Positions 1 through 64,000 of a stretch of DNA of 64,000 nucleotides are shown one piece after another. The DNA comes from Thermogemmatispora tikiterensis. Its GTDB lineage: Bacteria > Chloroflexota > Ktedonobacteria > Ktedonobacterales > Ktedonobacteraceae. A program made the translations under genes and the position numbers. Numbering within the stretch: position 1 is the first letter of the stretch; each line of letters starts with the position of its first letter. The stretch is taken from contig NZ_MCIF01000002.1 in assembly GCF_003268475.1 (NCBI RefSeq), positions 1,342,413-1,406,412 of the forward strand. Direction: 5' to 3'. A model generated the notes under the pieces. That model saw nothing but the letters and a program-made list of their open reading frames with translations. It was not told the origin of the DNA and did no database searches.

Positions 1-74
1 GCATCATCGAAGTGTGGTGAAAGATAGACATGCTGATACTCTGGACCAACATCGTCCATAGCAGAGACAAGCAA
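1..74 (-). CDS. PIG-L (LmbE-like) deacetylase, N-terminal fragment
   Basis: Only the first 24 or so codons lie in the window; the gene runs off the left edge. The visible peptide contains HVYLSPHFDDA, which matches the PHxDD zinc-binding signature found near the N-terminus of PIG-L/LmbE N-acetylglucosaminyl deacetylases. I place the start at a TTG (complement of 72-74) because AAGGAG (complement of 82-87) lies 7 nt upstream; an in-frame ATG at 59 is the alternative. Family knowledge: these enzymes deacetylate GlcNAc-containing small molecules or lipids. It lies next to an acetyltransferase on the same strand at the edge of an EPS locus, so a role in sugar modification is plausible. The call rests on one short motif. 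Confidence 0.65.
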   Translation of the reverse strand, partial: MLVSAMDDVGPEYQHVYLSPHFDD

Positions 75-187
75 CCCTAAACTCCTTTCAGCTCACGACC
101 AAGCGGCTTCCTGAGCTAGTTGGCATAGCGAGGGAGAGGAATCGAGAGAGATCAATCCAATCCCTTGCCGCCAGCCTGACAGGGGTG

Positions 188-745
188 TTAACCAAACAGA
201 GGATGAAAATGAGCCAGGGAATAGGAAGGATTGCGCAGCTGGCGCTCTCCGACCACGCGCGCAGGCACGCCGCCCACGATTGCATAGGGAGGAACATCAT
301 GGGTCACGACTGCGCCCGCCATAACGACGGCACCTTCGCCGATGGTCACACCTGCCAGGACCGTCGCCCGCGCTCCCAGGAAGGCATAGCTTCCTATCAC
401 AATCGGCTTGTAGATATCCTTGTGCTCTGGATCGTTGATATCATGCGAACCAGTGATCAGCCAGACCCCCGGCGAGAGACTGACATGCTCGCCGATCACC
501 AGCCCCCCTGTTACATAGAGCAGACAGCCATAGTTAATCACCGAGCCCTTGCCAATCACAACGCGACGCCCCCGGCCACGCAGACCTGCCATCTGAATAC
601 GCACGCCAGAAAGGATCGTTACCTGCGGACCGATCTCCCACCCCAGCACCGCGCGATACCAGGCATAGCGCAGCGTATAAGAAGGAATATAATTGATAAC
701 CTGATTGGTGAGATATTTGAGCAACTCACGGATGGCATCCCTCAT
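188..745 (-). CDS. Hexapeptide-repeat acetyltransferase (WcaF/maltose acetyltransferase-like)
   Basis: The 185-residue protein is a left-handed beta-helix acyltransferase. Hexad repeats run from about residue 45 to 165, including VVIGKGSVINYG, LVIGEHVSLSPG, VTIGEGAVVMAGAVVTHDVP and the terminal IVGGVPARVV typical of O-acetyltransferases of the WcaF/LacA/NodL group. Asp-His in GSHDIND is a plausible catalytic region. The size matches colanic-acid type acetyltransferases. The ATG at 745 has GGAGG 7 nt upstream. It probably transfers acetyl from acetyl-CoA to a sugar of the polysaccharide made by the neighbouring genes. The exact acceptor cannot be read from the sequence. Confidence 0.85.
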   Translation of the reverse strand: MRDAIRELLKYLTNQVINYIPSYTLRYAWYRAVLGWEIGPQVTILSGVRIQMAGLRGRGRRVVIGKGSVINYGCLLYVTGGLVIGEHVSLSPGVWLITGSHDINDPEHKDIYKPIVIGSYAFLGARATVLAGVTIGEGAVVMAGAVVTHDVPPYAIVGGVPARVVGERQLRNPSYSLAHFHPLFG

Positions 746-1262
746 TTGAGCACCTCCGGCAGCGCGGCCAGGGACAGGAGTTGACCGCCCCCACAGCGAG
801 AGCGGAACGCGGGTGGTCTTGGAGCAGGCTCACCAGCAGGCATACAGATCACGACCATCCGCTCTGCGCCCCCCATTGACCCAGAGCGATCAGCAACTCA
901 GGCCATAGCTGTCTTCCTGGCAGCGAGCCACGCTGGCCATGCGAGAAGTTCTCCGGCGCTTGGTTCGCTCCTGGTCTATTCGGGTTATAGCACGCCTTTG
1001 TAGTGACAAGATTGCGAATCTGGTAAAGAACGAGTCTTTTTCTTAGAGCAGAGTAGACGAACAGTACCCCAACCTGCATCAGCCTTTACCCCAGCTCGCC
1101 GGTAGCGCGATGTACACATCGAACCCCCAGCAGAAACGACATCTTCACATACACGAATACCACTTTACCATCGAGCCGGTAGTACCCTTGTAGCAGACCA
1201 CATACCAGCAGAAAAAACGAGAGGTTACCTGATGCTACGCGAAGCGAAGGAGGTCTGTTCTT
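746..1262. other. Intergenic region between divergent genes
   Basis: About 500 bases separate the minus-strand acetyltransferase from the plus-strand Wzz-like gene. I see no convincing gene. The small open frame at 849-1079 on the minus strand has no family resemblance and no good ribosome binding site. The region must hold the promoters of both EPS transcription units, but I could not pick a confident -35/-10 pair. AAGGAGG at 1247-1253 belongs to the downstream gene. Confidence 0.5.
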
Positions 1263-2321
1263 GTGGGGCGTGTACTTGAAGCTATCTTTTGCCGGCCCCT
1301 GCAGCTCATTCTGCTGCTCGTAATGTTCCCGGCACTGGCAATTGCAGTCGTGTTGCTTCTCCCTCGATCGTACGAAACAACGGCCTCACTCTGGGCCTTG
1401 CGACGCTACGAGGTCATCGGAGCCACCGGGCCAGAGACGAATCTCCAGGCAACACCAGCAGAAACGCAAGCCACGGCTCTGAGCGAGCTGCTGCAAAGTC
1501 GCACCTTCGCTTTAAAGGTGGCTTCTCAAACACAGCTCGCCTCAACACTTGACGCGCACACGCGCTCTGATCCTCTCTTACGTGACGATGCCCTCTTCAC
1601 GGAGATCTCCAAGCATGTAGTTGTACGTGCAGTGGGCTATAACCTGTTCACTATTACTTATGAGAACCAAAGCGCAAAAATTGCTCAACAGGTGGTAGAG
1701 TCTGTCATCGACAACTATAGTCAGCAGAGCCAGCAGTTCAGCATCGCCGAGGCACAGTATCTGCTCCAAAGCTATCAGGGCCAGCTCGTGAAGGCCCAGC
1801 AGGACGCTGCCTCTGCCGCGGCTGCCGAGGCTCGCTATCTCACCAATCATCCCGACCTGGCTCATCAGGTGCTGACTTCTGGCCCTGATTACGCTGCTAC
1901 CCTCGACCCTGCCTACGGCCTCCTCCATAGTCAGACCAAGCAGGCCCAGGCGACGGTGGAAAACTTGCAATCGCTGATTGCCAGCCTGAATCAGGAGATC
2001 AGTGCTCAGGGTACTGGCACCAACAGCCTTTTTAAGGTAATCGATACCCCCAGCGTGGGCACACAGCCAGTCTCACGGCTGAAGTCATTCCTGATCGGCG
2101 GCGCGATTGGTCTGGTGGCAGCGCTCGTTAGCTGCTCCGCTCTGGTAATCATCCAGGTTCGCCGCAATCGCGCGGTCTATACACCTCTCGACTTGCAGAA
2201 AATCACAACGCTGCCGGTGCTGGCTCAGCTTCCACGCCTGGGACAGGAAGGTATTACGGCCTTGCTCCCTTCAGCCGCTTCTGGCGAGCTGCTGCCCGGC
2301 AGGGACGGTGTTCCTTCTTAA
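1263..2321 (+). CDS. Wzz-type chain-length determinant / polysaccharide co-polymerase (no kinase domain)
   Basis: The 352-residue protein has a membrane segment at about residues 11-33, a long periplasm-type helical domain with Gln/Ala-rich coiled-coil character (about 120-250), a short Pro-containing stretch (VIDTPSVGTQPV, about 258-270) and a second membrane segment (about 273-297). This two-TM topology with a proline-rich TM2 entry is that of Wzz/Wzc N-terminal domains, which set polysaccharide chain length. It ends in a short cytosolic tail without the kinase domain. The GTG start at 1263 follows AAGGAGG (1247-1253) by 9 nt. The next gene encodes a separate CpsD-like ATPase, as in the split CpsC/CpsD arrangement of Gram-positives. 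Confidence 0.8.
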   Translation: MGRVLEAIFCRPLQLILLLVMFPALAIAVVLLLPRSYETTASLWALRRYEVIGATGPETNLQATPAETQATALSELLQSRTFALKVASQTQLASTLDAHTRSDPLLRDDALFTEISKHVVVRAVGYNLFTITYENQSAKIAQQVVESVIDNYSQQSQQFSIAEAQYLLQSYQGQLVKAQQDAASAAAAEARYLTNHPDLAHQVLTSGPDYAATLDPAYGLLHSQTKQAQATVENLQSLIASLNQEISAQGTGTNSLFKVIDTPSVGTQPVSRLKSFLIGGAIGLVAALVSCSALVIIQVRRNRAVYTPLDLQKITTLPVLAQLPRLGQEGITALLPSAASGELLPGRDGVPS

Positions 2322-2350
2322 CTAGCTGAGGAGAGGAGAGGATAGCGCTT

Positions 2351-3286
2351 ATGGCAGAACATGATTGGTTCAATAATAAGAAGCAGAACCCTGGCTCGCA
2401 CGACTCGGAAAGCGATACGGTTAAGCTGCCAGCTCGCCGCTCGCAGTCGGTTACTGCCGCCCTGGCTTCGTCAACTCAAACGGAGGAGCAGGCCCCAGAA
2501 GAGCCTGGTCTGTCGCTGAAAGGCTCTAAAGAGCCGACCGAGGCACTCAGCAAGATAAAGGTGCCAGAAACGCCCGTGCCGACTAGACCCGCAAAGGTAA
2601 AGCTCCAGCAGAAGGAGCAGGCGGCTTCTACCAAGGGTCATAAGCATAAGGCAGGCGAGTTGCTCAATGCCCAAGCGCTACGCGAGCGCTGCCGCCAGCT
2701 GTGCACCGCCACTTTCTTCCGGGAACACTCGACGATCCGCAGCCTTGGCTTTACGAGCGCTACCGCTGGTGAGGGGAAGACGCTCCTGGCCCTGGCGACC
2801 GCTACTGTGCTGGCTAACGACAGCGGGAGGCCTGTAACGTTGCTAGAATGCACCTGGGAGCGCCCGCGCCTGCAGGAGTTATTCGACCTGCCGCGTGGTC
2901 AGGGGCTGGCGGAATGGCTACGCGGCGAGTGCAGCGAGGAGGCGATTCGCTACCGCGTGTCGCCCGAGCTAACGGTTATCCCTGCGGGCGATGCCGCAGG
3001 GCAGGCTATGAAGCTAATCCACCTGCTCTCTGAACGCCAGCTTCTCTCTCGCCTGCCCAGCTCTCAGGAGCTGTTCATTCTTGATCTGCCGCCGCTGGTG
3101 ACGTCGGGCTACGGCGCTCTGGCGGCCAGCCTGGCCGATTCGCTGATCCTGGTGGTGCACGCCGGCGTGACGTCTGAGGTGCTGGTCAGCGAAGCCTGTG
3201 CTCAGCTGAGGGACCTTCCTGTCCAGGGTATCTTGCTGAACCAGATCGAGAGCCACATTCCGCGCTGGATACGCCAGCTGCTGTGA
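2351..3286 (+). CDS. CpsD/CapB-like P-loop ATPase, degenerate BY-kinase
   Basis: The 311-residue protein has about 100 residues of low-complexity polar sequence followed by a tyrosine-kinase/ParA-like ATPase domain. Walker A is visible as TSATAGEGKTLLALATA (about 137-153) and Walker B as LFILDLPPL (about 240-248). The Walker A' motif, normally LLVDADxRRP in BY-kinases, reads LLECTWERP, so both acidic residues are changed (D to E and D to T). The C-terminus (QIESHIPRWIRQLL) lacks the usual tyrosine cluster. It follows the Wzz-like gene by 29 nt and is probably its cytosolic partner. It may be a regulatory ATPase rather than an active tyrosine kinase; that is inference. Confidence 0.75.
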   Translation: MAEHDWFNNKKQNPGSHDSESDTVKLPARRSQSVTAALASSTQTEEQAPEEPGLSLKGSKEPTEALSKIKVPETPVPTRPAKVKLQQKEQAASTKGHKHKAGELLNAQALRERCRQLCTATFFREHSTIRSLGFTSATAGEGKTLLALATATVLANDSGRPVTLLECTWERPRLQELFDLPRGQGLAEWLRGECSEEAIRYRVSPELTVIPAGDAAGQAMKLIHLLSERQLLSRLPSSQELFILDLPPLVTSGYGALAASLADSLILVVHAGVTSEVLVSEACAQLRDLPVQGILLNQIESHIPRWIRQLL

Positions 3287-3314
3287 GGGTTGCCCTAGAG
3301 AAGGTACCTGACCC

Positions 3315-3446
3315 ATGAAAACGATCGTGATCTTGCTCGGCTTTTTCCTGGCACTAAGCCTCTTTGTCAGGAAGTATAACGCTACAACGCGGCTGCTCAT
3401 GCTGCTGGCCATCGCTGTGCTAGTGGCTTACAGCACTTTCTTCTGA
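3315..3446 (+). CDS. Small two-helix membrane protein (43 residues)
   Basis: An ATG at 3315 opens a 43-codon frame. It translates to a lysine-containing N-terminus, a hydrophobic segment (about residues 4-18), a short basic loop RKYNATTR and a second hydrophobic segment (about 27-43) ending in TFF. AGAAGG lies about 11 nt upstream. It is positioned cleanly between the CpsD-like ATPase and the ligase gene on the same strand, with small gaps, so it is probably translated. It resembles no family I can name. A membrane hairpin that assists the Wzz/ligase machinery is possible, but that is a guess from context. Confidence 0.5.
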   Translation: MKTIVILLGFFLALSLFVRKYNATTRLLMLLAIAVLVAYSTFF

Positions 3447-3518
3447 GCAGCTCAGCAGATCATGAACACAGTGGATCTGGCTTTGTCGTCGTCTTTGCAC
3501 AACAGATAGTGAAAGTCT

Positions 3519-5129
3519 ATGCCTTCTTTACCAGAGTCACCGCCACGGTTGAGACAGATCTATAGGGCTTATCCCGACGAACCAGTAGCCCAGCCGCAAG
3601 GGAGAGGCATCCTCCCTTTCTGGGTCGCTCTCATGTTGGGCTTGACCGTCCTTCCTCTGTTGATGCTGGCCGGCGCCTCCCTCGGCTTCAGCATCGTTGT
3701 GGCCTTACTCGCCGCCTGTACTGCGGGCTTGTTGATTATGCGCTGGCCCGTTAGCGGCCTCTTTCTCTGCCTGGCCTGCGTCCTGCTCATTGAGCAGAAT
3801 CCTTTGCAGTTCCATATCGGCACCGATCAGTTGAATATCTTTTACTGGCCGCCCAATATGGCCGGGATGATTGAACGCCCAATTGGGTTTTTGATGCTGT
3901 TTACACTCTTTGTGAGCATCTGCCACCGTCTGGCGAAGCGCCGTCCGGCCCTGGAGGGCGGCCCTCTCTTCTGGCCTTTCATCCTGTTCCTGGTCTGTGT
4001 GGCGATTGGTGTCCTTCATGGCCTGACCACCGGCGGTGATCTGAAGATCACTGTTCTGGAGGTGCGACCGCTCTGGTACCTGTTCCTCTCTTACTTGCTG
4101 GCTTATAACCTGATCTCGCAGCTGCGACACGTCCGCCTCTTCTTGTGGTTCGCAATCTTCGGAGCTGGCTTCAAAGGCTTACAAGGCTGCTATATCTATT
4201 TCTTCGTGCTACATGGCGATCTGACGAATCAGAATGAGATCATGTCGCACGAGGAATCTTTCTTCTTCATCTCGATTTTGCTGCTCATCATCCTCTTCTG
4301 CCTCCTGTATAGCTATAGACCACAACTGTACGCGGCGCTGGCCGTCCTGCCAGTCGTGCTAATCGCGCTGGTCGCCAACAAGCGACGCGCTGACTATATT
4401 GCCTTGATTGTAGGAGTGCTTGTAGCCTGGGTTTTTGTGTTTTACTTGAAGCCACAGCTGCGTAAGCCTTTGCTGGCCGGACTGGCAATCTGCACACTCC
4501 TGGGCGTCGGCTATGTCCTCGCTTTCGCTCATGGAACGGGGAGCCTCGCGGAGCCAGCTCGGGCGATTGTCTCGGTTATTGATCCCTCGGCCTCCGATAC
4601 GCGCGACCAGGCTTCAAACGCCTATCGCAACGCCGAAAACTATGATCTGAAGTACACAGTTCAGCAAAATCCATTGTTGGGACTGGGGTTCGGAAAGCAG
4701 TTTCTACAGCCTGAGCCGCTGCCGGTTCTGGCTAGCGATAATCCCGACTTCGGCGGTAACCCTTATCTGTATGTGCCACATAATACGATTTACTGGATCT
4801 GGATGCGTCTCGGGCCGATTGGTTATATTGCTCTCTGGTTCTTGCTAGGCTCGTTGATCGTACGCGGCGGCCTGATCGCCCGCCAGCTCCAAGATCCCTA
4901 CTTGCGTCTGATCGCTGTCTATGTGATCGCCATTACATTCATGGAAGTTATGGTAGCCTACGCGGACTATCAGCTCTTCTTCTATCGCAATGTAATCTAT
5001 CTGGGTCTGCTGGCCGGCTTGTTGATGCGCCTGCCAGCCCTGGAACGAGGGCGCTCCATGCAGCAGGCAGCGCAGAAGAGTATGCCCACCGCTCCACAGG
5101 CCCGCGCGGTTTTGAGCGAGGTCAGCTGA
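3519..5129 (+). CDS. O-antigen ligase/polymerase family membrane protein (Wzy/WaaL-like)
   Basis: The 536-residue protein has roughly a dozen hydrophobic segments. The Wzy_C/O-antigen ligase signature lies towards the C-terminus: QNPLLGLGFGKQF (about 382-394), then PHNTIYWIWMRLGPIGY (about 419-435), where the His and the Arg-Leu-Gly block are typical of the catalytic periplasmic loop. Family members join or polymerise undecaprenyl-linked glycans on the outer face of the membrane. The stop overlaps the next start by one base (TGATG), so the downstream GT2 is translationally coupled. A second, unrelated-looking ligase lies at 48587-50107. Confidence 0.85.
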   Translation: MPSLPESPPRLRQIYRAYPDEPVAQPQGRGILPFWVALMLGLTVLPLLMLAGASLGFSIVVALLAACTAGLLIMRWPVSGLFLCLACVLLIEQNPLQFHIGTDQLNIFYWPPNMAGMIERPIGFLMLFTLFVSICHRLAKRRPALEGGPLFWPFILFLVCVAIGVLHGLTTGGDLKITVLEVRPLWYLFLSYLLAYNLISQLRHVRLFLWFAIFGAGFKGLQGCYIYFFVLHGDLTNQNEIMSHEESFFFISILLLIILFCLLYSYRPQLYAALAVLPVVLIALVANKRRADYIALIVGVLVAWVFVFYLKPQLRKPLLAGLAICTLLGVGYVLAFAHGTGSLAEPARAIVSVIDPSASDTRDQASNAYRNAENYDLKYTVQQNPLLGLGFGKQFLQPEPLPVLASDNPDFGGNPYLYVPHNTIYWIWMRLGPIGYIALWFLLGSLIVRGGLIARQLQDPYLRLIAVYVIAITFMEVMVAYADYQLFFYRNVIYLGLLAGLLMRLPALERGRSMQQAAQKSMPTAPQARAVLSEVS

Positions 5130-6391
5130 TGACGCTTATAACGTCCTTTGCTGTACTCCTTCCCTTGCTTTCGTGGACCCTGCTCCTGGCAGAGCTGGTG
5201 CTGGCTCTACCCATCAGTTACTTGACTGTGGTGACAGCAGCGGCCCTGCTAACCCGTTTTTCTCAACGGGCCGCTGCCTCGGCCCCAGAATCCAGTACAG
5301 TCGAGCCATTGCGCTTTGCGGTGCTGATTCCTGCCCACAATGAGGAGCTGGTAATTGGAACACTCCTGGCAAGCTTACAACGGCTTGCATATCCGCGCAG
5401 CCACTATCAGGTCTACGTGATCGCCGACAATTGTACCGATGGCACAGCAAGCCTGGTCCGCTCTACAGGATGGGCCACCGTCTATGAGCGCCTTGACCTT
5501 CAGCGACGCGGCAAAGGCTATGCCTTGAATTGGGCCTTGAGACAACTGGCCGAGAACGGCGTGATCTACGATGCCTGTGTATTCCTGGATGCCGATGCTG
5601 TGGTTGAGCCCTCTTTTTTACGGGCCCTGGAGCAGGCCCTACAGGCCGGCCTAGCTCGCGGAGAGCGTCTCCAGGCTTTGCAGGCTAGTAATACGGTGCT
5701 TAATGCTTCCGCTTCCCCTGGGACAGCCCTGCGCTGGCTGGCACTCTCCTTGATGAACCACGTTCGCCCCCTTGGACGAACCAGGCTGGGCGCGTCGTCG
5801 ACTCTGACAGGCAATGGAATGTGCCTGACCCGCGCCCTGCTGGAGCGCTATCCCTGGGAGGCTTTTTCTCGTGGCGAGGATTATGAGTATTATCTGCATC
5901 TCGTGGAGCAGGGGATCTGCGTCCGCTACGTGCCCGCAGCGATCGTCCGCTCTCAGATGCCGCTTCGCTTTGCACAGATGCGCTCGCAAGATCTGCGCTG
6001 GGAGGCCGCCGAATCAAGCACGTCCGCGCTAAGGCGCGCTTCGCGCTTGCTGCGAGCTGGACTGCAGGCCGGCGACTGGCGCCGACTGGAGGCGGTGGCC
6101 GAGCTGCTGACGCCTCCGCTCTCCGTGCTGCTGGCTGGGACCACACTGGTGTTTCTGGCCAGTCTGCTGCTTCACTGGCCACCAGCTCTGCTATCAGCCC
6201 TGCTTCTGCTGTTAGGGTTGAGCCTCTATGTGCTCTCCCCTCTCGCTTTATTGGAGACGCCTAAAGGGATCTATAAGGCTTTCTTCTTCGCACCCGCATT
6301 TGTGCTCTGGAAACTCTGGGTCTATCTCGTGCTCCGCCAGAAACAGAGGCAAAAAAGAGATTGGCTGAGAACCGATCGTACGCCCGCCTGA
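5129..6391 (+). CDS. Membrane glycosyltransferase family 2 (cellulose synthase/HasA-like)
   Basis: The 420-residue protein has an N-terminal membrane segment, a GT-A catalytic domain and C-terminal membrane segments (about 330-395). Visible motifs are IPAHNEE (about 67-73), DNCTDGT, the metal-binding FLDADAV (about 151-157), GEDYEY, and QDLRW (about 286-290), which fits the QxxRW motif of processive GT2 enzymes. It presumably adds a sugar from a nucleotide donor to a lipid carrier or growing chain at the inner membrane. The start overlaps the ligase stop by one base. The stop is followed after about 30 nt by the GT4 gene, so the three form one transcription unit. Confidence 0.85.
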   Translation: MTLITSFAVLLPLLSWTLLLAELVLALPISYLTVVTAAALLTRFSQRAAASAPESSTVEPLRFAVLIPAHNEELVIGTLLASLQRLAYPRSHYQVYVIADNCTDGTASLVRSTGWATVYERLDLQRRGKGYALNWALRQLAENGVIYDACVFLDADAVVEPSFLRALEQALQAGLARGERLQALQASNTVLNASASPGTALRWLALSLMNHVRPLGRTRLGASSTLTGNGMCLTRALLERYPWEAFSRGEDYEYYLHLVEQGICVRYVPAAIVRSQMPLRFAQMRSQDLRWEAAESSTSALRRASRLLRAGLQAGDWRRLEAVAELLTPPLSVLLAGTTLVFLASLLLHWPPALLSALLLLLGLSLYVLSPLALLETPKGIYKAFFFAPAFVLWKLWVYLVLRQKQRQKRDWLRTDRTPA

Positions 6392-6422
6392 ATTGTGGTT
6401 CGGTCTGAAAGGGAATTTGGGA

Positions 6423-7694
6423 ATGTCGCCGTTACGCATTGTTCACATTAGCTACGACTGGTATCGTTTTGATCCTCTGGTGCGTCGCCTAGCTGAGGCT
6501 GCCCACGCCAGAGGTCACCTGGTTGATGTCATTTGTTTGCGTCATGGCGCCGAGCCTCCCTATGAAGAATGCAACGGCGTCGCGGTCTATCGTGTCCCTC
6601 TGGATCGAGGCTTTGGTCAGCCTTTGCCGCTGACTGTGCTTGGCTGGCTCAGGTTTCTGCTCCTCGCCGCCTGGACAGTGACACGGCTTCACTTCCGCAA
6701 GCGTTATGATGTGATTCAGGTGCATAACATGCCAGATTTCCTGGTCTTCGCTGCGCTCATCCCACGCCTCTTTGGAGCACGGGTGATTTTGGAGGTCCAG
6801 GATGCTTCGCCAGAGCTGATGGCCGTCAAGGCTCACGGACGCCTGCGCCCCCTGGCCCGAAGACTGGCCGCTTTGCAGGAGCGGCTGTCAACTCTCTTCG
6901 CCAACCATGTGATCACTGTAGGCTGGCCTTTCGAGGAGCTGCTGCTCAGGCGCGGCGTCCCCCGCCACAAGTTGTCAGTCATCCTGAACAGTCCAGACCC
7001 TCGCTATTTCCCCCCTTCACAGCGCACCCGTGTTCCGTCTCCCGAGGAGGATAGCGATTTTATCCTGATGTATCACGGCACAATGGCAGAGCGACATGGC
7101 CTCGATGTGGCCCTGCGCGCCCTCGCTCTGGCTCTGCCAGCGGCCCCACGCCTTCGCCTCGATCTTTTGGGACGCGGGGAGCAAATCCCTTTTCTACGCA
7201 CACTTGCCGAGGAATTGGGAATCAGCGATCGCGTCACTTTCAGGGAGACATGCACGGTTGAGGAAGTGGCTCACTTTATCGCTCACGGGGATGTGGGCAT
7301 CATCCCCTACCGCTGCGATGGGTTTATGGACCTCCTGCTGCCTACCAAGGCCTACGAATTTGCCTGGTTGCATCGCCCGATTATCGCTACCGATACTAAA
7401 GCGATCCGCTCGATGTTTCGTCCCGAGTCGGTTGTTCTTTGCGAACCGGAGAACCCCCTCAGCTTCGCAGCGGCTTTTGTTGATCTCTATCACCACCCCG
7501 AGAAGCGCGCTCAGCTCGTTGAGAACGCCGCTAAAGACTTCGAGCCATTCCGCTGGGAGCTGATGAGCGAATGCTATAACGAGTTACTGGAGAGACTCTG
7601 CGACCGCCGCGACCGCCGCGACCGCCGCGACCGCCGCCGCTCTACACCCTCTGTCTCCATCTCTCAGGAGATCAGCAGACAGCATCTGCACTAG
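6423..7694 (+). CDS. Glycosyltransferase family 4
   Basis: This GT-B fold enzyme starts MSPLRIVHISYDW. The N-terminal Rossmann domain includes DVIQVHNMPDFLVFAAL and VILEVQDASPELM. The C-terminal donor-binding domain holds LMYHGTMAERHGLDVAL, LLGRGEQ and a PTKAYEFAWLHRPIIATD block, the GT4 ExxxxxxxE-type region. I choose the ATG at 6423, with AAAGGGA 8 nt upstream, over an in-frame TTG at 6393. The last 25 codons carry a (DRR)n tract from a 9-bp tandem repeat and a serine-rich end, giving a very basic tail that may touch the membrane. It is the last gene of the first plus-strand EPS unit. Confidence 0.85.
   Translation: MSPLRIVHISYDWYRFDPLVRRLAEAAHARGHLVDVICLRHGAEPPYEECNGVAVYRVPLDRGFGQPLPLTVLGWLRFLLLAAWTVTRLHFRKRYDVIQVHNMPDFLVFAALIPRLFGARVILEVQDASPELMAVKAHGRLRPLARRLAALQERLSTLFANHVITVGWPFEELLLRRGVPRHKLSVILNSPDPRYFPPSQRTRVPSPEEDSDFILMYHGTMAERHGLDVALRALALALPAAPRLRLDLLGRGEQIPFLRTLAEELGISDRVTFRETCTVEEVAHFIAHGDVGIIPYRCDGFMDLLLPTKAYEFAWLHRPIIATDTKAIRSMFRPESVVLCEPENPLSFAAAFVDLYHHPEKRAQLVENAAKDFEPFRWELMSECYNELLERLCDRRDRRDRRDRRRSTPSVSISQEISRQHLH
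7602..7637 (+). repeat. Four tandem copies of a 9-bp unit inside the GT4 gene
   Basis: The unit GACCGCCGC is repeated four times without change near the 3' end of the GT4 gene and encodes Asp-Arg-Arg repeated. Because the unit is a multiple of three, slippage would change tail length without breaking the frame. Confidence 0.9.
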
Positions 7695-7830
7695 TTTTGC
7701 GAGCAATCATAGCCACCCAGCTACCAAACTCACCGTGAGGTGAGGTCTCTTCCAGCGAGTGACTTGCCCCCTCGACAGCCAGGAGGAGGCAAGGGCAGCT
7801 ATTCTATGACTATAAGAATACACAAAGAGG

Positions 7831-7848
7831 AAGGGCATCCTTGCCCTT
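7831..7848. terminator. Hairpin between convergent genes, possible bidirectional terminator
   Basis: AAGGGCA and TGCCCTT form a perfect 7-bp stem around TCCT. It lies between the end of the plus-strand GT4 and the end of the minus-strand sugar transferase. There is only a weak pyrimidine run on either side, so termination activity is uncertain. A second small hairpin (CTCACC/GGTGAG, 7729-7744) lies closer to the GT4 stop. Confidence 0.4.
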
Positions 7849-7967
7849 TCTGGATGGGTAGATGGATGGAAGAGACGAAGACCTAGAGAGAAGGCAGTCT
7901 CTAGTAAGAGGTGAACATCTACAGCGGTAAACAAACCAGCCAGCCACAAAAGAACGAGATCAAAGGC

Positions 7968-8642
7968 TCAGGCGCCGCCACGACCGCTCAGCATCACCAG
8001 TGGGGTCAACGCGATGAGCCTGAGATCTTCCCAGATCGATTGGCGCTGCAGATAAGCAATATCCATCTCTACCATCGTCTTAAAATCGACCTTGCTGCGT
8101 CCATAGACCTGCCAGTAGCCAGTCAGGCCAGGCTTGCCTGCCAGGCGCAGCCAGTCTCGTTCACTATACTGTTCCACCTCGTAAGGCAGGGGAGGGCGTG
8201 GTCCGACGAGCGACATCTCCCCATGCAGCACATTAAAGAACTGTGGTAACTCATCCAGACTAGTACGGCGGAGCAGACGACCGATTCTCGTAATGCGCGG
8301 ATCATCGTTCAACTTGTAAGGATTGGCAGCCTGCTGGCTACTGCTGAGTCGATCACCGTTCATATAACGCTTGATAGCCTCGCGATGCAGATAATCATCG
8401 CTATTGGCATACATTGAGCGGAACTTCAGCAGCGTAAATTCCTTACCGTTCAATCCCAGGCGCTTTTGGCGGAAGAAGACAGGGCCAGACGAATCGAGCC
8501 GGATCAGGACGGCTATCACCCCCATCACCGCCAGGAGTAGAGGCAACAGAGCCAGGGTAACGGTTACATCGACCAGTCGTTTGAGGCGCAGGTAGCCAGG
8601 GTCAACAGGGATTTGCAAACGAGGCTCAGCGAGAACCGCCAT
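7968..8642 (-). CDS. Short bacterial sugar transferase (undecaprenyl-phosphate phosphoglycosyltransferase)
   Basis: The 224-residue protein is the minimal catalytic form of the WcaJ/WbaP/PglC family. It has one hydrophobic segment (about 25-47), then SGPVFFRQKRLGLNGKEF, LLKFRSMY, TSLDELPQFFNVL, GEMSLVGPRPPLPYE and KPGLTGYWQVYGRS. It starts a lipid-linked oligosaccharide by moving a sugar-1-phosphate from a UDP-sugar to undecaprenyl phosphate. I choose the ATG at 8642 because GGAGGGAGGA ends 6 nt upstream; the longer GTG reading (8660) would put that site inside the gene. It is transcribed towards the first EPS unit. A long version of the same enzyme class lies at 44729-46270. Confidence 0.9.
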   Translation of the reverse strand: MAVLAEPRLQIPVDPGYLRLKRLVDVTVTLALLPLLLAVMGVIAVLIRLDSSGPVFFRQKRLGLNGKEFTLLKFRSMYANSDDYLHREAIKRYMNGDRLSSSQQAANPYKLNDDPRITRIGRLLRRTSLDELPQFFNVLHGEMSLVGPRPPLPYEVEQYSERDWLRLAGKPGLTGYWQVYGRSKVDFKTMVEMDIAYLQRQSIWEDLRLIALTPLVMLSGRGGA

Positions 8643-8934
8643 TGAGCATCCTCCCTCCACAGCGCGTAGAGACAGCGTGTGTACAGCCGTTGTCAGATAC
8701 TGGCCATGTTCTGTTTAATTAAGAGGATAGCGCTCTGAGGTAGAGAACGGGTGCAGGTGCTTATAAAGATATGGATAAAGAAAGCTCTGACTGAGGCCGG
8801 GATGGTACACAATGGTTGAGTCGTCATTGTCGAGCCATCTGCTGAGCCTGAGCCAGACGTCGCCCTTCATCGGTCCCTACACACACAGAGAGGAGAGTAG
8901 CGGCAGCCCCCAGAGGGCGTTTCACAGGCCAGGC

Positions 8935-9951
8935 TCATGTCCTGACCACCTCTATTTCCAGGCAAGCTTCTCGTTCAGACCAACGCGCAGCCGTGCCCAG
9001 CAAGGAGCAGAGATGCAGCATAGTGGCGACAAGCTCCTCACGATCGGAGCCGTGGGCTCTTCGGGCCTGGAAAGCCCGTATCACCGTCGGGTAGAGCCGC
9101 AGGCGCGCGAGCTGAGATCCGACAATCTCAATGCTAAAGATGAAGCCGAGATCGTTGCGCTCGCGCGGATCAACGGCGTAATCATCGACAAAGTCACCAC
9201 AACTATAGAGCACTGGGCGCCCTCGATAGATCTCGACGCCGCGTACGACATGAGGGGAATGGCCATAAACAATATCCGCCCCCGCCTCGATGAGCGCGTG
9301 CGCGAAAGCTCGATGTTCTGCCGGTGGAGTATAGCCCCAGTTGCCCCCCCAGTGCAGGGAAACAATCAGCCAATCAACTTGAGCGCGCACAGTCTTGAGC
9401 GCAGCGCGTAGCTCTGCAGCCCGCGGGTCGCTCATGGTCATCGTCATATACCAGATACCGGGCCGCTCAGGGCCAGCCTCCCAAGCCGGCTCGTTATCGG
9501 TGAGTGCCAGCAGCCCCAGCTTCCGACCTGCTGTTTCCCAGAGAGCAGGCTGCCTGGCCTCTGCGCTATTGCTCCCTGCACCAGCAAAGTGAATGCCAGC
9601 CCGGCGCAGTACAGCAAGCATCTGCAGCAGAGCCTCGTAGCCAAAGTCGAGCGTATGATTATTCGCCAATGAGACTGCCTTGATGTGTGCCTCCTGCAAC
9701 GCCGCCACGTTGCGCGTGTCTGAACGGAAGTGGAAGACCTTTGGCGTGAGCGACCAGGGGCTACCTGTATCAGCGAGAACACACTCCAGATTACAGATAC
9801 ACGCATCCGCCTGTAACAGAAGCGGGAGGGTATCTCCCCAGGGATAGGTCGCTTCAACTTGCTGCAGGACCTGGTTCATCAGGCGTCCGAGCATGACATC
9901 GCCCAGGAACAGAAGACGAAACGGTCTGGCGTCGTTCGATGAAGTTGCCAT
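8935..9951 (-). CDS. CapA family metallophosphatase-like protein
   Basis: The 338-residue protein belongs to the PGA_cap/CapA group of calcineurin-like proteins. Visible motifs are LGDVMLGR (about 14-21), CNLECVLAD, KAVSLANNHTLDFGYEAL (about 90-107), SLHWGGNWGY, YGHSPHVVRGVE and YSCGDFVDDY, which carry the metal-binding Asp/Asn/His residues. Family members are linked to poly-gamma-glutamate or capsule handling, although many have unknown substrates. No obvious signal peptide is seen. GGAGGAGGAAGAC sits directly before the ATG at 9951. It lies 60 nt downstream of an MFS gene on the same strand. No capB/capC ligase genes are present, so a polyglutamate role is not supported here. Confidence 0.8.
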   Translation of the reverse strand: MATSSNDARPFRLLFLGDVMLGRLMNQVLQQVEATYPWGDTLPLLLQADACICNLECVLADTGSPWSLTPKVFHFRSDTRNVAALQEAHIKAVSLANNHTLDFGYEALLQMLAVLRRAGIHFAGAGSNSAEARQPALWETAGRKLGLLALTDNEPAWEAGPERPGIWYMTMTMSDPRAAELRAALKTVRAQVDWLIVSLHWGGNWGYTPPAEHRAFAHALIEAGADIVYGHSPHVVRGVEIYRGRPVLYSCGDFVDDYAVDPRERNDLGFIFSIEIVGSQLARLRLYPTVIRAFQARRAHGSDREELVATMLHLCSLLGTAARWSEREACLEIEVVRT

Positions 9952-10011
9952 GTCTTCCTCCTCCAGTCGCAGCAGAGGGAAAAGAAGAGAGAGGCCAGAC
10001 GGCAGCCCTGA

Positions 10012-11316
10012 TTAGAGATGGGAGCCTGATCCCAAGGTCACCGCCTTGGCCTGATCCTCTTGCAGCATCTGAGACCGAGGTAGATTTTTGCTCTCCTGGC
10101 GCCGAATGATCAGCCCCCCAACGAGGATACAGAGACCATAGCACAGTCCCATCATAAACCAGGGAAAGCGGAAGTTGACCAGGTAAAGAGGGATGAACAG
10201 ATTGCTTCCGACAAAGGCTCCGATCAGACCTATCGTGCTGTAGAGACCCTGAATACGTGCGCGCACGTGATTTCCAGAAAAGGCTGCCAGATGAGCGTCA
10301 ATGGCCGGCTGGACAAAGGCATAAACGATCCCATGCACGGCGAATAACAGCAAGGCCAACAGGGCCTGGCTTAGCATCCCATAGAGGAAGTAGAGCGGTA
10401 CCTGGGCCAGACCAAAGATTAAGATCAATGTGGAACGCCGCCGGCGATCGGCCACTTTCCCCCCAAGCGGAGAGCAAATCGTGTTCGGCACCGCCCAGGC
10501 GGTGTATGTTAGGCCGATCAGGGCCACGGAAGCCTGCAAGTGATCATGCATCCAGACAGGCGTCAGGGTGAGATCAAAGCCTAAATAGAGATAGTCTCCA
10601 AAGGCAATTAGATAGGAAGCGAGCAGCGGCCAGGCAAATAACTCCTTGAAGACACTACCGAGGGCAGGCTGCTTTGCATTGCGGGAGCGAGCCTGGGGTT
10701 CGTTCCGAATGAGCAGCACAACAAGAACGATACCTACCAGCCGGATGACAATCGCCCCTATAAAAGCCCAGCTGTAGCCCAGGGAGGCTATCAATCCCCC
10801 AAGCGCCGGCCCAAGTAGAAAACTGGCATTGAAAAAGGCGTTAAAGACTCCAAATGCTTCACCTTGCTGCTCAACAGGCACGGCATCAATGAGTAACGCC
10901 CGCGCCGCCGGCAGCAGGGAGGCCGCTGCGATTCCTTCCAGGAAGCGCAGGACGATAAAGAGGACCGGATCGGAGACGGGGAGATAGAGCGCGGAGAGTA
11001 ATGCTTGCGCCGCCATGCCGATGAGGATCACCTGCTTGCGTCCCCAGCGATCGGCTAGCCAGCCTAACGGGTAGCCGAAGAGAAAGTCAGAGACCAGGTA
11101 GGCTGAGGCCATCGCTCCAATGATCGGTAATGAGGCTCCGTGCTCCTGGGCGTAAAGAACGCGCACAGGGTTGATCATTGCTGTTCCTATATAGGCCCCA
11201 AGCACAGAAAAGGAGATGGCGAGCAGAGTTCGGTTGCGGAAGCCAGAACTGTCGAGAACTGACTTGATAAGATGCTGAAGGACTGATGTTCGCTGATATC
11301 GTTTATTTGCAGTCAT
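10012..11316 (-). CDS. MFS transporter
   Basis: The protein is about 434 residues with twelve predicted hydrophobic segments. The loop between TM2 and TM3 reads GYPLGWLADRWGRKQVILIG, the A-motif of the major facilitator superfamily, and a weaker copy, PLGGKVADRRRRSTLIL, follows TM8. The character is that of a drug/metabolite exporter. I prefer the ATG at 11316 (MTANKRYQ) to a TTG at 11355, although neither has a strong ribosome site. It lies upstream of the CapA-like gene and is probably co-transcribed with it. The substrate cannot be read from sequence. Confidence 0.8.
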   Translation of the reverse strand: MTANKRYQRTSVLQHLIKSVLDSSGFRNRTLLAISFSVLGAYIGTAMINPVRVLYAQEHGASLPIIGAMASAYLVSDFLFGYPLGWLADRWGRKQVILIGMAAQALLSALYLPVSDPVLFIVLRFLEGIAAASLLPAARALLIDAVPVEQQGEAFGVFNAFFNASFLLGPALGGLIASLGYSWAFIGAIVIRLVGIVLVVLLIRNEPQARSRNAKQPALGSVFKELFAWPLLASYLIAFGDYLYLGFDLTLTPVWMHDHLQASVALIGLTYTAWAVPNTICSPLGGKVADRRRRSTLILIFGLAQVPLYFLYGMLSQALLALLLFAVHGIVYAFVQPAIDAHLAAFSGNHVRARIQGLYSTIGLIGAFVGSNLFIPLYLVNFRFPWFMMGLCYGLCILVGGLIIRRQESKNLPRSQMLQEDQAKAVTLGSGSHL

Positions 11317-11802
11317 AGGTGTAATAGCGGTAGACCCTCTTCCTGCGCTCTCCAATAGCGCAGCGCAAGAGCCAGTATTGTATTTTATCCTGCGCTCCTG
11401 CTCAAAAGCAAGAGAGAACAGAGAAAGGTCCGTTCGCTTGCTTACTTGCTATACCAGCCACTCCCTCACTACGCCACCACTCCCTCACGGCTCTGATCTG
11501 TCCCTGCTCCTGCTACTTCATCGCTGCCGACTGATTGCCCGTGCGTATCGTGCAATGACCTATTCCTGATACTACGCGCTACGCCAGAAGTGCCTTTCCT
11601 CTTGACGCCAATGTTAGGTCATGCTAATATCTGAGTTGCCTACTCTGATTTGGGATCGTTGCTTGCACTGCCGCAAGGGAAGAGCGCTTTTCCTCCCAGG
11701 TGGTTGGTAGCTGGTGGAGGCAGACCTCCCCTCTCCCACTACAAGGCGGCTCCCAGGTAGCTCTCTCTTGTAATCTTCTATTTCAGGCAAAGGACGAGAT
11801 AG
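11317..11802. other. Intergenic region with long leader of the GCS-like gene
   Basis: This region of nearly 490 bases between divergent genes holds the promoter at 11602-11630 and a leader of about 165 nt before the GCS2-like start. The leader has several short GC-rich inverted repeats, but I could not match it to a known riboswitch or T-box. No gene is seen in 11317-11600. Confidence 0.4.
11602..11630 (+). promoter_or_regulatory. Sigma-70-type promoter for the GCS-like gene
   Basis: TTGACG (11602-11607) and TAATAT (11625-11630) are separated by exactly 17 bases. It points to the gene starting at 11803. Confidence 0.6.
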
Positions 11803-12957
11803 ATGAGCAATTTCTGCTTTGGTATTGAACACGAGGTGGCTTTTCTTGACCACAATGGACGCTTTGTGGATTTCGTTTCGACTCCCTATAGCCTGCTTCA
11901 GGCCGTGATTGAAGAGCTGCCACTCTATCCCGGCGATGAACAGCAGCTGCGTATCGGCGATGCCGGTATCCGTCTCAAGCGCTGGTACCTTGAAGCTCTG
12001 GAGCGTCTCAGCCCTGAAGGCGAGTGGCTGACCTGCCTTCCAAAGGGAATAGAAATTAGGACGACCATTCATCATGACATCCAGAGTACTATTGACGAGT
12101 TGCAGGAGAGTTTTGCTCTGCTTTGCCAGGTAGCTGCTCGCCACGGCTTCACTCCGGTCCTGACGAGCTATAACCCCTATCAAACCTGCCTCATTCTTGA
12201 TCCTCCGCTCAATGCTTATGAATGGCGCCTGCTGGATCGCTCGCCAGAAGATCGCACCGCCCTGAGCACCTTTCTGACCTATGGTCCCGATCTCAGCCTG
12301 TCTTGCCCGAGCTGGCCGACAGAGCTGCTGATCGACCGGGGGCGTAAATTAACCTATTACAGTCCCTATATCGTGCCTTTCAGCTTCAGTTCGCCTTTTT
12401 ACGAGGGCAAGCTCTGGGAAGGACTCTCTGTGCGTACATTTCTGCGTACTGGCCAACGTCCAGCAGTGCTGGTCTTCATCGCGGATGAGACCAAGTTGCT
12501 CTATAGCAGCCCTTCGCTGACGAAGCTGGCGCGTATTCCGGCAGAGATAGGGCGGCTGGAATTCAAAGCCTGTGATAGCTGCGCGGATTTCTCGCTCTAT
12601 GCCGCCCTGCTGGCTCTCCTCAAGGGCCTGACACTCGATGATACCCTGCCCGGACGAGCCACCGTGCCCGATGCCAACCTTCATCAGCGCGCGGCTCTGC
12701 GCGGTTTTGCGGACGAGACAATTCTCGAGGGGGCACAGCAGATCCTGACTGCTGCTGCACAAGCCTTAAGCCAGGATGAGAGCTGCTCATTGCTGGAACC
12801 GCTTTTCGCGCTTCTGGAGCAGCGTCAGACACCTGCCCAGCAGATGATCGAGCACTTCCGCCAGACAGGTAGCTTGCAGGAGGCGCTGCGCTTCCCCTAT
12901 CTGGTCTCACAGGGAATGGCCTGCGAAACCAGGCAGGGAAGCGTAGCAACATCATGA
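11803..12957 (+). CDS. Glutamate-cysteine ligase family 2 (GCS2)-like carboxylate-amine ligase
   Basis: The 384-residue protein opens with FGIEHEVAFLD, the GIExE-type motif of the GCS2/YbdK/EgtA family. It continues with KGIEIRTTIHHD (about 82-93) and LEFKACDSCADFSLYAALLALLKGL, equivalent to the RIEIRxxDxxxD region that holds metal/ATP-binding residues. Family members make gamma-glutamyl amides such as gamma-glutamylcysteine, the first step to glutathione or ergothioneine, but YbdK-like members have unclear substrates. No glutathione synthetase or ergothioneine genes lie nearby, so the product is unknown. A possible ribosome site, AAAGGACGAG, precedes the ATG. It is convergent with the hydrolase gene at 12989. 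Confidence 0.7.
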   Translation: MSNFCFGIEHEVAFLDHNGRFVDFVSTPYSLLQAVIEELPLYPGDEQQLRIGDAGIRLKRWYLEALERLSPEGEWLTCLPKGIEIRTTIHHDIQSTIDELQESFALLCQVAARHGFTPVLTSYNPYQTCLILDPPLNAYEWRLLDRSPEDRTALSTFLTYGPDLSLSCPSWPTELLIDRGRKLTYYSPYIVPFSFSSPFYEGKLWEGLSVRTFLRTGQRPAVLVFIADETKLLYSSPSLTKLARIPAEIGRLEFKACDSCADFSLYAALLALLKGLTLDDTLPGRATVPDANLHQRAALRGFADETILEGAQQILTAAAQALSQDESCSLLEPLFALLEQRQTPAQQMIEHFRQTGSLQEALRFPYLVSQGMACETRQGSVATS

Positions 12958-12988
12958 GGTCTTCTGAGTGAGGTGGGCCTAGGTACGA

Positions 12989-13759
12989 CTAACGGCTATG
13001 GCTATGGGCGGCAATGAAGTCGCGGACGCGCTGCCAGGCATCGGCACAGGCTTCGGCATACTCGCTGTAGCGACGGTCAAAGAAACTATGGGGCGCCCCT
13101 TCATAGATGTGAATCTGGTGCTCAAGGCCGCGTTGGCGTAGTTTTTCCTCTAGCTCGTGCACCTGGCTGACAGGAATGCCTTGATCCGCGCCTCCAAAGA
13201 GGCCGAGCAGCGGATAAACCAGTTGATCGGCATGCTCCAGAGCCGTGCCATTACCCGCAATGGGGCGGCTCAGCCCTGCATAAAAGGCTATCAGGCCGGC
13301 AAAGCCGAAGGAGCGATCGCTGCCCGAGAGGATGGTTAAACTGCCACCCATGCAGAAGCCAACGGGGAAGGTCGCTCCCTCGGCGCTGGCGTGGCTGCGC
13401 AGGTAGTCGAGAGCCGCCCTCACATCCAGAAAGAAATTCTCTAGCTTGAGCTGCTGGACATGGGGCCAGAACTCAAAAGAATCGTCGCGCGCTGTTAATC
13501 CGGCAGTCCTACCAAAATAGTCGAGCGCGATGGCGGCGATGCCAATGTCGGCAAAGCGCAGCGCTAGCTCTTTGTAGAATTGATGCAAGCCACGGACGTC
13601 AGGATAGATGATCACCTGTGCGCCCGTGGGGGCCGCAGGACGGGCAAAGTAGGCCGCAAAGCGGTTGCCATCCGCAGCAGTGAGAACCAGGTCTTCTCCT
13701 TGAGCTTGCCCATCTGCCCCATCTGGCACGGGTGGACGAGCATTGTCATCGTAGCACAT
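12989..13759 (-). CDS. Dienelactone hydrolase family protein
   Basis: This 256-residue alpha/beta hydrolase has the nucleophile elbow GFCMGG (about 133-138), a cysteine as in true dienelactone hydrolases. A downstream Asp in LFGGADQGIPV (about 190-200) and His in GAPHSFFDRRY (about 224-234) complete a Cys-Asp-His triad. The N-terminus is cytosolic, with no signal peptide. The family hydrolyses dienelactones in chloroaromatic breakdown, but many homologues act on other esters. No aromatic pathway genes are nearby, so the substrate is open. It lies 128 nt downstream of an MFS gene on the same strand. Confidence 0.8.
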   Translation of the reverse strand: MCYDDNARPPVPDGADGQAQGEDLVLTAADGNRFAAYFARPAAPTGAQVIIYPDVRGLHQFYKELALRFADIGIAAIALDYFGRTAGLTARDDSFEFWPHVQQLKLENFFLDVRAALDYLRSHASAEGATFPVGFCMGGSLTILSGSDRSFGFAGLIAFYAGLSRPIAGNGTALEHADQLVYPLLGLFGGADQGIPVSQVHELEEKLRQRGLEHQIHIYEGAPHSFFDRRYSEYAEACADAWQRVRDFIAAHSHSR

Positions 13760-13887
13760 GGCTTGAGTAGCCTCCCTCGCTAATCTCTGTTTCCTTGTCT
13801 TTCCTCATGATAGCGCATCAGGCAAGGATTGCAACAGGCCCCGGCCCCAGCGAGGCAATGGAGGACGATAGCCCTTCCGCCAACGAT

Positions 13888-15243
13888 CTAGGAGGCGGTT
13901 GGTGGGCTCGGTTGCTCCTGGCTGACACCACCCCCAACCAGACCGATCTGGCTCTGCTCGGCAGCGAGAAGGGCCACTTGATCTGGTCGGCGCTCGGGCA
14001 GCAAAGCCCCCAGAATGATTAGCAATAGACAGGCAATGAGGATGGGAAGAAAAGCAAGAGCCGGCAACCCGAGGTGATCCCAGAGGGCCCCGCCAATGAG
14101 TGGACCAATGAAGGCCACTGCATAGGTGAGCGAGAGGGTCATGCCGGTCAGACGAGCGACTTCATTGGGCGAGGCCAGCAAAGCGGGCAATGCTACTCCA
14201 AGGGTGAAAACGAGGGCGGAGCCAGCGCCAATGAGAGCCGCCCAGATAACTTCCAGCCCGGCAGGTGAGAGGAGCCAGCCAATGAGGGAGATGGCACAAA
14301 CGATGCCTGCCCCAATAAAGGGCCAGCGCCTTCCCGCCAATTGCTGGGCGAAAAGAGTAACCGCCAGACTCGATGGGAGCTGAGCGGTGTTGAGAACGCC
14401 CAGCACCAGGGGCGTGACGGCTGCTCGCTGTAGGGCCGCGTTATAGGGGGCAATCCAGGCATTCATGCCGAAATAGATAAGGCTTCCTCCGCCCAGCAAG
14501 ATGCCCAGGTGCCAGGCGTTAACACGTCGCCCTTGCCTTGCCTTTCCAAGATGAGCCTCCGCTCCCTGGGCGGGTTGCTGCGTTATCGCCGGCTGGGGTG
14601 CTGGCGCGGCTGGTGGCAGCTCTCGATGCTGTCTGTCCGATGTGCGTGGCGCGAACACCAGCCAGCCCAGTAGCAGGACAAGCGCTGGCATTCCCCAAAA
14701 AATAAAGGTGGCTCGCCAGTTGCCAGGACCAAAGAAGCGCTGCATCAGAGGCACGGTTAGTCCAGCAGCCAGCGCTTCGCCGATGATGAGGCCGTCGCTG
14801 AAAAGGGCCGTTACCAGGCCCACGGAGCGCGGGAACCAGTGGCGCGCCAGAGGCGGGACGGCTGTCTGAGCAAGCACTATGCCAAGACAGAGCAGCAGGG
14901 TAAAGCAAAAGAGCGTCACCGCCGACGGCCACAAGGCCCGCAGGATCGCCCCTATACCAAGCAGAAGCAGACCAAGGGCAACGCAGGTCCGCTCTCCAAG
15001 GCGCTCGACAACCAGGCCAAGTGACCAGGCGCTTGCGCCAAGAGTCAGCGGCGGGAGCGCCGTCAACAGGCCAACTTCGAAATAAGAGAGCGCCAGATCA
15101 TGCTGCACCAGTGGTAGCACTGGCGGGACTCCGAGGATGATGGATCGAAGATTCAGCCCAACCAGGGTCAACAGGCCGCAACAGAGAATCATACGCCAGT
15201 TGGAGATGGGACGGACCTCTGCATCAGCTACTACCTGTTTCAA
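13888..15243 (-). CDS. MFS transporter, CynX/NimT-like
   Basis: The 451-residue protein has twelve hydrophobic segments in two halves separated by a polar, proline/alanine-rich loop (about 215-250). The start of TM1 (GLTLVGLNLRSIILGVPPVLP) resembles the CynX/NimT (cyanate/2-nitroimidazole) MFS branch, where an NLR motif near the N-terminus is typical. The start is a TTG at 15243 with GGAG 7 nt upstream. The C-terminal tail is glycine/proline-rich. The substrate is unknown. Confidence 0.75.
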   Translation of the reverse strand: MKQVVADAEVRPISNWRMILCCGLLTLVGLNLRSIILGVPPVLPLVQHDLALSYFEVGLLTALPPLTLGASAWSLGLVVERLGERTCVALGLLLLGIGAILRALWPSAVTLFCFTLLLCLGIVLAQTAVPPLARHWFPRSVGLVTALFSDGLIIGEALAAGLTVPLMQRFFGPGNWRATFIFWGMPALVLLLGWLVFAPRTSDRQHRELPPAAPAPQPAITQQPAQGAEAHLGKARQGRRVNAWHLGILLGGGSLIYFGMNAWIAPYNAALQRAAVTPLVLGVLNTAQLPSSLAVTLFAQQLAGRRWPFIGAGIVCAISLIGWLLSPAGLEVIWAALIGAGSALVFTLGVALPALLASPNEVARLTGMTLSLTYAVAFIGPLIGGALWDHLGLPALAFLPILIACLLLIILGALLPERRPDQVALLAAEQSQIGLVGGGVSQEQPSPPTAS

Positions 15244-15372
15244 TGCTCTGCTCCAGAGATGAGGTTTGAGAGGAAAGGAAGATAACGCTTGTTTCCATCG
15301 TGGGCGGCTGCCCTTTCATTATAGGCCGCCAGCCATCCACACCGCAAATCTTCCCCCGCTTCTTGCAAGCTA

Positions 15373-15381
15373 TGGTATAAT
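15373..15381 (+). promoter_or_regulatory. Extended -10 promoter ahead of the fluoride riboswitch
   Basis: TGGTATAAT is a perfect -10 hexamer with the extended TGn element. No good -35 is visible 17 nt upstream. The predicted transcript would start about 40 nt before the aptamer. Confidence 0.55.
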
Positions 15382-15428
15382 TACTAAAGCAGTTGAGAGA
15401 ACAAGCAGCTGCATGCAAAGTATGAGAA

Positions 15429-15518
15429 AGGCGATGGAGTCCGCCGCGCCACCTGACTTGCGCTGAGCGAGGAAAGTGGCGAAACCGCAGATGACAACCA
15501 GCGCTGCTGATGGCTCCT
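15429..15518 (+). promoter_or_regulatory. Fluoride riboswitch (crcB motif)
   Basis: GGCGATGGAGTCCGCC (15430-15445) forms a GGCG/CGCC stem closing a loop that contains GGAGTC (15436-15441). That loop can pair with GGCTCC (15512-15517) to make the pseudoknot that defines this class. The 3' side reads CTGATGGCTCCT, matching the conserved crcB-motif end. Between them a CGCCAC/GTGGCG stem and a conserved-looking AACCGC are seen; this middle part is longer than in the shortest known examples. The aptamer's 3' pseudoknot strand is also the foot of the terminator at 15513-15554, so fluoride binding should block termination and switch on the antiporter. Family knowledge: fluoride riboswitches control crcB/Fluc, CLC-F and some cation:proton antiporter genes. 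Confidence 0.88.
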
Positions 15519-15554
15519 GATTTACGCCTGGAGGCGCAAATCAGGGGCTTTTTT
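15513..15554 (+). terminator. Intrinsic terminator forming the riboswitch expression platform
   Basis: The arm from 15513 to 15528 pairs with the arm from 15533 to 15548 (15 of 16 positions, including one G-U, with one A-C mismatch). The loop is 4 nt and a run of six T follows (15549-15554). Its 5' arm includes the GCTCC strand needed for the aptamer pseudoknot, so the two structures exclude each other. Confidence 0.9.
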
Positions 15555-15667
15555 GTCTCTCCCATCAGAGAGGCCTCTCCCCCATTCTCTTCTTCCTCTG
15601 TCTGCGTCTCCCAGGCTCTCTCTGTTTGCCAGCAATCACTGGTTCTGTGCCAATCAGGAGGAGAAGA

Positions 15668-16855
15668 GTGTCGGAAAACCTGTGGTTCATCGCAGCGATC
15701 TGGATGGCGCTGGCTCTCTTAGCCAGCTTGATCTCGATTCGCACGGGCCTCGCTGTTGCCCTGGTGGAAATCGTTCTGGGGGTCATCGGCGGCAATAGCC
15801 ATCTGCTCTACTCGACGGCCTGGAGCGACTTTCTGGCAAGCCTCGGTTCGGTCTTGCTGACCTTCCTGGCAGGAGCGGAAATCGAGCCGGCGGTTTTTCG
15901 TCGCCATCTCTGGCCCAGTCTGCTTATCGGCTGCACCTCGTTTGTGGTACCCTTCGCCGGGGCTTTCGCCTTCACGTTGTTGATCAGCCACTGGAGCTGG
16001 CGAGCCTCAGAGCTGGCCGGGATAGCTCTTTCAACTACGTCTGTAGCCGTGGTGTACGCGGTGATGGTCGAGACGGGCCTCAATCGACGCGAGATTGGCA
16101 AGCTCATTCTGGCAGCCTGTTTTGTGACTGACCTGGGAACAGTGCTGGCCTTGGGACTGCTCTTCGCCGGCTTCTCGCTCTGGATGCTGGCCTTCGTTTC
16201 AGTCACTGCCCTCGTCCTCTGGAGCCTGCCAGCATTTGCCGGTTGGAGTTTTCACCACCTGGGAGGAAGAGTGAGTGAGTTCGAGGTAAAGCTCTTGCTG
16301 CTCGTGCTCTTCGCTCTTGGCGGTCTGGCCAGTTTGGCCGGGAGCGAGGCGGTCTTGCCCGCCTATCTCATCGGGTTGGTAATGGCTGGCTTCTTTGAGC
16401 GCGAGCGCGCCCTGATGCAGCGGCTGCGCTCAATAGCCTTTGCCCTCCTGACGCCCTTTTTCTTCTTGAAAGCCGGTATGTACATCTCGCTATCAGCACT
16501 GATAAGCGGCGCCTTCCTGATTCTTTGCCTCTTCTGCGTGAAGCTTGGCACGAAGTTCGCCGGTGTATGGCCTCTGGCCCAGGTCTTCAGGCTCCAGGCG
16601 CGCGAGGGAACCTACACAACGCTGCTCATGTCCACTGGTCTGACTTTTGGGAGCATCGCGGCTCTCTATGGCTTAACCCATCAGATTATCGGGCAGGAAC
16701 AGTATACGGTGCTGGTGACCGTGGTTGTGCTCTCGGCTTTCGTACCGACGCTCATCGCTCAGACCTGGTTCCTGCCACGGCATGAGGCTCTGCCCGCAAC
16801 AGAGGATGACCCGCAGATAGAGCTGGTCGAGGCTGAGCATGAGACCCGTGGCTGA
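15668..16855 (+). CDS. CPA2 family cation:proton antiporter, fluoride-riboswitch controlled
   Basis: The 395-residue protein has about twelve hydrophobic segments of the Na+/H+ exchanger (PF00999) type. The family-typical region with a Thr-Asp pair is visible as AACFVTDLGTVLALGL (about 156-171), and FFFLKAGMYISLSAL fits the core membrane helix before the last bundle. The GTG start at 15668 follows AGGAGG (15656-15661) by 6 nt. A longer reading from 15626 would bury that site. The transcript begins with a fluoride riboswitch and terminator, so the gene is probably expressed when fluoride rises. Whether it moves fluoride, protons/sodium to offset fluoride stress, or both cannot be told from sequence. 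No crcB or CLC-F gene is in the window. Confidence 0.85.
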   Translation: MSENLWFIAAIWMALALLASLISIRTGLAVALVEIVLGVIGGNSHLLYSTAWSDFLASLGSVLLTFLAGAEIEPAVFRRHLWPSLLIGCTSFVVPFAGAFAFTLLISHWSWRASELAGIALSTTSVAVVYAVMVETGLNRREIGKLILAACFVTDLGTVLALGLLFAGFSLWMLAFVSVTALVLWSLPAFAGWSFHHLGGRVSEFEVKLLLLVLFALGGLASLAGSEAVLPAYLIGLVMAGFFERERALMQRLRSIAFALLTPFFFLKAGMYISLSALISGAFLILCLFCVKLGTKFAGVWPLAQVFRLQAREGTYTTLLMSTGLTFGSIAALYGLTHQIIGQEQYTVLVTVVVLSAFVPTLIAQTWFLPRHEALPATEDDPQIELVEAEHETRG

Positions 16856-17072
16856 AGATCAGACAGGAGGCCACCAGGATCAGAAGAGAGACAAGGACTC
16901 TTTCTCCCTCTTCCTGTGTGGGTGTATGAACGCATAGAATAAGGAGCGGCGGCATGGCGGTGGTCACTCTACCCAACTACCGCTGTGCCCCGAGCCAGAA
17001 GACCTCGCTTCGACAACGAGCGGTTGTTCCCGCCTCGTGAACCGGCGAGGAGAAAGGGGAGAAAGGCTGATT

Positions 17073-18257
17073 ATGAATAGCCTGACGCTCAAAAGAGCTG
17101 CCTTTCGCTTCGTGCTGTTGATCGGTATCTTGAGCTTCTTTGCGGACTTCACCTATGAAGGAGCCCGGGGCATCCTCGGTCCCTATCTGGCCCTGCTCGG
17201 AGCTGGGGCGGCTTTGATCGGCGTCGTAACCGGGCTGGGCGAGCTACTTGGCTACGGTCTGCGCCTCGTCTCTGGTCCTCTGAGTGATCGCACTGGCCAA
17301 TACTGGCCGGTCACAATTGTGGGCTATGTCGTGCAGATGGTCTCAGTTCCCTTGCTGGCTGTAGCGGGTAGCTGGCCATTGGCCGCCTTATTGATCATCC
17401 TCGAACGAGCCGGCAAGGCGATCCGCAATCCACCGCGAGATGTCATGCTGTCGCAGGCCGCTCATGAGATGGGCTATGGCTGGGCCTTCGGTTTCCATGA
17501 GGCCCTCGATCAGTTTGGGGCCTTGCTGGGACCACTGGCTGTAGCGGCGGTACTGGCCTGGCAGGGGAACTACCGCCTGGCCTTTGCTTCGCTGGCGGTC
17601 AGTGCTGCGTTAACCTTGCTGCTTCTCTTGCTGGCGCGCCTGCTCTACCCTCGTCCTCACGAGCTGGCACCCGCCCCCCAGGTGGCTGCCCCCCAGGCAC
17701 TGCCAGCTACGTACTGGATCTATCTGGTCGGGGCCGTCCTGGTGGCCGCCGGTTTCGCCGATTTTCCTCTGATAGCCTATCATTTCGCTCGTGTCTCCAG
17801 CGTGCCCTCCACGCTGGTCCCAGTCTTCTATGCCATTGCGATGGGAAGTAGCGGCTTAGGCTCGCTCCTGTGTGGACGACTCTTCGATCGTCTGGGGATG
17901 GGCATTCTGATTCCTTTGACAGTTCTGGCAGCTTTGTTTGCACCGCTGGTTTTCCTGGGAGGCTTCTGGCTGGCACTGCTCGGAGTGGTTGTCTGGGGCC
18001 TCGGCATGGGCGTCCACGAATCGCTTATTCCCGCCGCCGTGGCCCTAATGGTACCTGGTCAGCGCCGTGCCTCCGCCTATGGCATCTTCACCGCCGGCTA
18101 CGGTATCTGCTGGTTCCTCGGCAGCGCCCTGATCGGTCTGCTCTACAGCGTGGCGCTGCCGCTCGCTATCACTTTCTGCTTGCTGTCCGAGCTGCTGGCC
18201 ATCCCTTTCTTCATCATCGCCAGTCGCCAGTTGCAGCGGGCTGCCAGGCCAGCCTGA
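17073..18257 (+). CDS. MFS transporter
   Basis: The protein has about 394 residues and twelve hydrophobic segments. VSGPLSDRTGQYWPVTIVG is the loop 2-3 A-motif. LERAGKAIRNPPRDVMLSQA and a GFHEALDQFGALLGPL stretch are typical of a group of poorly characterised prokaryotic MFS proteins. SLLCGRLFDRLGMGILIPL is the second-half A-motif copy. I choose the ATG at 17073 (MNSLTLKR), which has GAAAGG just upstream, over a GTG at 17037. It follows the antiporter by over 200 nt and may have its own promoter. The substrate is unknown. Confidence 0.75.
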   Translation: MNSLTLKRAAFRFVLLIGILSFFADFTYEGARGILGPYLALLGAGAALIGVVTGLGELLGYGLRLVSGPLSDRTGQYWPVTIVGYVVQMVSVPLLAVAGSWPLAALLIILERAGKAIRNPPRDVMLSQAAHEMGYGWAFGFHEALDQFGALLGPLAVAAVLAWQGNYRLAFASLAVSAALTLLLLLLARLLYPRPHELAPAPQVAAPQALPATYWIYLVGAVLVAAGFADFPLIAYHFARVSSVPSTLVPVFYAIAMGSSGLGSLLCGRLFDRLGMGILIPLTVLAALFAPLVFLGGFWLALLGVVVWGLGMGVHESLIPAAVALMVPGQRRASAYGIFTAGYGICWFLGSALIGLLYSVALPLAITFCLLSELLAIPFFIIASRQLQRAARPA

Positions 18258-18330
18258 GCCTTCTTCAGCGCCGCTGCTGGCTCGACTCTCCTGCGTTCAT
18301 CTACTAGCTACCAGCCAGCGAGAGACGAGG

Positions 18331-18978
18331 CTAGAGGCCGGACCGGTCGTTGTCGAGAATGGCCTCCAGGCCCTCAGCCTGCCAGCGCTTGAGGTCAAGG
18401 GGAAGGCCGGCGATGAGGAAATAGGCCCGCGCGGCGGCCCGGGCCAGGCGTTGATTGACCAGTCCTAGCAGGTCGCGGTACCCTCGTCCCAGGGGAGAGA
18501 GCGGCACGATGCCTAACCCCACTTCGTTAGAGACGACGATGAGCTGTTGATCAGATCGTAGGGCGCGTGCCGCCTGCAGAAGGCGCTCAACTTCTTCCAG
18601 GACCTGGGCCTCTCGTTCGGGACTGATCGCCGCCATCTCTGGCTCTGCTTGCTCATGGGCTTGTAACAGGTTGCTCAGCCAGAGCGTCAGGCAATCGAGC
18701 AGGAGCACATCAGCAACTCTGGCTGCTTGATGAACGGCCCGGTCCAATCGTAACGGTTCTTCAAAGGTGTACCAGTCCCCAGGACGCTCGGCCCGATGTC
18801 GTCGAATGCGCTCAGCCATCTCCCGATCACTGGCTGTCGCGGTGGCAATAAAAGCTACACGCCGCTTGCTAGCCGCGGCCAGGCGCAGGGCCAAGCGGCT
18901 TTTGCCGCTGCGTGCTCCTCCCAGGATAAATGTTAACTGGGCAACGACAGCTCCAGATCCTGTTTTTTCTCCGTCCAT
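18331..18978 (-). CDS. cobU: Adenosylcobinamide kinase/adenosylcobinamide-phosphate guanylyltransferase
   Basis: This 215-residue bifunctional enzyme of late cobalamin synthesis phosphorylates adenosylcobinamide and then transfers GMP to make AdoCbi-GDP. Signatures in order are the P-loop ILGGARSGKSRLA (about 18-30), FIATATASDREMAERIRRHR (about 43-62) with the guanylylated-His region, the Walker B-like LLLDCLTLWLSNLL, and VVSNEVGLGIVPLSPLGR followed by VNQRLA. The length is a little above the usual 180. AGGAG lies 10 nt upstream of the ATG. It is directly downstream of cobS (24 nt gap), so the two form an operon for the nucleotide-loop assembly step. No other cobalamin genes are in the window. 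Confidence 0.95.
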   Translation of the reverse strand: MDGEKTGSGAVVAQLTFILGGARSGKSRLALRLAAASKRRVAFIATATASDREMAERIRRHRAERPGDWYTFEEPLRLDRAVHQAARVADVLLLDCLTLWLSNLLQAHEQAEPEMAAISPEREAQVLEEVERLLQAARALRSDQQLIVVSNEVGLGIVPLSPLGRGYRDLLGLVNQRLARAAARAYFLIAGLPLDLKRWQAEGLEAILDNDRSGL

Positions 18979-19002
18979 GTGGAGTCAACTCCTGACCTTC
19001 AT

Positions 19003-19854
19003 CTAAAGAGAGACATGCATGAGCAGAAAGAGCAGCAAGGCGCACACCTCGCAGATCTCGCCCAAGGCCCCACAAACATCACCCGTCAGGCCGCCGAGCG
19101 AGCGTGTCACGGCTACGCCCAGGCCAACGACCAGGAGATTGCTCAGTAACCAGACAAAGAGGCCAATGAGGTGAGCGAAGAGGAGGGCTATTAACGCACT
19201 GCTGAGGCCAGCCAACAGGAGACGCCGCAGGGTCACAGCTTGATGGAAGGCTGCTCCCAGCCCATCAGGACGCGCCGCCGGGAAGAGACCACCAGCTAGT
19301 ACCATCGCCCAGCGCCCCAGGGTCGGCGCGACCAGGAGCGCAGCCAGCAGACTCCAGAAGGGGAGACTGGCCAGAATAGCGAAACGTAGCAGTAATAGCG
19401 TCACAGCACCCAGAACTCCAAAACTTCCAACACGACTATCGTGCATGATTTCCAGGCGACGCTCGCGTCCGAGGCCCCCAAAGAGGCCATCGCAGCTGTC
19501 CATGACACCATCCAGGTGCAGGCCGCCCGTGAAGGCGATCTCGACAAGGACCAGCAGAGCTGCCAGGACAAGCGCGGGAACACGTGCGGTGAACAAGGCG
19601 GCGAACACGCAAAGGATCGCCCCGAGGATGAGGCCAACGAGAGGGTAATAGACGCTCCCCACAATCGGCACAGCGCTTCCCTCTTTGCTGCTGGCTAAGA
19701 GGCGCCTCCCAGGTAACGGCAAGATGGTCAGAAACAGAACCGCAGCGACAAGCTCAGCATATTGATTACGGCAGAAACGACCCAGCCGGGTCCACGGTTT
19801 CCAAATGACCTGTAAGGCCAGGCTGGTCTGGGAATCATCAGAGTGCATACGCAT
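19003..19854 (-). CDS. cobS: Adenosylcobinamide-GDP ribazoletransferase (cobalamin synthase)
   Basis: This 283-residue integral membrane protein joins AdoCbi-GDP and alpha-ribazole to give adenosylcobalamin. The family signature is clear: FTGGLHLDGVMDSCDGLFGG (about 106-125), then IMHDSRVGSFGVLGA, which carries the Asp residues of the CDP-alcohol-transferase-like active site. Several hydrophobic helices follow, and GGLTGDVCGALGEICEV lies near the C-terminus. I choose the ATG at 19854 because AGGAGG (complement of 19861-19866) lies 6 nt upstream; the longer frame from 19896 would include that site. The mature family length supports this. First gene of the cobS-cobU pair. Confidence 0.95.
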   Translation of the reverse strand: MRMHSDDSQTSLALQVIWKPWTRLGRFCRNQYAELVAAVLFLTILPLPGRRLLASSKEGSAVPIVGSVYYPLVGLILGAILCVFAALFTARVPALVLAALLVLVEIAFTGGLHLDGVMDSCDGLFGGLGRERRLEIMHDSRVGSFGVLGAVTLLLLRFAILASLPFWSLLAALLVAPTLGRWAMVLAGGLFPAARPDGLGAAFHQAVTLRRLLLAGLSSALIALLFAHLIGLFVWLLSNLLVVGLGVAVTRSLGGLTGDVCGALGEICEVCALLLFLLMHVSL

Positions 19855-19960
19855 ACCATTCCTCCTCTTCGCTTGCAGGCAGCATCGGCTAATCACAGGC
19901 CATGTTCGGCGAGTCGAGTACGGATGAGCAGCCAGACGCTTAATGCTGGCCTGTCAACAG

Positions 19961-19991
19961 TTTACCGCTCCCTGTCTGACCTATTATAATA
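19961..19991 (+). promoter_or_regulatory. Possible divergent promoter with palindromic -10
   Basis: TATTATAATA (19982-19991) is a perfect palindrome, so it offers a -10 on both strands between cobS (minus) and the ABC operon (plus). On the plus strand TTTACC (19961-19966) lies 18 nt before TATAAT. A matching -35 on the minus strand is weak. The plus-strand leader to the first ABC gene would be about 280 nt; I see no known riboswitch in it and no cobalamin box. Confidence 0.4.
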
Positions 19992-20277
19992 GAAATTGTT
20001 CAATCTATTTGACCAGCGCAACGATGCATTGCAGAGATGGACAGGCAGTGAAGCGAAGCAAAGGAGACAGCGCCCACGCCAGGCGTCGCCGTTGCGAGCA
20101 GCCCTGGCAGGGAGGTCAGGCAACGACTGCTGGCCGTGCTGTGCGACAGCGTGATCCCTGCTCCATCTCGTGCTCTCCGCGCCCTGCCTCGGGCCAGGCG
20201 CAGCGCCAGTCATCTCGTTACGCCGGTGTTAACAGCTACAGCGCCACCCGGAGAACCCAACGATGGGGGGAGAAGCC

Positions 20278-21612
20278 ATGATTCACCTTTTCAGCTACCT
20301 CCACCTCCCGCGGCGCCATCTTGCGCACACGGGACACGACTCGTCTTTCCAGTCCCGGAGCAGCGCAGCGCGCTTGTCGCTGCCGATAATTCTCCTCTCG
20401 CTACTCCTCGTCCTCTTCTGCTCGACAGGGCTGCTGGCCTGCGGTGGAGCAGCGAGCAGTAGCAATACGCTCCTCTTCGGCGCCCCGATTTCGCTCACGG
20501 GGTCCACCGCGACCGAAGGTCATCTTACCCTGGAAGGCTACCAGCTTTGGGTCAAAGAGGTCAATGCCCACGGCGGCATTAAAGTGGGGAACACCACCTA
20601 CCAGGTCGCGCTCAAGTACTATGATGATGGCAGCAGTCCTACCAGGAGTGCTCAGCTCACTCAGCAATTGATCACTGCCGATAAAGTCAATTTCCTCCTC
20701 GGCCCCTATGGCACATCAGCCACCCTGCAGGACGAAGCCATCGCTGAACGCTACAAGATCCCAATGGTTGAGGCCAACGGCGCAGCCAAAGCGATTTTCT
20801 CTCGTGGTTTCCACTACATCTTTGGCGTACTCAGCCCGGCCTCGGAGTACGCCAAAGTCATGCTGGAAGCAGCCCTGAGCCTGCCCACCCCTCCGAAGAC
20901 CGTGGCCATCATTTCAGCCAACGACTCCTTCTCTGAGGAGGTGGCTACTGCCGCCCGCGACTTCGCCAGCAGTCACGGCATGGAGGTCGTTTACTACCAG
21001 ACTTACCCATCGGGGGCTACTGATCTGACAGGAGTACTGACAGCCTTGAAAACTTCGGCCCACGGAAGCGTCCCCGATATGCTGCTTGGCTCGGGGCACG
21101 AAAGCGAAGCCGTGACGACCATGAAAGAGTGCAAGCAGCTCAATATCAATGCCAAGCTCTATGCCTTTACCGTCGGACCTGCTACCCCTGACTTTATCAC
21201 TTCGCTCGGCCCCGATGCCAACTACGTCTTGGGATCTTCACAGTGGACTCCCCAAGAGCGCTATCAGGGCATCGATTTCTTCGGTACTCCAGCCAACTAC
21301 GAGCGGATTTACAAGCAGACCTTTGGTCACGAGCCATCCTATCAGTCTGCCGAGTCCACTGCTGCTGGCCTGGCCTTCCAGTATGCGATCCAGAACGCCG
21401 GTTCGATCGACCCTCAGAAGGTGCGCGACGCCCTGGCTCGTCTCAATATTACGACCTTCTATGGCGTCATTCGCTTCGATGCTACCGGAGCCAATACGTT
21501 TAAGCCGATGGCGACCATCCAGATCCAGAATGGCCAGGTGGTGACCGTCTATCCCAAGGAGGTCGCTAACGCACAGCTGCTTTATCCCACTCCTCCTCTA
21601 TCCCAGCGCTAG
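20278..21612 (+). CDS. Branched-chain amino acid type ABC transporter, substrate-binding lipoprotein
   Basis: The protein has about 444 residues and begins with a basic region, then a hydrophobic segment ending in a lipobox STGLLAC (Cys about 55), so it is a lipid-anchored extracellular binding protein. The mature part is a type I periplasmic-binding fold: LLFGAPISLTGSTATEGHL, GIKVGNTTYQVALKYYDDGS, then NFLLGPYGTSATLQDEAIAE and VPMVEANGAA-like segments as in LivJ/AmiC-like proteins. GGGGGGAG lies directly upstream of the ATG at 20278; the ATG at 20263 is part of that site. First gene of a livJHMGF-type operon. The ligand may be an amino acid, amide or urea derivative and is not determined by sequence. 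Confidence 0.88.
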   Translation: MIHLFSYLHLPRRHLAHTGHDSSFQSRSSAARLSLPIILLSLLLVLFCSTGLLACGGAASSSNTLLFGAPISLTGSTATEGHLTLEGYQLWVKEVNAHGGIKVGNTTYQVALKYYDDGSSPTRSAQLTQQLITADKVNFLLGPYGTSATLQDEAIAERYKIPMVEANGAAKAIFSRGFHYIFGVLSPASEYAKVMLEAALSLPTPPKTVAIISANDSFSEEVATAARDFASSHGMEVVYYQTYPSGATDLTGVLTALKTSAHGSVPDMLLGSGHESEAVTTMKECKQLNINAKLYAFTVGPATPDFITSLGPDANYVLGSSQWTPQERYQGIDFFGTPANYERIYKQTFGHEPSYQSAESTAAGLAFQYAIQNAGSIDPQKVRDALARLNITTFYGVIRFDATGANTFKPMATIQIQNGQVVTVYPKEVANAQLLYPTPPLSQR

Positions 21613-21647
21613 CATTGTTCACCGGCTCACTTGAGCAAGACGAAGGC

Positions 21648-21728
21648 CACTGACCCGCCATGACAGGTCAGTGAGGGCCGGAGTGATGCTGGTTTTAGCT
21701 GTCAGAAGCCTGCCTGTGCGCAGGCTTC
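21648..21728 (+). promoter_or_regulatory. Two hairpins between binding-protein and permease genes
   Basis: The first hairpin pairs CACTGACC (21648-21655) with GGTCAGTG (21666-21673). The second pairs GAAGCCTGC (21705-21713) with GCAGGCTTC (21720-21728). Both stems are perfect. The second is followed by CCCTTTC only, so these are more likely RNA-stabilising or partial attenuator structures that raise binding-protein levels above permease levels than full terminators. Confidence 0.6.
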
Positions 21729-21751
21729 CCTTTCACAGAGAGGTATCCGCG

Positions 21752-22624
21752 ATGCTGATTGCGCAGGTGATTGTGAACTGGCTGCTGTTGGGCAGTCTCT
21801 ACGCCGCGGTAGCCTTGGGCTTTTCGCTGGTGTGGGGGATCATGAATATTGTCAATCTTGCCCACGGCGCATTCATTCTGGTCGGAGCCTATACTGCTTA
21901 CTGGGCCTTTACCCAGCTGCACATCGATCCTTTCCTCGGCCTCCCCTTAACTATGCTGCTGCTCTTCTGCCTGGGCTGGGTCGTGCAATATGTGGCCATT
22001 AATCGCGTTATTCGCGCACCTTTTCTGGTGACATTCCTGCTCACTTTCGGTCTTGATTTGCTCATTGCCGATGTGGTACAGCTCCTGTTCACCAGCGATC
22101 GGCGCTCGATCAATACGGCTTACAGCGGCTTCGGCCTGACGCTAGGAACCCTGCATATTCCCTTTGACCGTCTGCTCGCCGCTCTGATTGCTGTGCTGCT
22201 GACGGCTGCCCTGAGCCTCTTTCTGCAACGTACTCGCACCGGGAACGCTATCCTGGCCACCGGTATGGACCGCGACGCAGCACGCCTGATGGGCATTCGC
22301 ATTGATCGCATCTACGCGCTCACCTTCGGCCTTGGGGCGGCCCTGGCCGGCGCAGCAGGGGCTATGCTGGTTGAACTGTACCCTTTTGATCCTTCGCAAG
22401 GCGGAGTTTTCACGCTGCGAGCCTTCGTCATCGTCGTGCTCGGCGGGTTGGGAACCCCGTGGGGGGCCCTGGCTGGTGGGCTGGTCTTTGGTCTGGCCGA
22501 AACGGTTGTTCCTTTGCTGCCTGGCATCGGCCCCGGCTATGACGACGCCATTGCCTTCGCCCTGATGGTCCTGGTGTTGATCTTCCGTCCGCGCGGTATT
22601 TTGGGCAAGGCATTCTACGCTTGA
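21752..22624 (+). CDS. Branched-chain amino acid ABC transporter permease, LivH type
   Basis: The 290-residue membrane protein has about eight hydrophobic segments. NWLLLGSLYAAVALGFSLVW and GIMNIVNLAHGAFILVGAYT at the N-terminus and VVLGGLGTPWGALAGGLVFG near the C-terminus are hallmark LivH sequences, the latter next to the EAA-type ATPase contact. RDAARLMGIRIDRIYALTF is also typical. I start at the ATG at 21752 (MLIAQVIVNW) with GAGAGG upstream, not at 21671. The stop is immediately followed by the LivM region. Confidence 0.9.
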   Translation: MLIAQVIVNWLLLGSLYAAVALGFSLVWGIMNIVNLAHGAFILVGAYTAYWAFTQLHIDPFLGLPLTMLLLFCLGWVVQYVAINRVIRAPFLVTFLLTFGLDLLIADVVQLLFTSDRRSINTAYSGFGLTLGTLHIPFDRLLAALIAVLLTAALSLFLQRTRTGNAILATGMDRDAARLMGIRIDRIYALTFGLGAALAGAAGAMLVELYPFDPSQGGVFTLRAFVIVVLGGLGTPWGALAGGLVFGLAETVVPLLPGIGPGYDDAIAFALMVLVLIFRPRGILGKAFYA

Positions 22625-22666
22625 ATGACAATGATGGTCGGCCAAAGACCAGAAGGAGAAGGCTCC

Positions 22667-23746
22667 ATGTTTGGATCCTGGCATAAGCCCTCTACCTCAT
22701 CCACGGCTACCGCCGAGCCGGGTGCAGAGCAGCGGCCAGCTCAGCCAAAATCAGGCACTCGCTGGCCCTGGTCGCTGTTGACAGGGCTGATCATCCTGGC
22801 ACTGGCGGCCCTGATTCCGCTCAGCGGCGATGCTGCTACGCTCCACACCTGGACCTTGATTTTGATGTTCGCCGCCCTCGCTCAAAGCTGGAATTTTCTC
22901 GGCGGCTTCACTGGCTACGCCTCTTTCGGGAACGTTTTCTTCTTCGGCGTTGGCGCCTATAGCACTGGTCTGCTGATACTGGCTGGCCGCCCGTTCTGGC
23001 TCGGAGTGCTGGCCGGAGCCGTGGCCGCCGGATTATTGGCTTTTTTACTTGGTTTACCTGTTCTGCGCCTACGTGGACACTATTTCGCTATCGCCACGCT
23101 AGGGATCGCCGAAGCCACGCGTGAGCTGGTTGCCATCCGCAACCTTGGGGGCAGCGGTGGCGAGGTTGAGCTGCCTCTACCAGCACTCTCCGACACCGCC
23201 TTTTACTTTCTTTTCTGGCTGCTAGCCCTGGCGTGCTTCCTACTGACGGCCTATCTGGCGCGCAGCAAACCTGGCTACGCTCTGATCGCCATTCGCGAGA
23301 GCGAAGAGACCGCCGAGGCTATGGGAATTCCGACTTACTGGTATAAGATCGGGGCTTTTGTCCTCAGCGCTGTGCCCACGGCGCTCGCCGGCGGCCTCTA
23401 TGCCTACTGGTCAACCGGCTTCGACCCCCCGACAGTCTTCGATGTTGGCATTTCGGTAGAGATGGTTCTCCTGACCGTGCTTGGTGGGGCAGGAACCCTG
23501 CTCGGACCGCTCGTCAGCGCCATTCTCTTCGAGCTACTCTCGTTCCAGTTTCAGATCAGTGGCTCGACGTTCCACAATTCGTTGCTAGGTCTGACGATCG
23601 CGATTGTCACCATCTTCATTCCCCAGGGACTGGTGGGCCTCGTACAGGAGTTTTTCCGCCCCCTGGCCCCTGGGATGAGCCGCCGGCAGTTGCTGGTGGA
23701 AGGAGTGCGACGTGTCCGACGTGTTATCGCCGCCAACGGCGTCTGA
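22667..23746 (+). CDS. Branched-chain amino acid ABC transporter permease, LivM type
   Basis: The protein has about 359 residues. After a polar N-terminal tail the membrane domain shows AQSWNFLGGFTGYASFGNVFF, LRGHYFAIATLGIAEATREL and LIAIRESEETAEAMGI, followed by VLGGAGTLLGPLVSAILFE; these are standard LivM landmarks. The ATG at 22667 has AAGGAG 8 nt upstream. An ATG at 22625, touching the LivH stop, is possible. The 3' end overlaps the LivG start by 35 nt. Confidence 0.9.
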   Translation: MFGSWHKPSTSSTATAEPGAEQRPAQPKSGTRWPWSLLTGLIILALAALIPLSGDAATLHTWTLILMFAALAQSWNFLGGFTGYASFGNVFFFGVGAYSTGLLILAGRPFWLGVLAGAVAAGLLAFLLGLPVLRLRGHYFAIATLGIAEATRELVAIRNLGGSGGEVELPLPALSDTAFYFLFWLLALACFLLTAYLARSKPGYALIAIRESEETAEAMGIPTYWYKIGAFVLSAVPTALAGGLYAYWSTGFDPPTVFDVGISVEMVLLTVLGGAGTLLGPLVSAILFELLSFQFQISGSTFHNSLLGLTIAIVTIFIPQGLVGLVQEFFRPLAPGMSRRQLLVEGVRRVRRVIAANGV

Positions 23747-24572
23747 GCCAGTTGAGGCAGGAAGCCAGCAGGGGCCTCAGCCATTGCTAGAGCTGCGGGG
23801 GGTGAGCAAGTTCTTCGATGGGCTACCCGCCGTCAAGCAGCTCGACTTTGCCGTCCGACACGGCGAGATTGTCGGCATTATTGGCCCCAATGGAGCCGGC
23901 AAGACCACGATGATCGGGCTAATCAGCGGCTCGCTGCCCTTGAGCAGCGGACAGATTCGCTACCGCGGTCTGGATATCAGTCGTTTGCCCCCTCACCGAC
24001 GGGCCTACTTGGGTATTGCCCGCACTTTTCAGGTGACTCAGCCGTTCAAGGGGCTGAGTGTGCGCGAAAACGTCATGATCGGCGCCCTCTTCGGACGCCG
24101 TGGCCTGAAACAGGCCGCCGCGCGCGAGGCTGCTGATGCTGTGCTGGAGCGCGTCGGTCTGGCAGCCAAGGCTCACTTCCGGGCGGATCAGCTCACGGTT
24201 GCCGATCGCAAGCGGCTGGAGCTGGCGCGTGCTCTAGCGCTGGAGCCAGAGCTGCTGCTGCTCGACGAGGTGATGGCCGGCCTGACGCCCACAGAGATGG
24301 AACAAGCGATCGCTCTGATTCGGGCTATCCACGCCAGCGGGGTGACCGTGCTTGTCATCGAGCATGTGATGCAGGCGATCATGGGCCTATCGCAGCGCAT
24401 CATGGTCCTGCACCAGGGTACTAAGATCGCTGAGGGACCGCCCGAACAGGTGTTAGCAGATCAGCGTGTCATCGAAGCGTACCTGGGTGAGCGCTACGCC
24501 CGCGAGCAACAGAGCCGCCTGGGCGCGGCGCGTCCGGTTCCCCAAAAGGAGGGGAAGGAGGAGCAGGGATGA
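23712..24572 (+). CDS. Branched-chain amino acid ABC transporter ATPase, LivG type
   Basis: The 286-residue ATPase has Walker A GPNGAGKTTMIG (about 57-68), LivG-typical IARTFQVTQPFKGLSVRENVM (Q-loop, about 102-122) and Walker B ALEPELLLLDEVMAGL followed by the H-loop IEHVM. The signature motif is altered: LTVADRKRLELARAL, where LSxGxQ is normal and LivG usually has LSYGxQR. The change (TVADRKR) is notable but the rest of the domain is intact. The GTG start at 23712 follows AAGGAG by 6 nt and overlaps livM. The stop overlaps livF in ATGA. Confidence 0.88.
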   Translation: MSDVLSPPTASEPVEAGSQQGPQPLLELRGVSKFFDGLPAVKQLDFAVRHGEIVGIIGPNGAGKTTMIGLISGSLPLSSGQIRYRGLDISRLPPHRRAYLGIARTFQVTQPFKGLSVRENVMIGALFGRRGLKQAAAREAADAVLERVGLAAKAHFRADQLTVADRKRLELARALALEPELLLLDEVMAGLTPTEMEQAIALIRAIHASGVTVLVIEHVMQAIMGLSQRIMVLHQGTKIAEGPPEQVLADQRVIEAYLGERYAREQQSRLGAARPVPQKEGKEEQG

Positions 24573-25393
24573 ATCCGACTGAGCCACGGTCGGGACCAGG
24601 TGCTCTGAGCGAGCAGAGGGGTTTTGTTTCCACACAGCCCGCAACAGTATCCAATTCCAGCCAGGAGCGCCAGCAAGCGCTGCTGCAGGTAGATCATCTA
24701 GAGAGTGGCTACGATGAAACGCGCGTACTATGGGATGTCTCGCTGGAAGTACGCCGCGGCGAACTGGTAGCCCTGATCGGCGCTAATGGGGCCGGAAAGT
24801 CAACCTTGCTGGCCACTCTCTCGGGCCTCTTACCAGCCTGGACGGGCTATATTCGCTTTGCCGGACATGATATTACCCACCGGCGAGCTGAGGAGATTGT
24901 CCGCCTGGGCCTGAGCCATGTTCCCCAGGGCCGACGCCTCTTCAGCGCGCTGACTGTGGAAGAGAACCTCTTGCTCGGGGCCTATACCAGGCGCGCCGGC
25001 TCACAGCAGGCCATCAAACAGGAGCTGGAAGAGGTCTATGCGCTTCTGCCAAAGCTGCGCGAGCGCCGCCGCCAATTGGCCGGCTCGCTCTCGGGCGGCG
25101 AGCAACAGATGTGCGCTATTGGCCGCGGCTTGATGAGCCATCCCGAGCTGTTGCTGATCGATGAGCTTTCACTGGGCCTGGCGCCCCAAGTCGTGGACGA
25201 TCTGCTCAATGCTCTCGACGTGATCCATCGCGAGAAGGGCCTGAGCCTTCTCCTGGTTGAACAGGACGTGCAAATCGCTCTGGAGCGTGCCGATCGCGCT
25301 TATGTTCTTGAAAATGGTCATATTGTCCTTGAAGGAACTGGCCATGAGCTGCTGCAAAATGAGCGCGTGCGCACCGCCTATTTGGGCGCTTGA
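24569..25393 (+). CDS. Branched-chain amino acid ABC transporter ATPase, LivF type
   Basis: The 274-residue ATPase has a polar N-terminal extension of about 40 residues. It is followed by Walker A GANGAGKSTLLATLSG (about 72-87), the LivF-specific GLSHVPQGRRLFSALTVEEN (about 113-132), signature LSGGEQQMCAIGRGL, Walker B PELLLIDELSLGLAP and H-loop VEQDV. The ATG overlaps the LivG stop by 4 nt. With LivG it forms the heterodimeric motor of the transporter. It is the last gene of the operon. Confidence 0.92.
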   Translation: MNPTEPRSGPGALSEQRGFVSTQPATVSNSSQERQQALLQVDHLESGYDETRVLWDVSLEVRRGELVALIGANGAGKSTLLATLSGLLPAWTGYIRFAGHDITHRRAEEIVRLGLSHVPQGRRLFSALTVEENLLLGAYTRRAGSQQAIKQELEEVYALLPKLRERRRQLAGSLSGGEQQMCAIGRGLMSHPELLLIDELSLGLAPQVVDDLLNALDVIHREKGLSLLLVEQDVQIALERADRAYVLENGHIVLEGTGHELLQNERVRTAYLGA

Positions 25394-25481
25394 GCACCAG
25401 AACAGCTCGCCTCTGCCGTTCACTCGGCCTGTACCCAGCGCGCTCGCTTCCGGGCGGTGACGTTGATACATCGCTGCCCCC

Positions 25482-25510
25482 TTGACATGAAAACGGTTTC
25501 ATATTATGCT
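25482..25510 (+). promoter_or_regulatory. Promoter of the LacI-type regulator
   Basis: TTGACA (25482-25487) and TATGCT (25505-25510) are separated by 17 bases. The spacer is filled by a LacI-type operator, so binding should block RNA polymerase. Confidence 0.8.
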
Positions 25511-25540
25511 TACGTAGAAAGCGATGAAACCGCTTTCATC
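25487..25540 (+). promoter_or_regulatory. Two LacI-family operators
   Basis: ATGAAAACGGTTTCAT (25487-25502) and GATGAAACCGCTTTCATC (25523-25540) are near-perfect palindromes with the central CG expected for LacI-family sites. Their centres are 37 bp apart. The first overlaps the core promoter and the second lies just past the expected transcription start, a layout for autorepression. Confidence 0.8.
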
Positions 25541-25628
25541 CCGAAGGCCATGAGAGGGTGACGAGGGAGGTCGTTGCAGAGAGGGAAGAGGGTGAGCATT
25601 GGAACGCAGCAGGGAGGGAGCAGGCAGC

Positions 25629-26720
25629 ATGAAGCCAAAGGTGACGATTGAGGACATTGCCCGGTTGGCAGGTGTATCGAAGGCCACAGTTTCGCGGGTG
25701 CTCAATGAGCGCAGCAATGTGAAGGCCGAGACACGCGAGCGAGTCCTGCGTGTCATGCAAGAGCAAGGTTTTGTACCCAGTCTGGCGGCAGCGGGACTGG
25801 CCGGCGGAAGGAGCAGACTGGTAGGAGTGCTGACTCCACCCTTCACGCAGCCAACCGTTCCCGAGATTCTGCGCGGCGTGGCCGAAGCGATCGAGCACAC
25901 CGATTATGAAATTGTTCTTTACAGCACGAATGCCGGGCAGAGTCCGACGACGATTGTCAACCGCATTCTAGCGCTGGGGCTGACCTCCTGCCTGCTGGTA
26001 ATTCAGCCAGGTCCGTTGACTCCACGCCTGTTGCAGCTCGCCTCTCAGGGCTTGCCGGTGGTCGTGATCGACGACCAGGGACCGCCGCCGGAGCTGCCTT
26101 CGGTCGGCATCGACAACCGCGTCAGTGCCTATCAGGCCACGATGCACCTGATCCGCCTCGGCTATCGGCGCATCGCCCATCTGCAAGGTCCCGCCGAATT
26201 CCGCTGCGCTCAGGAGCGCTACCAGGGCTACCGTCAGGCCCTCGACGACGCTGGTCTCCCCTTTGATCCTGCGCTGGTCTTCAACGGCACCTTCGAGACC
26301 GCCAGTGGGAGGGCTTGTGCTGTAGCGCTGGCCACGCTACCGCTTGCGGAGCGTCCCGAGGCTATCTTCATCGCCAATGATCAGATGGCCTTCGGTTTCC
26401 TGAGTGCCGCTGAGGCGCTGGGTCTACGCATTCCGCAGGATCTTGCAGTTGTCGGCTTCGACGATATTCCCCTCTCGGCGCATGTGAGGCCAACGCTGAC
26501 CACTATCAAGCAACCATTCTACGAGATGGGACGCAATGCGGTCGAGTTGCTGCTCTCGCTGCTGCACGGGCCGGCAATGCAGCCCGTAGCTGGCGCGGAG
26601 GACGGCTATCAGCCTCCTATCCGTATTCAGCTTCCCACTCGCCTGGTGATTCGTGAGTCTTGCGGAGCGTTGACTTTGCATCGCCGTCAGGAGCAGGAGC
26701 ATTCTTTGAGCGATGAGTGA
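25629..26720 (+). CDS. LacI family transcriptional regulator
   Basis: The 363-residue protein begins with the classic headpiece MKPKVTIEDIARLAGVSKAT, then VSRVLNERSNVK, with the hinge helix region near LAAAGLAGG. The effector domain shows PEILRGVAEAIEHTDYE, GYRRIAHLQGP, AIFIANDQMAFGFL and DLAVVGFDDIPLSAHVRPTL, as in sugar-binding LacI/PurR proteins. I choose the ATG at 25629; the longer TTG frame adds ten residues before the headpiece. Two operators at its own promoter indicate autorepression. The GH1 beta-glucosidase gene downstream suggests a glucoside ligand, although no matching operator is seen in front of that gene. Confidence 0.92.
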   Translation: MKPKVTIEDIARLAGVSKATVSRVLNERSNVKAETRERVLRVMQEQGFVPSLAAAGLAGGRSRLVGVLTPPFTQPTVPEILRGVAEAIEHTDYEIVLYSTNAGQSPTTIVNRILALGLTSCLLVIQPGPLTPRLLQLASQGLPVVVIDDQGPPPELPSVGIDNRVSAYQATMHLIRLGYRRIAHLQGPAEFRCAQERYQGYRQALDDAGLPFDPALVFNGTFETASGRACAVALATLPLAERPEAIFIANDQMAFGFLSAAEALGLRIPQDLAVVGFDDIPLSAHVRPTLTTIKQPFYEMGRNAVELLLSLLHGPAMQPVAGAEDGYQPPIRIQLPTRLVIRESCGALTLHRRQEQEHSLSDE

Positions 26721-27419
26721 GTAAGGGAGTGAAGCCAGAGCGCCAGGCAGGCCAGGTTACTGTAGAGTGTATGACCAGTATACCTGTCATCCTGGTGGCA
26801 CTGATCCTGTTGTCCTTATCAATCCGCAAGGGGTTGATCACAGCGCCACTCAGCGCCAGAGGAGAGGAGTACCACCGCAGTGAGGCGCTATGGCTTCTAC
26901 AGCGAGCTGACTTATAGAGAGCAGGCATCATAGAGTGAGTGAGCGCCTAGAGGGCCACGATGGCTCTCCGCTGCTTCTCTCACCTGCTTATTACCCCTTC
27001 AGCTCAGTAGGGACGCTTCGTCTCACCTGGTAAAGCAGACATGGATGTGAGTTTAACAGGCAGGGATGCCGCAGGGGTAATCGCCAATCATTTATCGATA
27101 GGGCGACTGCGCTTGCGGTCGCCCTATCCTTATTCAAACTCAGTCTGCCTACTTTGCCTCGTCGGGACCAGGAGAAGCGCAACATCAGCCAGCCTCGGTC
27201 AGCCTGGGCCTTGCCCACCTGGACGAGCCGAGCTTCCACGCTACACTCTCTGGTAGAGTGCTTAACGATCTCTATCTGTTCTATGTTCTACTAGCAGCAT
27301 CGGGGGAGACAGAGACACTACCAATGGCAGCCACAGCGATTCAGCCGGTCGCAGCCCGGCCCGAACTCTACTATTCCAGGCAGCGGCTGCTTGCCGCTCC
27401 ATCTGAACAAGGAGGATTA
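26721..27419 (+). other. Intergenic region with hairpin before the GH1 gene
   Basis: About 700 bases without a convincing gene. GATAGGGCGAC (27097-27107) pairs perfectly with GTCGCCCTATC (27118-27128) around a 10-nt loop; no T run follows, so it is not a standard terminator. A weaker hairpin lies at 26950-26968. No TGAAA-CG-TTTCA operator like those at 25487-25540 was found here. AAGGAGG at 27409-27415 is the ribosome site of the GH1 gene. Confidence 0.5.
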
Positions 27420-28841
27420 ATGGGTCAACCAGCGCGCACAGCTCCTGATACACTGCCCCTTTCTAATACTCTGGAGATCAGTGTCAGCTTCCCACCCGAT
27501 TTCCTCTGGGGAGTGGCCACCTCGGCTTACCAGATCGAGGGCGCAGCCTATGAGGATGGGCGCGGCCCTTCCATCTGGGACGCCTTCTCAGGTACACCTG
27601 GCAAGACCTACCAGGGCGACACCGGCGACATTGCCGCCGATCACTATCATCGGATGGAGGAGGATGTCGCTCTGATGGCCCGCCTGGGCATCGGAGCTTA
27701 CCGTTTCTCGATCTCCTGGCCCCGGGTGCTCCCCCAGGGCAAAGGCTCAGTTAATAGCCGCGGCCTCGATTTCTATGAGCGCCTTGTCGATTGTTTGCTC
27801 GCTCACAAGATCACGCCGCTGGTCACTCTGTTCCATTGGGATCTGCCCCTGGCGCTCCAGAGCGATGGCGGCTGGCTTAACCGCGAGACGGCCCTGGCCT
27901 TTGCCGAGTATGCGGAGATTGTGGCCCGTCGTTTGGGTGATCGCGTACGCTGGTGGGCAACGCTCAATGAACCCTGGTGCAGCGCCTATCTCGGGCATGG
28001 GTCCGGCGAGCATGCTCCGGGCCTGCGCGATCTCCAGGCTGCTATCACCGCCGGTCACCACCTCCTGCTAGCACACGGCCTGGCCCTGCCACGCTTGCGT
28101 GCCCATACGCGCAGCGATGCTCAACTGGGGATTGTTCTGAATTTCACCCCCGTCTACCCAGCCGATGAGCAGCCCGAGACTCAGGAAAGCGCACAGCAGG
28201 CCGATGCCTTCCACAACCGCTGGTTTATTGAGCCGCTCTACTGCGCTCGCTATCCCGAGACGCTCTTCTCGGCATTGCAGGTCCAACCACCAGCGATGGA
28301 GGCCTCAGATCTGGAGCTGATTGCTGCTCCTCTCGATTTCCTTGGGGTCAATTACTATACCCGCCTGCTGGTACGCGCTAGCGCTCCGGCTAACGGAGGG
28401 CCAATCTCAGCACGCCTGGCCCATGAAACGGTGGCTCCAGTACCCGGCTCCAGCTATACGGAAATGGGCTGGGAGGTCTACCCTTCCGGCTTGAAAGACC
28501 TATTGCTGCGCCTTCAACACGAATATCAACCAAAGACGATGGTTGTAACTGAGAACGGGGCGGCTTTTCACGATGAATGGGATGGCAACGAGCATATCCA
28601 CGATGGCTGTCGGATTGCCTACCTGAGACAGCATATCCAGGCCCTGGGCGAGGCCCTGGCTTCAGGGGCTGCTGTGCGCGGCTACTTTGTCTGGTCGCTA
28701 TTAGATAACTTCGAGTGGGCCTTCGGCTACAGCAAGCGCTTTGGCATTGTCTATGTCGACTATTCCACTCAGCGGCGCATTGTCAAGGACAGTGGCTACT
28801 GGTATGCTTCCTTCATCGCCGCACGTCGCCCTCGCTCCTGA
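27420..28841 (+). CDS. Glycoside hydrolase family 1, beta-glucosidase-like
   Basis: The protein has about 473 residues, the normal GH1 length. The N-terminal signature FPPDFLWGVATSAYQIEGA (about 22-40) is followed by YRFSISWPRVLPQG, the acid/base glutamate in WATLNEPW (Glu about 184) and the nucleophile in VVTENGAAF (Glu about 378), then YFVWSLLDNFEWAFGYSKRFG. No signal peptide is seen, so it probably works in the cytoplasm on imported beta-glucosides or -galactosides. The ATG at 27420 has AAGGAGG 4-5 nt upstream; the frame is open further upstream but lacks such a site. It may be part of a sugar-use unit with the LacI regulator. Confidence 0.93.
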   Translation: MGQPARTAPDTLPLSNTLEISVSFPPDFLWGVATSAYQIEGAAYEDGRGPSIWDAFSGTPGKTYQGDTGDIAADHYHRMEEDVALMARLGIGAYRFSISWPRVLPQGKGSVNSRGLDFYERLVDCLLAHKITPLVTLFHWDLPLALQSDGGWLNRETALAFAEYAEIVARRLGDRVRWWATLNEPWCSAYLGHGSGEHAPGLRDLQAAITAGHHLLLAHGLALPRLRAHTRSDAQLGIVLNFTPVYPADEQPETQESAQQADAFHNRWFIEPLYCARYPETLFSALQVQPPAMEASDLELIAAPLDFLGVNYYTRLLVRASAPANGGPISARLAHETVAPVPGSSYTEMGWEVYPSGLKDLLLRLQHEYQPKTMVVTENGAAFHDEWDGNEHIHDGCRIAYLRQHIQALGEALASGAAVRGYFVWSLLDNFEWAFGYSKRFGIVYVDYSTQRRIVKDSGYWYASFIAARRPRS

Positions 28842-29603
28842 GAGAGTTGGTGAGCTAGAGCAGGTGACGCAACAGCCGGTCGCCTTCGCTCTGGCTCACC
28901 ACGAGACCTGGCCCGCATTTTTCCCTTCTCTCCTCATCCAGCCTATGTATGGCCTCGCTGCTCCATCCCTCCCGCTTTCAGCAGGCGCAGAGGACCACTG
29001 GCTGACCGAGACCGCAAGACGCTGAGCGCAGCAATAGACAACCTGATTGCCTGGGGAACGTCCTGCAGTAGCGCCTGGAGCGGGAGCGGTGAGCGTAACC
29101 GTACCTACCCTACATACATAGCCCTCGACTACGTAGCAGGAGAGAGCAGCTTGTGTTCTCGCTCGCCATTGCCTTTTCTCCACGGTCAGATTAGAATGAA
29201 AAAGTAGTTCTCCCAGGCGGTAAAGCGGATAGACGAATACGAACCACAGGGATCTGTTGTCCACCTTGCTCGGTCGGGATAGCAGAGCGTCAGGCCCCGA
29301 CTGGCAGCAGGCACTTGTGGAAGCAGGTGATCCGTGCCCAGGAAGGACTCATCTCACTTTCTCTGACCAAGATGCATCGGCCCCCAGTGGCCGCCACCAA
29401 GAGATGGAGGAAAGGCCGACACGCTCCCTGGCAGCAACGGGCGTTGCCTATGACCAGGCAGATGACATGCTTGCAGCCCGGTCTGGCAGCGTGACAACAG
29501 CTGATGCCAGCGCCTGCGGGGGTCAGGCCATGCGGCGTGTTGGCTTCGCGCTTTTGAAATTTGGGGAGGGCGCGGCTCTCATCCCTGCCGCGTAAGAAGT
29601 GCG
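28842..29603. other. Intergenic region, nothing recognised
   Basis: About 760 bases between the GH1 gene and the zinc-ribbon protein. Open frames here (for example 29257-29595 plus) have no recognisable motif, low-quality ribosome sites and unusual composition. I see no terminator, RNA gene or repeat that I can support. Confidence 0.4.
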
Positions 29604-30326
29604 ATGAATAGATGCTGTCCCAGCTGCGGTCGTGAGAACGATACCACAAGTAGTTTTTGTGCTTTCTGCGGTAGCACCCTGGCGGAGGCATACACCGATC
29701 TGACGGAGCTGCTGCCGCGAGAAGAGCAGGCAGGCTATGTGAATGCCCGCTTTCCACTCGCTTCCAACTTGTCCAACCCACTGGACGAGTGGCCGTACAG
29801 GTCGTTGACGCCATCGCTCGCTTCACAGGGGGCCTCAGTCCCCTTCTACTCAGGGGGACAGGCAGCCTATGACCCTTATGCTCAGGGAGCAAGCGAGCCA
29901 ACGCCAGGACCATATCCCCTCTCCGGGGGGCTGCCTGTCTCTGTGGCAGCAGAGAAGCAGCCTCGGCGCCGGGGCTGGAGCGAGGCTCTGATCAGCACGC
30001 TGCTGTATCTGTGGGGAGCCTTTCTCTCCCTTTTTGGCGTGGGCGGCCTCTTGTTCCAGATGCCCTCGACGGTGATGGCTATCTTCGTACTAGTAGCCTG
30101 CGCCTGCGAGCTGGTACTTCTTCCTCTGGTGTTGATCTATTATCGTCATCCTCATCTGCGTCTGGGCAAACGCCTGCTGTTCGAGGGCCTGACCCTGCTC
30201 GTCGGCTTTCTGCTCCTGCTCATTGCAGCAGCCATAGAGGGTCTCTCCGAGCCTCTGGCCTACTTTGCTATGGGCATAGTTTGCCTCCTCTACGGGGTGG
30301 TGACAATGGTGCTGGCTTTCTGGTGA
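29604..30326 (+). CDS. Zinc-ribbon domain membrane protein
   Basis: The 240-residue protein starts with a zinc ribbon, MNRCCPSCGRENDTTSSFCA with a second FCGSTL knuckle, giving the CxxC-n-CxxC pattern (about 5-23). A disordered Pro/Gly/Ser/Tyr-rich linker of about 85 residues follows, then four hydrophobic segments (about 130-240) with KQPRRRGW before the first. Such proteins are common in Ktedonobacteria and other Gram-positives and have no defined role; sensing or scaffolding at the membrane is a guess. AAGAAGTG precedes the ATG. Confidence 0.75.
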   Translation: MNRCCPSCGRENDTTSSFCAFCGSTLAEAYTDLTELLPREEQAGYVNARFPLASNLSNPLDEWPYRSLTPSLASQGASVPFYSGGQAAYDPYAQGASEPTPGPYPLSGGLPVSVAAEKQPRRRGWSEALISTLLYLWGAFLSLFGVGGLLFQMPSTVMAIFVLVACACELVLLPLVLIYYRHPHLRLGKRLLFEGLTLLVGFLLLLIAAAIEGLSEPLAYFAMGIVCLLYGVVTMVLAFW

Positions 30327-30450
30327 GAAAAACCACAGCGGTGGAGAGGCAGCAGGCGCTGATCGGGCGGGTGACCGGATCGCTTAACAGAGCGACCCCT
30401 AGGGTCGGCCAAATACCGCCCATTCTCGCCATGTGATCCCTTGCCATACC

Positions 30451-30479
30451 TTGCTTACATGCTGAAGATGTGATATAGA
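30451..30479 (+). promoter_or_regulatory. Promoter of the DtxR/MntR-type regulator
   Basis: TTGCTT (30451-30456) and TATAGA (30474-30479) are 17 bases apart, about 40 nt before the start codon at 30520. Confidence 0.5.
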
Positions 30480-30519
30480 TTTCCTGCATCAGAAATTTCA
30501 GACATCGGGATATGAGCGC

Positions 30520-31251
30520 ATGGATGAACCGATACAGGCACTGGCCCCGCGCGTCAGCGATTGCTTGAAGGTCATCTATACCATGCAGGAACGTGGCCAG
30601 CGAGTCTCTACCTCGGCGGTGAGCGAACGTCTGGGGGTCAGCGATGCCACCGTGACCTTGCTCTTCAAAGAGTTTGCCAAGGCTGGCTGGGTCCAGCATA
30701 CTCCTTACCGCGGCGTCTGCCTGACCCCGCTGGGAGAGCGCAAGGCAAAGGAGGTCATCCGCCATCATCGGCTGCTGGAGCTGTATCTGGCGCGCGAACT
30801 GGGCTATAGCTGGGATAAAGTGCACGAGGAGGCCGATCGACTGGAACATGTGATCTCGGAAGAGTTCGAGGAACGGCTCGACGCCCTTCTCGGCTATCCA
30901 ACCGTTGATCCCCACGGCGACCCCATCCCCAGCAAGGAAGGGGTTATTGCCCAACGCCCGGGCCAGCCGCTGTTGGAGGTGCCCGCAGGACAATCTGCCC
31001 GTATTCTGCGCGTCAACGACCAGGACGCGGCCAAGCTGCGCTATCTGGGTCAGATGGGCCTCTATCCAGAGGTACGGGTGTATGTGATTGAACGGGTACC
31101 CTTCGGTGGGCCGCTGCGCATCCGCGTTGGTGAGGAGAGCCAGGCAGTCGAGCACCTGTTGAGCGCCGAACTGGCCGAACAGATTACGGTGAGCCTCCAG
31201 GAAGACGAGGATGATTCGGCGGATCGCCTCCAGCCTAGCTTCTCATCCTAA
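30520..31251 (+). CDS. DtxR/MntR family metal-dependent transcriptional regulator
   Basis: The 243-residue protein has an N-terminal winged helix (LKVIYTMQERGQRVSTSAV, then SERLGVSDATVTLLFKEFAK) and a dimerisation/metal domain with RHHRLLELYLARELGYSW, then HEEADRLEHVISEEFEERLD, which carries the His/Glu ligands typical of the family. A C-terminal FeoA/SH3-like domain (about 150-225) follows. The architecture is that of long DtxR/IdeR-type proteins. The metal cannot be fixed from sequence, but the neighbouring mntH suggests manganese. It is convergent with the usp-mntH unit, 61 bases apart. Confidence 0.9.
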   Translation: MDEPIQALAPRVSDCLKVIYTMQERGQRVSTSAVSERLGVSDATVTLLFKEFAKAGWVQHTPYRGVCLTPLGERKAKEVIRHHRLLELYLARELGYSWDKVHEEADRLEHVISEEFEERLDALLGYPTVDPHGDPIPSKEGVIAQRPGQPLLEVPAGQSARILRVNDQDAAKLRYLGQMGLYPEVRVYVIERVPFGGPLRIRVGEESQAVEHLLSAELAEQITVSLQEDEDDSADRLQPSFSS

Positions 31252-31312
31252 CTGAGAGCCTGGGCTAGACCAGGGCGCTGGCTGGCCGTCAGCCATGAGA
31301 GTGAGAGCGCCA

Positions 31313-32356
31313 TTAGAGGTTTGTGGCGCGCACCAGCAGCAGCGGCACGCTCACGCGCCCTACGAGGCGCGGGGCCACACTGCCACTCAGCAGCGCATCC
31401 AGCCCGGTCCGACCGTGGCTGGCCAGAACAACCAGATCCAGCTCCTGGCGTTCAAGCAGTTTGACGACCTCTAGCACCGTCTCGCCTCGCAAGACCTCTC
31501 CCTGAGCCTTGACCCCCTGACTCTGACACTCCTCGGCGACCTGCTTGAGATAGGAGCGCGCTCCTTGCTCAGCCAGGTCAAGGACAGCGCGCATGGTGGC
31601 AGGCAACATAGTGCCTGAGACCGCCTGCTCCCCCGCCAGCGTCGTGAGCGTTGGGATCACAAAGACAAGACGCAGCTCTGCCCCAAAAGTGCGCGCCAGA
31701 GCGATGGCCGCCGGCAGTCCTGGCTCGTGTTCCGGAGTCCCATCCAGTGGTACCAGGATACGCCTCAGCTTGAAGGGCGGCGCGCTCCCATCCTTGCGCG
31801 GCTGAACCAGCCAGATAGGGCAAGGACCTCGCTGTAGGACCTGCTGAGCAATGCTGCCAAAGAGTAGATCACGTACACCGCCATTACCATGAGTGCACAT
31901 AACCACTAGATCGCTCTGTAGCTCCTGCACATGCTCCACAATGCCCCGCGCAACGCTCTGTTCACGGTTCTCGTGAACATGCACGGTGACCATCAGGTCT
32001 TGCGCCCTCAGACGAGCCGCTACCTCTTCAAGATAGACCCTGGCATCGGCAACGTCACGCAGATGGCGCTCTCCGTGCACCTGAGCAGGCGGATGTTGCT
32101 CTAGAATATGCAGGAGCAGGATCTCACCTTGATAGCGCTGGGCCAGGGCAGCTGCGCTTGGGAGCACCGCCTCAGCCAGGCGCGAGCCGTCTAAAGGGAC
32201 GAGGAGCCTTAGCCTGCCACTCTTCGCCGTGAAGACCTTCCCACGCTCGTGCTCCAGCTCATGCCCGATGCCTTGCGCAACACCCTTCCCGGCATCTTGC
32301 TTGATAGGCTGCTTCTGGTCACTATCGCTTTCTCCTTTTTCACGAGCAGGCAACAT
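31313..32356 (-). CDS. Tandem universal stress protein (two UspA domains)
   Basis: The 347-residue protein has a polar N-terminal region (about 45 residues) and two UspA domains. Each starts with a strand of the form LRLLVPLDGSRLAEAVLP or LRRILVPLDGTPEHEPGLPA. Each ends with an ATP-binding pattern: CTHGNGGVRDLLFGSIAQQ in the first and ASHGRTGLDALLSGSVAPR in the second. The G-2x-G-9x-GS rule holds except that the first Gly is Cys or Ala. I start at the ATG at 32356 with AGGAGG 8 nt upstream, inside the 3' end of mntH. The two genes are 4 nt apart and surely co-transcribed. A role under metal or oxidative stress is inferred from context. Confidence 0.88.
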   Translation of the reverse strand: MLPAREKGESDSDQKQPIKQDAGKGVAQGIGHELEHERGKVFTAKSGRLRLLVPLDGSRLAEAVLPSAAALAQRYQGEILLLHILEQHPPAQVHGERHLRDVADARVYLEEVAARLRAQDLMVTVHVHENREQSVARGIVEHVQELQSDLVVMCTHGNGGVRDLLFGSIAQQVLQRGPCPIWLVQPRKDGSAPPFKLRRILVPLDGTPEHEPGLPAAIALARTFGAELRLVFVIPTLTTLAGEQAVSGTMLPATMRAVLDLAEQGARSYLKQVAEECQSQGVKAQGEVLRGETVLEVVKLLERQELDLVVLASHGRTGLDALLSGSVAPRLVGRVSVPLLLVRATNL

Positions 32357-32360
32357 TCCA

Positions 32361-33617
32361 TCAGCCTCCTGTAAAGACCTGATACAAGAGAAAGATATTG
32401 AGGGCAATAATCAAACTGGCAACCAACCAGGCCAGAGCGGTCGTCAGCTGGCTGTTGACCAATACTCCCATGATATCACGGCGCTGCGTAAAGAGAATCA
32501 GCGGCACAAGAGCAAAAGGTATGCCAAAGCTGAGCACCACCTGGCTAATTACCAATGTCCGCGTCGGCTCCAGGCCGATCAGGATTACGAGCAGAGATGG
32601 CAGCATGGTCACAAGGCGCCGCAACCAGACGGGAATCTGGCGATGGAGAAAGCCCTGCATGATAACCTGGCCCGACATCGTGCCAACGGTCGAGGACGAA
32701 AGTCCCGAAATGAGAAGGGAAATGGCAAAGACCCAACTGGCAGCGCTCCCTAGCAAGGGCTGCAACGTACGATAGGCCTCTTCGAGGGTGGCAACCTGGC
32801 GTAGTCCAGCTTGAAAAAAGGTGCCTGCAGCCATAATGAGCATCGCTGCATTGACAAAGCCTGCAATGCCCATGGCGATAATCACATCGAGCAGCTCATA
32901 GCGGAAGAGGCGCTTCAGACGCACCGGGTCGCGGACAACAATCCTCCCCTGGGTAAGGGCTGAGTGCAGGTAGATGACATGAGGCATGACGGTGGCGCCC
33001 AGAATGCCAGAGGCCAGGAGAATGCTCTCAGGGCCGGAGAATTGCGGCACGAAAGCATGATAGGCAATGGTTCCCCAGGCAGGCCGCACGAGTATGGTTT
33101 CGATGACGTAACAAAGTGCAATGACACCCACCAGGGCACTAATGACAGCCTCCAAGGGGCGAAAGCCGTAGCGCTCCAGGCCGAGGATGAGAAAGGTGAC
33201 AATGGCGGTCAGTAGGCCGCCGAGCAGGAGGGGAATGTGAAAGAGGAGCTGAAAGCCGACAGCAGCTCCGAGAAATTCAGCCAGGTCGGTAGCCATAGCC
33301 ACGATCTCGGCAAGGAGCCACATGCCCCAAACAACAGGACGCGGGAAATAGGTGCGACACATCTCGGGCAGATTCAGCCCGGTGGCAATTCCTAGCTTGG
33401 CAGAGAGGGCCTGAATGAGCATGGCCATCAGATTGCTGGCGACAATGACCCAGAGCAGCAGATAACCGAAGCTGGCCCCTCCCTGAATGTTGGTCGAGAA
33501 GTTGCCAGGGTCTATGTAGGCCACACTGGCAATGAAGGCCGGCCCCAAAAAAGGCAGCACCCGACGCAGCAGACCACGCCTGGTCTGACCGCTCAGGACC
33601 TCGTTGGCCGCTCGCAC
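32361..33617 (-). CDS. mntH: Nramp family divalent metal ion transporter
   Basis: The 418-residue membrane protein has eleven or so hydrophobic segments. TM1 carries the metal-binding DPGNFSTNIQGGASFGY motif (about 36-52) and TM6 the VMPHVIYLHSAL motif (about 208-219) with the Met/His pair of Nramp proteins; IVAMATDLAEFLGAAVGF marks TM3. Nramp proteins import Mn2+ or Fe2+ with protons. The start is a GTG (33617) with a purine-rich GGGGGGAGAGAGGGGGG upstream. A DtxR/MntR-type regulator gene lies about 1.1 kb past its end, convergent, which supports manganese as the substrate. Confidence 0.93.
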   Translation of the reverse strand: MRAANEVLSGQTRRGLLRRVLPFLGPAFIASVAYIDPGNFSTNIQGGASFGYLLLWVIVASNLMAMLIQALSAKLGIATGLNLPEMCRTYFPRPVVWGMWLLAEIVAMATDLAEFLGAAVGFQLLFHIPLLLGGLLTAIVTFLILGLERYGFRPLEAVISALVGVIALCYVIETILVRPAWGTIAYHAFVPQFSGPESILLASGILGATVMPHVIYLHSALTQGRIVVRDPVRLKRLFRYELLDVIIAMGIAGFVNAAMLIMAAGTFFQAGLRQVATLEEAYRTLQPLLGSAASWVFAISLLISGLSSSTVGTMSGQVIMQGFLHRQIPVWLRRLVTMLPSLLVILIGLEPTRTLVISQVVLSFGIPFALVPLILFTQRRDIMGVLVNSQLTTALAWLVASLIIALNIFLLYQVFTGG

Positions 33618-33839
33618 TGTCCCCCCCTCTCTCCCCCCCCGTTAACTGCGATTTTCGATGACTCGGACCGCATAATAATCTGCTCCTGTCGCGTTCTCGT
33701 GCTGAGAAGATGAGACGTGCAGAGAAGATAACCTTGATCACCTCGCGGACATGGCAACCCTCACCCCTAACCGGTCAGGGATACCCTCCTGCCACAACAC
33801 CTTCCCTGGCCATGTCTGATCCAGCCCACCCCATTATCC

Positions 33840-33888
33840 AACTTTTTAAATTTTTAAAATAAAAGTTTTCCTTCTCTTAAAAGAGAAG
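33840..33888 (-). promoter_or_regulatory. AT-rich inverted repeats upstream of mntH, candidate metal-regulator site
   Basis: AACTTTT and AAAAGTT (33840-33867) flank an A/T-only core. CTTCTCTT and AAGAGAAG (33871-33888) form an 8-bp inverted repeat around AA. The stretch is far more AT-rich than its surroundings and lies about 220-270 bp upstream of mntH. It may hold the promoter and the binding site of the DtxR/MntR-type regulator, but the sequence does not match a known MntR box. Confidence 0.35.
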
Positions 33889-34045
33889 TATACGTCCCGC
33901 GGCAGCCCCTGTCAAGGGAAGAAAGAGCCCAGTGGAGAAGAAGCCAGAAAAGGCCAGGCAGGAACATGAGTAGCTCATTCGAAATTTCCGGTTTGTTGAA
34001 CCTCCGCCACGTCCCGGATTGCAGTGAAGCGAGGATGGTCAGCTT

Positions 34046-34290
34046 ATGATCCGGTTCCGTTCGGAGCACGAGCAGGACCTGCGAGTGCCGCTCCTGAACT
34101 CATTTCTGAGCACGCCACACGGCAAGCTACCAGAGCCGGTGTCGCTGCACCAAGATGCGCTGGCGGATGATCCGCTGTTCTGTGGCCATCTGGCTCTGTG
34201 GTACGTCGCACATGGCGAGGTACGTGATCGTAACGATCCGCCTATCGTTTACCAACCTACCAGGTCTACGGGAGAAGAGAGAGGTCAGAT
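34046..34290 (+). pseudogene. Decayed fragment resembling a TROVE-related Ktedonobacteria protein
   Basis: The frame at 34046 reads LNSFLSTPHGKLPEPVSLHQ, then DALADDPLFCGHLALWYVAHGEVRDRND, after which the reading makes no sense. In the frame shifted by one base the next residues are TIRLSFTNLPGLREKREV. From memory, TROVE/Ro60-related and similar proteins in Ktedonobacteria have TPH-x-L, a DPxFYGHLAVWY block and GDVRDHKE followed by a LPxHRE segment, so this looks like the first 80 residues of such a gene broken by a frameshift near 34220 and then truncated. The fragment ends just before the SDR gene. The identification is from remembered pattern, not a search. Confidence 0.45.
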
Positions 34291-34344
34291 ATAGCGCCTG
34301 CTGCATATTTGAAGATCAAAAGAGGAAAGTGAGGATACCATAAA

Positions 34345-35184
34345 ATGAGTGAGCGCCTTGCTGATGAGCAGGAGTTATTCACCATTGCCAACCAAACAGC
34401 GGTGATCACCGGCGGCACCGGCGTGCTCGGAGGAAGTATGGCTCGCTTCCTGGCTCGTTGTGGAGTCCGTGTCGCCCTTCTCAGTCGCCGCGCCGGCCCC
34501 ACAAGCGAGATCGTGCGCACGATTCGCCACGAGGGAGGGGAGGTCCTGGGGCTCCCTTGTGATGTAGGCGACCGTCAGGCTATCGAGCAAGCGGCCAGAG
34601 AGATTGAGGCCACTTTTGGGCGCGCGACCATCTTAATCAACGCCGCCGGCGGGAATCGCGAGGCCGCTTCGACGAGCTCACAGCTGCCCTTCTTCGATCT
34701 GACGCCGGCGGCCCTGCATGAGGTGCTGACACTCAACCTCATCGGCACCTTCTATTGCTGCCAGGTCTTCGGGCGCGGCATGGTTGCCGAGGGGAGGGGA
34801 AGCATCGTCAATATCGCTTCTATGGCCGCGCTGCGCCCACTAACGCGTGTCCCTGCCTACGGAGCAGCCAAGGCGGGCGTCGTGAATCTGACACACTGGC
34901 TGGCTGTTTACATGGCTCAGGAGTACAGCCCCGCCATTCGTGTCAACGCCATAGCCCCCGGCTTTTTCTTAACCGAGCAGAACCAGAGGCTCCTCATTGA
35001 TCCCTCGACAGGCAGCCTGACCGAGCGCGGGCGTCGCATTCTCGACCATACTCCTATGCAACGCCTCGGCCAGCCAGAGGATCTCTTCGGTACCTTGCTC
35101 TGGCTGCTGAGTCCTGCCTCGGCTTTCGTTACAGGTATCGTGGTTCCGGTCGATGGCGGTTTCTCCGCCTACGCCGGTGTCTGA
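34345..35184 (+). CDS. SDR oxidoreductase, D-mannonate oxidoreductase-like
   Basis: This 279-residue classical short-chain dehydrogenase has the cofactor motif TGGTGVLGGSMARFLA (about 21-36), NAAGG at about 93-97, the catalytic Ser in SIVNIASMAAL and YGAAK (about 172-176). The later blocks HWLAVYMAQEYSPAIRVNAI, APGFFLTEQNQRLL, HTPMQRLGQPEDLFGTLLWL and VTGIVVPVDGGFSAYAGV are very close to the SDR-type D-mannonate oxidoreductase (UxuB/YjmF) group, which interconverts fructuronate and mannonate in hexuronate use. No uxaC/uxuA genes are nearby, so the exact substrate is unproved. Confidence 0.8.
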   Translation: MSERLADEQELFTIANQTAVITGGTGVLGGSMARFLARCGVRVALLSRRAGPTSEIVRTIRHEGGEVLGLPCDVGDRQAIEQAAREIEATFGRATILINAAGGNREAASTSSQLPFFDLTPAALHEVLTLNLIGTFYCCQVFGRGMVAEGRGSIVNIASMAALRPLTRVPAYGAAKAGVVNLTHWLAVYMAQEYSPAIRVNAIAPGFFLTEQNQRLLIDPSTGSLTERGRRILDHTPMQRLGQPEDLFGTLLWLLSPASAFVTGIVVPVDGGFSAYAGV

Positions 35185-35269
35185 AGCCAGCATCTATCGA
35201 TGATCGTTGATTGATAATACATAGCGAAGCGAGCGTTTATTTCGCTGTCGCAGAAAGGGTCGATTCGCG

Positions 35270-35298
35270 TTGATATTTACACAGGATTGGGTTAAAAT
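35270..35298 (+). promoter_or_regulatory. Promoter of the HTH-GAF regulator
   Basis: TTGATA (35270-35275) and TAAAAT (35293-35298) are exactly 17 bases apart, 66 bases before the start codon at 35364. Confidence 0.65.
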
Positions 35299-35363
35299 GA
35301 GACAGTCATAGGCAGATCAGGACCAGCGAGGCAGCACTCAACAATCCCTAGGTAGAGGCAACT

Positions 35364-36368
35364 ATGACAAAGCTGGAGACCTGGCGGAGACTGCTGGAGC
35401 AGGCCATTAGCAACGCGCACGAGCTTCGACGCCTGGCGCAGGCTGTCGGTGTCAATAGCGTCACCATCGCGCGCTGGGCCAAAGGGCAAAGCAGCCCGCG
35501 CACGGAGCATCTGCGGCAGCTCTATCAGGCCGTGTTCCGCTCCCATCCAGTGTTGGCGGAGCATCTGCGACAGGCCCATCCTGAGCTCCTGGGCAGGCCA
35601 GCCATCAGCGACAGCGAAGACCAGCAGATCCCGTCGACCTTTTACCGCCGTATCCTCACTACCTGTCTGGAATGCGCACCGGCGCTCCGCTCCGTGACCA
35701 TGCGCAACCTTATTTTGCAGCAGATGATCAGCCAGTTTGATCCTCATGAGCTTGGGCTGAAAGTTACCCTTATCCAGTGCGTGCCCCCTAGTCTGGCCAC
35801 CCAACAAGTGCGCAGCCTACGCATCGTCCAGGGGCGTGGCACCCCACCCTGGCGCTCGCTGCCAGAGCCGGAGCTACTTCTGCTGGGGGCCGAATCGCTG
35901 GCCGGTCACTGCGTAGCCTCTGGCCACTACGCCATCATTCCAAGCCGGGAGGACCTCACCTACTATTTCCCTACCCATAGCGAGCCTTTCACAGAAAGCA
36001 TGCTAGCCTATCCTCTTCTGCAGGGGGGGAAGATCGCTGGCTGTCTTTCCATTGCCAGCACCCAGCGCAACTATTTCCATCAGGCCCAGCTTGACCTGGC
36101 CCGCGACTACGCCTATCTTCTGGCTTTGAGTTGTGAGCCGGAAGAATTCTTTGACAGCAGCCAGATCGCGCTGGGCATTATGCCCTCCGCAGCCGAGCAG
36201 CGTCCCTATACTATCAGCTCCGTTGGCCGCGTGCTAGAGCAGCTGCGCCAGGCCGCTCTGCACGGTACTCCCCTCTCATACAAGCAGGCTGAGCTACGCG
36301 TGCTCCATGAGATTGAAGAGGAACTCTTGCTGCTTGGTCAGCGCTGGCAAGGTCTCACTATCCACTAG
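35364..36368 (+). CDS. XRE-type HTH regulator with GAF-like sensor domain
   Basis: The 334-residue protein starts with a helix-turn-helix (LRRLAQAVGVNSVTIARWAK, then GQSSPRTEHLRQLYQAVF). The middle part (about 140-260) has the feel of a GAF domain: SLAGHCVASGHYAIIPSRED, followed by SMLAYPLLQGGKIAGCLSIAS, where the LxxGGxxxGxLxxxS-type strand pair is typical. A helical C-terminus ends the protein. Such one-component regulators are common in Ktedonobacteria. The ligand and targets are unknown; the divergent or adjacent SDR and LarA-like genes are possible targets. Confidence 0.65.
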   Translation: MTKLETWRRLLEQAISNAHELRRLAQAVGVNSVTIARWAKGQSSPRTEHLRQLYQAVFRSHPVLAEHLRQAHPELLGRPAISDSEDQQIPSTFYRRILTTCLECAPALRSVTMRNLILQQMISQFDPHELGLKVTLIQCVPPSLATQQVRSLRIVQGRGTPPWRSLPEPELLLLGAESLAGHCVASGHYAIIPSREDLTYYFPTHSEPFTESMLAYPLLQGGKIAGCLSIASTQRNYFHQAQLDLARDYAYLLALSCEPEEFFDSSQIALGIMPSAAEQRPYTISSVGRVLEQLRQAALHGTPLSYKQAELRVLHEIEEELLLLGQRWQGLTIH

Positions 36369-36651
36369 AGCCCTTGGCCAGCGCGGCAAGCAGACAAACA
36401 GACAATCAAATAGCCAGTCTAACGCACCATAGCCAACCAATTCAGTAGAAGACCCTGGCCTGCAATGCAGGTGATACAATCAGTGACAAGGGGGAAGCAA
36501 GAAAGTCAGCTTGCCTTCACGCTGCATCCAGCCCCTACTAGGCCTACTAGGCCGACCCTCGCGGATGCTGCTCCCGCATTCCGCGGTGGCCAGTGAGCAA
36601 AGAAGAGAACATAAGCACTCAGGCAAGACACCCAAAGGAGAGAAACTTGCG

Positions 36652-37911
36652 ATGCTGCTTGGCGAGGGAAGTACCAGCGAGACACTCAGTTCCAGCCAGG
36701 TGAGCGACCTGCTCCAGCGCGCCCTCGAACCGCTAGCCCTTGCAGGCAAGCGCGTCCTGGTCATCATTCCCGATGGAACGCGCAGCGCTCCTATCCCTCT
36801 CTTCTTCCGCCTCCTGAATGAGCAACTATACAGCCGAGTAGCGCAACTAGACTATCTCATCGCCCTCGGCACCCATCCCCCTCTCAGTGAGGCCGCTATT
36901 ACGGCCCTGGTGGGCTTCTCAGCGGAGGAGCGTGCGCAGTCCTATCCCGGCCTGCGCATCTTCAACCACCAGTGGGATCGACCCGCGATGTTGCACGCTC
37001 TCGGCACCCTGAACGCCGAGGAAGTTGATCAGCTGACTGAAGGACTGCTCAGAGACGAGATTGTCGTCTCCCTGAACCGCCGCATCCTTGACTATGATCA
37101 GCTGATCATCTGCGGTCCGGTCTTTCCGCACGAGGTTGCCGGTTTTTCAGGCGGGGCCAAGTATCTTTTCCCTGGCATAGCCGGGCCAGAAATTATCAAT
37201 ACTACCCACTGGCTAGGAGCCCTGGTCACCAGCTTGCACACGATCGGCGTGAAAGAGACACCAGTACGTCGCCTGCTGCATCGCGCCGCCGAACTGGTAC
37301 CCAGGCCACTGCTCGTCCTTGCCCTTGTAATGCAAGGGCAGGATCTGCACGGACTCTACATCGGTGACTACCAGCAGGCCTTCGAAGCAGCGGCAGACCT
37401 CTCCGCGCGCCTCAACATCGTTACTCATCCACACCCCTACCAACTGGTGCTAGCCGTGGCTGCTCCACTCTATCCCGACCTCTGGACTGGTGCCAAAGCC
37501 ATGTACAAAACTGAGCCAATTGTAGCCGACGGCGGCGAGGTCATCATCTATGCCCCCAAGATTACCGAATTCTCCTATACCCACGGCCCCCTGATCGAGC
37601 GCGTTGGCTATCACGTGCGCGACTACTTTCTCAAGCAACCTGAACGCTTTCGCACGATCCCCGGCACCATTAAAGCGCATAGCACCCATGTCAAAGGGGC
37701 CGGCAGCTACGACGCCACAACAGGGCGCGAGCTGCCGCGCATCCAGGTCACGCTTGCAACCGGTATCGATGCTGAACGCTGCCAGCGTGTCAATCTGGGC
37801 TATCGCGATCCACAGTCAATCGATCCCGAAGCCTGGAAAGGACTAGAGGACGAGGGCATTCTGGTGGTCGAACATGCCGGCGAAGTGCTCCACCGCCTCC
37901 AGTACTCCTGA
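36652..37911 (+). CDS. LarA-like nickel-dependent racemase/epimerase family protein
   Basis: The 419-residue protein matches the LarA family. It shows VIIPDGTRSAP (about 36-46), ALGTHPPLSE (His about 73, a nickel-site ligand region), FPHEVAGFSGGAKYLFPGIA (about 158-177), with the Lys that attaches the pincer cofactor in LarA, and INTTHWLG with the next His. GGAG lies 11 nt upstream of the ATG at 36652. The longer frame from 36511 adds 47 residues with no family match. Characterised members racemise lactate or other 2-hydroxy acids. The cofactor makers larB, larC and larE are not in the window, so the gene relies on others elsewhere or has a different role. Confidence 0.82.
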   Translation: MLLGEGSTSETLSSSQVSDLLQRALEPLALAGKRVLVIIPDGTRSAPIPLFFRLLNEQLYSRVAQLDYLIALGTHPPLSEAAITALVGFSAEERAQSYPGLRIFNHQWDRPAMLHALGTLNAEEVDQLTEGLLRDEIVVSLNRRILDYDQLIICGPVFPHEVAGFSGGAKYLFPGIAGPEIINTTHWLGALVTSLHTIGVKETPVRRLLHRAAELVPRPLLVLALVMQGQDLHGLYIGDYQQAFEAAADLSARLNIVTHPHPYQLVLAVAAPLYPDLWTGAKAMYKTEPIVADGGEVIIYAPKITEFSYTHGPLIERVGYHVRDYFLKQPERFRTIPGTIKAHSTHVKGAGSYDATTGRELPRIQVTLATGIDAERCQRVNLGYRDPQSIDPEAWKGLEDEGILVVEHAGEVLHRLQYS

Positions 37912-38156
37912 GCAAGTCAGGGGTGCTCAGCCACCATCACCAGAAAGCAGAGGCAGCTCCAAAACGTTCAGAGACCAGTTACTCCTGGCCGATCACGGAC
38001 TGGGTGACACCAGAAACAGACAGAGGCCAGACGGATGAGAGAGGTCTGGATCAGCAGAGAGGAGAGACGTCCGCAGAGCTGACCCCGCCTCTCTCTACTT
38101 GCCTGCTCACCCTGGCTGTCAGACCAGCTGGCCATTCGGCTCAGCCCTCTGCCAGC

Positions 38157-38645
38157 TTAGACTACCTCACGCTGGGCCATATCCCCAGCATAGGTCAGGC
38201 ATGTCAGACTGCACCCTCGCTCGCGCACATTTGAGATCTCCAAACCAAAGTGATGCAGCTTGCTACGCACCGACGAGAGAGCACGGCGGAGCGGACGCAA
38301 CTCCTGCTGCCAGCGCTGGCTGCCCTGGGCTTCTAAGAGGCGCTGACGACAGCGAGCGATCGAGCTGGCGGTCACCGGAGCCGACGACAAACTGGCTAGC
38401 AGAACCTCGTAGGGGCAATAGTGAGGAAAAGCCTGTAAAATAGGTTCAAGCACACGCAATTCATTGATACTGAATTGCTGATCAAGTATCATTTTTCCAT
38501 CACAAAGTAAAGAGAGCGTCCGCGTGCCTAAACTCAAGGCCAGCGTCTGACCAGGAGGCAAGAGATCCTGAAAAGCAAAATGGAGAATGCGCGTCTCTGT
38601 CCCTTTTCGACGTTTTCTAAAACGAGTTAATGTCTGCTCTGACAT
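38157..38645 (-). CDS. Winged-helix DNA-binding protein (OmpR-type output domain alone)
   Basis: The protein has 162 residues from the ATG at 38645, which has AAGGA 10 nt upstream; the frame extends further 5' but without support. The C-terminal two-thirds resemble an OmpR/PhoB trans_reg_C domain: strands LALSLGTRTLSLLCDGKMIL, then QFSINELRVLEPILQAFPHY, followed by a helix LRRALSSVRSKLHHFGLEIS and a final strand pair NVRERGCSLTCLTY. There is no receiver domain. It is a lone minus-strand gene just before the second EPS locus. A regulatory role for that locus is possible but unproved. Confidence 0.6.
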   Translation of the reverse strand: MSEQTLTRFRKRRKGTETRILHFAFQDLLPPGQTLALSLGTRTLSLLCDGKMILDQQFSINELRVLEPILQAFPHYCPYEVLLASLSSAPVTASSIARCRQRLLEAQGSQRWQQELRPLRRALSSVRSKLHHFGLEISNVRERGCSLTCLTYAGDMAQREVV

Positions 38646-39498
38646 AGTGTTTTTTTCCTTCATGCCTAAGCGACAAACCAAATCATACGAGCCAGAGAAG
38701 AGCTGACGAACCCGGCAAGATGCCAGGCCAACTCCTTCCGTCAAGGTCAGACAAGCCCCTGTGCAGCAGGGTCCACCCGTCTGTACGCCTGTCCATTGGG
38801 ATGAGGGGCCAGGCCGGTCGTACTGCCTGGACGAGAGCCCAGCCTCGCAGCCGGCAGCGATTGGAGCGCCCATGAATGAATCGACACATACCAATCACAG
38901 CCTTCGCTGAAGGGATATATAGCACAGGCATTCGCTGGACCATAGGCGAGTAGCCAGAATTGCCGGGGAGGTCCTACGAGTGGCTACCAGGCTCCATCAG
39001 CCCAGGAAGCCGATTGACGCCTTCTCGCCTACCTCCAGCAGCCACTGAGCGGTGTGTATTTGTTAACCCGAGTCAGCGGTAAATATTACCCGGAAAAACG
39101 GTTATCAATTCCCGACAAAATAGCCATCAACGGGACGACAATTGCAACCAGGTCAGCTATACTGGTCTTCGGCAGTGTGGCAGCGCCAGGATAGAGCGCT
39201 GCTCGAGTAGTGTGGAAGGGACTGTTTTCTCAATACTTTCCTAACAATTCGCAAAGAAAGAGCGTTGCTGAGTGGCGCAGGAGCGTCGAGGCCAATGCCT
39301 TTGGCTTATGTCTAAAAATCATCATCTGGCCAGCATGCAGGCTTTGAGAAGCATCCCGATTGCCCGGTAGAGAGAGGCCACCTCCCGCATCTTGCCGCTG
39401 ACCAGTGAGTGACCCACGGCTCTAGCACTGCTCCGCTTGGTCATACGCAGGCGATTTGACCAGATTCGATCGATGGCGCAGTGAGAAGTGAGAAAGCG
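38646..39498. other. Intergenic region upstream of the second EPS locus
   Basis: About 850 bases without a supportable gene between divergent genes. The part from about 39040 to 39170 is AT-richer than its surroundings and includes TATACT at 39158-39163, a candidate -10, but no good -35 at the right distance. Promoters of both the winged-helix gene and the EPS operon must lie here. No known RNA motif was recognised. Confidence 0.45.
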
Positions 39499-40626
39499 AT
39501 GATTCCGATTGCTCGTCCCCTGTTGGGAGCTGAGGAGGAGGCTGCTATTCGCGAGGTATTGACCTCGGGTCTGCTTGCTCAGGGCAAATACGTCGCTGCG
39601 TTTGAGCAGCGTTTCGCCGAACTCTGCCAGGTTGGTGCCGCGATTGCCGTTTCCTCGGGCACGGCGGCTCTTCATCTCGCCCTTCTGGCTCATGATATCG
39701 GCCCGGGAGATGAAGTGATCACCACGGCCTTCAGCTTTGCGGCCACCGCGAATGTGATCTTGTTGGTGGGTGCCACACCGGTTTTCGTCGACATCGAGCC
39801 GGAAACTTATACTCTTGACCCCACACAGGTAGAGCTGGCCCTCAGCGAGCGTACGCGCGCCATTCTTCCTGTCCATCTCTACGGTCATCCCTGCGACCTG
39901 GGTCGCTTGCTGCCGCTGGTCGAGGCCCACAAATTGATCCTGCTCGAAGATGCCTGCCAGGCCCATGCCAGTAGCTTCGCCGGGAAGCCGGTGGGGAGCT
40001 TCGGCACAGGCTGCTTCTCGTTCTATGCGACGAAGAACATGACCACCGGCGAAGGCGGGATGATTACCAGTGACGATCCCGAGGTGGCCGCCCGGCTGCG
40101 TCTTCTGCGCAACCACGGCCAGGCCAGTCGTTATCACCAGATTGGCCTGGGCTATAACCTGCGTATGACTGACCTGCAGGGCGCTCTGGGTCTGGTCCAG
40201 CTGGCGAAACTGGAGGAGTTCACACGGCGACGCATCGCTAACGCCACTTACCTGAACCAGCATCTGGCCGGCATTGTGCAGACGCCGATTACTCGCCCGG
40301 GTTGCCGTCATACCTATCATCAGTACACCATTCGCGTTCCTGCCCACCGCGATGAGATCGCCGCTGAGCTGCACCGGCGCGGCATCGCCACCGCCGTCCA
40401 CTACCCCGTTCCTATCCACCAGCAACCTTTCTACCGCAGCCAGGCGAGCCGCTTTTATGTGGTGAATCCCGAGCGGCGGCAGCGCGTGCGCGGAGACAGC
40501 CCTCTGGCTCAGCTGCCGGAGACGGAACGGGCGGCGCGCGAGGTGCTCTCGCTGCCAGTGCACCCCGCCCTGACTCAAGATGACCTGGAGACCATCGCCC
40601 GGGAGGTGATTGCTCTATGCAGCTGA
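39499..40626 (+). CDS. DegT/DnrJ/EryC1/StrS family sugar aminotransferase (WbpE/GnnB-like)
   Basis: This 375-residue PLP enzyme aminates a keto-sugar nucleotide. It shows SSGTAALHLAL (about 53-63), TAFSFAATANVILLVGATPV, LLEDACQAHAS (PLP-binding Asp) and the Schiff-base Lys in FSFYATKNMTTGEGG (about 175-189), then NLRMTDLQGALGLVQL and YHQYTIRVPAHRD. GAGAAAG lies upstream of the ATG at 39499; a GTG at 39481 is the alternative. The stop overlaps the Gfo/Idh gene by 10 nt. Together they look like the oxidise-then-aminate pair that puts an amino group at C3 of UDP-GlcNAc or UDP-GlcNAcA. Confidence 0.9.
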   Translation: MIPIARPLLGAEEEAAIREVLTSGLLAQGKYVAAFEQRFAELCQVGAAIAVSSGTAALHLALLAHDIGPGDEVITTAFSFAATANVILLVGATPVFVDIEPETYTLDPTQVELALSERTRAILPVHLYGHPCDLGRLLPLVEAHKLILLEDACQAHASSFAGKPVGSFGTGCFSFYATKNMTTGEGGMITSDDPEVAARLRLLRNHGQASRYHQIGLGYNLRMTDLQGALGLVQLAKLEEFTRRRIANATYLNQHLAGIVQTPITRPGCRHTYHQYTIRVPAHRDEIAAELHRRGIATAVHYPVPIHQQPFYRSQASRFYVVNPERRQRVRGDSPLAQLPETERAAREVLSLPVHPALTQDDLETIAREVIALCS

Positions 40627-41798
40627 GAGTAGCAGTGGTCGGCGCCGGCTCAATGGGCTGGAACCACTTGCGCGTCTTGAAGGAGCTGGAGGACTCGGTT
40701 CAGCTTGTGGCTGTCGCCGAAACCAATCCCAGCGCTCTCCAGCGCGCGGTTCAGCGCTTCCACATCGCCGGCTATAGCGACTATCGCCAGATGCTGGATG
40801 AGCAACGCCCCGAGCTGGTCGCGGTGGTCGTCCCGACTCACCTCCACTGTGAGGTGGCCGCTTTCGCTCTGGATCTCGGCCTCAATGTCCTGGTAGAAAA
40901 GCCCCTGACCAGTACGGTCGAGGAGGCTGAGGCGTTGATCGAGCTAGCCCGTCAGCGCGATGCTCGTCTGGCAGTGGGCCACATCGAGCGCTTCAATCCA
41001 GCGGTGACAGAGGTGAAGCGCCGCTTGAACGCTGGTACTCTCGGACGCATCTTCCATCTCCATGCGCGACGTATCGGACCGTTCCCACCGCGCATCCGCG
41101 ACGTCGGCGTGACCCTCGACCTGGCCTCGCATGAGATCGACACGATGCGCTATCTGGTGGACGCCGAGATCAGCCAGGTTTCGGCTCAAATCCAGCAGCA
41201 TATCCACCGTACCTGCGAGGATTTGCTGCTGGGGCTGCTGCGCTTCAGCAACGATGCTCTGGGAGTACTGGATGTCAATTGGTTGACGCCTACCAAGGTG
41301 CGTGAGCTGACCATCACCGGTGAGAAGGGGATGTTCTTGGTGAATTATTTGACTCAAGATGTCTTTTTCTACGAGAACGACTATTCCCCTACTTCCTGGG
41401 ATGCCCTGCGTTCCCTGACAGGCGTGAGCGAGGGAACCATGATCCGCCTGAAGGTACAGAAGGCGGAACCGCTGCGCCGCGAGTATGAGGATGTGATTCG
41501 CTCGATCATGAGCGATAGTAGCCCTTCTGTCTCGGGAGAGGATGGCCTGGCTGTGCTGAAGGTGGTTCAGCAGCTGCTGGCTTCGGCGCTAGCCAACAAT
41601 GGCCTTCTATCCCAGGCCCAGGAGCCGCATATCTCGCCTGAAGAGGCCGACCGCAGCTCGACAGCAGGGTCCAGCACGGCAGTTTCTCACCAGCGAGGGC
41701 CGAATGAGCAGATTCTCCCTCGCCGTATTGCCAGCCCCTCTTCTCTCACCCTGCCACAGAGGCATGAGGAGCATCCCAGCACCCTGGGAGGCAGCTAG
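40617..41798 (+). CDS. Gfo/Idh/MocA oxidoreductase (UDP-GlcNAc(A) 3-dehydrogenase-like)
   Basis: This 393-residue NAD(P)-dependent sugar-nucleotide oxidoreductase has the Rossmann motif VAVVGAGSMGWNHLRVL (about 5-21), VVVPTHLHCEVAAFALDLGL, the catalytic Lys in VLVEKPLTST (about 90-99), AVGHIERFNPAV and DLASHEIDTMRYLV (His for catalysis). The GHIERFNPAV block is typical of UDP-N-acetylglucosamine 3-dehydrogenase-like proteins (GnnA/WbpB side of the family). The last 70 residues are polar and low-complexity. The start overlaps the aminotransferase stop. Confidence 0.88.
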   Translation: MQLRVAVVGAGSMGWNHLRVLKELEDSVQLVAVAETNPSALQRAVQRFHIAGYSDYRQMLDEQRPELVAVVVPTHLHCEVAAFALDLGLNVLVEKPLTSTVEEAEALIELARQRDARLAVGHIERFNPAVTEVKRRLNAGTLGRIFHLHARRIGPFPPRIRDVGVTLDLASHEIDTMRYLVDAEISQVSAQIQQHIHRTCEDLLLGLLRFSNDALGVLDVNWLTPTKVRELTITGEKGMFLVNYLTQDVFFYENDYSPTSWDALRSLTGVSEGTMIRLKVQKAEPLRREYEDVIRSIMSDSSPSVSGEDGLAVLKVVQQLLASALANNGLLSQAQEPHISPEEADRSSTAGSSTAVSHQRGPNEQILPRRIASPSSLTLPQRHEEHPSTLGGS

Positions 41799-41832
41799 AC
41801 GAGGGATGAGAGACTGCAACGCAGAGAAGAGC

Positions 41833-43296
41833 ATGGAGAAGAGATTGTCAAGCGAGTCAATAGCCACCTTGCCACCAGCCACGGCGGTCGTTGTCGGTCT
41901 GGGCAAGATTGGCTTGCCGCTGGCCGTGCAGTATGCTCGTCACGGCTGGTATGTCATTGGCTGCGACGTGAATCCTGACGTGGTTGAGCAGATCAACGCT
42001 GGTCGCTCCCATATTCATGAGGAACCTGGCCTGGAGGAAGCGGTGGCACAGCTGGTCCAGGAGGGACGCTTACGTGCCACGAGCGACACGACGGCTGCTG
42101 TACGCCAGGCGCGCGCCGTCGTGGTGATTGTGCCAGTCCTCATGGATGAGGCTCATCGCGCCAATCTTACAGCCCTGGAGGCCGCTACCCGCTCCATTGG
42201 CAGAGGGCTACAGCCCGAGACACTGGTGCTCTATGAGACAACCCTGCCGGTGGGAACGACCGCCCACCACCTGGCCCCATTGCTGGAGAGCGAGTCTGGT
42301 CTGCAGGCCGGCTCCGATTTCTGGCTGGCCTATAGTCCCGAGCGGGTCTCTTCCGGCACCATCTTCCGCGACCTGCGCCTCTACCCCAAGGTTGTGGGAG
42401 GGTTCAATCCCCCCAGCACGGAGGCAGCTGTGGCCTTCTATCGTTCGGTGCTCGATACTTCCGAGATTATTGTGATGCCCTCGACTGACGATGCTGAGTT
42501 TGTGAAGCTGATCGAGACAACCTATCGCGATGTGAATATTGCTCTGGCTAACGAGTTCGCTCGCTTCGCCGATGCTCACGGCCTGGATGTGCAGGCAGCC
42601 ATCGCCGCCGCCAACAGCCAGCCCTATTCTCATATCCATACACCGAGCGTTGGAGTCGGTGGCCACTGTATCCCTGTTTATCCCTACTTTTTGCTGGCTG
42701 GCGCTGAAGCAGTCACCGAGCAGGTCGATGGCTTCGCTCCTCTGCTCCAGCTTCCCCGCCAGGCTCGCGCCATCAACGATAGCATGGCCACTTATGCCGT
42801 CCGGCGCCTCGAAATGGCCCTTGGTTCCTTACGGGGACAGACGGTTTTGATCCTGGGCATTGCTTACCGCGGCGATGTACGCGAGCTGGCCTTTAGCAGC
42901 GCAGCTTTGCTGCGCACAGCTCTGGAGAAGCGGGGGGCGCACGTACTCGCTGATGATCCGCTTTTCAGCTCCGAGGAAATCCGAGCCGCTGGCTATACCC
43001 CCTTCTCTCCTTCGGAGGCTGCCGCGGTGAGGGCGATTATTCTGCAAGCAGCTCATACCGCTTATCGCTCTTTTGATTTTCGTCCTTTTAGCCACTGCCA
43101 GGTGGTGCTCGATGGTCGCCAGGCCCTGCAACGCTCCGCCATTGAGGCGCTTGGCATGCGCTACCTCGCTATCGGTGACGGTAGCCCGGGCAGAAGCAGG
43201 CAGAGACAGCTGGCGGCTTTCCGCAGGCGGGAGGCCACAGCCTCTAGTCAGGAAACAGCAGCGACTACGCGCCATCGTCCAAAAAGTGCTCATTAG
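41833..43296 (+). CDS. UDP-N-acetylhexosamine 6-dehydrogenase (WbpA/WecC/VipA-like)
   Basis: The protein has about 487 residues. The NAD domain begins VVVGLGKIGLPLAVQYARHG (about 20-39). The central part has LYETTLPVGTTAHHLAPLLE, SPERVSSGTI and VKLIETTYRDVNIALANEFA. The catalytic Cys lies in GVGGHCIPVYPYFLLA (about 274-289), the form seen in UDP-GlcNAc/ManNAc dehydrogenases rather than the GGSCFPKD of UDP-glucose enzymes. LGIAYRGDVRE follows. It oxidises C6 to a uronic acid. The start is uncertain between 41806 and 41833. Position next to the aminotransferase and 3-dehydrogenase suggests a joint pathway. Confidence 0.88.
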   Translation: MEKRLSSESIATLPPATAVVVGLGKIGLPLAVQYARHGWYVIGCDVNPDVVEQINAGRSHIHEEPGLEEAVAQLVQEGRLRATSDTTAAVRQARAVVVIVPVLMDEAHRANLTALEAATRSIGRGLQPETLVLYETTLPVGTTAHHLAPLLESESGLQAGSDFWLAYSPERVSSGTIFRDLRLYPKVVGGFNPPSTEAAVAFYRSVLDTSEIIVMPSTDDAEFVKLIETTYRDVNIALANEFARFADAHGLDVQAAIAAANSQPYSHIHTPSVGVGGHCIPVYPYFLLAGAEAVTEQVDGFAPLLQLPRQARAINDSMATYAVRRLEMALGSLRGQTVLILGIAYRGDVRELAFSSAALLRTALEKRGAHVLADDPLFSSEEIRAAGYTPFSPSEAAAVRAIILQAAHTAYRSFDFRPFSHCQVVLDGRQALQRSAIEALGMRYLAIGDGSPGRSRQRQLAAFRRREATASSQETAATTRHRPKSAH

Positions 43297-43367
43297 AGAC
43301 GGTCGACGTCGACTTATTCATACAGCTCTCGTTCTCGCAGCGCTGAAGATGAGGAATAAAAAGATCT

Positions 43368-44681
43368 ATGGCATATATTCTCTTCCTGACTCTGTATTAC
43401 CCTCCAGAGAAAGGGGCAGCAGCTTCACGAATCAGTCAGTATGCTGAACATCTTGTGCAGCGAGGTCACCAGGTCACAGTCCTGACAACGGTGCCGAATT
43501 ATCCGACCGGCGTGGTCCCGCCAGAGTACCGTGGGCACCTGCTCCAGGAGGAGACGCGAGCTGGTGTGCGCGTGGTACGCGTTTGGAGCTACACGAGTCC
43601 CAACCGCGGCTTCCTGCGCCGTATCCTGGCTCATCTCTCCTTTGGCTGTCTGGCTCCCATCCTGGGAGCGCGCGCAGTCGGTCGTCCCGACCTGCTGGTT
43701 GTCGAGTCGCATCCCCTCTTTAATGCCATCGCTGGGCGTCTGCTGGCCCGCTGGAAAGGCAGCCCCTATGTGTTCACAGTCTCGGACCTCTGGCCGGAGT
43801 CGGCGGTGCAGCTTGGCGTACTACGCAATCGTCTGCTGATCCGCCTGGCCGAGTGGCTAGAGTGGTCCTCCTACGAGCGCGCCAGCCTGGTCTGGGTTCT
43901 TACCGAGGGGATACGTGATCAGCTGCTGCGCCGCGGTCTGGCAGCTGAGAAGATTTTCTTTCTGACGAACGGCGTTGATACGAGCAAGTTCTTCCCTCGT
44001 CCACAGGCCGAGGCGCGGCAACACCTGGGCTGGGAGGAGCGATTTACGGTGCTCTACGCTGGTACTCTTGGCATCTCTCATGGCTTGACCACCGTCCTGG
44101 ATGCCGCCGAGCAGCTGCGCTCCTATCCCGCAATTCGTATTCGCCTGGTCGGTGACGGCGGCGCCAAGCCCGAGCTGCTGGCTGAGGCGCGCCGACGCGG
44201 ACTGGAGAATGTCATCTTCATGGACCCGCTCCCTCACGAGCAAGTTCCTCTGCTGCTGGCCGCCGCCGATGCTTGTCTGATCATGATGCGCAAGCTCCCT
44301 CTCTTTGAGGGGGCCTTGCCCTGCAAAATGTACGAGGCCCTGGCCTGCGGACGCCCGATTTTGCTAGCCGTCGATGGGGAAGCCCGTCGGCTGGCCGAAG
44401 AGGCCGGCGCCGCTATTTTCGTCGAACCGGAAAACCCCACTGCCCTGGCTCAAGCCATTGTACAGCTCTATGAGCAGCCGGCCCTGGCTCAGGCTCTTAG
44501 CGCCCGCGGTCGCGCGCTGGCCGAGGAGCGTTTCGACTATGACCAACTGAGCGCCCGCCTCGACGCCCAAATCGCCGCCCTTTTGCCATCCTCTTCCTTC
44601 ACTCCAACACTGCCTTCTTTAGCGCAAGAACAGCAACATGAGCAAAAATACAAGGCGAATAAATCTATTTCATATAGATAG
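43368..44681 (+). CDS. Glycosyltransferase family 4 (WbuB-like)
   Basis: The 437-residue GT-B enzyme has a WbuB/FucNAc-transferase style N-terminus: ILFLTLYYPPEKGAAASRIS, RGHQVTVLTTVPNYPTGVVP, VWSYTSPNRGFLRR and VFTVSDLWPESAVQLGVL. The donor half shows FLTNGVDTSKFFP, LYAGTLGISHGLTTVLDAAE, LVGDGGAKPELL and the E-x7-E region LFEGALPCKMYEALACGRPI. It probably adds one of the amino sugars made by the preceding three genes to the lipid-linked chain. The ATG at 43368 lies about 70 nt after the dehydrogenase. Confidence 0.9.
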   Translation: MAYILFLTLYYPPEKGAAASRISQYAEHLVQRGHQVTVLTTVPNYPTGVVPPEYRGHLLQEETRAGVRVVRVWSYTSPNRGFLRRILAHLSFGCLAPILGARAVGRPDLLVVESHPLFNAIAGRLLARWKGSPYVFTVSDLWPESAVQLGVLRNRLLIRLAEWLEWSSYERASLVWVLTEGIRDQLLRRGLAAEKIFFLTNGVDTSKFFPRPQAEARQHLGWEERFTVLYAGTLGISHGLTTVLDAAEQLRSYPAIRIRLVGDGGAKPELLAEARRRGLENVIFMDPLPHEQVPLLLAAADACLIMMRKLPLFEGALPCKMYEALACGRPILLAVDGEARRLAEEAGAAIFVEPENPTALAQAIVQLYEQPALAQALSARGRALAEERFDYDQLSARLDAQIAALLPSSSFTPTLPSLAQEQQHEQKYKANKSISYR

Positions 44682-44728
44682 ATAGAAAGGTAGCAGATGT
44701 CTGGCATAGGAGAGAAAGGGAGGAAGAT

Positions 44729-46270
44729 ATGTTAAAAGAGCAAGAATATCAGCAGCAAAGCGAACCAGTGTCGAGGCAAAGTTATCAGGGTAGCGCCGCC
44801 ATTCTGGCTTTGTCCACCACCTCTCACTGTGAGCAGAGGCAGCTTGGCCTGCGAACGAGACGGCGCATCTCCAGCAACGACTGGCGGCTCATTCTGATTG
44901 GCGGCGATAGTCTACTATTGCTGGTGACCTTCACCCTGCTGATAGTACACAATCAGCCACCAGTGGAAAGCAGTAGTCGCCTGATCACACCCTGGGAAAC
45001 GCACCTCGCCTGGATCGGCTGCGCTGGGCTTCTCTGGGGCTTTGCCGCCCGCCTGACCCGCGCCTACGACCTCAATGGCATGTCAAGCCGCCTGGTCAGC
45101 CCTCTACGAGCTATCATTACACTGCTCCTACTGGCCGGCCTCTGGTTTGCCCTGAGCGCCACACTGGAAGGCCACGCCTTGCGTTCCTTGCTGCTCACAA
45201 CTCTCTCCTTTACCGGTGTCAGTCTTCCTCTGATCGCCGGCTGGCACCTCGCCATCGCCCAATGCTTGCACATGCCTCCCTTTCGGCGCCAGGGGGTGAT
45301 TGTCGGGCTCAACACCATCGGCGAAGCAATTGCACGAGAGCTGCAAGCTGCTCCCAGACGCTCAACCATCGATATCGTGGGCTATATCACAGAGGAGGAG
45401 AACCCACTGGCGCAGGCCGAGCCTGAGCGGCAGCTGCCTCTGCCCATTCTGGGCGGACGAGCTACGCTGCAGCGCTTGATTGAGCAGCAAGCCATTGACG
45501 TGCTGATTATGGCCACCGAGTATCAGGAGAATCCAGCCCTGGTACAGGACGCCATCACTGGGACCCACCTGGGGATCTCACTGGTACCCGCCCTCTGCGT
45601 CTATGAGAACGTCAGCGGCAAGATCCCTGTGGAGCAGATCGGGGGACAATGGTATATTGCCTTGCCAGGTGCCAACCTTTCTCCTCTCTACCTCTGCTGG
45701 CGCAAAGCACTCGATTTCACCTTTGGTCTCTTAGGCTTGCTGGTACTGATCTTGCTGCTGCCGCCACTGGCACTACTGATCCGTCTTGATTCGCCCGGTC
45801 CCCTCTTCCACTGTCAAGAGCGCCTGGGCAAGAATGGGCGCAAGTTCAAGATGTACAAATTCCGCTCAATGCACGTCGATGCCGAACCAGAGGGAAAGGC
45901 GATGTGGGCCAGCCACAACGATGCACGGGTGACACGAGTAGGACGCTTTCTGCGGGCAACTCACCTTGACGAGCTTCCCCAGGTCCTCAATATTCTGCGC
46001 GGGGAGATGAGCCTGATCGGCCCACGGCCCGAGCGGGAAGAGTTTGTGACCGTCCTGGAAAAAACGATCCCCTTCTATCGCTGCCGGCTGAGCGTTCCCC
46101 CGGGCCTAACAGGCTGGGCTCAGGTCAAATATCACTATACTTTTACCAGTCAGCAGGCACTGGAAAAGCTACAATACGATCTCTATTATATTAAGCACCA
46201 ATCATATATACTAGATATTCTAATTCTTTTAAGAACGATTATTGAAGTGATTAAATTGCGCGGTGTCTAA
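44729..46270 (+). CDS. Polyprenyl glycosylphosphotransferase, long WbaP-type initiating enzyme
   Basis: This 513-residue enzyme has about four N-terminal hydrophobic segments, a cytosolic CoA-binding-like domain (QGVIVGLNTIGEAIARELQA, about 189-208) and a further membrane segment before the catalytic domain. Catalytic motifs are DSPGPLFHCQERLGKNGRKF, KMYKFRSMHVDAE, THLDELPQVLNILRGEMSLI, GPRPEREEF and PPGLTGWAQVKY. It transfers a sugar phosphate to undecaprenyl phosphate to start repeat-unit synthesis. The last 20 codons are strikingly AT-rich compared with the rest of the gene. AGGGAGGAAG lies just upstream of the ATG. Confidence 0.92.
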   Translation: MLKEQEYQQQSEPVSRQSYQGSAAILALSTTSHCEQRQLGLRTRRRISSNDWRLILIGGDSLLLLVTFTLLIVHNQPPVESSSRLITPWETHLAWIGCAGLLWGFAARLTRAYDLNGMSSRLVSPLRAIITLLLLAGLWFALSATLEGHALRSLLLTTLSFTGVSLPLIAGWHLAIAQCLHMPPFRRQGVIVGLNTIGEAIARELQAAPRRSTIDIVGYITEEENPLAQAEPERQLPLPILGGRATLQRLIEQQAIDVLIMATEYQENPALVQDAITGTHLGISLVPALCVYENVSGKIPVEQIGGQWYIALPGANLSPLYLCWRKALDFTFGLLGLLVLILLLPPLALLIRLDSPGPLFHCQERLGKNGRKFKMYKFRSMHVDAEPEGKAMWASHNDARVTRVGRFLRATHLDELPQVLNILRGEMSLIGPRPEREEFVTVLEKTIPFYRCRLSVPPGLTGWAQVKYHYTFTSQQALEKLQYDLYYIKHQSYILDILILLRTIIEVIKLRGV

Positions 46271-46523
46271 GTGCTTCGCCCGCTGAGAGCCAGCACTTTT
46301 GCGCGGAGATCCCCGCACGAAAGGAGGCAGGCAGATAGGCCGGTGTTTCTGGGGAGAAGAGGAACCAGCCCTGGCCCAGCCCAGCACCGAATCTGCTCAT
46401 TCGGGGAACAGGACCTTCTTACCACTCTTTCCCCAGAAGTTTACAATTCTCAGCCAGGATCGATACATATAACAATGAGAGCAAAGACAGGGCAAAGGTA
46501 TCTGCAAGAGAGGAACACCTAGA

Positions 46524-48581
46524 ATGACGATTGCTCAGTACGCAGCCGTGCTAGCCAAGCGCTGGTGGCTGGTTGTCATCTGCTGCATGGCGGTCGGCAT
46601 CGGGGCCCTGATCGCCAGCAAGCTGATGACTCCCCTCTACCAGGCGTCGGTCCTCATGCAAGTCACCGTTCGCACGGGCAACAATTTGGCTGACTATAAT
46701 AATCTTTTGGCCAGCGACCAGCTTGTCGATACCGAGGCGACACTGGTCACGAGCCAGCCAGTCCTTACAGCAGTGGCTTCCCATTATCCAGGCTTGAGCG
46801 CTTCCACGCTGGCCTCGCGTGTCTCCACTACTACAGAGACAAATACGCAGCTATTCAAGATCTCTGTCCTGGATGAAAGTCCAACGCGGGCCGCGGCCCT
46901 AGCTAATGATATAGCTCAGACATTTATTCAGCAACAAGATGCCGCTATCCAGCAAGACAATCAACGTTCTCAACAACAGCTACAACAAGAGCTTACTTCT
47001 ACAGAGCAGCAAATCAACAGCGTTAGCGATCAGATCAGCAAAATTGAGAGTACCACTAATGATCAGCAGCAGATCAGCATGCTGCAAGCCCGGCTCAAGG
47101 CTCTGCAGGACCGCTATTCTCAGGTTCAGGATGCTCTTGTTCAACTGGAGTTGACCGAAGCGGAAAACGGGAATTTTCTGCGTGTTGTCCAGCAGGCCTC
47201 TCCCCCGACCAGTCCAGCTCAGCCACGTATCTTACTTAACACCGGGGCAGGGCTGGTAACTGGCCTTCTCATCGGCGTGCTACTAGCGCTGCTGCTGGAA
47301 CAGCTTGATACACGGGTGCGTACCGGCGAGCTGCTGGCTCAGCTCTTCGGCTACCCCGTTCTCGCGACCGTCTGGCGAGTGCGCTCCTCGGAGGAGAAAG
47401 AGATCTTTAATCCCAAGGAGCATGCTGGCCTCATTGAGTCCTATCGCATCCTTCGCACGAACATCGGTTTCTCTTCTATTGATACACCTGTCAACTATCT
47501 CTTAATCACCAGCTCTGTGCCGGGAGAGGGCAAGAGCACGGTTGCCGCGAATCTGGCTATTTTTATGGCGAAGGCGGGGAAGCGGACTCTGCTTGTGGAT
47601 GCTGACATGCGCCGCCCAATGCTGCATCGCCTCTTTGGGGTCTCCGCTGCTGAAGCCGGCCTGAGCAGCGCTATTATGGCCATGAGTCAGTCATCGACGA
47701 CGCCCTTGCCAAGCGTCTCGTCTTCACGCCAGCGCCCAACTGAGCAGGGAGGTATTCTCGATAGCTTTCTCTATGAGACCAGCACTACCAATCTCTGGCT
47801 GATGCCAGCCGGGCATCTCCCTCCAAATCCGCCCGAGCTGTTGGATTCGCAGGCCATGCGTAACCTGCTATCGAACCTGGCGGATTACTATTTCGATATC
47901 GTGATCTTCGATGCACCGCCGCTGTTAGGCCTGGCCGATGCCAGTATCCTGGCTTCACGGGTCGATAGCGCTCTCTTAGTGGTCGACATCACGCGCTCTC
48001 GGAAAGAGCATATCCGCCAGGCGCGCGCCCTCCTGCGCCAGACAGGCGTACGCATCATCGGCTGTGTTGTCAATAAGCAGCAACAGCAGCGCGGTAGTAT
48101 CACCCCCTACTACTACCAGGCAGCAGGCGATGAGCACAGTGAACAGGCAGGAGCGGAACTGACAAGCAGCCGCTGGAGACAGGAACACCAGCAGGCCGCG
48201 CTGGCGAGAAGAGAGCACTCTCCGGCTGCCGCAAGGGGAGTACATCAACCTTCATCCGCACCACAGCCGACAGGAATGCCTGCAACGGCCAGCCAGCAGC
48301 GCACTGGGTCAAGTCAGTCACTGACGGAGCCAGCCACTCCTGCCCAGGTTCAGCGAGTCATGACCTCCGTGACCGGGATCGGATCAGGGTCGGACGGGAA
48401 AAGTTCGCCGGTCCCAGCTCGTCCGCGCCTGACACGCGAGCGTCCCGGCAGTCCCAACGCTCCAGCGGAGGCAGCCGAAGGCCCTGCTCCACGTCCAGGA
48501 CAGCGTGGCTCCGATATTACTGAGCTGAAAACGCTGGAGATGCCTTCGATAGAACCGCATAGACAGCGCGGAGAGCGATAA
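46524..48581 (+). CDS. Wzc-like polysaccharide co-polymerase with BY-kinase domain
   Basis: The 685-residue protein has a Wzz domain with TM1 (about 15-35), a periplasm-type coiled coil (about 140-215) and TM2 (about 236-260), fused to a kinase domain. The kinase has an intact Walker A SSVPGEGKSTVAANLA (about 330-345), Walker A' LLVDADMRRPMLHRLFG and Walker B DIVIFDAPPLLGLADA. A tyrosine cluster YYY sits at about 529-531. Unlike textbook Wzc, this cluster is followed by about 150 residues of Pro/Ser/Gln-rich sequence. Family role: cycles of autophosphorylation control polymer length and export. In contrast to the split and degenerate pair at 1263-3286, this one looks catalytically complete. 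Confidence 0.9.
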   Translation: MTIAQYAAVLAKRWWLVVICCMAVGIGALIASKLMTPLYQASVLMQVTVRTGNNLADYNNLLASDQLVDTEATLVTSQPVLTAVASHYPGLSASTLASRVSTTTETNTQLFKISVLDESPTRAAALANDIAQTFIQQQDAAIQQDNQRSQQQLQQELTSTEQQINSVSDQISKIESTTNDQQQISMLQARLKALQDRYSQVQDALVQLELTEAENGNFLRVVQQASPPTSPAQPRILLNTGAGLVTGLLIGVLLALLLEQLDTRVRTGELLAQLFGYPVLATVWRVRSSEEKEIFNPKEHAGLIESYRILRTNIGFSSIDTPVNYLLITSSVPGEGKSTVAANLAIFMAKAGKRTLLVDADMRRPMLHRLFGVSAAEAGLSSAIMAMSQSSTTPLPSVSSSRQRPTEQGGILDSFLYETSTTNLWLMPAGHLPPNPPELLDSQAMRNLLSNLADYYFDIVIFDAPPLLGLADASILASRVDSALLVVDITRSRKEHIRQARALLRQTGVRIIGCVVNKQQQQRGSITPYYYQAAGDEHSEQAGAELTSSRWRQEHQQAALARREHSPAAARGVHQPSSAPQPTGMPATASQQRTGSSQSLTEPATPAQVQRVMTSVTGIGSGSDGKSSPVPARPRLTRERPGSPNAPAEAAEGPAPRPGQRGSDITELKTLEMPSIEPHRQRGER

Positions 48582-48586
48582 GGACT

Positions 48587-50107
48587 ATGAGCATCGTTCA
48601 GAAGACAACCCAGCGCTCAATGTCAAGCGAGCGTGGAGGGAGGGAGCTGATCGCTCCCTCCACAGGGCATGTTGCTCTCCTCATCGGGGCTTTGATCCTG
48701 ATGGGCATGCTGGAAGTTTTCGCTCCTTTACTCGTCGGGACAGTCATTCCTTCCACCAGTGTGACCCGCCAGGCCGCCTCGATGTCAACAGCCTTGATCG
48801 CCGGCCTGCTATTTTTAGTTTTGCTGCTTTACCTGCGCTGCGACGAGATTCTGGCGGTGGCCGTTGCCCTGATTCATCTCTACCTTGACTTCTATATGTC
48901 CCTCATCGCGACAGCTCAGCTGCTCGCGCTCGTCCTTTTGCTGGTGTTCTTCCTCGGTCGCTCACAGCAGCGTCCTTGGGCAGAACCTCGTCCACTCTGG
49001 CTCTGGCTCCTCTTTTTAGGCCTGACTTTCTTTCCCTCCCTACGCGGAGCCACAAATTTGGATGATGCTCTCTTCTATTATCCGAATGTCATCGCCGGTT
49101 CCTTCCTTTTCTTCTGGCTGGGTCTGAATACGGCACGTAATCTGAAAAGCCTCTGGCTGGTCATGGAATTCCTGGCCGCCTTTGGTGCTTTGATCGCTGC
49201 TCATACGATTGTAATCGCGCTGACAGGCAAATTTATCCTGGGCACCTCCCTTCACGACCCATTCCTGAAGAGCGTTTCGAATTTCACTCTCGGCGATACC
49301 GGTGTACAACGCGTAGGGGGCTTCTTTATAGACCCGAATTGGAATGGGACCTTCTTCGCCTTCGTGCTCTTCATTCCTCTGGGCCTCTACGCACACAGTC
49401 GCTCCTGGCTGGCCCGCCTGCTTTATCTGGGTGAGGCACTACTGATTGGGCCTGCGCTGCTCTTCACATTCAGCGGTGGCGCCTGGGTAGCTGCCTGCTG
49501 CGGCCTGGCCTTCTTCCTGCTCTTCGTGGACAGCTGGAAGCTACGCCTGCAGATCGTTTTGAGCATCTTTCTCGTCTCACTCATCTTGATTCTCTTCTTC
49601 TTCGATCAGCTCCAGCTCCTCTTCGCTCATCTGACAGGCCAAGGAGAGCTATCACTGCGCCTGGGCGCCTGGGAAACGGCTTTGAATGTGATTATGGCTT
49701 ATCCACTCACAGGCGTGGGTTTCGGCTTGAGCATCTACATGCAGGTCTCAGATCCCTACCGCTCGCCACTTCAGTATGTGCCGCTGGCACATCCCCACGA
49801 TTCCTATCTGGAATTTGGGGCGATGGGCGGCCTGCCAGTCTTAGCAGTCTTCCTCGCACTCTTGATCTGCTACCTGTGGAAGGCCTGGCGCACCTGGCGT
49901 CTCTGTGATCAGCGCCATCGCGCACTGCTTGCCGGGGGCCTGGCTGCCGTTGGAGCGCTGTGCATCAATAGCATCAGCATCAATGGCTGGACTCTGCCAC
50001 CCCTGGCCTGCTTCGGCTGGCTCATGTTGGGCCTGCTCTCTTCTCCTCTGCTCCTGGCTAGCCTGGCCCCCACTTCCGCCATGATGGATACGCCCATGCG
50101 CGATTAA
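48587..50107 (+). CDS. O-antigen ligase/polymerase family membrane protein
   Basis: The 506-residue protein has about twelve hydrophobic segments. The Wzy_C-type block is near residues 330-410: GELSLRLGAWETALNVIMAY, PLTGVGFGLSIYM and AHPHDSYLEFGAMGGLPVLA, where the conserved HNxYLE/HDSYLE and GxGFG features are seen. It probably polymerises or ligates the glycan made by this locus. The ATG is 5 nt after the Wzc stop with AAGGA upstream, so the two are coupled. Confidence 0.87.
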   Translation: MSIVQKTTQRSMSSERGGRELIAPSTGHVALLIGALILMGMLEVFAPLLVGTVIPSTSVTRQAASMSTALIAGLLFLVLLLYLRCDEILAVAVALIHLYLDFYMSLIATAQLLALVLLLVFFLGRSQQRPWAEPRPLWLWLLFLGLTFFPSLRGATNLDDALFYYPNVIAGSFLFFWLGLNTARNLKSLWLVMEFLAAFGALIAAHTIVIALTGKFILGTSLHDPFLKSVSNFTLGDTGVQRVGGFFIDPNWNGTFFAFVLFIPLGLYAHSRSWLARLLYLGEALLIGPALLFTFSGGAWVAACCGLAFFLLFVDSWKLRLQIVLSIFLVSLILILFFFDQLQLLFAHLTGQGELSLRLGAWETALNVIMAYPLTGVGFGLSIYMQVSDPYRSPLQYVPLAHPHDSYLEFGAMGGLPVLAVFLALLICYLWKAWRTWRLCDQRHRALLAGGLAAVGALCINSISINGWTLPPLACFGWLMLGLLSSPLLLASLAPTSAMMDTPMRD

Positions 50108-50154
50108 TATATCTGATCTCTTCTAACTGACAGGTGCATCTCTGGAGAAGATCT

Positions 50155-52401
50155 ATGTCTATCTCTTATGAGTATGAAAAAGTGCGTAGTGGTAGTGAGC
50201 GCCAGGAAGGCGGCTGGCCTCAACAGCCCGGCCCCTATCCTGCAGCGGTTCTAGAGCTTTGTCTAAGCCTGAGCAACCCACTGGCTGCCAGTACGATCGC
50301 CTTACCAACAGCCTGGCGCGCTCTGGACCATTGGAATCGCTATCTAGAGAGCGGTGATCACCAGGAAAGGGATCTCTTCCTTGAAGAAACCAGGCACTTG
50401 CTCGCTTTGGAGCAGCCTCTCAACAATGGAGCTGGCGGCTGGTTGCTAGTCTCGACTCGACCCGGTGGCAGGGTGGCGCTTTGCCTCTCCGCCCTTATGC
50501 AGAGCTGCGCCCTGGCCGTCTTGCTGCGCGCTCTGAGTATGACTGGTGACCAGGTTCATGCATTGGCGCTGGAGCGCTGTCTGGAAACCTTCCGTTGCGA
50601 TATCCTGGATGGAGGTATTTGCTCCCCGCTCTATGCTGACGGGATCTTTTTCGAGGAGCTGGCGCTTTATCCGGCCCTCCACAGCTTCAACGGCATGGCT
50701 TTGGCCTTGCTCAGCCTCCACGAGCTGATACTGTATTGGCCCGCTTGCGATGAGGCGAGTCGACAGCTTTTCCAGCAAGCTCTCACTACCTTTGAGCAGA
50801 GTTTGAGTGAGTTCTCCGGGCCTTTTTGGCCCTATCGTGACCTGGCCACGCGCCATCTGGCAACGCCCCAGGAGCTAACTCTCCAGATTGCTTTGCTGGA
50901 CGCCCTGGCGACCTCGACGAAGAGCGAGGTTTGTGCCCACGCCCTCCAGCGCTGGCAACGTTATGCGAGAAGCCGGCAGGGCCGCCTGCGCTACCGCTGG
51001 TGGCATACCCGGCATTCCTTGAGTGCACGTCTCTGGCGTCGCTGGCAACCGCGCCTTTTTCCACGCCCGCTGGACTCCTCCAACCAGCTGCGCGTCTGCG
51101 TCCCTCTCCCGGCTTTTCCAGCCATCGGTGGGGTTCTCACGGTCCTGGAAGGCATTGAAGAGGCCATGCAGGGCCATTGGAGAATGGAATATCTCACACG
51201 AGCCATTACTGACCAGGAGACTGGTAGGTATATAATCCATCGCTTTGGCCGCTCCTGGATGGGCGCCTCCCACTTCCCGTTTGTCTGGTTCTATGTCTTG
51301 ACCGGCGCCGCCAGGCTGTTTGCTTTGCTACGCCAGGGGACAGCTTTTGACCTTGTACTGCCGCAGGATGCAGTCTTCTCTGCCTTGCTCTCCGCCCCAC
51401 TGGGACGCCTGGCCGGTGCACGCGTGATTTGTATTGATCACGGTCATCTGACGCTGCTCCAGGAAGATATTCATCCACTACACCTGGCCGAGCGCAGGCG
51501 TCTGCTCGCTCATCGCAGTCGCCTGCGCCGCTTTATCGGGCGTGTGCAGGAGTGGTGCTACTGGCCCTCCTATCGCCTGATGCTCCGCTTAGCAGCCCGA
51601 TGTGTTGACCAGTATCTGGTGCCAGGCGTCGCGGGCGATGGCGTGGAGACGATGGCAGCACGTTTCGGTATCCCCGCCAGCCGCGTGGTGCGCTTCGCCA
51701 GCATGGTCAATATCGAGCGCTATCCAGTGCCCTCTGAGGAGGAGCGCGCGCGTCGCCGCCAAGAATATGGGTTAAGGCAGGACGATATGGTGGTGGCCAT
51801 CGCCTGCCGCCTTACGCCAGAGAAAGGCCTTGATCTCGCGCTGGCCAGCCTGGCTCGTGCCCTGGAGCATTTACAGCCCGGTACCCGAGCCAGGGTGCGC
51901 CTGATGATTGCCGGCGATGGACCTTTGCGCCCGGAGCTTGAGCAGACGATTGATCAGCTCCAGCTCCAGGAGCATTGTGCTCTCTGGGGCGAGCTGCCTG
52001 CGCCTGAGATTGCCCGGCTCCTTTCGATCAGCGATATTTTTCTCTACACTAGTACCCGCGGCGCTTGCTTCTCAATGGCCGTACTGGAGGCAATGGCCGC
52101 AGGCTGCGCAGTGATTGCTTCAACCCGTCCGCCCTCGAATGCGCTGCTGCTTGCCGAGGGACGCGGCATTGCAGTCAGACCGGCTGATATAGAGGAGACC
52201 GCCAACGCGCTCGTACGCTTGCTCGCCAACCCTGCTCTCTGCCGCCAGATGGGTCAGGCCGCTCGGGCCTATATTGCCGATCGACACAGTCCCGAGGCTT
52301 TCCGACGGGTTCTGCTCCGGGCCTCTGGCTGGGCAGCTCTGGAGCAGATCACTACAGAAACGGTGGCCCGTACCGGCCTAGAGGGGGAAGTTGAGGATTG
52401 A
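50155..52401 (+). CDS. Fusion of glucuronyl C5-epimerase-like domain and GT4 glycosyltransferase
   Basis: The protein has about 748 residues in two parts. The N-terminal 300 residues look like the alpha/alpha-barrel C5-epimerase C-terminal domain (PF06662 type): GGWLLVSTRPGGRVALCLSA, MQSCALAVLLRALSMTGDQV, LDGGICSPLYADGIFFEELA and LHSFNGMALALLSLHELILY, which matches the family's FEEYP...LNGFxxALxGLYD pattern. The C-terminal 430 residues are a GT4: ICIDHGHLTLLQEDIHPL, a donor domain with AIACRLTPEKGLDLALASLA, LMIAGDGPLRPELEQ and FLYTSTRGACFSMAVLEAMA. GGAGAAG lies directly before the ATG at 50155. The stop overlaps the flippase start. Confidence 0.8.
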   Translation: MSISYEYEKVRSGSERQEGGWPQQPGPYPAAVLELCLSLSNPLAASTIALPTAWRALDHWNRYLESGDHQERDLFLEETRHLLALEQPLNNGAGGWLLVSTRPGGRVALCLSALMQSCALAVLLRALSMTGDQVHALALERCLETFRCDILDGGICSPLYADGIFFEELALYPALHSFNGMALALLSLHELILYWPACDEASRQLFQQALTTFEQSLSEFSGPFWPYRDLATRHLATPQELTLQIALLDALATSTKSEVCAHALQRWQRYARSRQGRLRYRWWHTRHSLSARLWRRWQPRLFPRPLDSSNQLRVCVPLPAFPAIGGVLTVLEGIEEAMQGHWRMEYLTRAITDQETGRYIIHRFGRSWMGASHFPFVWFYVLTGAARLFALLRQGTAFDLVLPQDAVFSALLSAPLGRLAGARVICIDHGHLTLLQEDIHPLHLAERRRLLAHRSRLRRFIGRVQEWCYWPSYRLMLRLAARCVDQYLVPGVAGDGVETMAARFGIPASRVVRFASMVNIERYPVPSEEERARRRQEYGLRQDDMVVAIACRLTPEKGLDLALASLARALEHLQPGTRARVRLMIAGDGPLRPELEQTIDQLQLQEHCALWGELPAPEIARLLSISDIFLYTSTRGACFSMAVLEAMAAGCAVIASTRPPSNALLLAEGRGIAVRPADIEETANALVRLLANPALCRQMGQAARAYIADRHSPEAFRRVLLRASGWAALEQITTETVARTGLEGEVED

Positions 52402-54050
52402 AGCCAACAACACCACAGCCTTACCCAGCCTACCCAGGGCCAGGGCCGCAATATCCACAGTATGCGCCGAGCTATCAGCCAGCGCCAGCGGTGCAGGTCG
52501 CTCGACCAGTGCAGCCGGCCCTGCCAAGGACGCCGCAACCCAGTACCCCAGCACCAGCCCAGGAGAAGCGCAATGACTATGTGGGTCAGCTGCGCACGCT
52601 GGTCAAGAGCAGCGGGATCTACGCCCTCTCCTCTTTGGCTGGCCCGCTGACCTCACTGGTGCTGGCTCCTTTTCTGACGCATGCGCTCTCGCGCGACGAG
52701 TATGGTGCTCTCTCCGTGCTGCTCTCAGCTATCTCGCTGATCGCTGGCATCACTCAGCTCGGCCTGGGGAATGCCTTTTTTCGCGCCTATGGCTACGACT
52801 ATGAATCGCGCAGCGAGCGCCTGCGCGTGCTCTCGACGCTGGTGGGCCTTCTGCTGGCGATCTCGATTGTGGTCACCCTGGCCATGTCTTTAGGCGCAGC
52901 CTTCATTGCCTTGCTCCTCTTCCAGTCAGCCCTTCTGACAGCGCCAGTGCAGGCCGCAGCTTTGGTGGTGCTGCTGCAGAATTTGAGCGTGCCGGGCCTG
53001 GCCTGGCTGCGAGCGGAGAACCGTCCTACGCTCTATGCGACACTTTCGATCGCTAATCTACTCGTGGGCCTCGTCGCAACCTTGCTCTACGTGGGACCCA
53101 TGCATTTGGGCATGACCGGGGCCTTGCTAGGCACAGCCAGCGGCTATGCCATTGTGGTTTTCGGCATATTGCCTGTGATCCTCTGGGAAGCAGGCCTGAC
53201 CTTCGACCGAGAGATGGCTCGCAATATGTTATCTTTCGGCGTACCACTGGTGGCAAGCTTCGTGTCCGTCTGGGTGCTGCAGCTCTCAGATCGCTATCTC
53301 CTGAGCCGTTTTGGCTCGCTGGCCGAAACCGCCAGCTACTCGATTGCCTATACACTGGGCAACGTCCTGGGCGTGCTGGTCATCTCGCCTTTCAACCTGG
53401 CCTGGCCTACGACTATGTTCTCTGTAGCTCGTCGCCGCGACGCGCCTCAGATCTTCAGACTGATCTTCCGCTGGTTCAGTGTGGTCCTTTTGCTGGCCGC
53501 CTTTGGCCTCTCACTCGCCGGGAAGTTCTTGCTAGAGGTCCTCTTCCCCGCCAGCTACCAGGGGGCCTCGCCTGTGATCTCTTTAGTGGCCATGTCTATG
53601 GTCTTTTACGGCATTTACAACGTCTTCAATGTAGGAATATCGATCAAGAGAAGAACATGGTATGCAGTAGTTCTGACGGCAGAGGCTGCTATCTTTAACG
53701 TGGTGTTGAATGTGGTACTCATTCCCCTCAGTGGCGCACTCGGCGCGGCCTTTTCAACACTACTGGCCTACGCTTTCCTCTCGTTTCTCGCTTATCTGGT
53801 GAACAACCAGATGTATCCAGTGCCCTTCGAGGTCGGCTTCTTTCTCTGCGTGCTAGCCATCGGGATCGCCCTCTACTTCGTCGCGGCATTCCTCGCCCAA
53901 GGCCTCGATCCGCTGAGCAGCGCCGTTCTTTATGGGCTGACCTGGCTGGCCTACGCCGTCATCCTGCTGGTACTGGCTCGCCTGCCACTACAGCAGCTTG
54001 CTCGCCTGCGCTATTCCTTTCCCGGAAGGAGAGTGAAAAGAAGCCTATGA
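52398..54050 (+). CDS. Wzx-type polysaccharide flippase with Pro/Tyr-rich N-terminal tail
   Basis: The 550-residue protein has about fourteen hydrophobic segments of the MATE/MOP exporter fold: SSGIYALSSLAGPLTSLVLA, PFLTHALSRDEYGALSVLLS, LGLGNAFFRAYGYDYESRSE and the later FGVPLVASFVSVWVLQLSDR, then YLLSRFGSLAETASYSIAYT. It flips undecaprenyl-linked repeat units to the outer leaflet. The start is a TTG overlapping the previous stop (TTGA), with GGGGGAAG 7 nt upstream. The first 60 residues form a cytosolic tail rich in Pro, Gln, Ala and Tyr, with five Tyr among residues 9-27. This is not normal for Wzx proteins. Confidence 0.85.
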   Translation: MKPTTPQPYPAYPGPGPQYPQYAPSYQPAPAVQVARPVQPALPRTPQPSTPAPAQEKRNDYVGQLRTLVKSSGIYALSSLAGPLTSLVLAPFLTHALSRDEYGALSVLLSAISLIAGITQLGLGNAFFRAYGYDYESRSERLRVLSTLVGLLLAISIVVTLAMSLGAAFIALLLFQSALLTAPVQAAALVVLLQNLSVPGLAWLRAENRPTLYATLSIANLLVGLVATLLYVGPMHLGMTGALLGTASGYAIVVFGILPVILWEAGLTFDREMARNMLSFGVPLVASFVSVWVLQLSDRYLLSRFGSLAETASYSIAYTLGNVLGVLVISPFNLAWPTTMFSVARRRDAPQIFRLIFRWFSVVLLLAAFGLSLAGKFLLEVLFPASYQGASPVISLVAMSMVFYGIYNVFNVGISIKRRTWYAVVLTAEAAIFNVVLNVVLIPLSGALGAAFSTLLAYAFLSFLAYLVNNQMYPVPFEVGFFLCVLAIGIALYFVAAFLAQGLDPLSSAVLYGLTWLAYAVILLVLARLPLQQLARLRYSFPGRRVKRSL

Positions 54051-55315
54051 CTACGGTATCTGAAGCCCCAGATGTGACTGTTGACCTCACGCCGCTTTTT
54101 CAGGGACAGCGGGTTGTCATGCTCAGGTTCGCCCCAGCCATTGGCGATGCGCGCTTGTGGCGCACCGCTATTGCTCTGAAGGAGGCAGGTCTGCAGGTCA
54201 CCATTGTGGACGTTGTCGGGTCATACACCTCTCCCCGCGAGGAGATTCACCAGGGGATCAGGCTGAAACACATTCTCATGCCCGCCTGGTTTACTCCAAC
54301 GCGCTTTAAGCCCTGGTTCCTGGTGAAGCTGCTCCGCCTCAATCTATTAAGTATTCTCTATCTTCTGCAGGAAGAGGCAGACATCTATCATTCATTTGTG
54401 GAGCATACATTACCAGCTACCTTTGTAGCAGCGAAACTGCGACATAAGCCCCTGATCTTCGATTCGCCTGAACTGCCTCTGTCTGATCGAGCAGTCCAGC
54501 ATTGGCCTCGCCTCCTGGCGATTGCACGCCGCGTGCTGCGCTATCTCATTCGACACAGCCAGGGGGTAATCGCTGTCTCACCGCCTATCGTCTCCTTCAT
54601 CGAGCGCGAGTACGGCGGCCAGCGTGTCACGCTCCTGCGCAATGTACCACCTTACCGGCAGGTTGAGCGCGCTAACCTTTTACGCGAGAAATTAGGTTTA
54701 TCAAATGATATCCGCATTGCGCTCTATCAGGGGAATTTACAGGAAAACCGTGGCCTCGATCTGCTTGTGCGGGCCGCTCCATTTCTTGAGTCAGACGTCG
54801 TGATCGTCATGCTCGGGGCCGCCCGCGCGCCAATACAACAGAAACTGCAGCAGCTAATCGCCGAGCTTGGGGTAGAGGAGCGTGTGAAACTGCTGCCGCC
54901 CGTTCCCTACGAGGAACTCCTCAGTTGGACTGCTTCAGCCGACCTCGGCCTGACCCTGCTTCCCTCCGATTACTCGCTGAGTATCCGCTACTGCCTGCCA
55001 AACAAGTTTTTTGAGTACTTGATGGCAGGACTTCCCGTGCTTAGCTCTCAGCTGGATGTGATTGCCGAGCTGATCCAGATCCACCAAGTGGGAGTGGTTG
55101 AGCCGTCGCGTGATCCAGCCACCGTTGCTGCCACCATCAATCGGGTCATTCACGACCAGGAGGCTCTGGAGCGCATGCGCTGCCACGCCCTGGAGATTGC
55201 GCGTCGCGAGTTCAACTGGAACCGTGAGCAATTTCATCTGTTTGAACTCTATCAGGCGCTGCTGCCAGCAAGCTCGACTAGCGCGTCAGCGCCACAGCAG
55301 GAGGAATCACTTTGA
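54047..55315 (+). CDS. Glycosyltransferase family 4, first of a tandem pair
   Basis: The 422-residue GT-B enzyme has an N-terminal domain with FAPAIGDARLWRTAIALKEA, DIYHSFVEHTLPATFVAAKL and LIFDSPELPLSDRAVQHW. A central AVSPPIVSFIEREYGGQRVT and LLRNVPPYRQVE follow, then the donor half IALYQGNLQENRGLDLLVRA and VKLLPPVPYEELLSWTASAD. LPNKFFEYLMAGLPVLSS is the acidic-loop region. The start overlaps the flippase stop in ATGA. It is clearly paralogous to the next gene. Confidence 0.88.
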   Translation: MTTVSEAPDVTVDLTPLFQGQRVVMLRFAPAIGDARLWRTAIALKEAGLQVTIVDVVGSYTSPREEIHQGIRLKHILMPAWFTPTRFKPWFLVKLLRLNLLSILYLLQEEADIYHSFVEHTLPATFVAAKLRHKPLIFDSPELPLSDRAVQHWPRLLAIARRVLRYLIRHSQGVIAVSPPIVSFIEREYGGQRVTLLRNVPPYRQVERANLLREKLGLSNDIRIALYQGNLQENRGLDLLVRAAPFLESDVVIVMLGAARAPIQQKLQQLIAELGVEERVKLLPPVPYEELLSWTASADLGLTLLPSDYSLSIRYCLPNKFFEYLMAGLPVLSSQLDVIAELIQIHQVGVVEPSRDPATVAATINRVIHDQEALERMRCHALEIARREFNWNREQFHLFELYQALLPASSTSASAPQQEESL

Positions 55316-56568
55316 CAGAGTTGTTAGCCAGCCAGCGCCCCAATAAGGCTACCGAGGCTTCAAACAGAGAGCGTGCAGGAGGTTTACCCCCCCTGCGGGT
55401 CTGTATGCATGTACTGGGCCAGGGAAAGAGCGATGTACGAGTAATGCGGGCCGCCACCGCGCTCAGCGCCGCCGGGTGTCATGTCAGTGTGGTCGATTTG
55501 GAGTCCCAAGAACAACCTGCTCGTGAGCAAGTCCAGGGCATTGCTCTGCAGCATGTACGGCTGGCCCCCGAGTTTTTCTCATCTCGTTTCAAACGTCGCG
55601 CTCTACTGCGAGCTGCCTCTCTCTTCGTGCGCGGTACGTGGCAGGTGCTGAGCACCGACGCGGATGTTTATCACGCTCATGATGTTGCCGCTTTACCAGC
55701 TTGCTACCTGGCCTCGCGCCTGCGCCGGAAACGGCTGGTCTTTGAGGCTCACGAAATGCCTCTGGAGGAGCATCCCCTCTCTTCGATGAACCGGGGGCGG
55801 CGCTTGCTTCACCATCTGCTAACCCTGCTCATGAAGGGGATGATTCCAGCCAGCGATGGCGTGATCACGGTCTCTCCACCAATTGTTGAGGAGCTTCAGC
55901 GTCGCTACCGGATCAAACACCTGGCGCTGGTACGCAATATTCCTCCCTATCAGCAGGTGGCACGTACTAGACGGCTACACGAGGCCCTCGGCCTTGCACC
56001 TCAGATCCGCCTCGCACTTTATCAGGGACGCCTCCAGGCCAACCGCTCGCTGGATCTTCTGGTCAAGGCTGCCCGCTATCTTGATCCCGAGATCGTGATT
56101 GTGCTCTTAGGGAAAGGATTGGGCAATGCCGCAGAGGAGCTGGAACAGTTGATTGCGGCAGAGCAGGTCAGCGACCGCGTGAAGCTCTTGCCCGCAGTAC
56201 CTTACGCTGAGCTGTTGAGCTGGACAGCCTCGGCAGATCTGGGCTTACTGGTCGCCTCGCCCGACTATTCGCTGAATGTGCGGATGTTTCTGCCCAATAA
56301 GCTGTTTGAGTACATTATGGCCGGCGTACCCGTTCTGACCTCGGCCCTGCCTGCCGTGGTAGAGCTGGTGCAGGCTTACGGCCTGGGTGAGGTGCTTAGC
56401 GAGCTTACTCCTCAAGCCATTGCCAGGGCCATTAATGGAATGTTCGCCCGCCCAGAGAGGCTGGCTACCATGCGCCAGTATGCTCTACAGGCGGCCTCCT
56501 CCGATCTGCATTGGGAGAAGGAACAGGAAAACCTACTGCAACTATACCAGCAGATCGTCAACAGTTAA
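55312..56568 (+). CDS. Glycosyltransferase family 4, second of a tandem pair
   Basis: The 418-residue protein follows its neighbour almost block by block: AHDVAALPACYLASRL, LVFEAHEMPLEEHPLSSMNR, GVITVSPPIVEELQRRY, LVRNIPPYQQVA, LALYQGRLQANRSLDLLVKA, VKLLPAVPYAELLSWTASAD and LPNKLFEYIMAGVPVLTS. The N-terminal acceptor half has diverged more than the donor half, suggesting the same type of donor and a different acceptor. The start is a TTG with AGGAGG 7 nt upstream, overlapping the previous stop in TTGA. Confidence 0.87.
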   Translation: MTELLASQRPNKATEASNRERAGGLPPLRVCMHVLGQGKSDVRVMRAATALSAAGCHVSVVDLESQEQPAREQVQGIALQHVRLAPEFFSSRFKRRALLRAASLFVRGTWQVLSTDADVYHAHDVAALPACYLASRLRRKRLVFEAHEMPLEEHPLSSMNRGRRLLHHLLTLLMKGMIPASDGVITVSPPIVEELQRRYRIKHLALVRNIPPYQQVARTRRLHEALGLAPQIRLALYQGRLQANRSLDLLVKAARYLDPEIVIVLLGKGLGNAAEELEQLIAAEQVSDRVKLLPAVPYAELLSWTASADLGLLVASPDYSLNVRMFLPNKLFEYIMAGVPVLTSALPAVVELVQAYGLGEVLSELTPQAIARAINGMFARPERLATMRQYALQAASSDLHWEKEQENLLQLYQQIVNS

Positions 56569-56626
56569 AAAATCAGCAGACTATAAAGTTCACTCATAGT
56601 AGAAACCAGAAACAGGTAGAAGAGCA

Positions 56627-57358
56627 GTGGAAGACTTTACTTTACAAGGCTATCGTCAACTCCTCTCGGCCTTTGCCAGCCGAGGCTACCGTTGCTCGCT
56701 TTTTGATGCTCTTGAAGAACGGCTAGCAAGCGGTGAGCGGATACTGCTTCTGAGACACGATATTGATATCAGCCTAAAAGCAGCTCTGGAGATTGCCCGG
56801 GTCGAACACGAGTTAGGCTTCCAGGCCACGTATTTTGTGATGCTGTCCTCTCCATTCTATAATGTACTTAGCACAGAAAGTGCTCGTCTTCTAGAGCAGA
56901 TTCATAATTATGGACATGACATCGCCCTTCATATTGATCTACAGGATTATCACGGTCAGCGTCTTGACGTTGCCCAAGAAATAGCGATCCTGGCTCACTT
57001 CTATCCCTATGTCAAGCGGGATATCGCGAGCGTCCACAGTCCGCGCACGCTCTCCAGCATTCCGGTAGAAGAGGCCAGGCCGATCTATAGGGTCTACCAT
57101 TTAGCTCAGCGGGGCGATCTTGCCTATATCAGCGATTCAACAGGACGCTGGCGCTATGGCCACCCGCTGCAGTCAGCCGCTTTTCGTGAAAAGAAGGCGA
57201 TTCAGCTCCTGACACACCCCATTTGGTGGGTGGCCGAAGGAGCAACACCCAGACAGAAGCTGGAAAGCTGGCTCTATCGCAGCTACGAGGGGAACCTGGA
57301 ACTGGCTAAAACCTTTCTTCCCAAGCTTTTTGGCCAACAGGAGGTCGAGACGACTTAG
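56627..57358 (+). CDS. NodB-like polysaccharide deacetylase family protein
   Basis: The 243-residue protein has a NodB-type opening motif ILLLRHDIDISLKAALEIAR (about 39-58) with the paired Asp, then ELGFQATYFVMLSSPFYN and HDIALHIDLQDYH, which could hold the second metal-binding His. It has no signal peptide, so it would be cytosolic, unlike secreted deacetylases. Homologues in polysaccharide loci are known, often without a defined substrate. The start is a GTG with AGAAGAG upstream. Codon usage is more AT-rich than in the GT genes before it. Confidence 0.7.
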   Translation: MEDFTLQGYRQLLSAFASRGYRCSLFDALEERLASGERILLLRHDIDISLKAALEIARVEHELGFQATYFVMLSSPFYNVLSTESARLLEQIHNYGHDIALHIDLQDYHGQRLDVAQEIAILAHFYPYVKRDIASVHSPRTLSSIPVEEARPIYRVYHLAQRGDLAYISDSTGRWRYGHPLQSAAFREKKAIQLLTHPIWWVAEGATPRQKLESWLYRSYEGNLELAKTFLPKLFGQQEVETT

Positions 57359-57453
57359 TCATCGGCAAGAAGATCTCAAGAGCAGCGGGGCCGGGCCGGT
57401 CGCCATTCTGGCATGACCATCGCGCAGGAAGTCAAGCAGGGAGCGACGAACGT

Positions 57454-58599
57454 ATGAAGCAGGTGTATCATTGGCAGAAGCGTGCCTTTTTGCTGCTCAG
57501 CGTCTCGGTTATAGTCATCCTGGTAGGAGCTGGTTGGCTGCTACATCCCTGGTGGGTGATTACCAACTCGCCGCTGGTTTCTCAACTGACCATCAGCAGC
57601 CCGCGCTTCTCCGGCTCCAGCGGACAGGAAAGCCGCTTCAAGGACCTGCGCCTGATCGGCGGCTTCACCGTCGGAACCCCTGCCGAGGTAGCTGAGGCTG
57701 CTGCCTTGGGGATGCGGGTTGTCTTTGAGTACGGCAATCCTCCCTCGCCTGAGAGCGAACTAGGGCAGGCGCTGCAGGCTGCTCACATGCAGGTCATCGA
57801 TGGCTATATCTCTAGCTATCTGCAGTATTACGAGTGCCACCGCACAAAGACGGTCAAGCCACCACCGCCCGGCGCCCATCCTTACTGCGGGCGTGACTCT
57901 GTGCCGATTCCAAGCGAAGAGGCTTTGCTTCAGCTTGTCAGACGGCATCTCGAAGAGACCCGGTCTAATCCGCTCATTCTGGGTTACTGGGTGCTCGATG
58001 ACTGGGTGCTGTGGGACCCCGGCAGCGCCCGTGAGCTGTTAATCAAGTTCCATGACTTGATCCAGCAATACACACCACAGCGCCCAGCCATCTGCGGTTT
58101 TGGCGCCTCGCCTCCTTCAGGTTTCGACACCGGCTGGCACGACGCGGTGGCGGCTAACTTCACGCCCGAGGGCTGCGACATGATCGGTCTCTACATCTTC
58201 ACAGTCTTGCAAGCCAAGGAGGATGCCTCAGCCAGCCGCTATGACTGGTCGATGCGCAGCACTCTGAATGCCATGTTCGCTAGCCTGCAGAAACGGGGCT
58301 GGAACTACACTCAGACACCTCTGATTGGGATCGCCCAGGCTTTCGGCGGCCCCTCGACGCGTCCAGGCTTGAGCTGGCCCCTGCCAAGCACTGCCGATAT
58401 TGTTCAGCAAAGCCAGAGCTTCTGCCAGCATGGAGCTACCGGCATCGCTTATTACGGCTGGGACGCCAATCTCTACAGTCCGCAGACCCAAACGCCTGCC
58501 AATAATCGCGCTATTCAGGAGGGCATTCGTCAGGGTATTGCCGCCTGTCAGCACATTTGGAGCACAGCCGAACAGGGGACTCCCCAGGCAATGGATTAG
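57454..58599 (+). CDS. Exported protein of unknown function, TIM-barrel-like
   Basis: The 381-residue protein has a basic N-terminus, an uncleaved-type membrane anchor (about 11-35) and an extracellular part. Repeating strand-like segments such as LRLIGGFTVGTPAEVAEAAA, MRVVFEYGNPP, PLILGYWVLDDWVLWDPG, CDMIGLYIFTV, PLIGIAQAFGG and TGIAYYGWDANL have the look of a TIM-barrel hydrolase, with LDDW and GWDAN as candidate acidic active-site spots. Several cysteines are spaced for disulphides. I do not recognise the family. It closes the second EPS locus, so a glycan-modifying or -cleaving role outside the cell is possible. ATG at 57454; the upstream site is weak. Confidence 0.5.
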   Translation: MKQVYHWQKRAFLLLSVSVIVILVGAGWLLHPWWVITNSPLVSQLTISSPRFSGSSGQESRFKDLRLIGGFTVGTPAEVAEAAALGMRVVFEYGNPPSPESELGQALQAAHMQVIDGYISSYLQYYECHRTKTVKPPPPGAHPYCGRDSVPIPSEEALLQLVRRHLEETRSNPLILGYWVLDDWVLWDPGSARELLIKFHDLIQQYTPQRPAICGFGASPPSGFDTGWHDAVAANFTPEGCDMIGLYIFTVLQAKEDASASRYDWSMRSTLNAMFASLQKRGWNYTQTPLIGIAQAFGGPSTRPGLSWPLPSTADIVQQSQSFCQHGATGIAYYGWDANLYSPQTQTPANNRAIQEGIRQGIAACQHIWSTAEQGTPQAMD

Positions 58600-58971
58600 G
58601 TCCGCCCGAAAGCGGTCATCAATGCCGGCAAAGACGGCTATCATATTCAGCTAAAAAAGCTATCCCAGAGGAGCTTCCCAGCCAATAGAGCAGTATACTG
58701 TTATCTGACGTTCTTCTTCCTAACTCATTTGAAGGCGCATTCGTTCATACGCGCTCCCCGAGCAGGGAGTCTGGTAGATAGGGGGGATAGTAAGCAGGAA
58801 TGAAGCACTTCAGAGCAGCTACAGCCACAACGGATTCAGTGACTTTTCAACAGACGTACCCTCAAGGGTATTGTCTATCTACGCTTAATCAGCAGGCTGT
58901 CTTGATCATAGCCTCCTCCCGGGAGAGGCAATAAAGATCTATGATTTATTTGGTAGGAGCAAGCTATTCAT
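58600..58971. other. Intergenic region before the NRPS genes
   Basis: About 370 bases, AT-richer than the flanking genes. Small inverted repeats are seen (CTCCC/GGGAG near 58760 and CTCCCGGGAG near 58915) but no clear terminator. This region must separate the EPS operon from the NRPS operon and hold the latter's promoter, which I could not fix. TAGGAGC precedes the NRPS start by about 12 nt. Confidence 0.4.
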
Positions 58972-61017
58972 ATGGATCTTCAGCAAGAAGAGCTGCACAG
59001 TAGCAAACTCTCTGCGCTAGCAATGGTGGCTAGAGGTGTAATCGAGGAGAATCCCGGTCGTCTCCTGGCGAGCGAAGCAGAACAGCCACCCAGCCTCTGG
59101 GCCGCAGTTAAACGAGATTATCCACGTGATGCCTGTATACCGGCTCTTGTTGCTCAGCAGGCGCGCGAGCGCCCGCAGGCCCCAGCAGTAGTGACAGCGG
59201 GGACTACTTTGAGCTATCAGGAGCTCAACCGGCGAGCCAATCAGCTGGCTCATTATCTCCGAGCGCTAGGGATCTACCCTGGTGTTCCGGTCGGCCTCTA
59301 CCTGGAGCGCTCACCGGAGATGGTAGTGGGGCTACTAGCTATTCTCAAAGCCGGCGGGGCCTATTTGCCACTTGACCCGTCTTATCCCCACGAGCGCGTA
59401 TGCTTTATGCTGGAGGACGCGCAGGCCCCCGTATTGGTCACAACTTCTCGTCTGGCCCGCCAACTTGAGCAGGAAACAGCGATCCCGACGAGGCAACGTG
59501 TCTACCTAGATCAGGATGCCGTCAAGCTGGCTGCCCAGTCAACGGGAGAGATCCAGGAACAACAGGCCAGGGCAGCCGATCTGGCCTACGTGATCTATAC
59601 CTCGGGTTCAACCGGGCGCCCCAAGGGTGTGGAGGTCACCCATGATAGCCTGCTGAATTTGATCTTCTGGCACCAGCGTGTCTTTTCCGTGAGCGCTGCC
59701 GATAGGGCCAGCCAGGTGACCAGTCCAGCTTTTGACGCAACCGGCTGGGAGCTTTGGCCTTATCTGACATGCGGCGCCACTGTCTATTTGCCGGCTGATG
59801 AGCTTCGTCTCTCCGCACCAGCACTGCGTGACTGGCTGGTTGAGCAGGCAATCACCATCGCTTTCTTACCAACGCCGCTGGCCGAACGTTTGATCCAGCT
59901 CCCATGGCCTCGCGAAACTGCTCTGCGCTTCTTGCTGACGGGAGCCGATACGCTCCGCCGCTATCCACAGCCCGGCCTGCCCTTCACGCTGGTGAACAAC
60001 TACGGACCGACCGAGGCCACGGTGGTAGCGACTTCCGGCCCTGTGCCGCCAGTGAGCGAGCCGTTGGCAGAGCCTCCATCTATTGGCTGGGCTATTGACA
60101 ATACGTCGATTTACATTCTCGATGAAGCGCTCCGCCCTGTGCCCTGGGGAACACCTGGCGAGCTGTATATCGGCGGCCAGGGAGTGGCTCGTGGTTATCG
60201 AGGACGCCCAGAGCTGACCGCTGAGCGTTTTCTCCCTGATCCATTTGCTCAACAGCCTGGGGCCCGGATGTATCGTACGGGCGATCAGGCACGCTTCTTG
60301 CCAGATGGCCAGATTGCCTTCCTGGGCCGCCTGGATACTCAGGTCAAGATTCGAGGCTATCGCATTGAGCTGGACGAGATAGCCACGGTGCTCAATCAGC
60401 AGCCGGGGATCACTGCCAGCGTCGTCATCGCTCGCGAGGAGCTACCTGGCGAGAAGCAACTCGTGGCCTATGTGGTCACCTCGCCAGAAGCGCGTCCCAC
60501 ACCCTCCCAGCTGCGTACGGCGCTCGCCAAGCAGTTGCCCGATTACATGCTTCCCACGATCTTTGTGCGTCTGGAAGCCCTGCCACTGACTGTGCATGGC
60601 AAGATCGATCGGGCGGCATTACCCCCACCTGAAGCCAGCGAGATCCTGTCAGAAGCTCCAGAGACAGGAGAGGCAGACATAGAAAGCCTGGCTGCTCTGC
60701 CTGCGACAGAGGCGGCTGCGGACCCAGCCAACGCTATCGAGCAACAGGTGGCCGAGGTAGTCTGCTCGCTGCTGGGACGCCCAGCAATCGATGCTAATGC
60801 CAACTTCTTTATGCTCGGTGGCCACTCTCTGCTGGGGGCCCAGCTCATCTTACGCCTGACCGAGCTGTTCGGGGTACAGATTTCGCTGCATACGCTGTTT
60901 ACCGCACCGACAGTACGTCAGCTCGCCGCTTGCATCGAGCAGCTACTGCTTGAGCGCCTGGCCACTATGAGTGAGCAGGAAGCCTGCAGCTTGCTAGAGC
61001 AGTTGCAGAACAGGTGA
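58972..61017 (+). CDS. Stand-alone NRPS adenylation-carrier protein, predicted leucine-specific
   Basis: The 681-residue protein has an adenylation domain (about 50-550) and a peptidyl carrier domain (about 580-655). Core motifs are LSYQELNRRANQLA, LAYVIYTSGSTGRPKGVEVT (A3), FDATGWELW (A4), NNYGPTEATV (A5), GELYIGGQGVARGY, YRTGDQARFLPDG, GRLDTQVKIRGYRIELDEI and HGKIDR (A10 Lys). The carrier motif is FFMLGGHSLLGAQL, with the phosphopantetheine Ser about 618. Reading the GrsA-aligned pocket residues gives D-A-W-F-L-G-N-V-V-K, the published leucine code. There is no condensation or thioesterase domain, so it is a loading or free-standing module. The stop overlaps the P450 start in GTGA. Confidence 0.9.
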   Translation: MDLQQEELHSSKLSALAMVARGVIEENPGRLLASEAEQPPSLWAAVKRDYPRDACIPALVAQQARERPQAPAVVTAGTTLSYQELNRRANQLAHYLRALGIYPGVPVGLYLERSPEMVVGLLAILKAGGAYLPLDPSYPHERVCFMLEDAQAPVLVTTSRLARQLEQETAIPTRQRVYLDQDAVKLAAQSTGEIQEQQARAADLAYVIYTSGSTGRPKGVEVTHDSLLNLIFWHQRVFSVSAADRASQVTSPAFDATGWELWPYLTCGATVYLPADELRLSAPALRDWLVEQAITIAFLPTPLAERLIQLPWPRETALRFLLTGADTLRRYPQPGLPFTLVNNYGPTEATVVATSGPVPPVSEPLAEPPSIGWAIDNTSIYILDEALRPVPWGTPGELYIGGQGVARGYRGRPELTAERFLPDPFAQQPGARMYRTGDQARFLPDGQIAFLGRLDTQVKIRGYRIELDEIATVLNQQPGITASVVIAREELPGEKQLVAYVVTSPEARPTPSQLRTALAKQLPDYMLPTIFVRLEALPLTVHGKIDRAALPPPEASEILSEAPETGEADIESLAALPATEAAADPANAIEQQVAEVVCSLLGRPAIDANANFFMLGGHSLLGAQLILRLTELFGVQISLHTLFTAPTVRQLAACIEQLLLERLATMSEQEACSLLEQLQNR

Positions 61018-62396
61018 AGCAGGGAGAGAAGCGTGTAACGCGCCTGCTGGCTGCCAGAATAGGGGGAGAGAGCAGCCAGCCTGGTTTGCGACTGCAAGAA
61101 GAAGAAACGGTCAGTCTTGTTGCTGGACAAGAGGAGCCCAAGACAATTATGCAGGAACCGAGGTCGGTGACGCCGCCGCAGCGGCAGGAGCCACCACTAA
61201 GTCTGTATCATCTACTCGATCCAGAGATTCTGGCCAATCCTTATCCGCTATACCACCGCCTGCGTCGTGAGGACCCTGTTCACTGGGACCCCTTTTTACA
61301 CGCCTGGGTAGTGACGCGCTATGCCGATGTCATTACGGTCTTTCAGCGCTTTTCTGCTCAGCGCACGCCAACCCCTGAGCAGCTAGAGGCTATGGGGATG
61401 CAGGCGTTGACTCCTCTGGCCCGCGTCATGGTGAAGCAGATGCTGTTTCTGGACCCGCCAGCCCATACGCGGGTGCGCAGTCTGGCAGCGAAGGCTTTTA
61501 CTCCTCGCCGCGTGGCCGTGCTGCGCGAGCATATCCGCGACATCGCTCACAGCTTGCTCGATCGCGTTCAAGCTCAGGGACACATGGACGTGATCGCGGA
61601 CCTGGCTTACCCTTTACCGGCGATCGTCACTGCAGAGATGCTGGGGGTGCCAACGGAGGATTGGCAGCAGTTGACAGCCTGGTCAGCTGATTTCGCGCAG
61701 GTGCTCGGGAACTTTCAACATAACCCGGACCGCGTGGCTCAGGTGATTCGCAGTCTCAATGAGATGACTGCCTATTTTCGCACAGCCATCAGGGAAATCG
61801 AGCGCCATCCGCGCGAGGGCTTGATCCATGCATTCTTGACCGCCGAGATCGATGGCGATCGTCTGAGCGAGGAGGAGATTATCGCCAATACGATTATTAC
61901 GATGGTGGGAGGGCAGGAGACAACGACCAATCTGATCGGGAATGGCGTGCTGAGCTTACTGCGCCACCCGGATCAGCTTGCTCTACTGCGCGCAGATCTC
62001 TCACTGATCCCATCGGCAGTGGAGGAGTTGCTGCGCTACGAGAGTCCCAGCCAGCATACGGCTCGTCTGGCCCCCGAGGATACAGAACTGGGTGGGAAGA
62101 AGATTCGGAAGCGCGATGCAGTGATCGCGGTTATGGGTGCAGCTAATCGCGATCCAGAGCGCTTCCCCGATCCCGACCGCCTCAATATTCGACGCGAGGA
62201 CAATCGCCATGTGGCCTTCGCCTGGGGCAGTCATTTCTGCTTCGGGGCAGCTCTGGCGCGTATTGAGGGTCAAATTGCCATCGAGCTGATTGTGCGTCGC
62301 CTGCCCAGCCTCCGGCTGGAGCCAGGTCCGCTTGTCTGGCGTGAGAATCTCGGCCTGCGTGGCCTCAAAAGTTTGCCGGTATCTTGGGAAAGGTGA
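61014..62396 (+). CDS. Cytochrome P450, probably acting on the carrier-bound amino acid
   Basis: The protein has 460 residues from a GTG overlapping the NRPS stop, or 415 from an ATG at 61149; the shorter form fits the usual bacterial P450 size, and the first 45 residues are polar and unlike the family. Motifs counted from the GTG are the I-helix VGGQETTTNLIGNG (about 296-309), ExxR in EELLRYESPS (about 336) and the heme loop FAWGSHFCFGAALAR with the Cys ligand at about 409. It lacks a membrane anchor, so it is a soluble class I-type enzyme that needs external redox partners. Tight coupling to an A-PCP gene suggests it hydroxylates the tethered leucine. Confidence 0.9.
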   Translation: MKQGEKRVTRLLAARIGGESSQPGLRLQEEETVSLVAGQEEPKTIMQEPRSVTPPQRQEPPLSLYHLLDPEILANPYPLYHRLRREDPVHWDPFLHAWVVTRYADVITVFQRFSAQRTPTPEQLEAMGMQALTPLARVMVKQMLFLDPPAHTRVRSLAAKAFTPRRVAVLREHIRDIAHSLLDRVQAQGHMDVIADLAYPLPAIVTAEMLGVPTEDWQQLTAWSADFAQVLGNFQHNPDRVAQVIRSLNEMTAYFRTAIREIERHPREGLIHAFLTAEIDGDRLSEEEIIANTIITMVGGQETTTNLIGNGVLSLLRHPDQLALLRADLSLIPSAVEELLRYESPSQHTARLAPEDTELGGKKIRKRDAVIAVMGAANRDPERFPDPDRLNIRREDNRHVAFAWGSHFCFGAALARIEGQIAIELIVRRLPSLRLEPGPLVWRENLGLRGLKSLPVSWER

Positions 62397-62406
62397 GAGG
62401 TGAACG

Positions 62407-64000
62407 ATGAGCGAGAATCACTCGGCGGAGAATGTACGACAACTACTGCTAGAGCAGTTGCGCCAGAAGAAATTGGTCGGCGAACCTCTGGCTCAGAGGC
62501 TGCTAACACCGCTTCCCCGATATGAGCGAGGACAGGTTCTGCCGCTCTCGTTTGGGCAGCAGCAGCTGTGGTTTCTCTCTCGCCTGGCAAAGGAGCCAGT
62601 CTATAACGAGTGCGTGACTGTCCACCTGCCAGGCTCTCTCGACCGCAAAGTATTCGAGCGCAGCTTTAACGAGTTTATCAGACGCCATGAGATCTGGCGC
62701 ACGAGCTTTCCCGAGAAGAATGGACAGCCTATTCAAAAGATCCATCCCTTCGAGCCGATTGAATTGCCTTTTGTGGATCTGCGGCATCTTCCTCCAGAAG
62801 AGCGAGAGAAAGAGGCTCAACGTCTGGCTGCCGAGCAGGCTCGCCTCCCTTTTGATTTGGCAAACGGTCCTCTTGTGCGCGGTCTGCTTATTCGATTTGA
62901 GGATCGGCTCCATCGCCTCTATCTAACTTTACATCATATCATTTTTGATGGAGTCACTCTCTACCAGGTTTTTTTGCCAGAACTGTGGACACTCTATCAG
63001 GCATTTTGCGCTGATCGCTCCTCACCTCTGCCTGAGCCAGCTTATCAGTACGCTGACTACACGCTCTGGCAACAGGCTTCTGTCAATCAGAGCTTACTTG
63101 ATCAACAGCTCGCCTATTGGCGAGAGGCGCTTGCAGGGGCACCGGCGTTGATTAATTTGCCTACGGATTTCCCAAGGCCGCCAGTTCAAAGCTTCCGTGG
63201 GGGGATGGTACCTTTCACCCTGAGCCAGGAGCTAACCGAGGCACTCAAGAGGTTGGCGCGTGAGGAAGGTATGACGCTTTATATGGTCCTGATGGCCTCT
63301 CTCCAGCTCTTGTTGTATCGCTATACGCAACAGGAGGAGATTGTAGTTGGAGCAGTCCTGGGAAGCCGCGAACAACGTCCCGAGTTTGCCAGGATGCCAG
63401 GATATTTTTTGAATACGCTCCCGCTCACTTGCAAGTTGACAGGCAGTTCGAGCTTCCGCTCACTATTGCAACAGGTCCGCGAGAGAATAATAGGGGCAAT
63501 TGCTCATCAGGATATACCTTTTAGCTACCTGGTGGAGCAGCTCCAGGTGGAGCGCTCAGCGGCATGGAATCCACTGTTCCAGGTAACCCTGACGCTGGAG
63601 CCACAGCTGCCAGTGCTGCCTTCGGGCTGGACGATTACGCAGATGGATGTGAGTGCGGGGGCATCTAAGTTTGATCTTTCGCTGGAGGTGGATGACCGAC
63701 CCGATGGGAGATTGATCGGGCGCTTTGAGTATAGCAGCGAGTTGTTTGAAGAGCAGACCATTGTCCGGCTCGCCCGCCACTGGCAGACCCTGCTCTCCTC
63801 CCTCGTCTCCGACCCTTCCTGCTCCCTCGCCTCTCTCCCCCTCCTCTCTCCCGAGGAACGCCACCAGCTCCTCGTCTCCTTCAGTTCCTCCTCCCAGACC
63901 CTCCCTCCTTCTCCCGCTCCTGCTATCCACCTCCTCTTCGAAGCCCAGGCCCAGCGCTCTCCCTCCTCCTGCGCCCTCCTGGACCTGCCTTCTGGCTCCT
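62407..64000 (+). CDS. NRPS condensation-adenylation protein, N-terminal part (runs off the window)
   Basis: From the ATG at 62407 (preceded by GAGAGGTG) the frame stays open to the window end, 531 codons. A short N-terminal helix region (about 1-30) is followed by a condensation domain: LPLSFGQQQLWFLSRL (C1), RRHEIWRTSF (C2), the active-site HHIIFDG (His about 176-177, Asp 181), YADYTLWQ, VGAVLGSREQRPEFARMPGY (C5) and QDIPFSYLVEQL. The last 60 residues cross the C-A linker and begin an adenylation domain (HLLFEAQAQRSPSSCALLDL). It should condense the (possibly hydroxylated) leucine from the first module with its own amino acid, whose code lies outside the window. Confidence 0.9.
   Translation, partial: MSENHSAENVRQLLLEQLRQKKLVGEPLAQRLLTPLPRYERGQVLPLSFGQQQLWFLSRLAKEPVYNECVTVHLPGSLDRKVFERSFNEFIRRHEIWRTSFPEKNGQPIQKIHPFEPIELPFVDLRHLPPEEREKEAQRLAAEQARLPFDLANGPLVRGLLIRFEDRLHRLYLTLHHIIFDGVTLYQVFLPELWTLYQAFCADRSSPLPEPAYQYADYTLWQQASVNQSLLDQQLAYWREALAGAPALINLPTDFPRPPVQSFRGGMVPFTLSQELTEALKRLAREEGMTLYMVLMASLQLLLYRYTQQEEIVVGAVLGSREQRPEFARMPGYFLNTLPLTCKLTGSSSFRSLLQQVRERIIGAIAHQDIPFSYLVEQLQVERSAAWNPLFQVTLTLEPQLPVLPSGWTITQMDVSAGASKFDLSLEVDDRPDGRLIGRFEYSSELFEEQTIVRLARHWQTLLSSLVSDPSCSLASLPLLSPEERHQLLVSFSSSSQTLPPSPAPAIHLLFEAQAQRSPSSCALLDLPSGS
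63775..64000 (+). other. Abrupt pyrimidine-rich tract at the C-A linker
   Basis: From about 63775 the coding strand becomes strongly C/T-rich, with Ser, Leu and Pro written almost only as TCC/CTC/CCT-type codons. The preceding condensation-domain sequence is mixed and rather AT-rich (for example 62920-62970). The reading frame is unbroken. Confidence 0.8.

Follow-up and report, generated by a model that had tools for sequence, protein, structure and literature searches.

Downstream of its exopolysaccharide genes, the heat-loving bacterium Thermogemmatispora tikiterensis encodes a protein of an adenylation and a carrier domain (A-PCP), a cytochrome P450 and the start of a nonribosomal peptide synthetase (NRPS). 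The question is which residue the A-PCP and the P450 produce together, and whether this residue has to do with the surface sugars encoded next to it. All genes described lie on the plus strand of the analysed stretch of DNA (the window, 64,000 nucleotides). The A-PCP gene (58972..61017) is an intact open reading frame for 681 amino acids with an NRPS docking-like tail at the C-terminus, and such tails were compared across 11 loci. The Pfam search detected AMP-binding (2.5e-84, about 59152-60198), AMP-binding_C and PP-binding (1.5e-16, the carrier at about 60742-60936) as its only domains, with no condensation (C) domain, and the protein is thus free-standing, as the original prediction had it. 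Read against GrsA, with the reference checked against PDB 1amu_A, its pocket code is D-A-W-F-L-G-N-V-V-K, including the invariant lysine. In an excerpt of PMC12283262, DAWFLGNVVK is named first among the commonest codes of leucine, isoleucine and valine domains (224, 104 and 197), leucine being treated first, and an excerpt of PMC7524897 also assigns the code to leucine. Across the 67 loci read, DAWFLGNVVK was found in 53 and DAWFLGNVLK in 6, with single-residue variants in 3 and a partly readable code in 5. The predicted leucine pocket is thus nearly invariant in the readable members, with L060 (DPNFHGNVVK) as the one clear exception. As the A-PCP has no C domain and the next protein has a docking-like N-terminus before its own C domain, the sequences also support the predicted starter role, and the A-PCP can be regarded as a putative leucine-loading starter protein.

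A soluble P450 had been expected after the A-PCP and is indeed encoded there (61149..62396, 415 amino acids, ATG start, PF00067 7.1e-27). It had also been expected that the two genes are translationally coupled by a GTGA overlap, and this had to be given up, because the start ATG 61149 (MQEP) is common to the six Thermogemmatispora sequences compared, and three of five congeners (G050, G059, G132) have an in-frame stop after that of the A-PCP and before this ATG. Judged from these alignments, the longer P450 reading frame from GTG 61014 is open in the window by chance. Database copies of the P450 (P0001-P0010) have 413-443 amino acids, mostly 415.

Of 80 related loci, 74 have an A domain and a PCP encoded immediately before the P450 gene and in its orientation, and the remaining six comprise three near a contig end, two with a divergent A-PCP and one with an intervening C domain. 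This pairing is beyond chance, and the two genes form one unit. For nine of ten paralogous P450s (45-51% identical), the 8-12 kb analysed gave no match to an A, PCP or C domain. The P450 also occurs fused in one chain to C-A-PCP-TE (TE, thioesterase; seven loci) or to A-PCP-TE (four loci, plus one fragment), and a search of long proteins for P450-NRPS fusions gave 343 matches, of which all 120 listed carry P450 and AMP-binding domains. The conserved pairing, the leucine code and the NRPS fusions make carrier-bound leucine the likely substrate of the P450, and as P450 BioI is the closest structure, the originally predicted action on a carrier-tethered residue is supported by inference. The A-PCP would activate leucine and load it onto its own carrier, the P450 would then hydroxylate the leucine as Leu-S-PCP, and the oxidised leucyl group would pass by docking to the next C domain, where it begins a short peptide. 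It is quite probable that the leucine A-PCP and the P450 cooperate in this way to provide a peptide starter. If so, this P450 family is well defined, its partner and its amino acid being nearly constant, and the recognition of carrier-bound substrates can be tested on it, for which the natural fusions of P450 and NRPS and the minimal forms of three genes permit the use of small constructs.

NovH/NovI and NikP1/NikQ are pairs of an A-PCP and a P450. Like in the case of these pairs, a free-standing A-PCP stands beside a P450 and the tethered amino acid is the likely substrate, but the amino acid is Tyr or His there and leucine here, the cassettes of the window type often lie in exopolysaccharide loci, and membership of their P450 in the same group is putative. 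Single loci depart from a tethered-leucine reading, namely L060 by its other code and the two loci by their divergent A-PCP.

The surroundings of the cassette were not included in the original prediction. In the window, 44729-56568 is a Wzx/Wzy exopolysaccharide operon, in which one run of genes encodes a bacterial sugar transferase for the first step of assembly (44729..46270, PF02397 6.7e-63), a Wzz-type chain length determinant/tyrosine kinase (46524..48581, PF02706 4.1e-9, AAA_31), a Wzy/O-antigen ligase-type protein (48587..50107, PF04932 4.9e-18), a glycosyltransferase with an N-terminal C5-epimerase-like domain (50134..52401, PF00534 2e-28, PF06662 1.7e-15), a Wzx-type flippase (52398..54050, PF01943 6.1e-16) and two further glycosyltransferases (54047..55315, PF00534 5.3e-18, and 55312..56568, PF13439 5.8e-16). 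The A-PCP/P450 cassette is placed after this operon, and two proteins without a Pfam match at 1e-3 or an NCBIfam match at 1e-5 are encoded in between. One of them (56627..57358) is present in five of six Thermogemmatispora stretches, the sixth of which begins downstream of its place, and the other (57454..58599) in all six. A gap of 372 bp separates the last upstream gene from the A-PCP gene, and co-transcription with the upstream genes is therefore unproven in the window. A scan of 57300-62600 detected one promoter-like site, on the minus strand (1.8 in shuffles), and six terminator-like sites (3.8 in shuffles, sd 2.2), none of the six being in the gap before the A-PCP.

The A-PCP/P450 gene pair is also found in genomes that are assigned to several bacterial phyla, and exopolysaccharide-type genes are often its neighbours. 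A selection of 32 genomes contains 34 cassettes, of which 20 have exopolysaccharide markers within 25 kb, where about 2.9 were expected (distances from the listed matches, expected values from the full marker counts per genome); as these genomes are related and were chosen by hand, the cassettes do not count as independent. The peptide, predicted to consist of oxidised leucine and then His-type residues, may thus belong to the exopolysaccharide of the neighbouring Wzx/Wzy genes and be linked to that polymer. A fair possibility, though short of even odds, is an ordinary cluster for a secreted nonribosomal peptide that merely adjoins the exopolysaccharide genes. Among the matches listed, 14 of the 34 cassettes lie outside the 25-kb range of the two markers, a PPTase gene is found instead or as well in 18 of the 80 loci, and many loci resemble plain NRPS clusters. 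It speaks against an ordinary cluster, however, that among the matches listed just one of 27 other NRPS clusters in these genomes is close to the markers, a comparison in which most listed C-domain places were entered, those omitted lie inside clusters already represented, and markers were taken only from genomes that have other NRPS clusters. In L102, moreover, the NRPS genes are interleaved with genes for a sugar transferase, a flippase-like protein, a sulfotransferase and Wzy, and from the sugar transferase gene onwards the gaps measure -124 to 31 bp. Some labels of neighbouring families are below the curated cut-offs (flippase-like PF13440 with 20.4 versus 23 bits, PigA-like with 445.8 versus 500, XrtA ATPase with 256.5 versus 324.5). 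In G286 and G420, which possess the cassette, the matches listed include none to a C domain at E 1e-20, which also does not fit an ordinary cluster.

Among the matches listed, C-domain matches at E 1e-20 are confined to the cassette cluster in 14 of the 32 genomes, and the product is therefore more likely a lasting surface trait there than one antibiotic among many. The frequent position of the pair beside exopolysaccharide genes would point to an unrecognised decoration of surface sugars with peptides or amino acids. In its widest form, which we regard as tentative and rather doubtful, carrier-bound leucine, oxidised by the P450 and either used by itself or beginning a short nonribosomal peptide, would be built inside exopolysaccharide operons of different phyla, and thioesterases of the NRPS, docked cysteine thioesterases or tandem-GNAT acyltransferases would attach it to the polysaccharide. 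If right, Chloroflexota, Acidobacteria and others would couple nonribosomal peptide chemistry with the assembly of exopolysaccharides. The search listings of open-access literature show no system with NRPS or A-PCP/P450 genes within exopolysaccharide loci, and the excerpts of a review on Ktedonobacteria (PMC6497799) does not discuss the pair.

As to the position of the oxidation, the P450 itself gives mixed hints. P450 BioI (CYP107H1) oxidises acyl-ACP in-chain and cleaves it, and BioI-like P450s can cleave C-C bonds or hydroxylate elsewhere. Among the matches listed, BioI is the closest PDB sequence to the window P450 (3ejb_B, 3e-86, 39-40% identity), with PksS and PikC as other closest solved relatives, and BioI-ACP is also the best fold match of the AlphaFold model (pLDDT 90; TM 0.87/0.93, best 50 of 1682 matches). 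BioI has been solved with its carrier protein (3ejb, 3ejd, 3eje), so the nearest solved relative is a carrier-binding enzyme, which argues against the unrelated catabolic family that would have contradicted the original prediction. BioI takes fatty acyl-ACP, however, whereas the partner gene of the window P450 codes for a leucine A-PCP. No enzyme of the NovI/NikQ/OxyD/P450sky group is named in the best 60 of 503 PDB sequence matches or the best 50 of 1682 fold matches, which excludes nothing. The P450 tree comprises the window, two references and 71 of the 80 loci, those with a short P450 match or none being left out. Among 25 of 133 records of plasmid relatives, no name is more telling than 'cytochrome P450' or 'type I polyketide synthase', and the best plasmid relative (48%) is encoded after a FAAL-ACP protein.

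Hydroxylation at the beta carbon is a plausible prediction and likelier than at other positions. The tertiary gamma C-H of leucine is the easier target and BioI-like P450s are versatile, so the beta position is predicted rather than established. It could well be, with a chance of about one in three, that the P450 attacks the gamma or delta carbon of the tethered leucine, or that it desaturates or cleaves this residue, and so forms another oxidised leucine unit, for which speak the BioI, PksS and PikC relationship and the fact that nothing in these data places the enzyme with named beta-hydroxylases. The order of PCP, P450 and then NRPS or thioesterase, on the other hand, matches known beta-hydroxylation cassettes such as PlyQ (PCP), PlyR (P450) and PlyS (TE) of polyoxypeptin, which are encoded in a row as well and, in the excerpt of PMC3943440, were proposed to make 3-hydroxyleucine, with gene inactivations abolishing production. 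According to this excerpt, which also describes NikQ, PlyR is 37% identical to NikQ. Unlike the A-PCP of the window, PlyQ is a discrete PCP, and the Ply unit was proposed to be released and then activated again.

Downstream of the P450, the window ends within an NRPS gene (62407..63999) that begins with a docking-like N-terminal helix and a condensation domain with HHIIFDG (Condensation 6.9e-104). Past the window, the domain order in the ORFs of L009 and L010 continues with A-PCP, C-A-PCP and C-A-PCP-TE, up to L010:667; A2 and A3 contain runs of N in the assembly, and in sister genomes the downstream code reads DSALIAEVWK, from which His-type residues are predicted. That the P450 acts on the peptide at a later carrier, during its growth or after its completion, is improbable: in fused forms the enzyme does sit on the downstream NRPS chain, but the modules that follow differ in code and number, or none are found adjacent, while the leucine A-PCP is nearly constant, and in the minimal cassettes of Ktedonobacteria no carrier other than that of the A-PCP was seen beside the P450. 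Oxidation of leucine on the A-PCP is thus preferred.

Four loci of Ktedonobacteria have a stand-alone thioesterase with the same docking-like helix directly after the P450, and in some loci this place is taken by a docked thioesterase with a cysteine nucleophile or, as in L114, by a predicted acyltransferase of the tandem-GNAT type. The nucleophile elbow is GWCNGG in the window cluster and GFCNGG in one stand-alone enzyme, and across 61 rows the nucleophile is Cys in 31 and Ser in 28, with 2 unread. A Cys in the elbow is shared, according to an excerpt of PMC11298585, by ObiF1 and SulM, neither of which appears by name among the 29 PDB matches of a stand-alone thioesterase, and by AB3403 (4zxh), its third PDB match, whereas other cassette thioesterases use Ser. 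Formation of a beta-lactone was considered and not adopted, because only some of the thioesterases have Cys and in the NRPS forms the oxidised residue is first and not last. The GNAT-like protein has rows of N-myristoyltransferase, tandem-GNAT and Eis close in Z, and is therefore called a tandem GNAT at closest.

The gene at 58972-61017 is intact. Its product of 681 residues has an adenylation (A) domain and a single carrier domain (PCP), and the domain search found no condensation (C) domain in it. With GrsA as alignment reference its pocket code reads DAWFLGNVVK, which an excerpt of a 2025 survey names first among the commonest codes of leucine/isoleucine/valine domains (PMC12283262), and which an excerpt of the scytocyclamide paper takes as leucine (PMC7524897). 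The free-standing leucine-coded A-PCP of the original prediction is thus confirmed. A soluble P450 gene follows directly (61149-62396); near-identical proteins come from sources named Thermogemmatispora. Here the prediction had also claimed a coupling by a GTGA overlap. The true start of the P450 is ATG 61149, as database entries have the 415-residue protein, the MQEP start is common to all six Thermogemmatispora copies compared, and in three of five congeners a stop codon lies between the A-PCP and the position of this ATG; the overlap is therefore accidental.

The pair is conserved far beyond this genus. A P450 match at E 1e-60 was found in 119 of 400 sampled Chloroflexota genomes, and 20 of the 400, the window's own counted, have a P450 of at least 61% identity, while other P450s of the sample reach at most 51% among the matches listed. 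The 20 stretches fetched cover the 19 other genomes, and in 17 of these the A-PCP lies directly upstream on the same strand, the exceptions being one divergent arrangement and one P450 at a contig edge. In a wider genome collection a scan gave 227 matching stretches, of which 205 are relatives, and in the 80 relatives analysed A and PCP are directly upstream of the P450 in 74 loci; of the other six, three are near contig ends, two are divergent and one has an intervening C domain. By record title, the 80 loci belong to Chloroflexi, Acidobacteria, Rokubacteria, Verrucomicrobia, Planctomycetes, Alphaproteobacteria and Actinobacteria, many being metagenome-assembled and some titles possibly wrong. 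Around nine of ten control paralogous P450s (45-51% identity) no A, PCP or C match was found in the fetched stretches, and the tenth sits in a different NRPS cluster. The upstream A code was automatically readable in 67 loci: it is DAWFLGNVVK in 53, DAWFLGNVLK in 6, has a single-residue change elsewhere in 3 and is readable in part in 5. The leucine code has an exception, as the most distant Chloroflexota member (L060) has DPNFHGNVVK.

That the P450 acts on a carrier-bound substrate is pointed to by fusions, by the structure match and by a plasmid relative. Seven Acidobacteria loci encode a one-chain P450-C-A-PCP-TE with the P450 at the N-terminus, four more a P450-A-PCP-TE, and there is one fragment; a search restricted to long proteins gave 343 matches, and all 120 listed have P450 and AMP-binding domains. 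The PDB entries that best match the AlphaFold model of the P450 (mean pLDDT 90) in fold are complexes of P450 BioI with acyl carrier protein (39-40% identity, TM 0.87/0.93), and sequence searches agree on this best match. The best plasmid relative, from Nostoc (48% identity), is placed like the cassette P450, but directly after an acyl loader, a FAAL-ACP protein, instead of a leucine A-PCP. On that plasmid, pNLP2 (L141 6652-10203), the P450 is followed by PKS and NRPS genes, and its FAAL-ACP/P450 set is the fatty-acyl counterpart of the leucine cassette. The closest described set seen is PlyQ/PlyR/PlyS of polyoxypeptin, the proposed 3-hydroxyleucine makers, whose inactivations abolished production according to an excerpt of that work (PMC3943440). 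There is hence good support for a P450 that is carrier-directed and dedicated to the leucine A-PCP, and hydroxylation is likely; the beta carbon of the original prediction is a plausible site taken from analogy, which the fusions, the structure match and the plasmid relative do not single out. In its logic the cassette follows known A-PCP/P450 cassettes, and it is set apart by its P450 type, its spread, its fusions and its setting among exopolysaccharide genes.

According to the domain search, the NRPS continues after the C domain at the window end with A-PCP, C-A-PCP and C-A-PCP-TE, up to L010:667 in the stretches fetched beyond it (L009, L010). Two A domains of this part consist partly of N runs in the assembly, and the last A domain of the cluster has the code DSTLTGEVWK; the corresponding three A domains of a sister genome, G068, read DSALIAEVWK, DSALIAEVWK and DSALIGEVWK. 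DSALIAEVWK is handled under histidine in the survey excerpt, with a beta-OH form accepted (PMC12283262). The C-A joints of three consecutive modules are near-identical and strongly C/T-rich (window 63725-64000; L009 11138-12966 and 14799-16409), and the N runs lie inside A2 and A3 (2209 N in L009), which perhaps reflects a recent gene conversion or duplication left unresolved in the assembly. In two genomes, G286 and G420, the cassette is present and no C-domain match at E 1e-20 was found in the assemblies, so that it may work there without a peptide-forming NRPS.

Upstream of the A-PCP, at 44729-56568, the window encodes a sugar transferase, a Wzz-kinase, a Wzy-type protein, a Wzx-type flippase and three glycosyltransferases, followed by two unassigned genes and then a 372-bp gap. 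One glycosyltransferase (50134-52401) carries in the same chain a D-glucuronyl C5-epimerase C-terminal domain (PF06662), which suggests that the exopolysaccharide would contain epimerised uronic acids. A conserved 381-residue protein (57454-58599), for which neither Pfam nor NCBIfam gave a match at the thresholds applied, is encoded just before the A-PCP in all six Thermogemmatispora stretches. Neighbour families in the 80 loci, a few of whose labels fall below the curated cut-offs, include glycosyltransferases (20), PPTase (18), flippase-like proteins (15), sugar transferase (14), XrtA-type ATPase (11), sulfotransferase (9), polysaccharide deacetylase (9) and Wzy (7). One locus (L102) has a same-strand run of chain length, XrtA-type ATPase, Wzc-like and prolyl-PCP dehydrogenase-like genes, a proline-type A domain and a sugar transferase, which goes on with the leucine A-PCP, P450-C-A-PCP-TE, a flippase-like protein, sulfotransferase, GH10, Wzy and epimerase.

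Among 34 cassettes in 32 genomes, picked for larger contigs, 20 have a PF02397 sugar transferase gene within 25 kb, and 15 of these also PF04932 (Wzy/O-antigen ligase-type), counting listed hits, whereas about 2.9 would be expected near PF02397 from marker density; a binomial significance of 20/34 is overstated because the genomes are related and were chosen by the analyst. None of eight next-closest paralogous P450s and, among listed hits, one of 27 other NRPS clusters in these genomes are near these markers. Fourteen of the 34 cassettes are not near them, which counts against the exopolysaccharide reading. Despite the relatedness of the genomes, a P450 tree built with 71 of the 80 loci and the window requires at least five changes of the exopolysaccharide label on well-supported branches. 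The boldest reading, from gene linkage alone, would be that the cassette product is attached to polysaccharide.

A second A domain with the proline-type code DLFYLALVCK occurs in 12 loci (L086, L090, L094, L096, L097, L100, L102, L107, L111, L112, L113, L118), nine of which have a dehydrogenase whose representative comes close to PigA and RedW but stays below their cut-offs. From these two sequence features, a pyrrole-2-carboxyl unit may be made within the same exopolysaccharide operon. A family of about 370 residues with a predicted tandem-GNAT/N-myristoyltransferase fold, whose tested members gave no Pfam match above cut-off, is found in 11 of the 80 loci, directly after the P450 in L108, L114, L122, L124, L131 and L138, and after the NRPS in L077 and L103. 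In Dictyobacter kobayashii the stand-alone thioesterase is split into two ORFs (L065 11249-12273, same as L048), which is a frameshift or a sequencing error.
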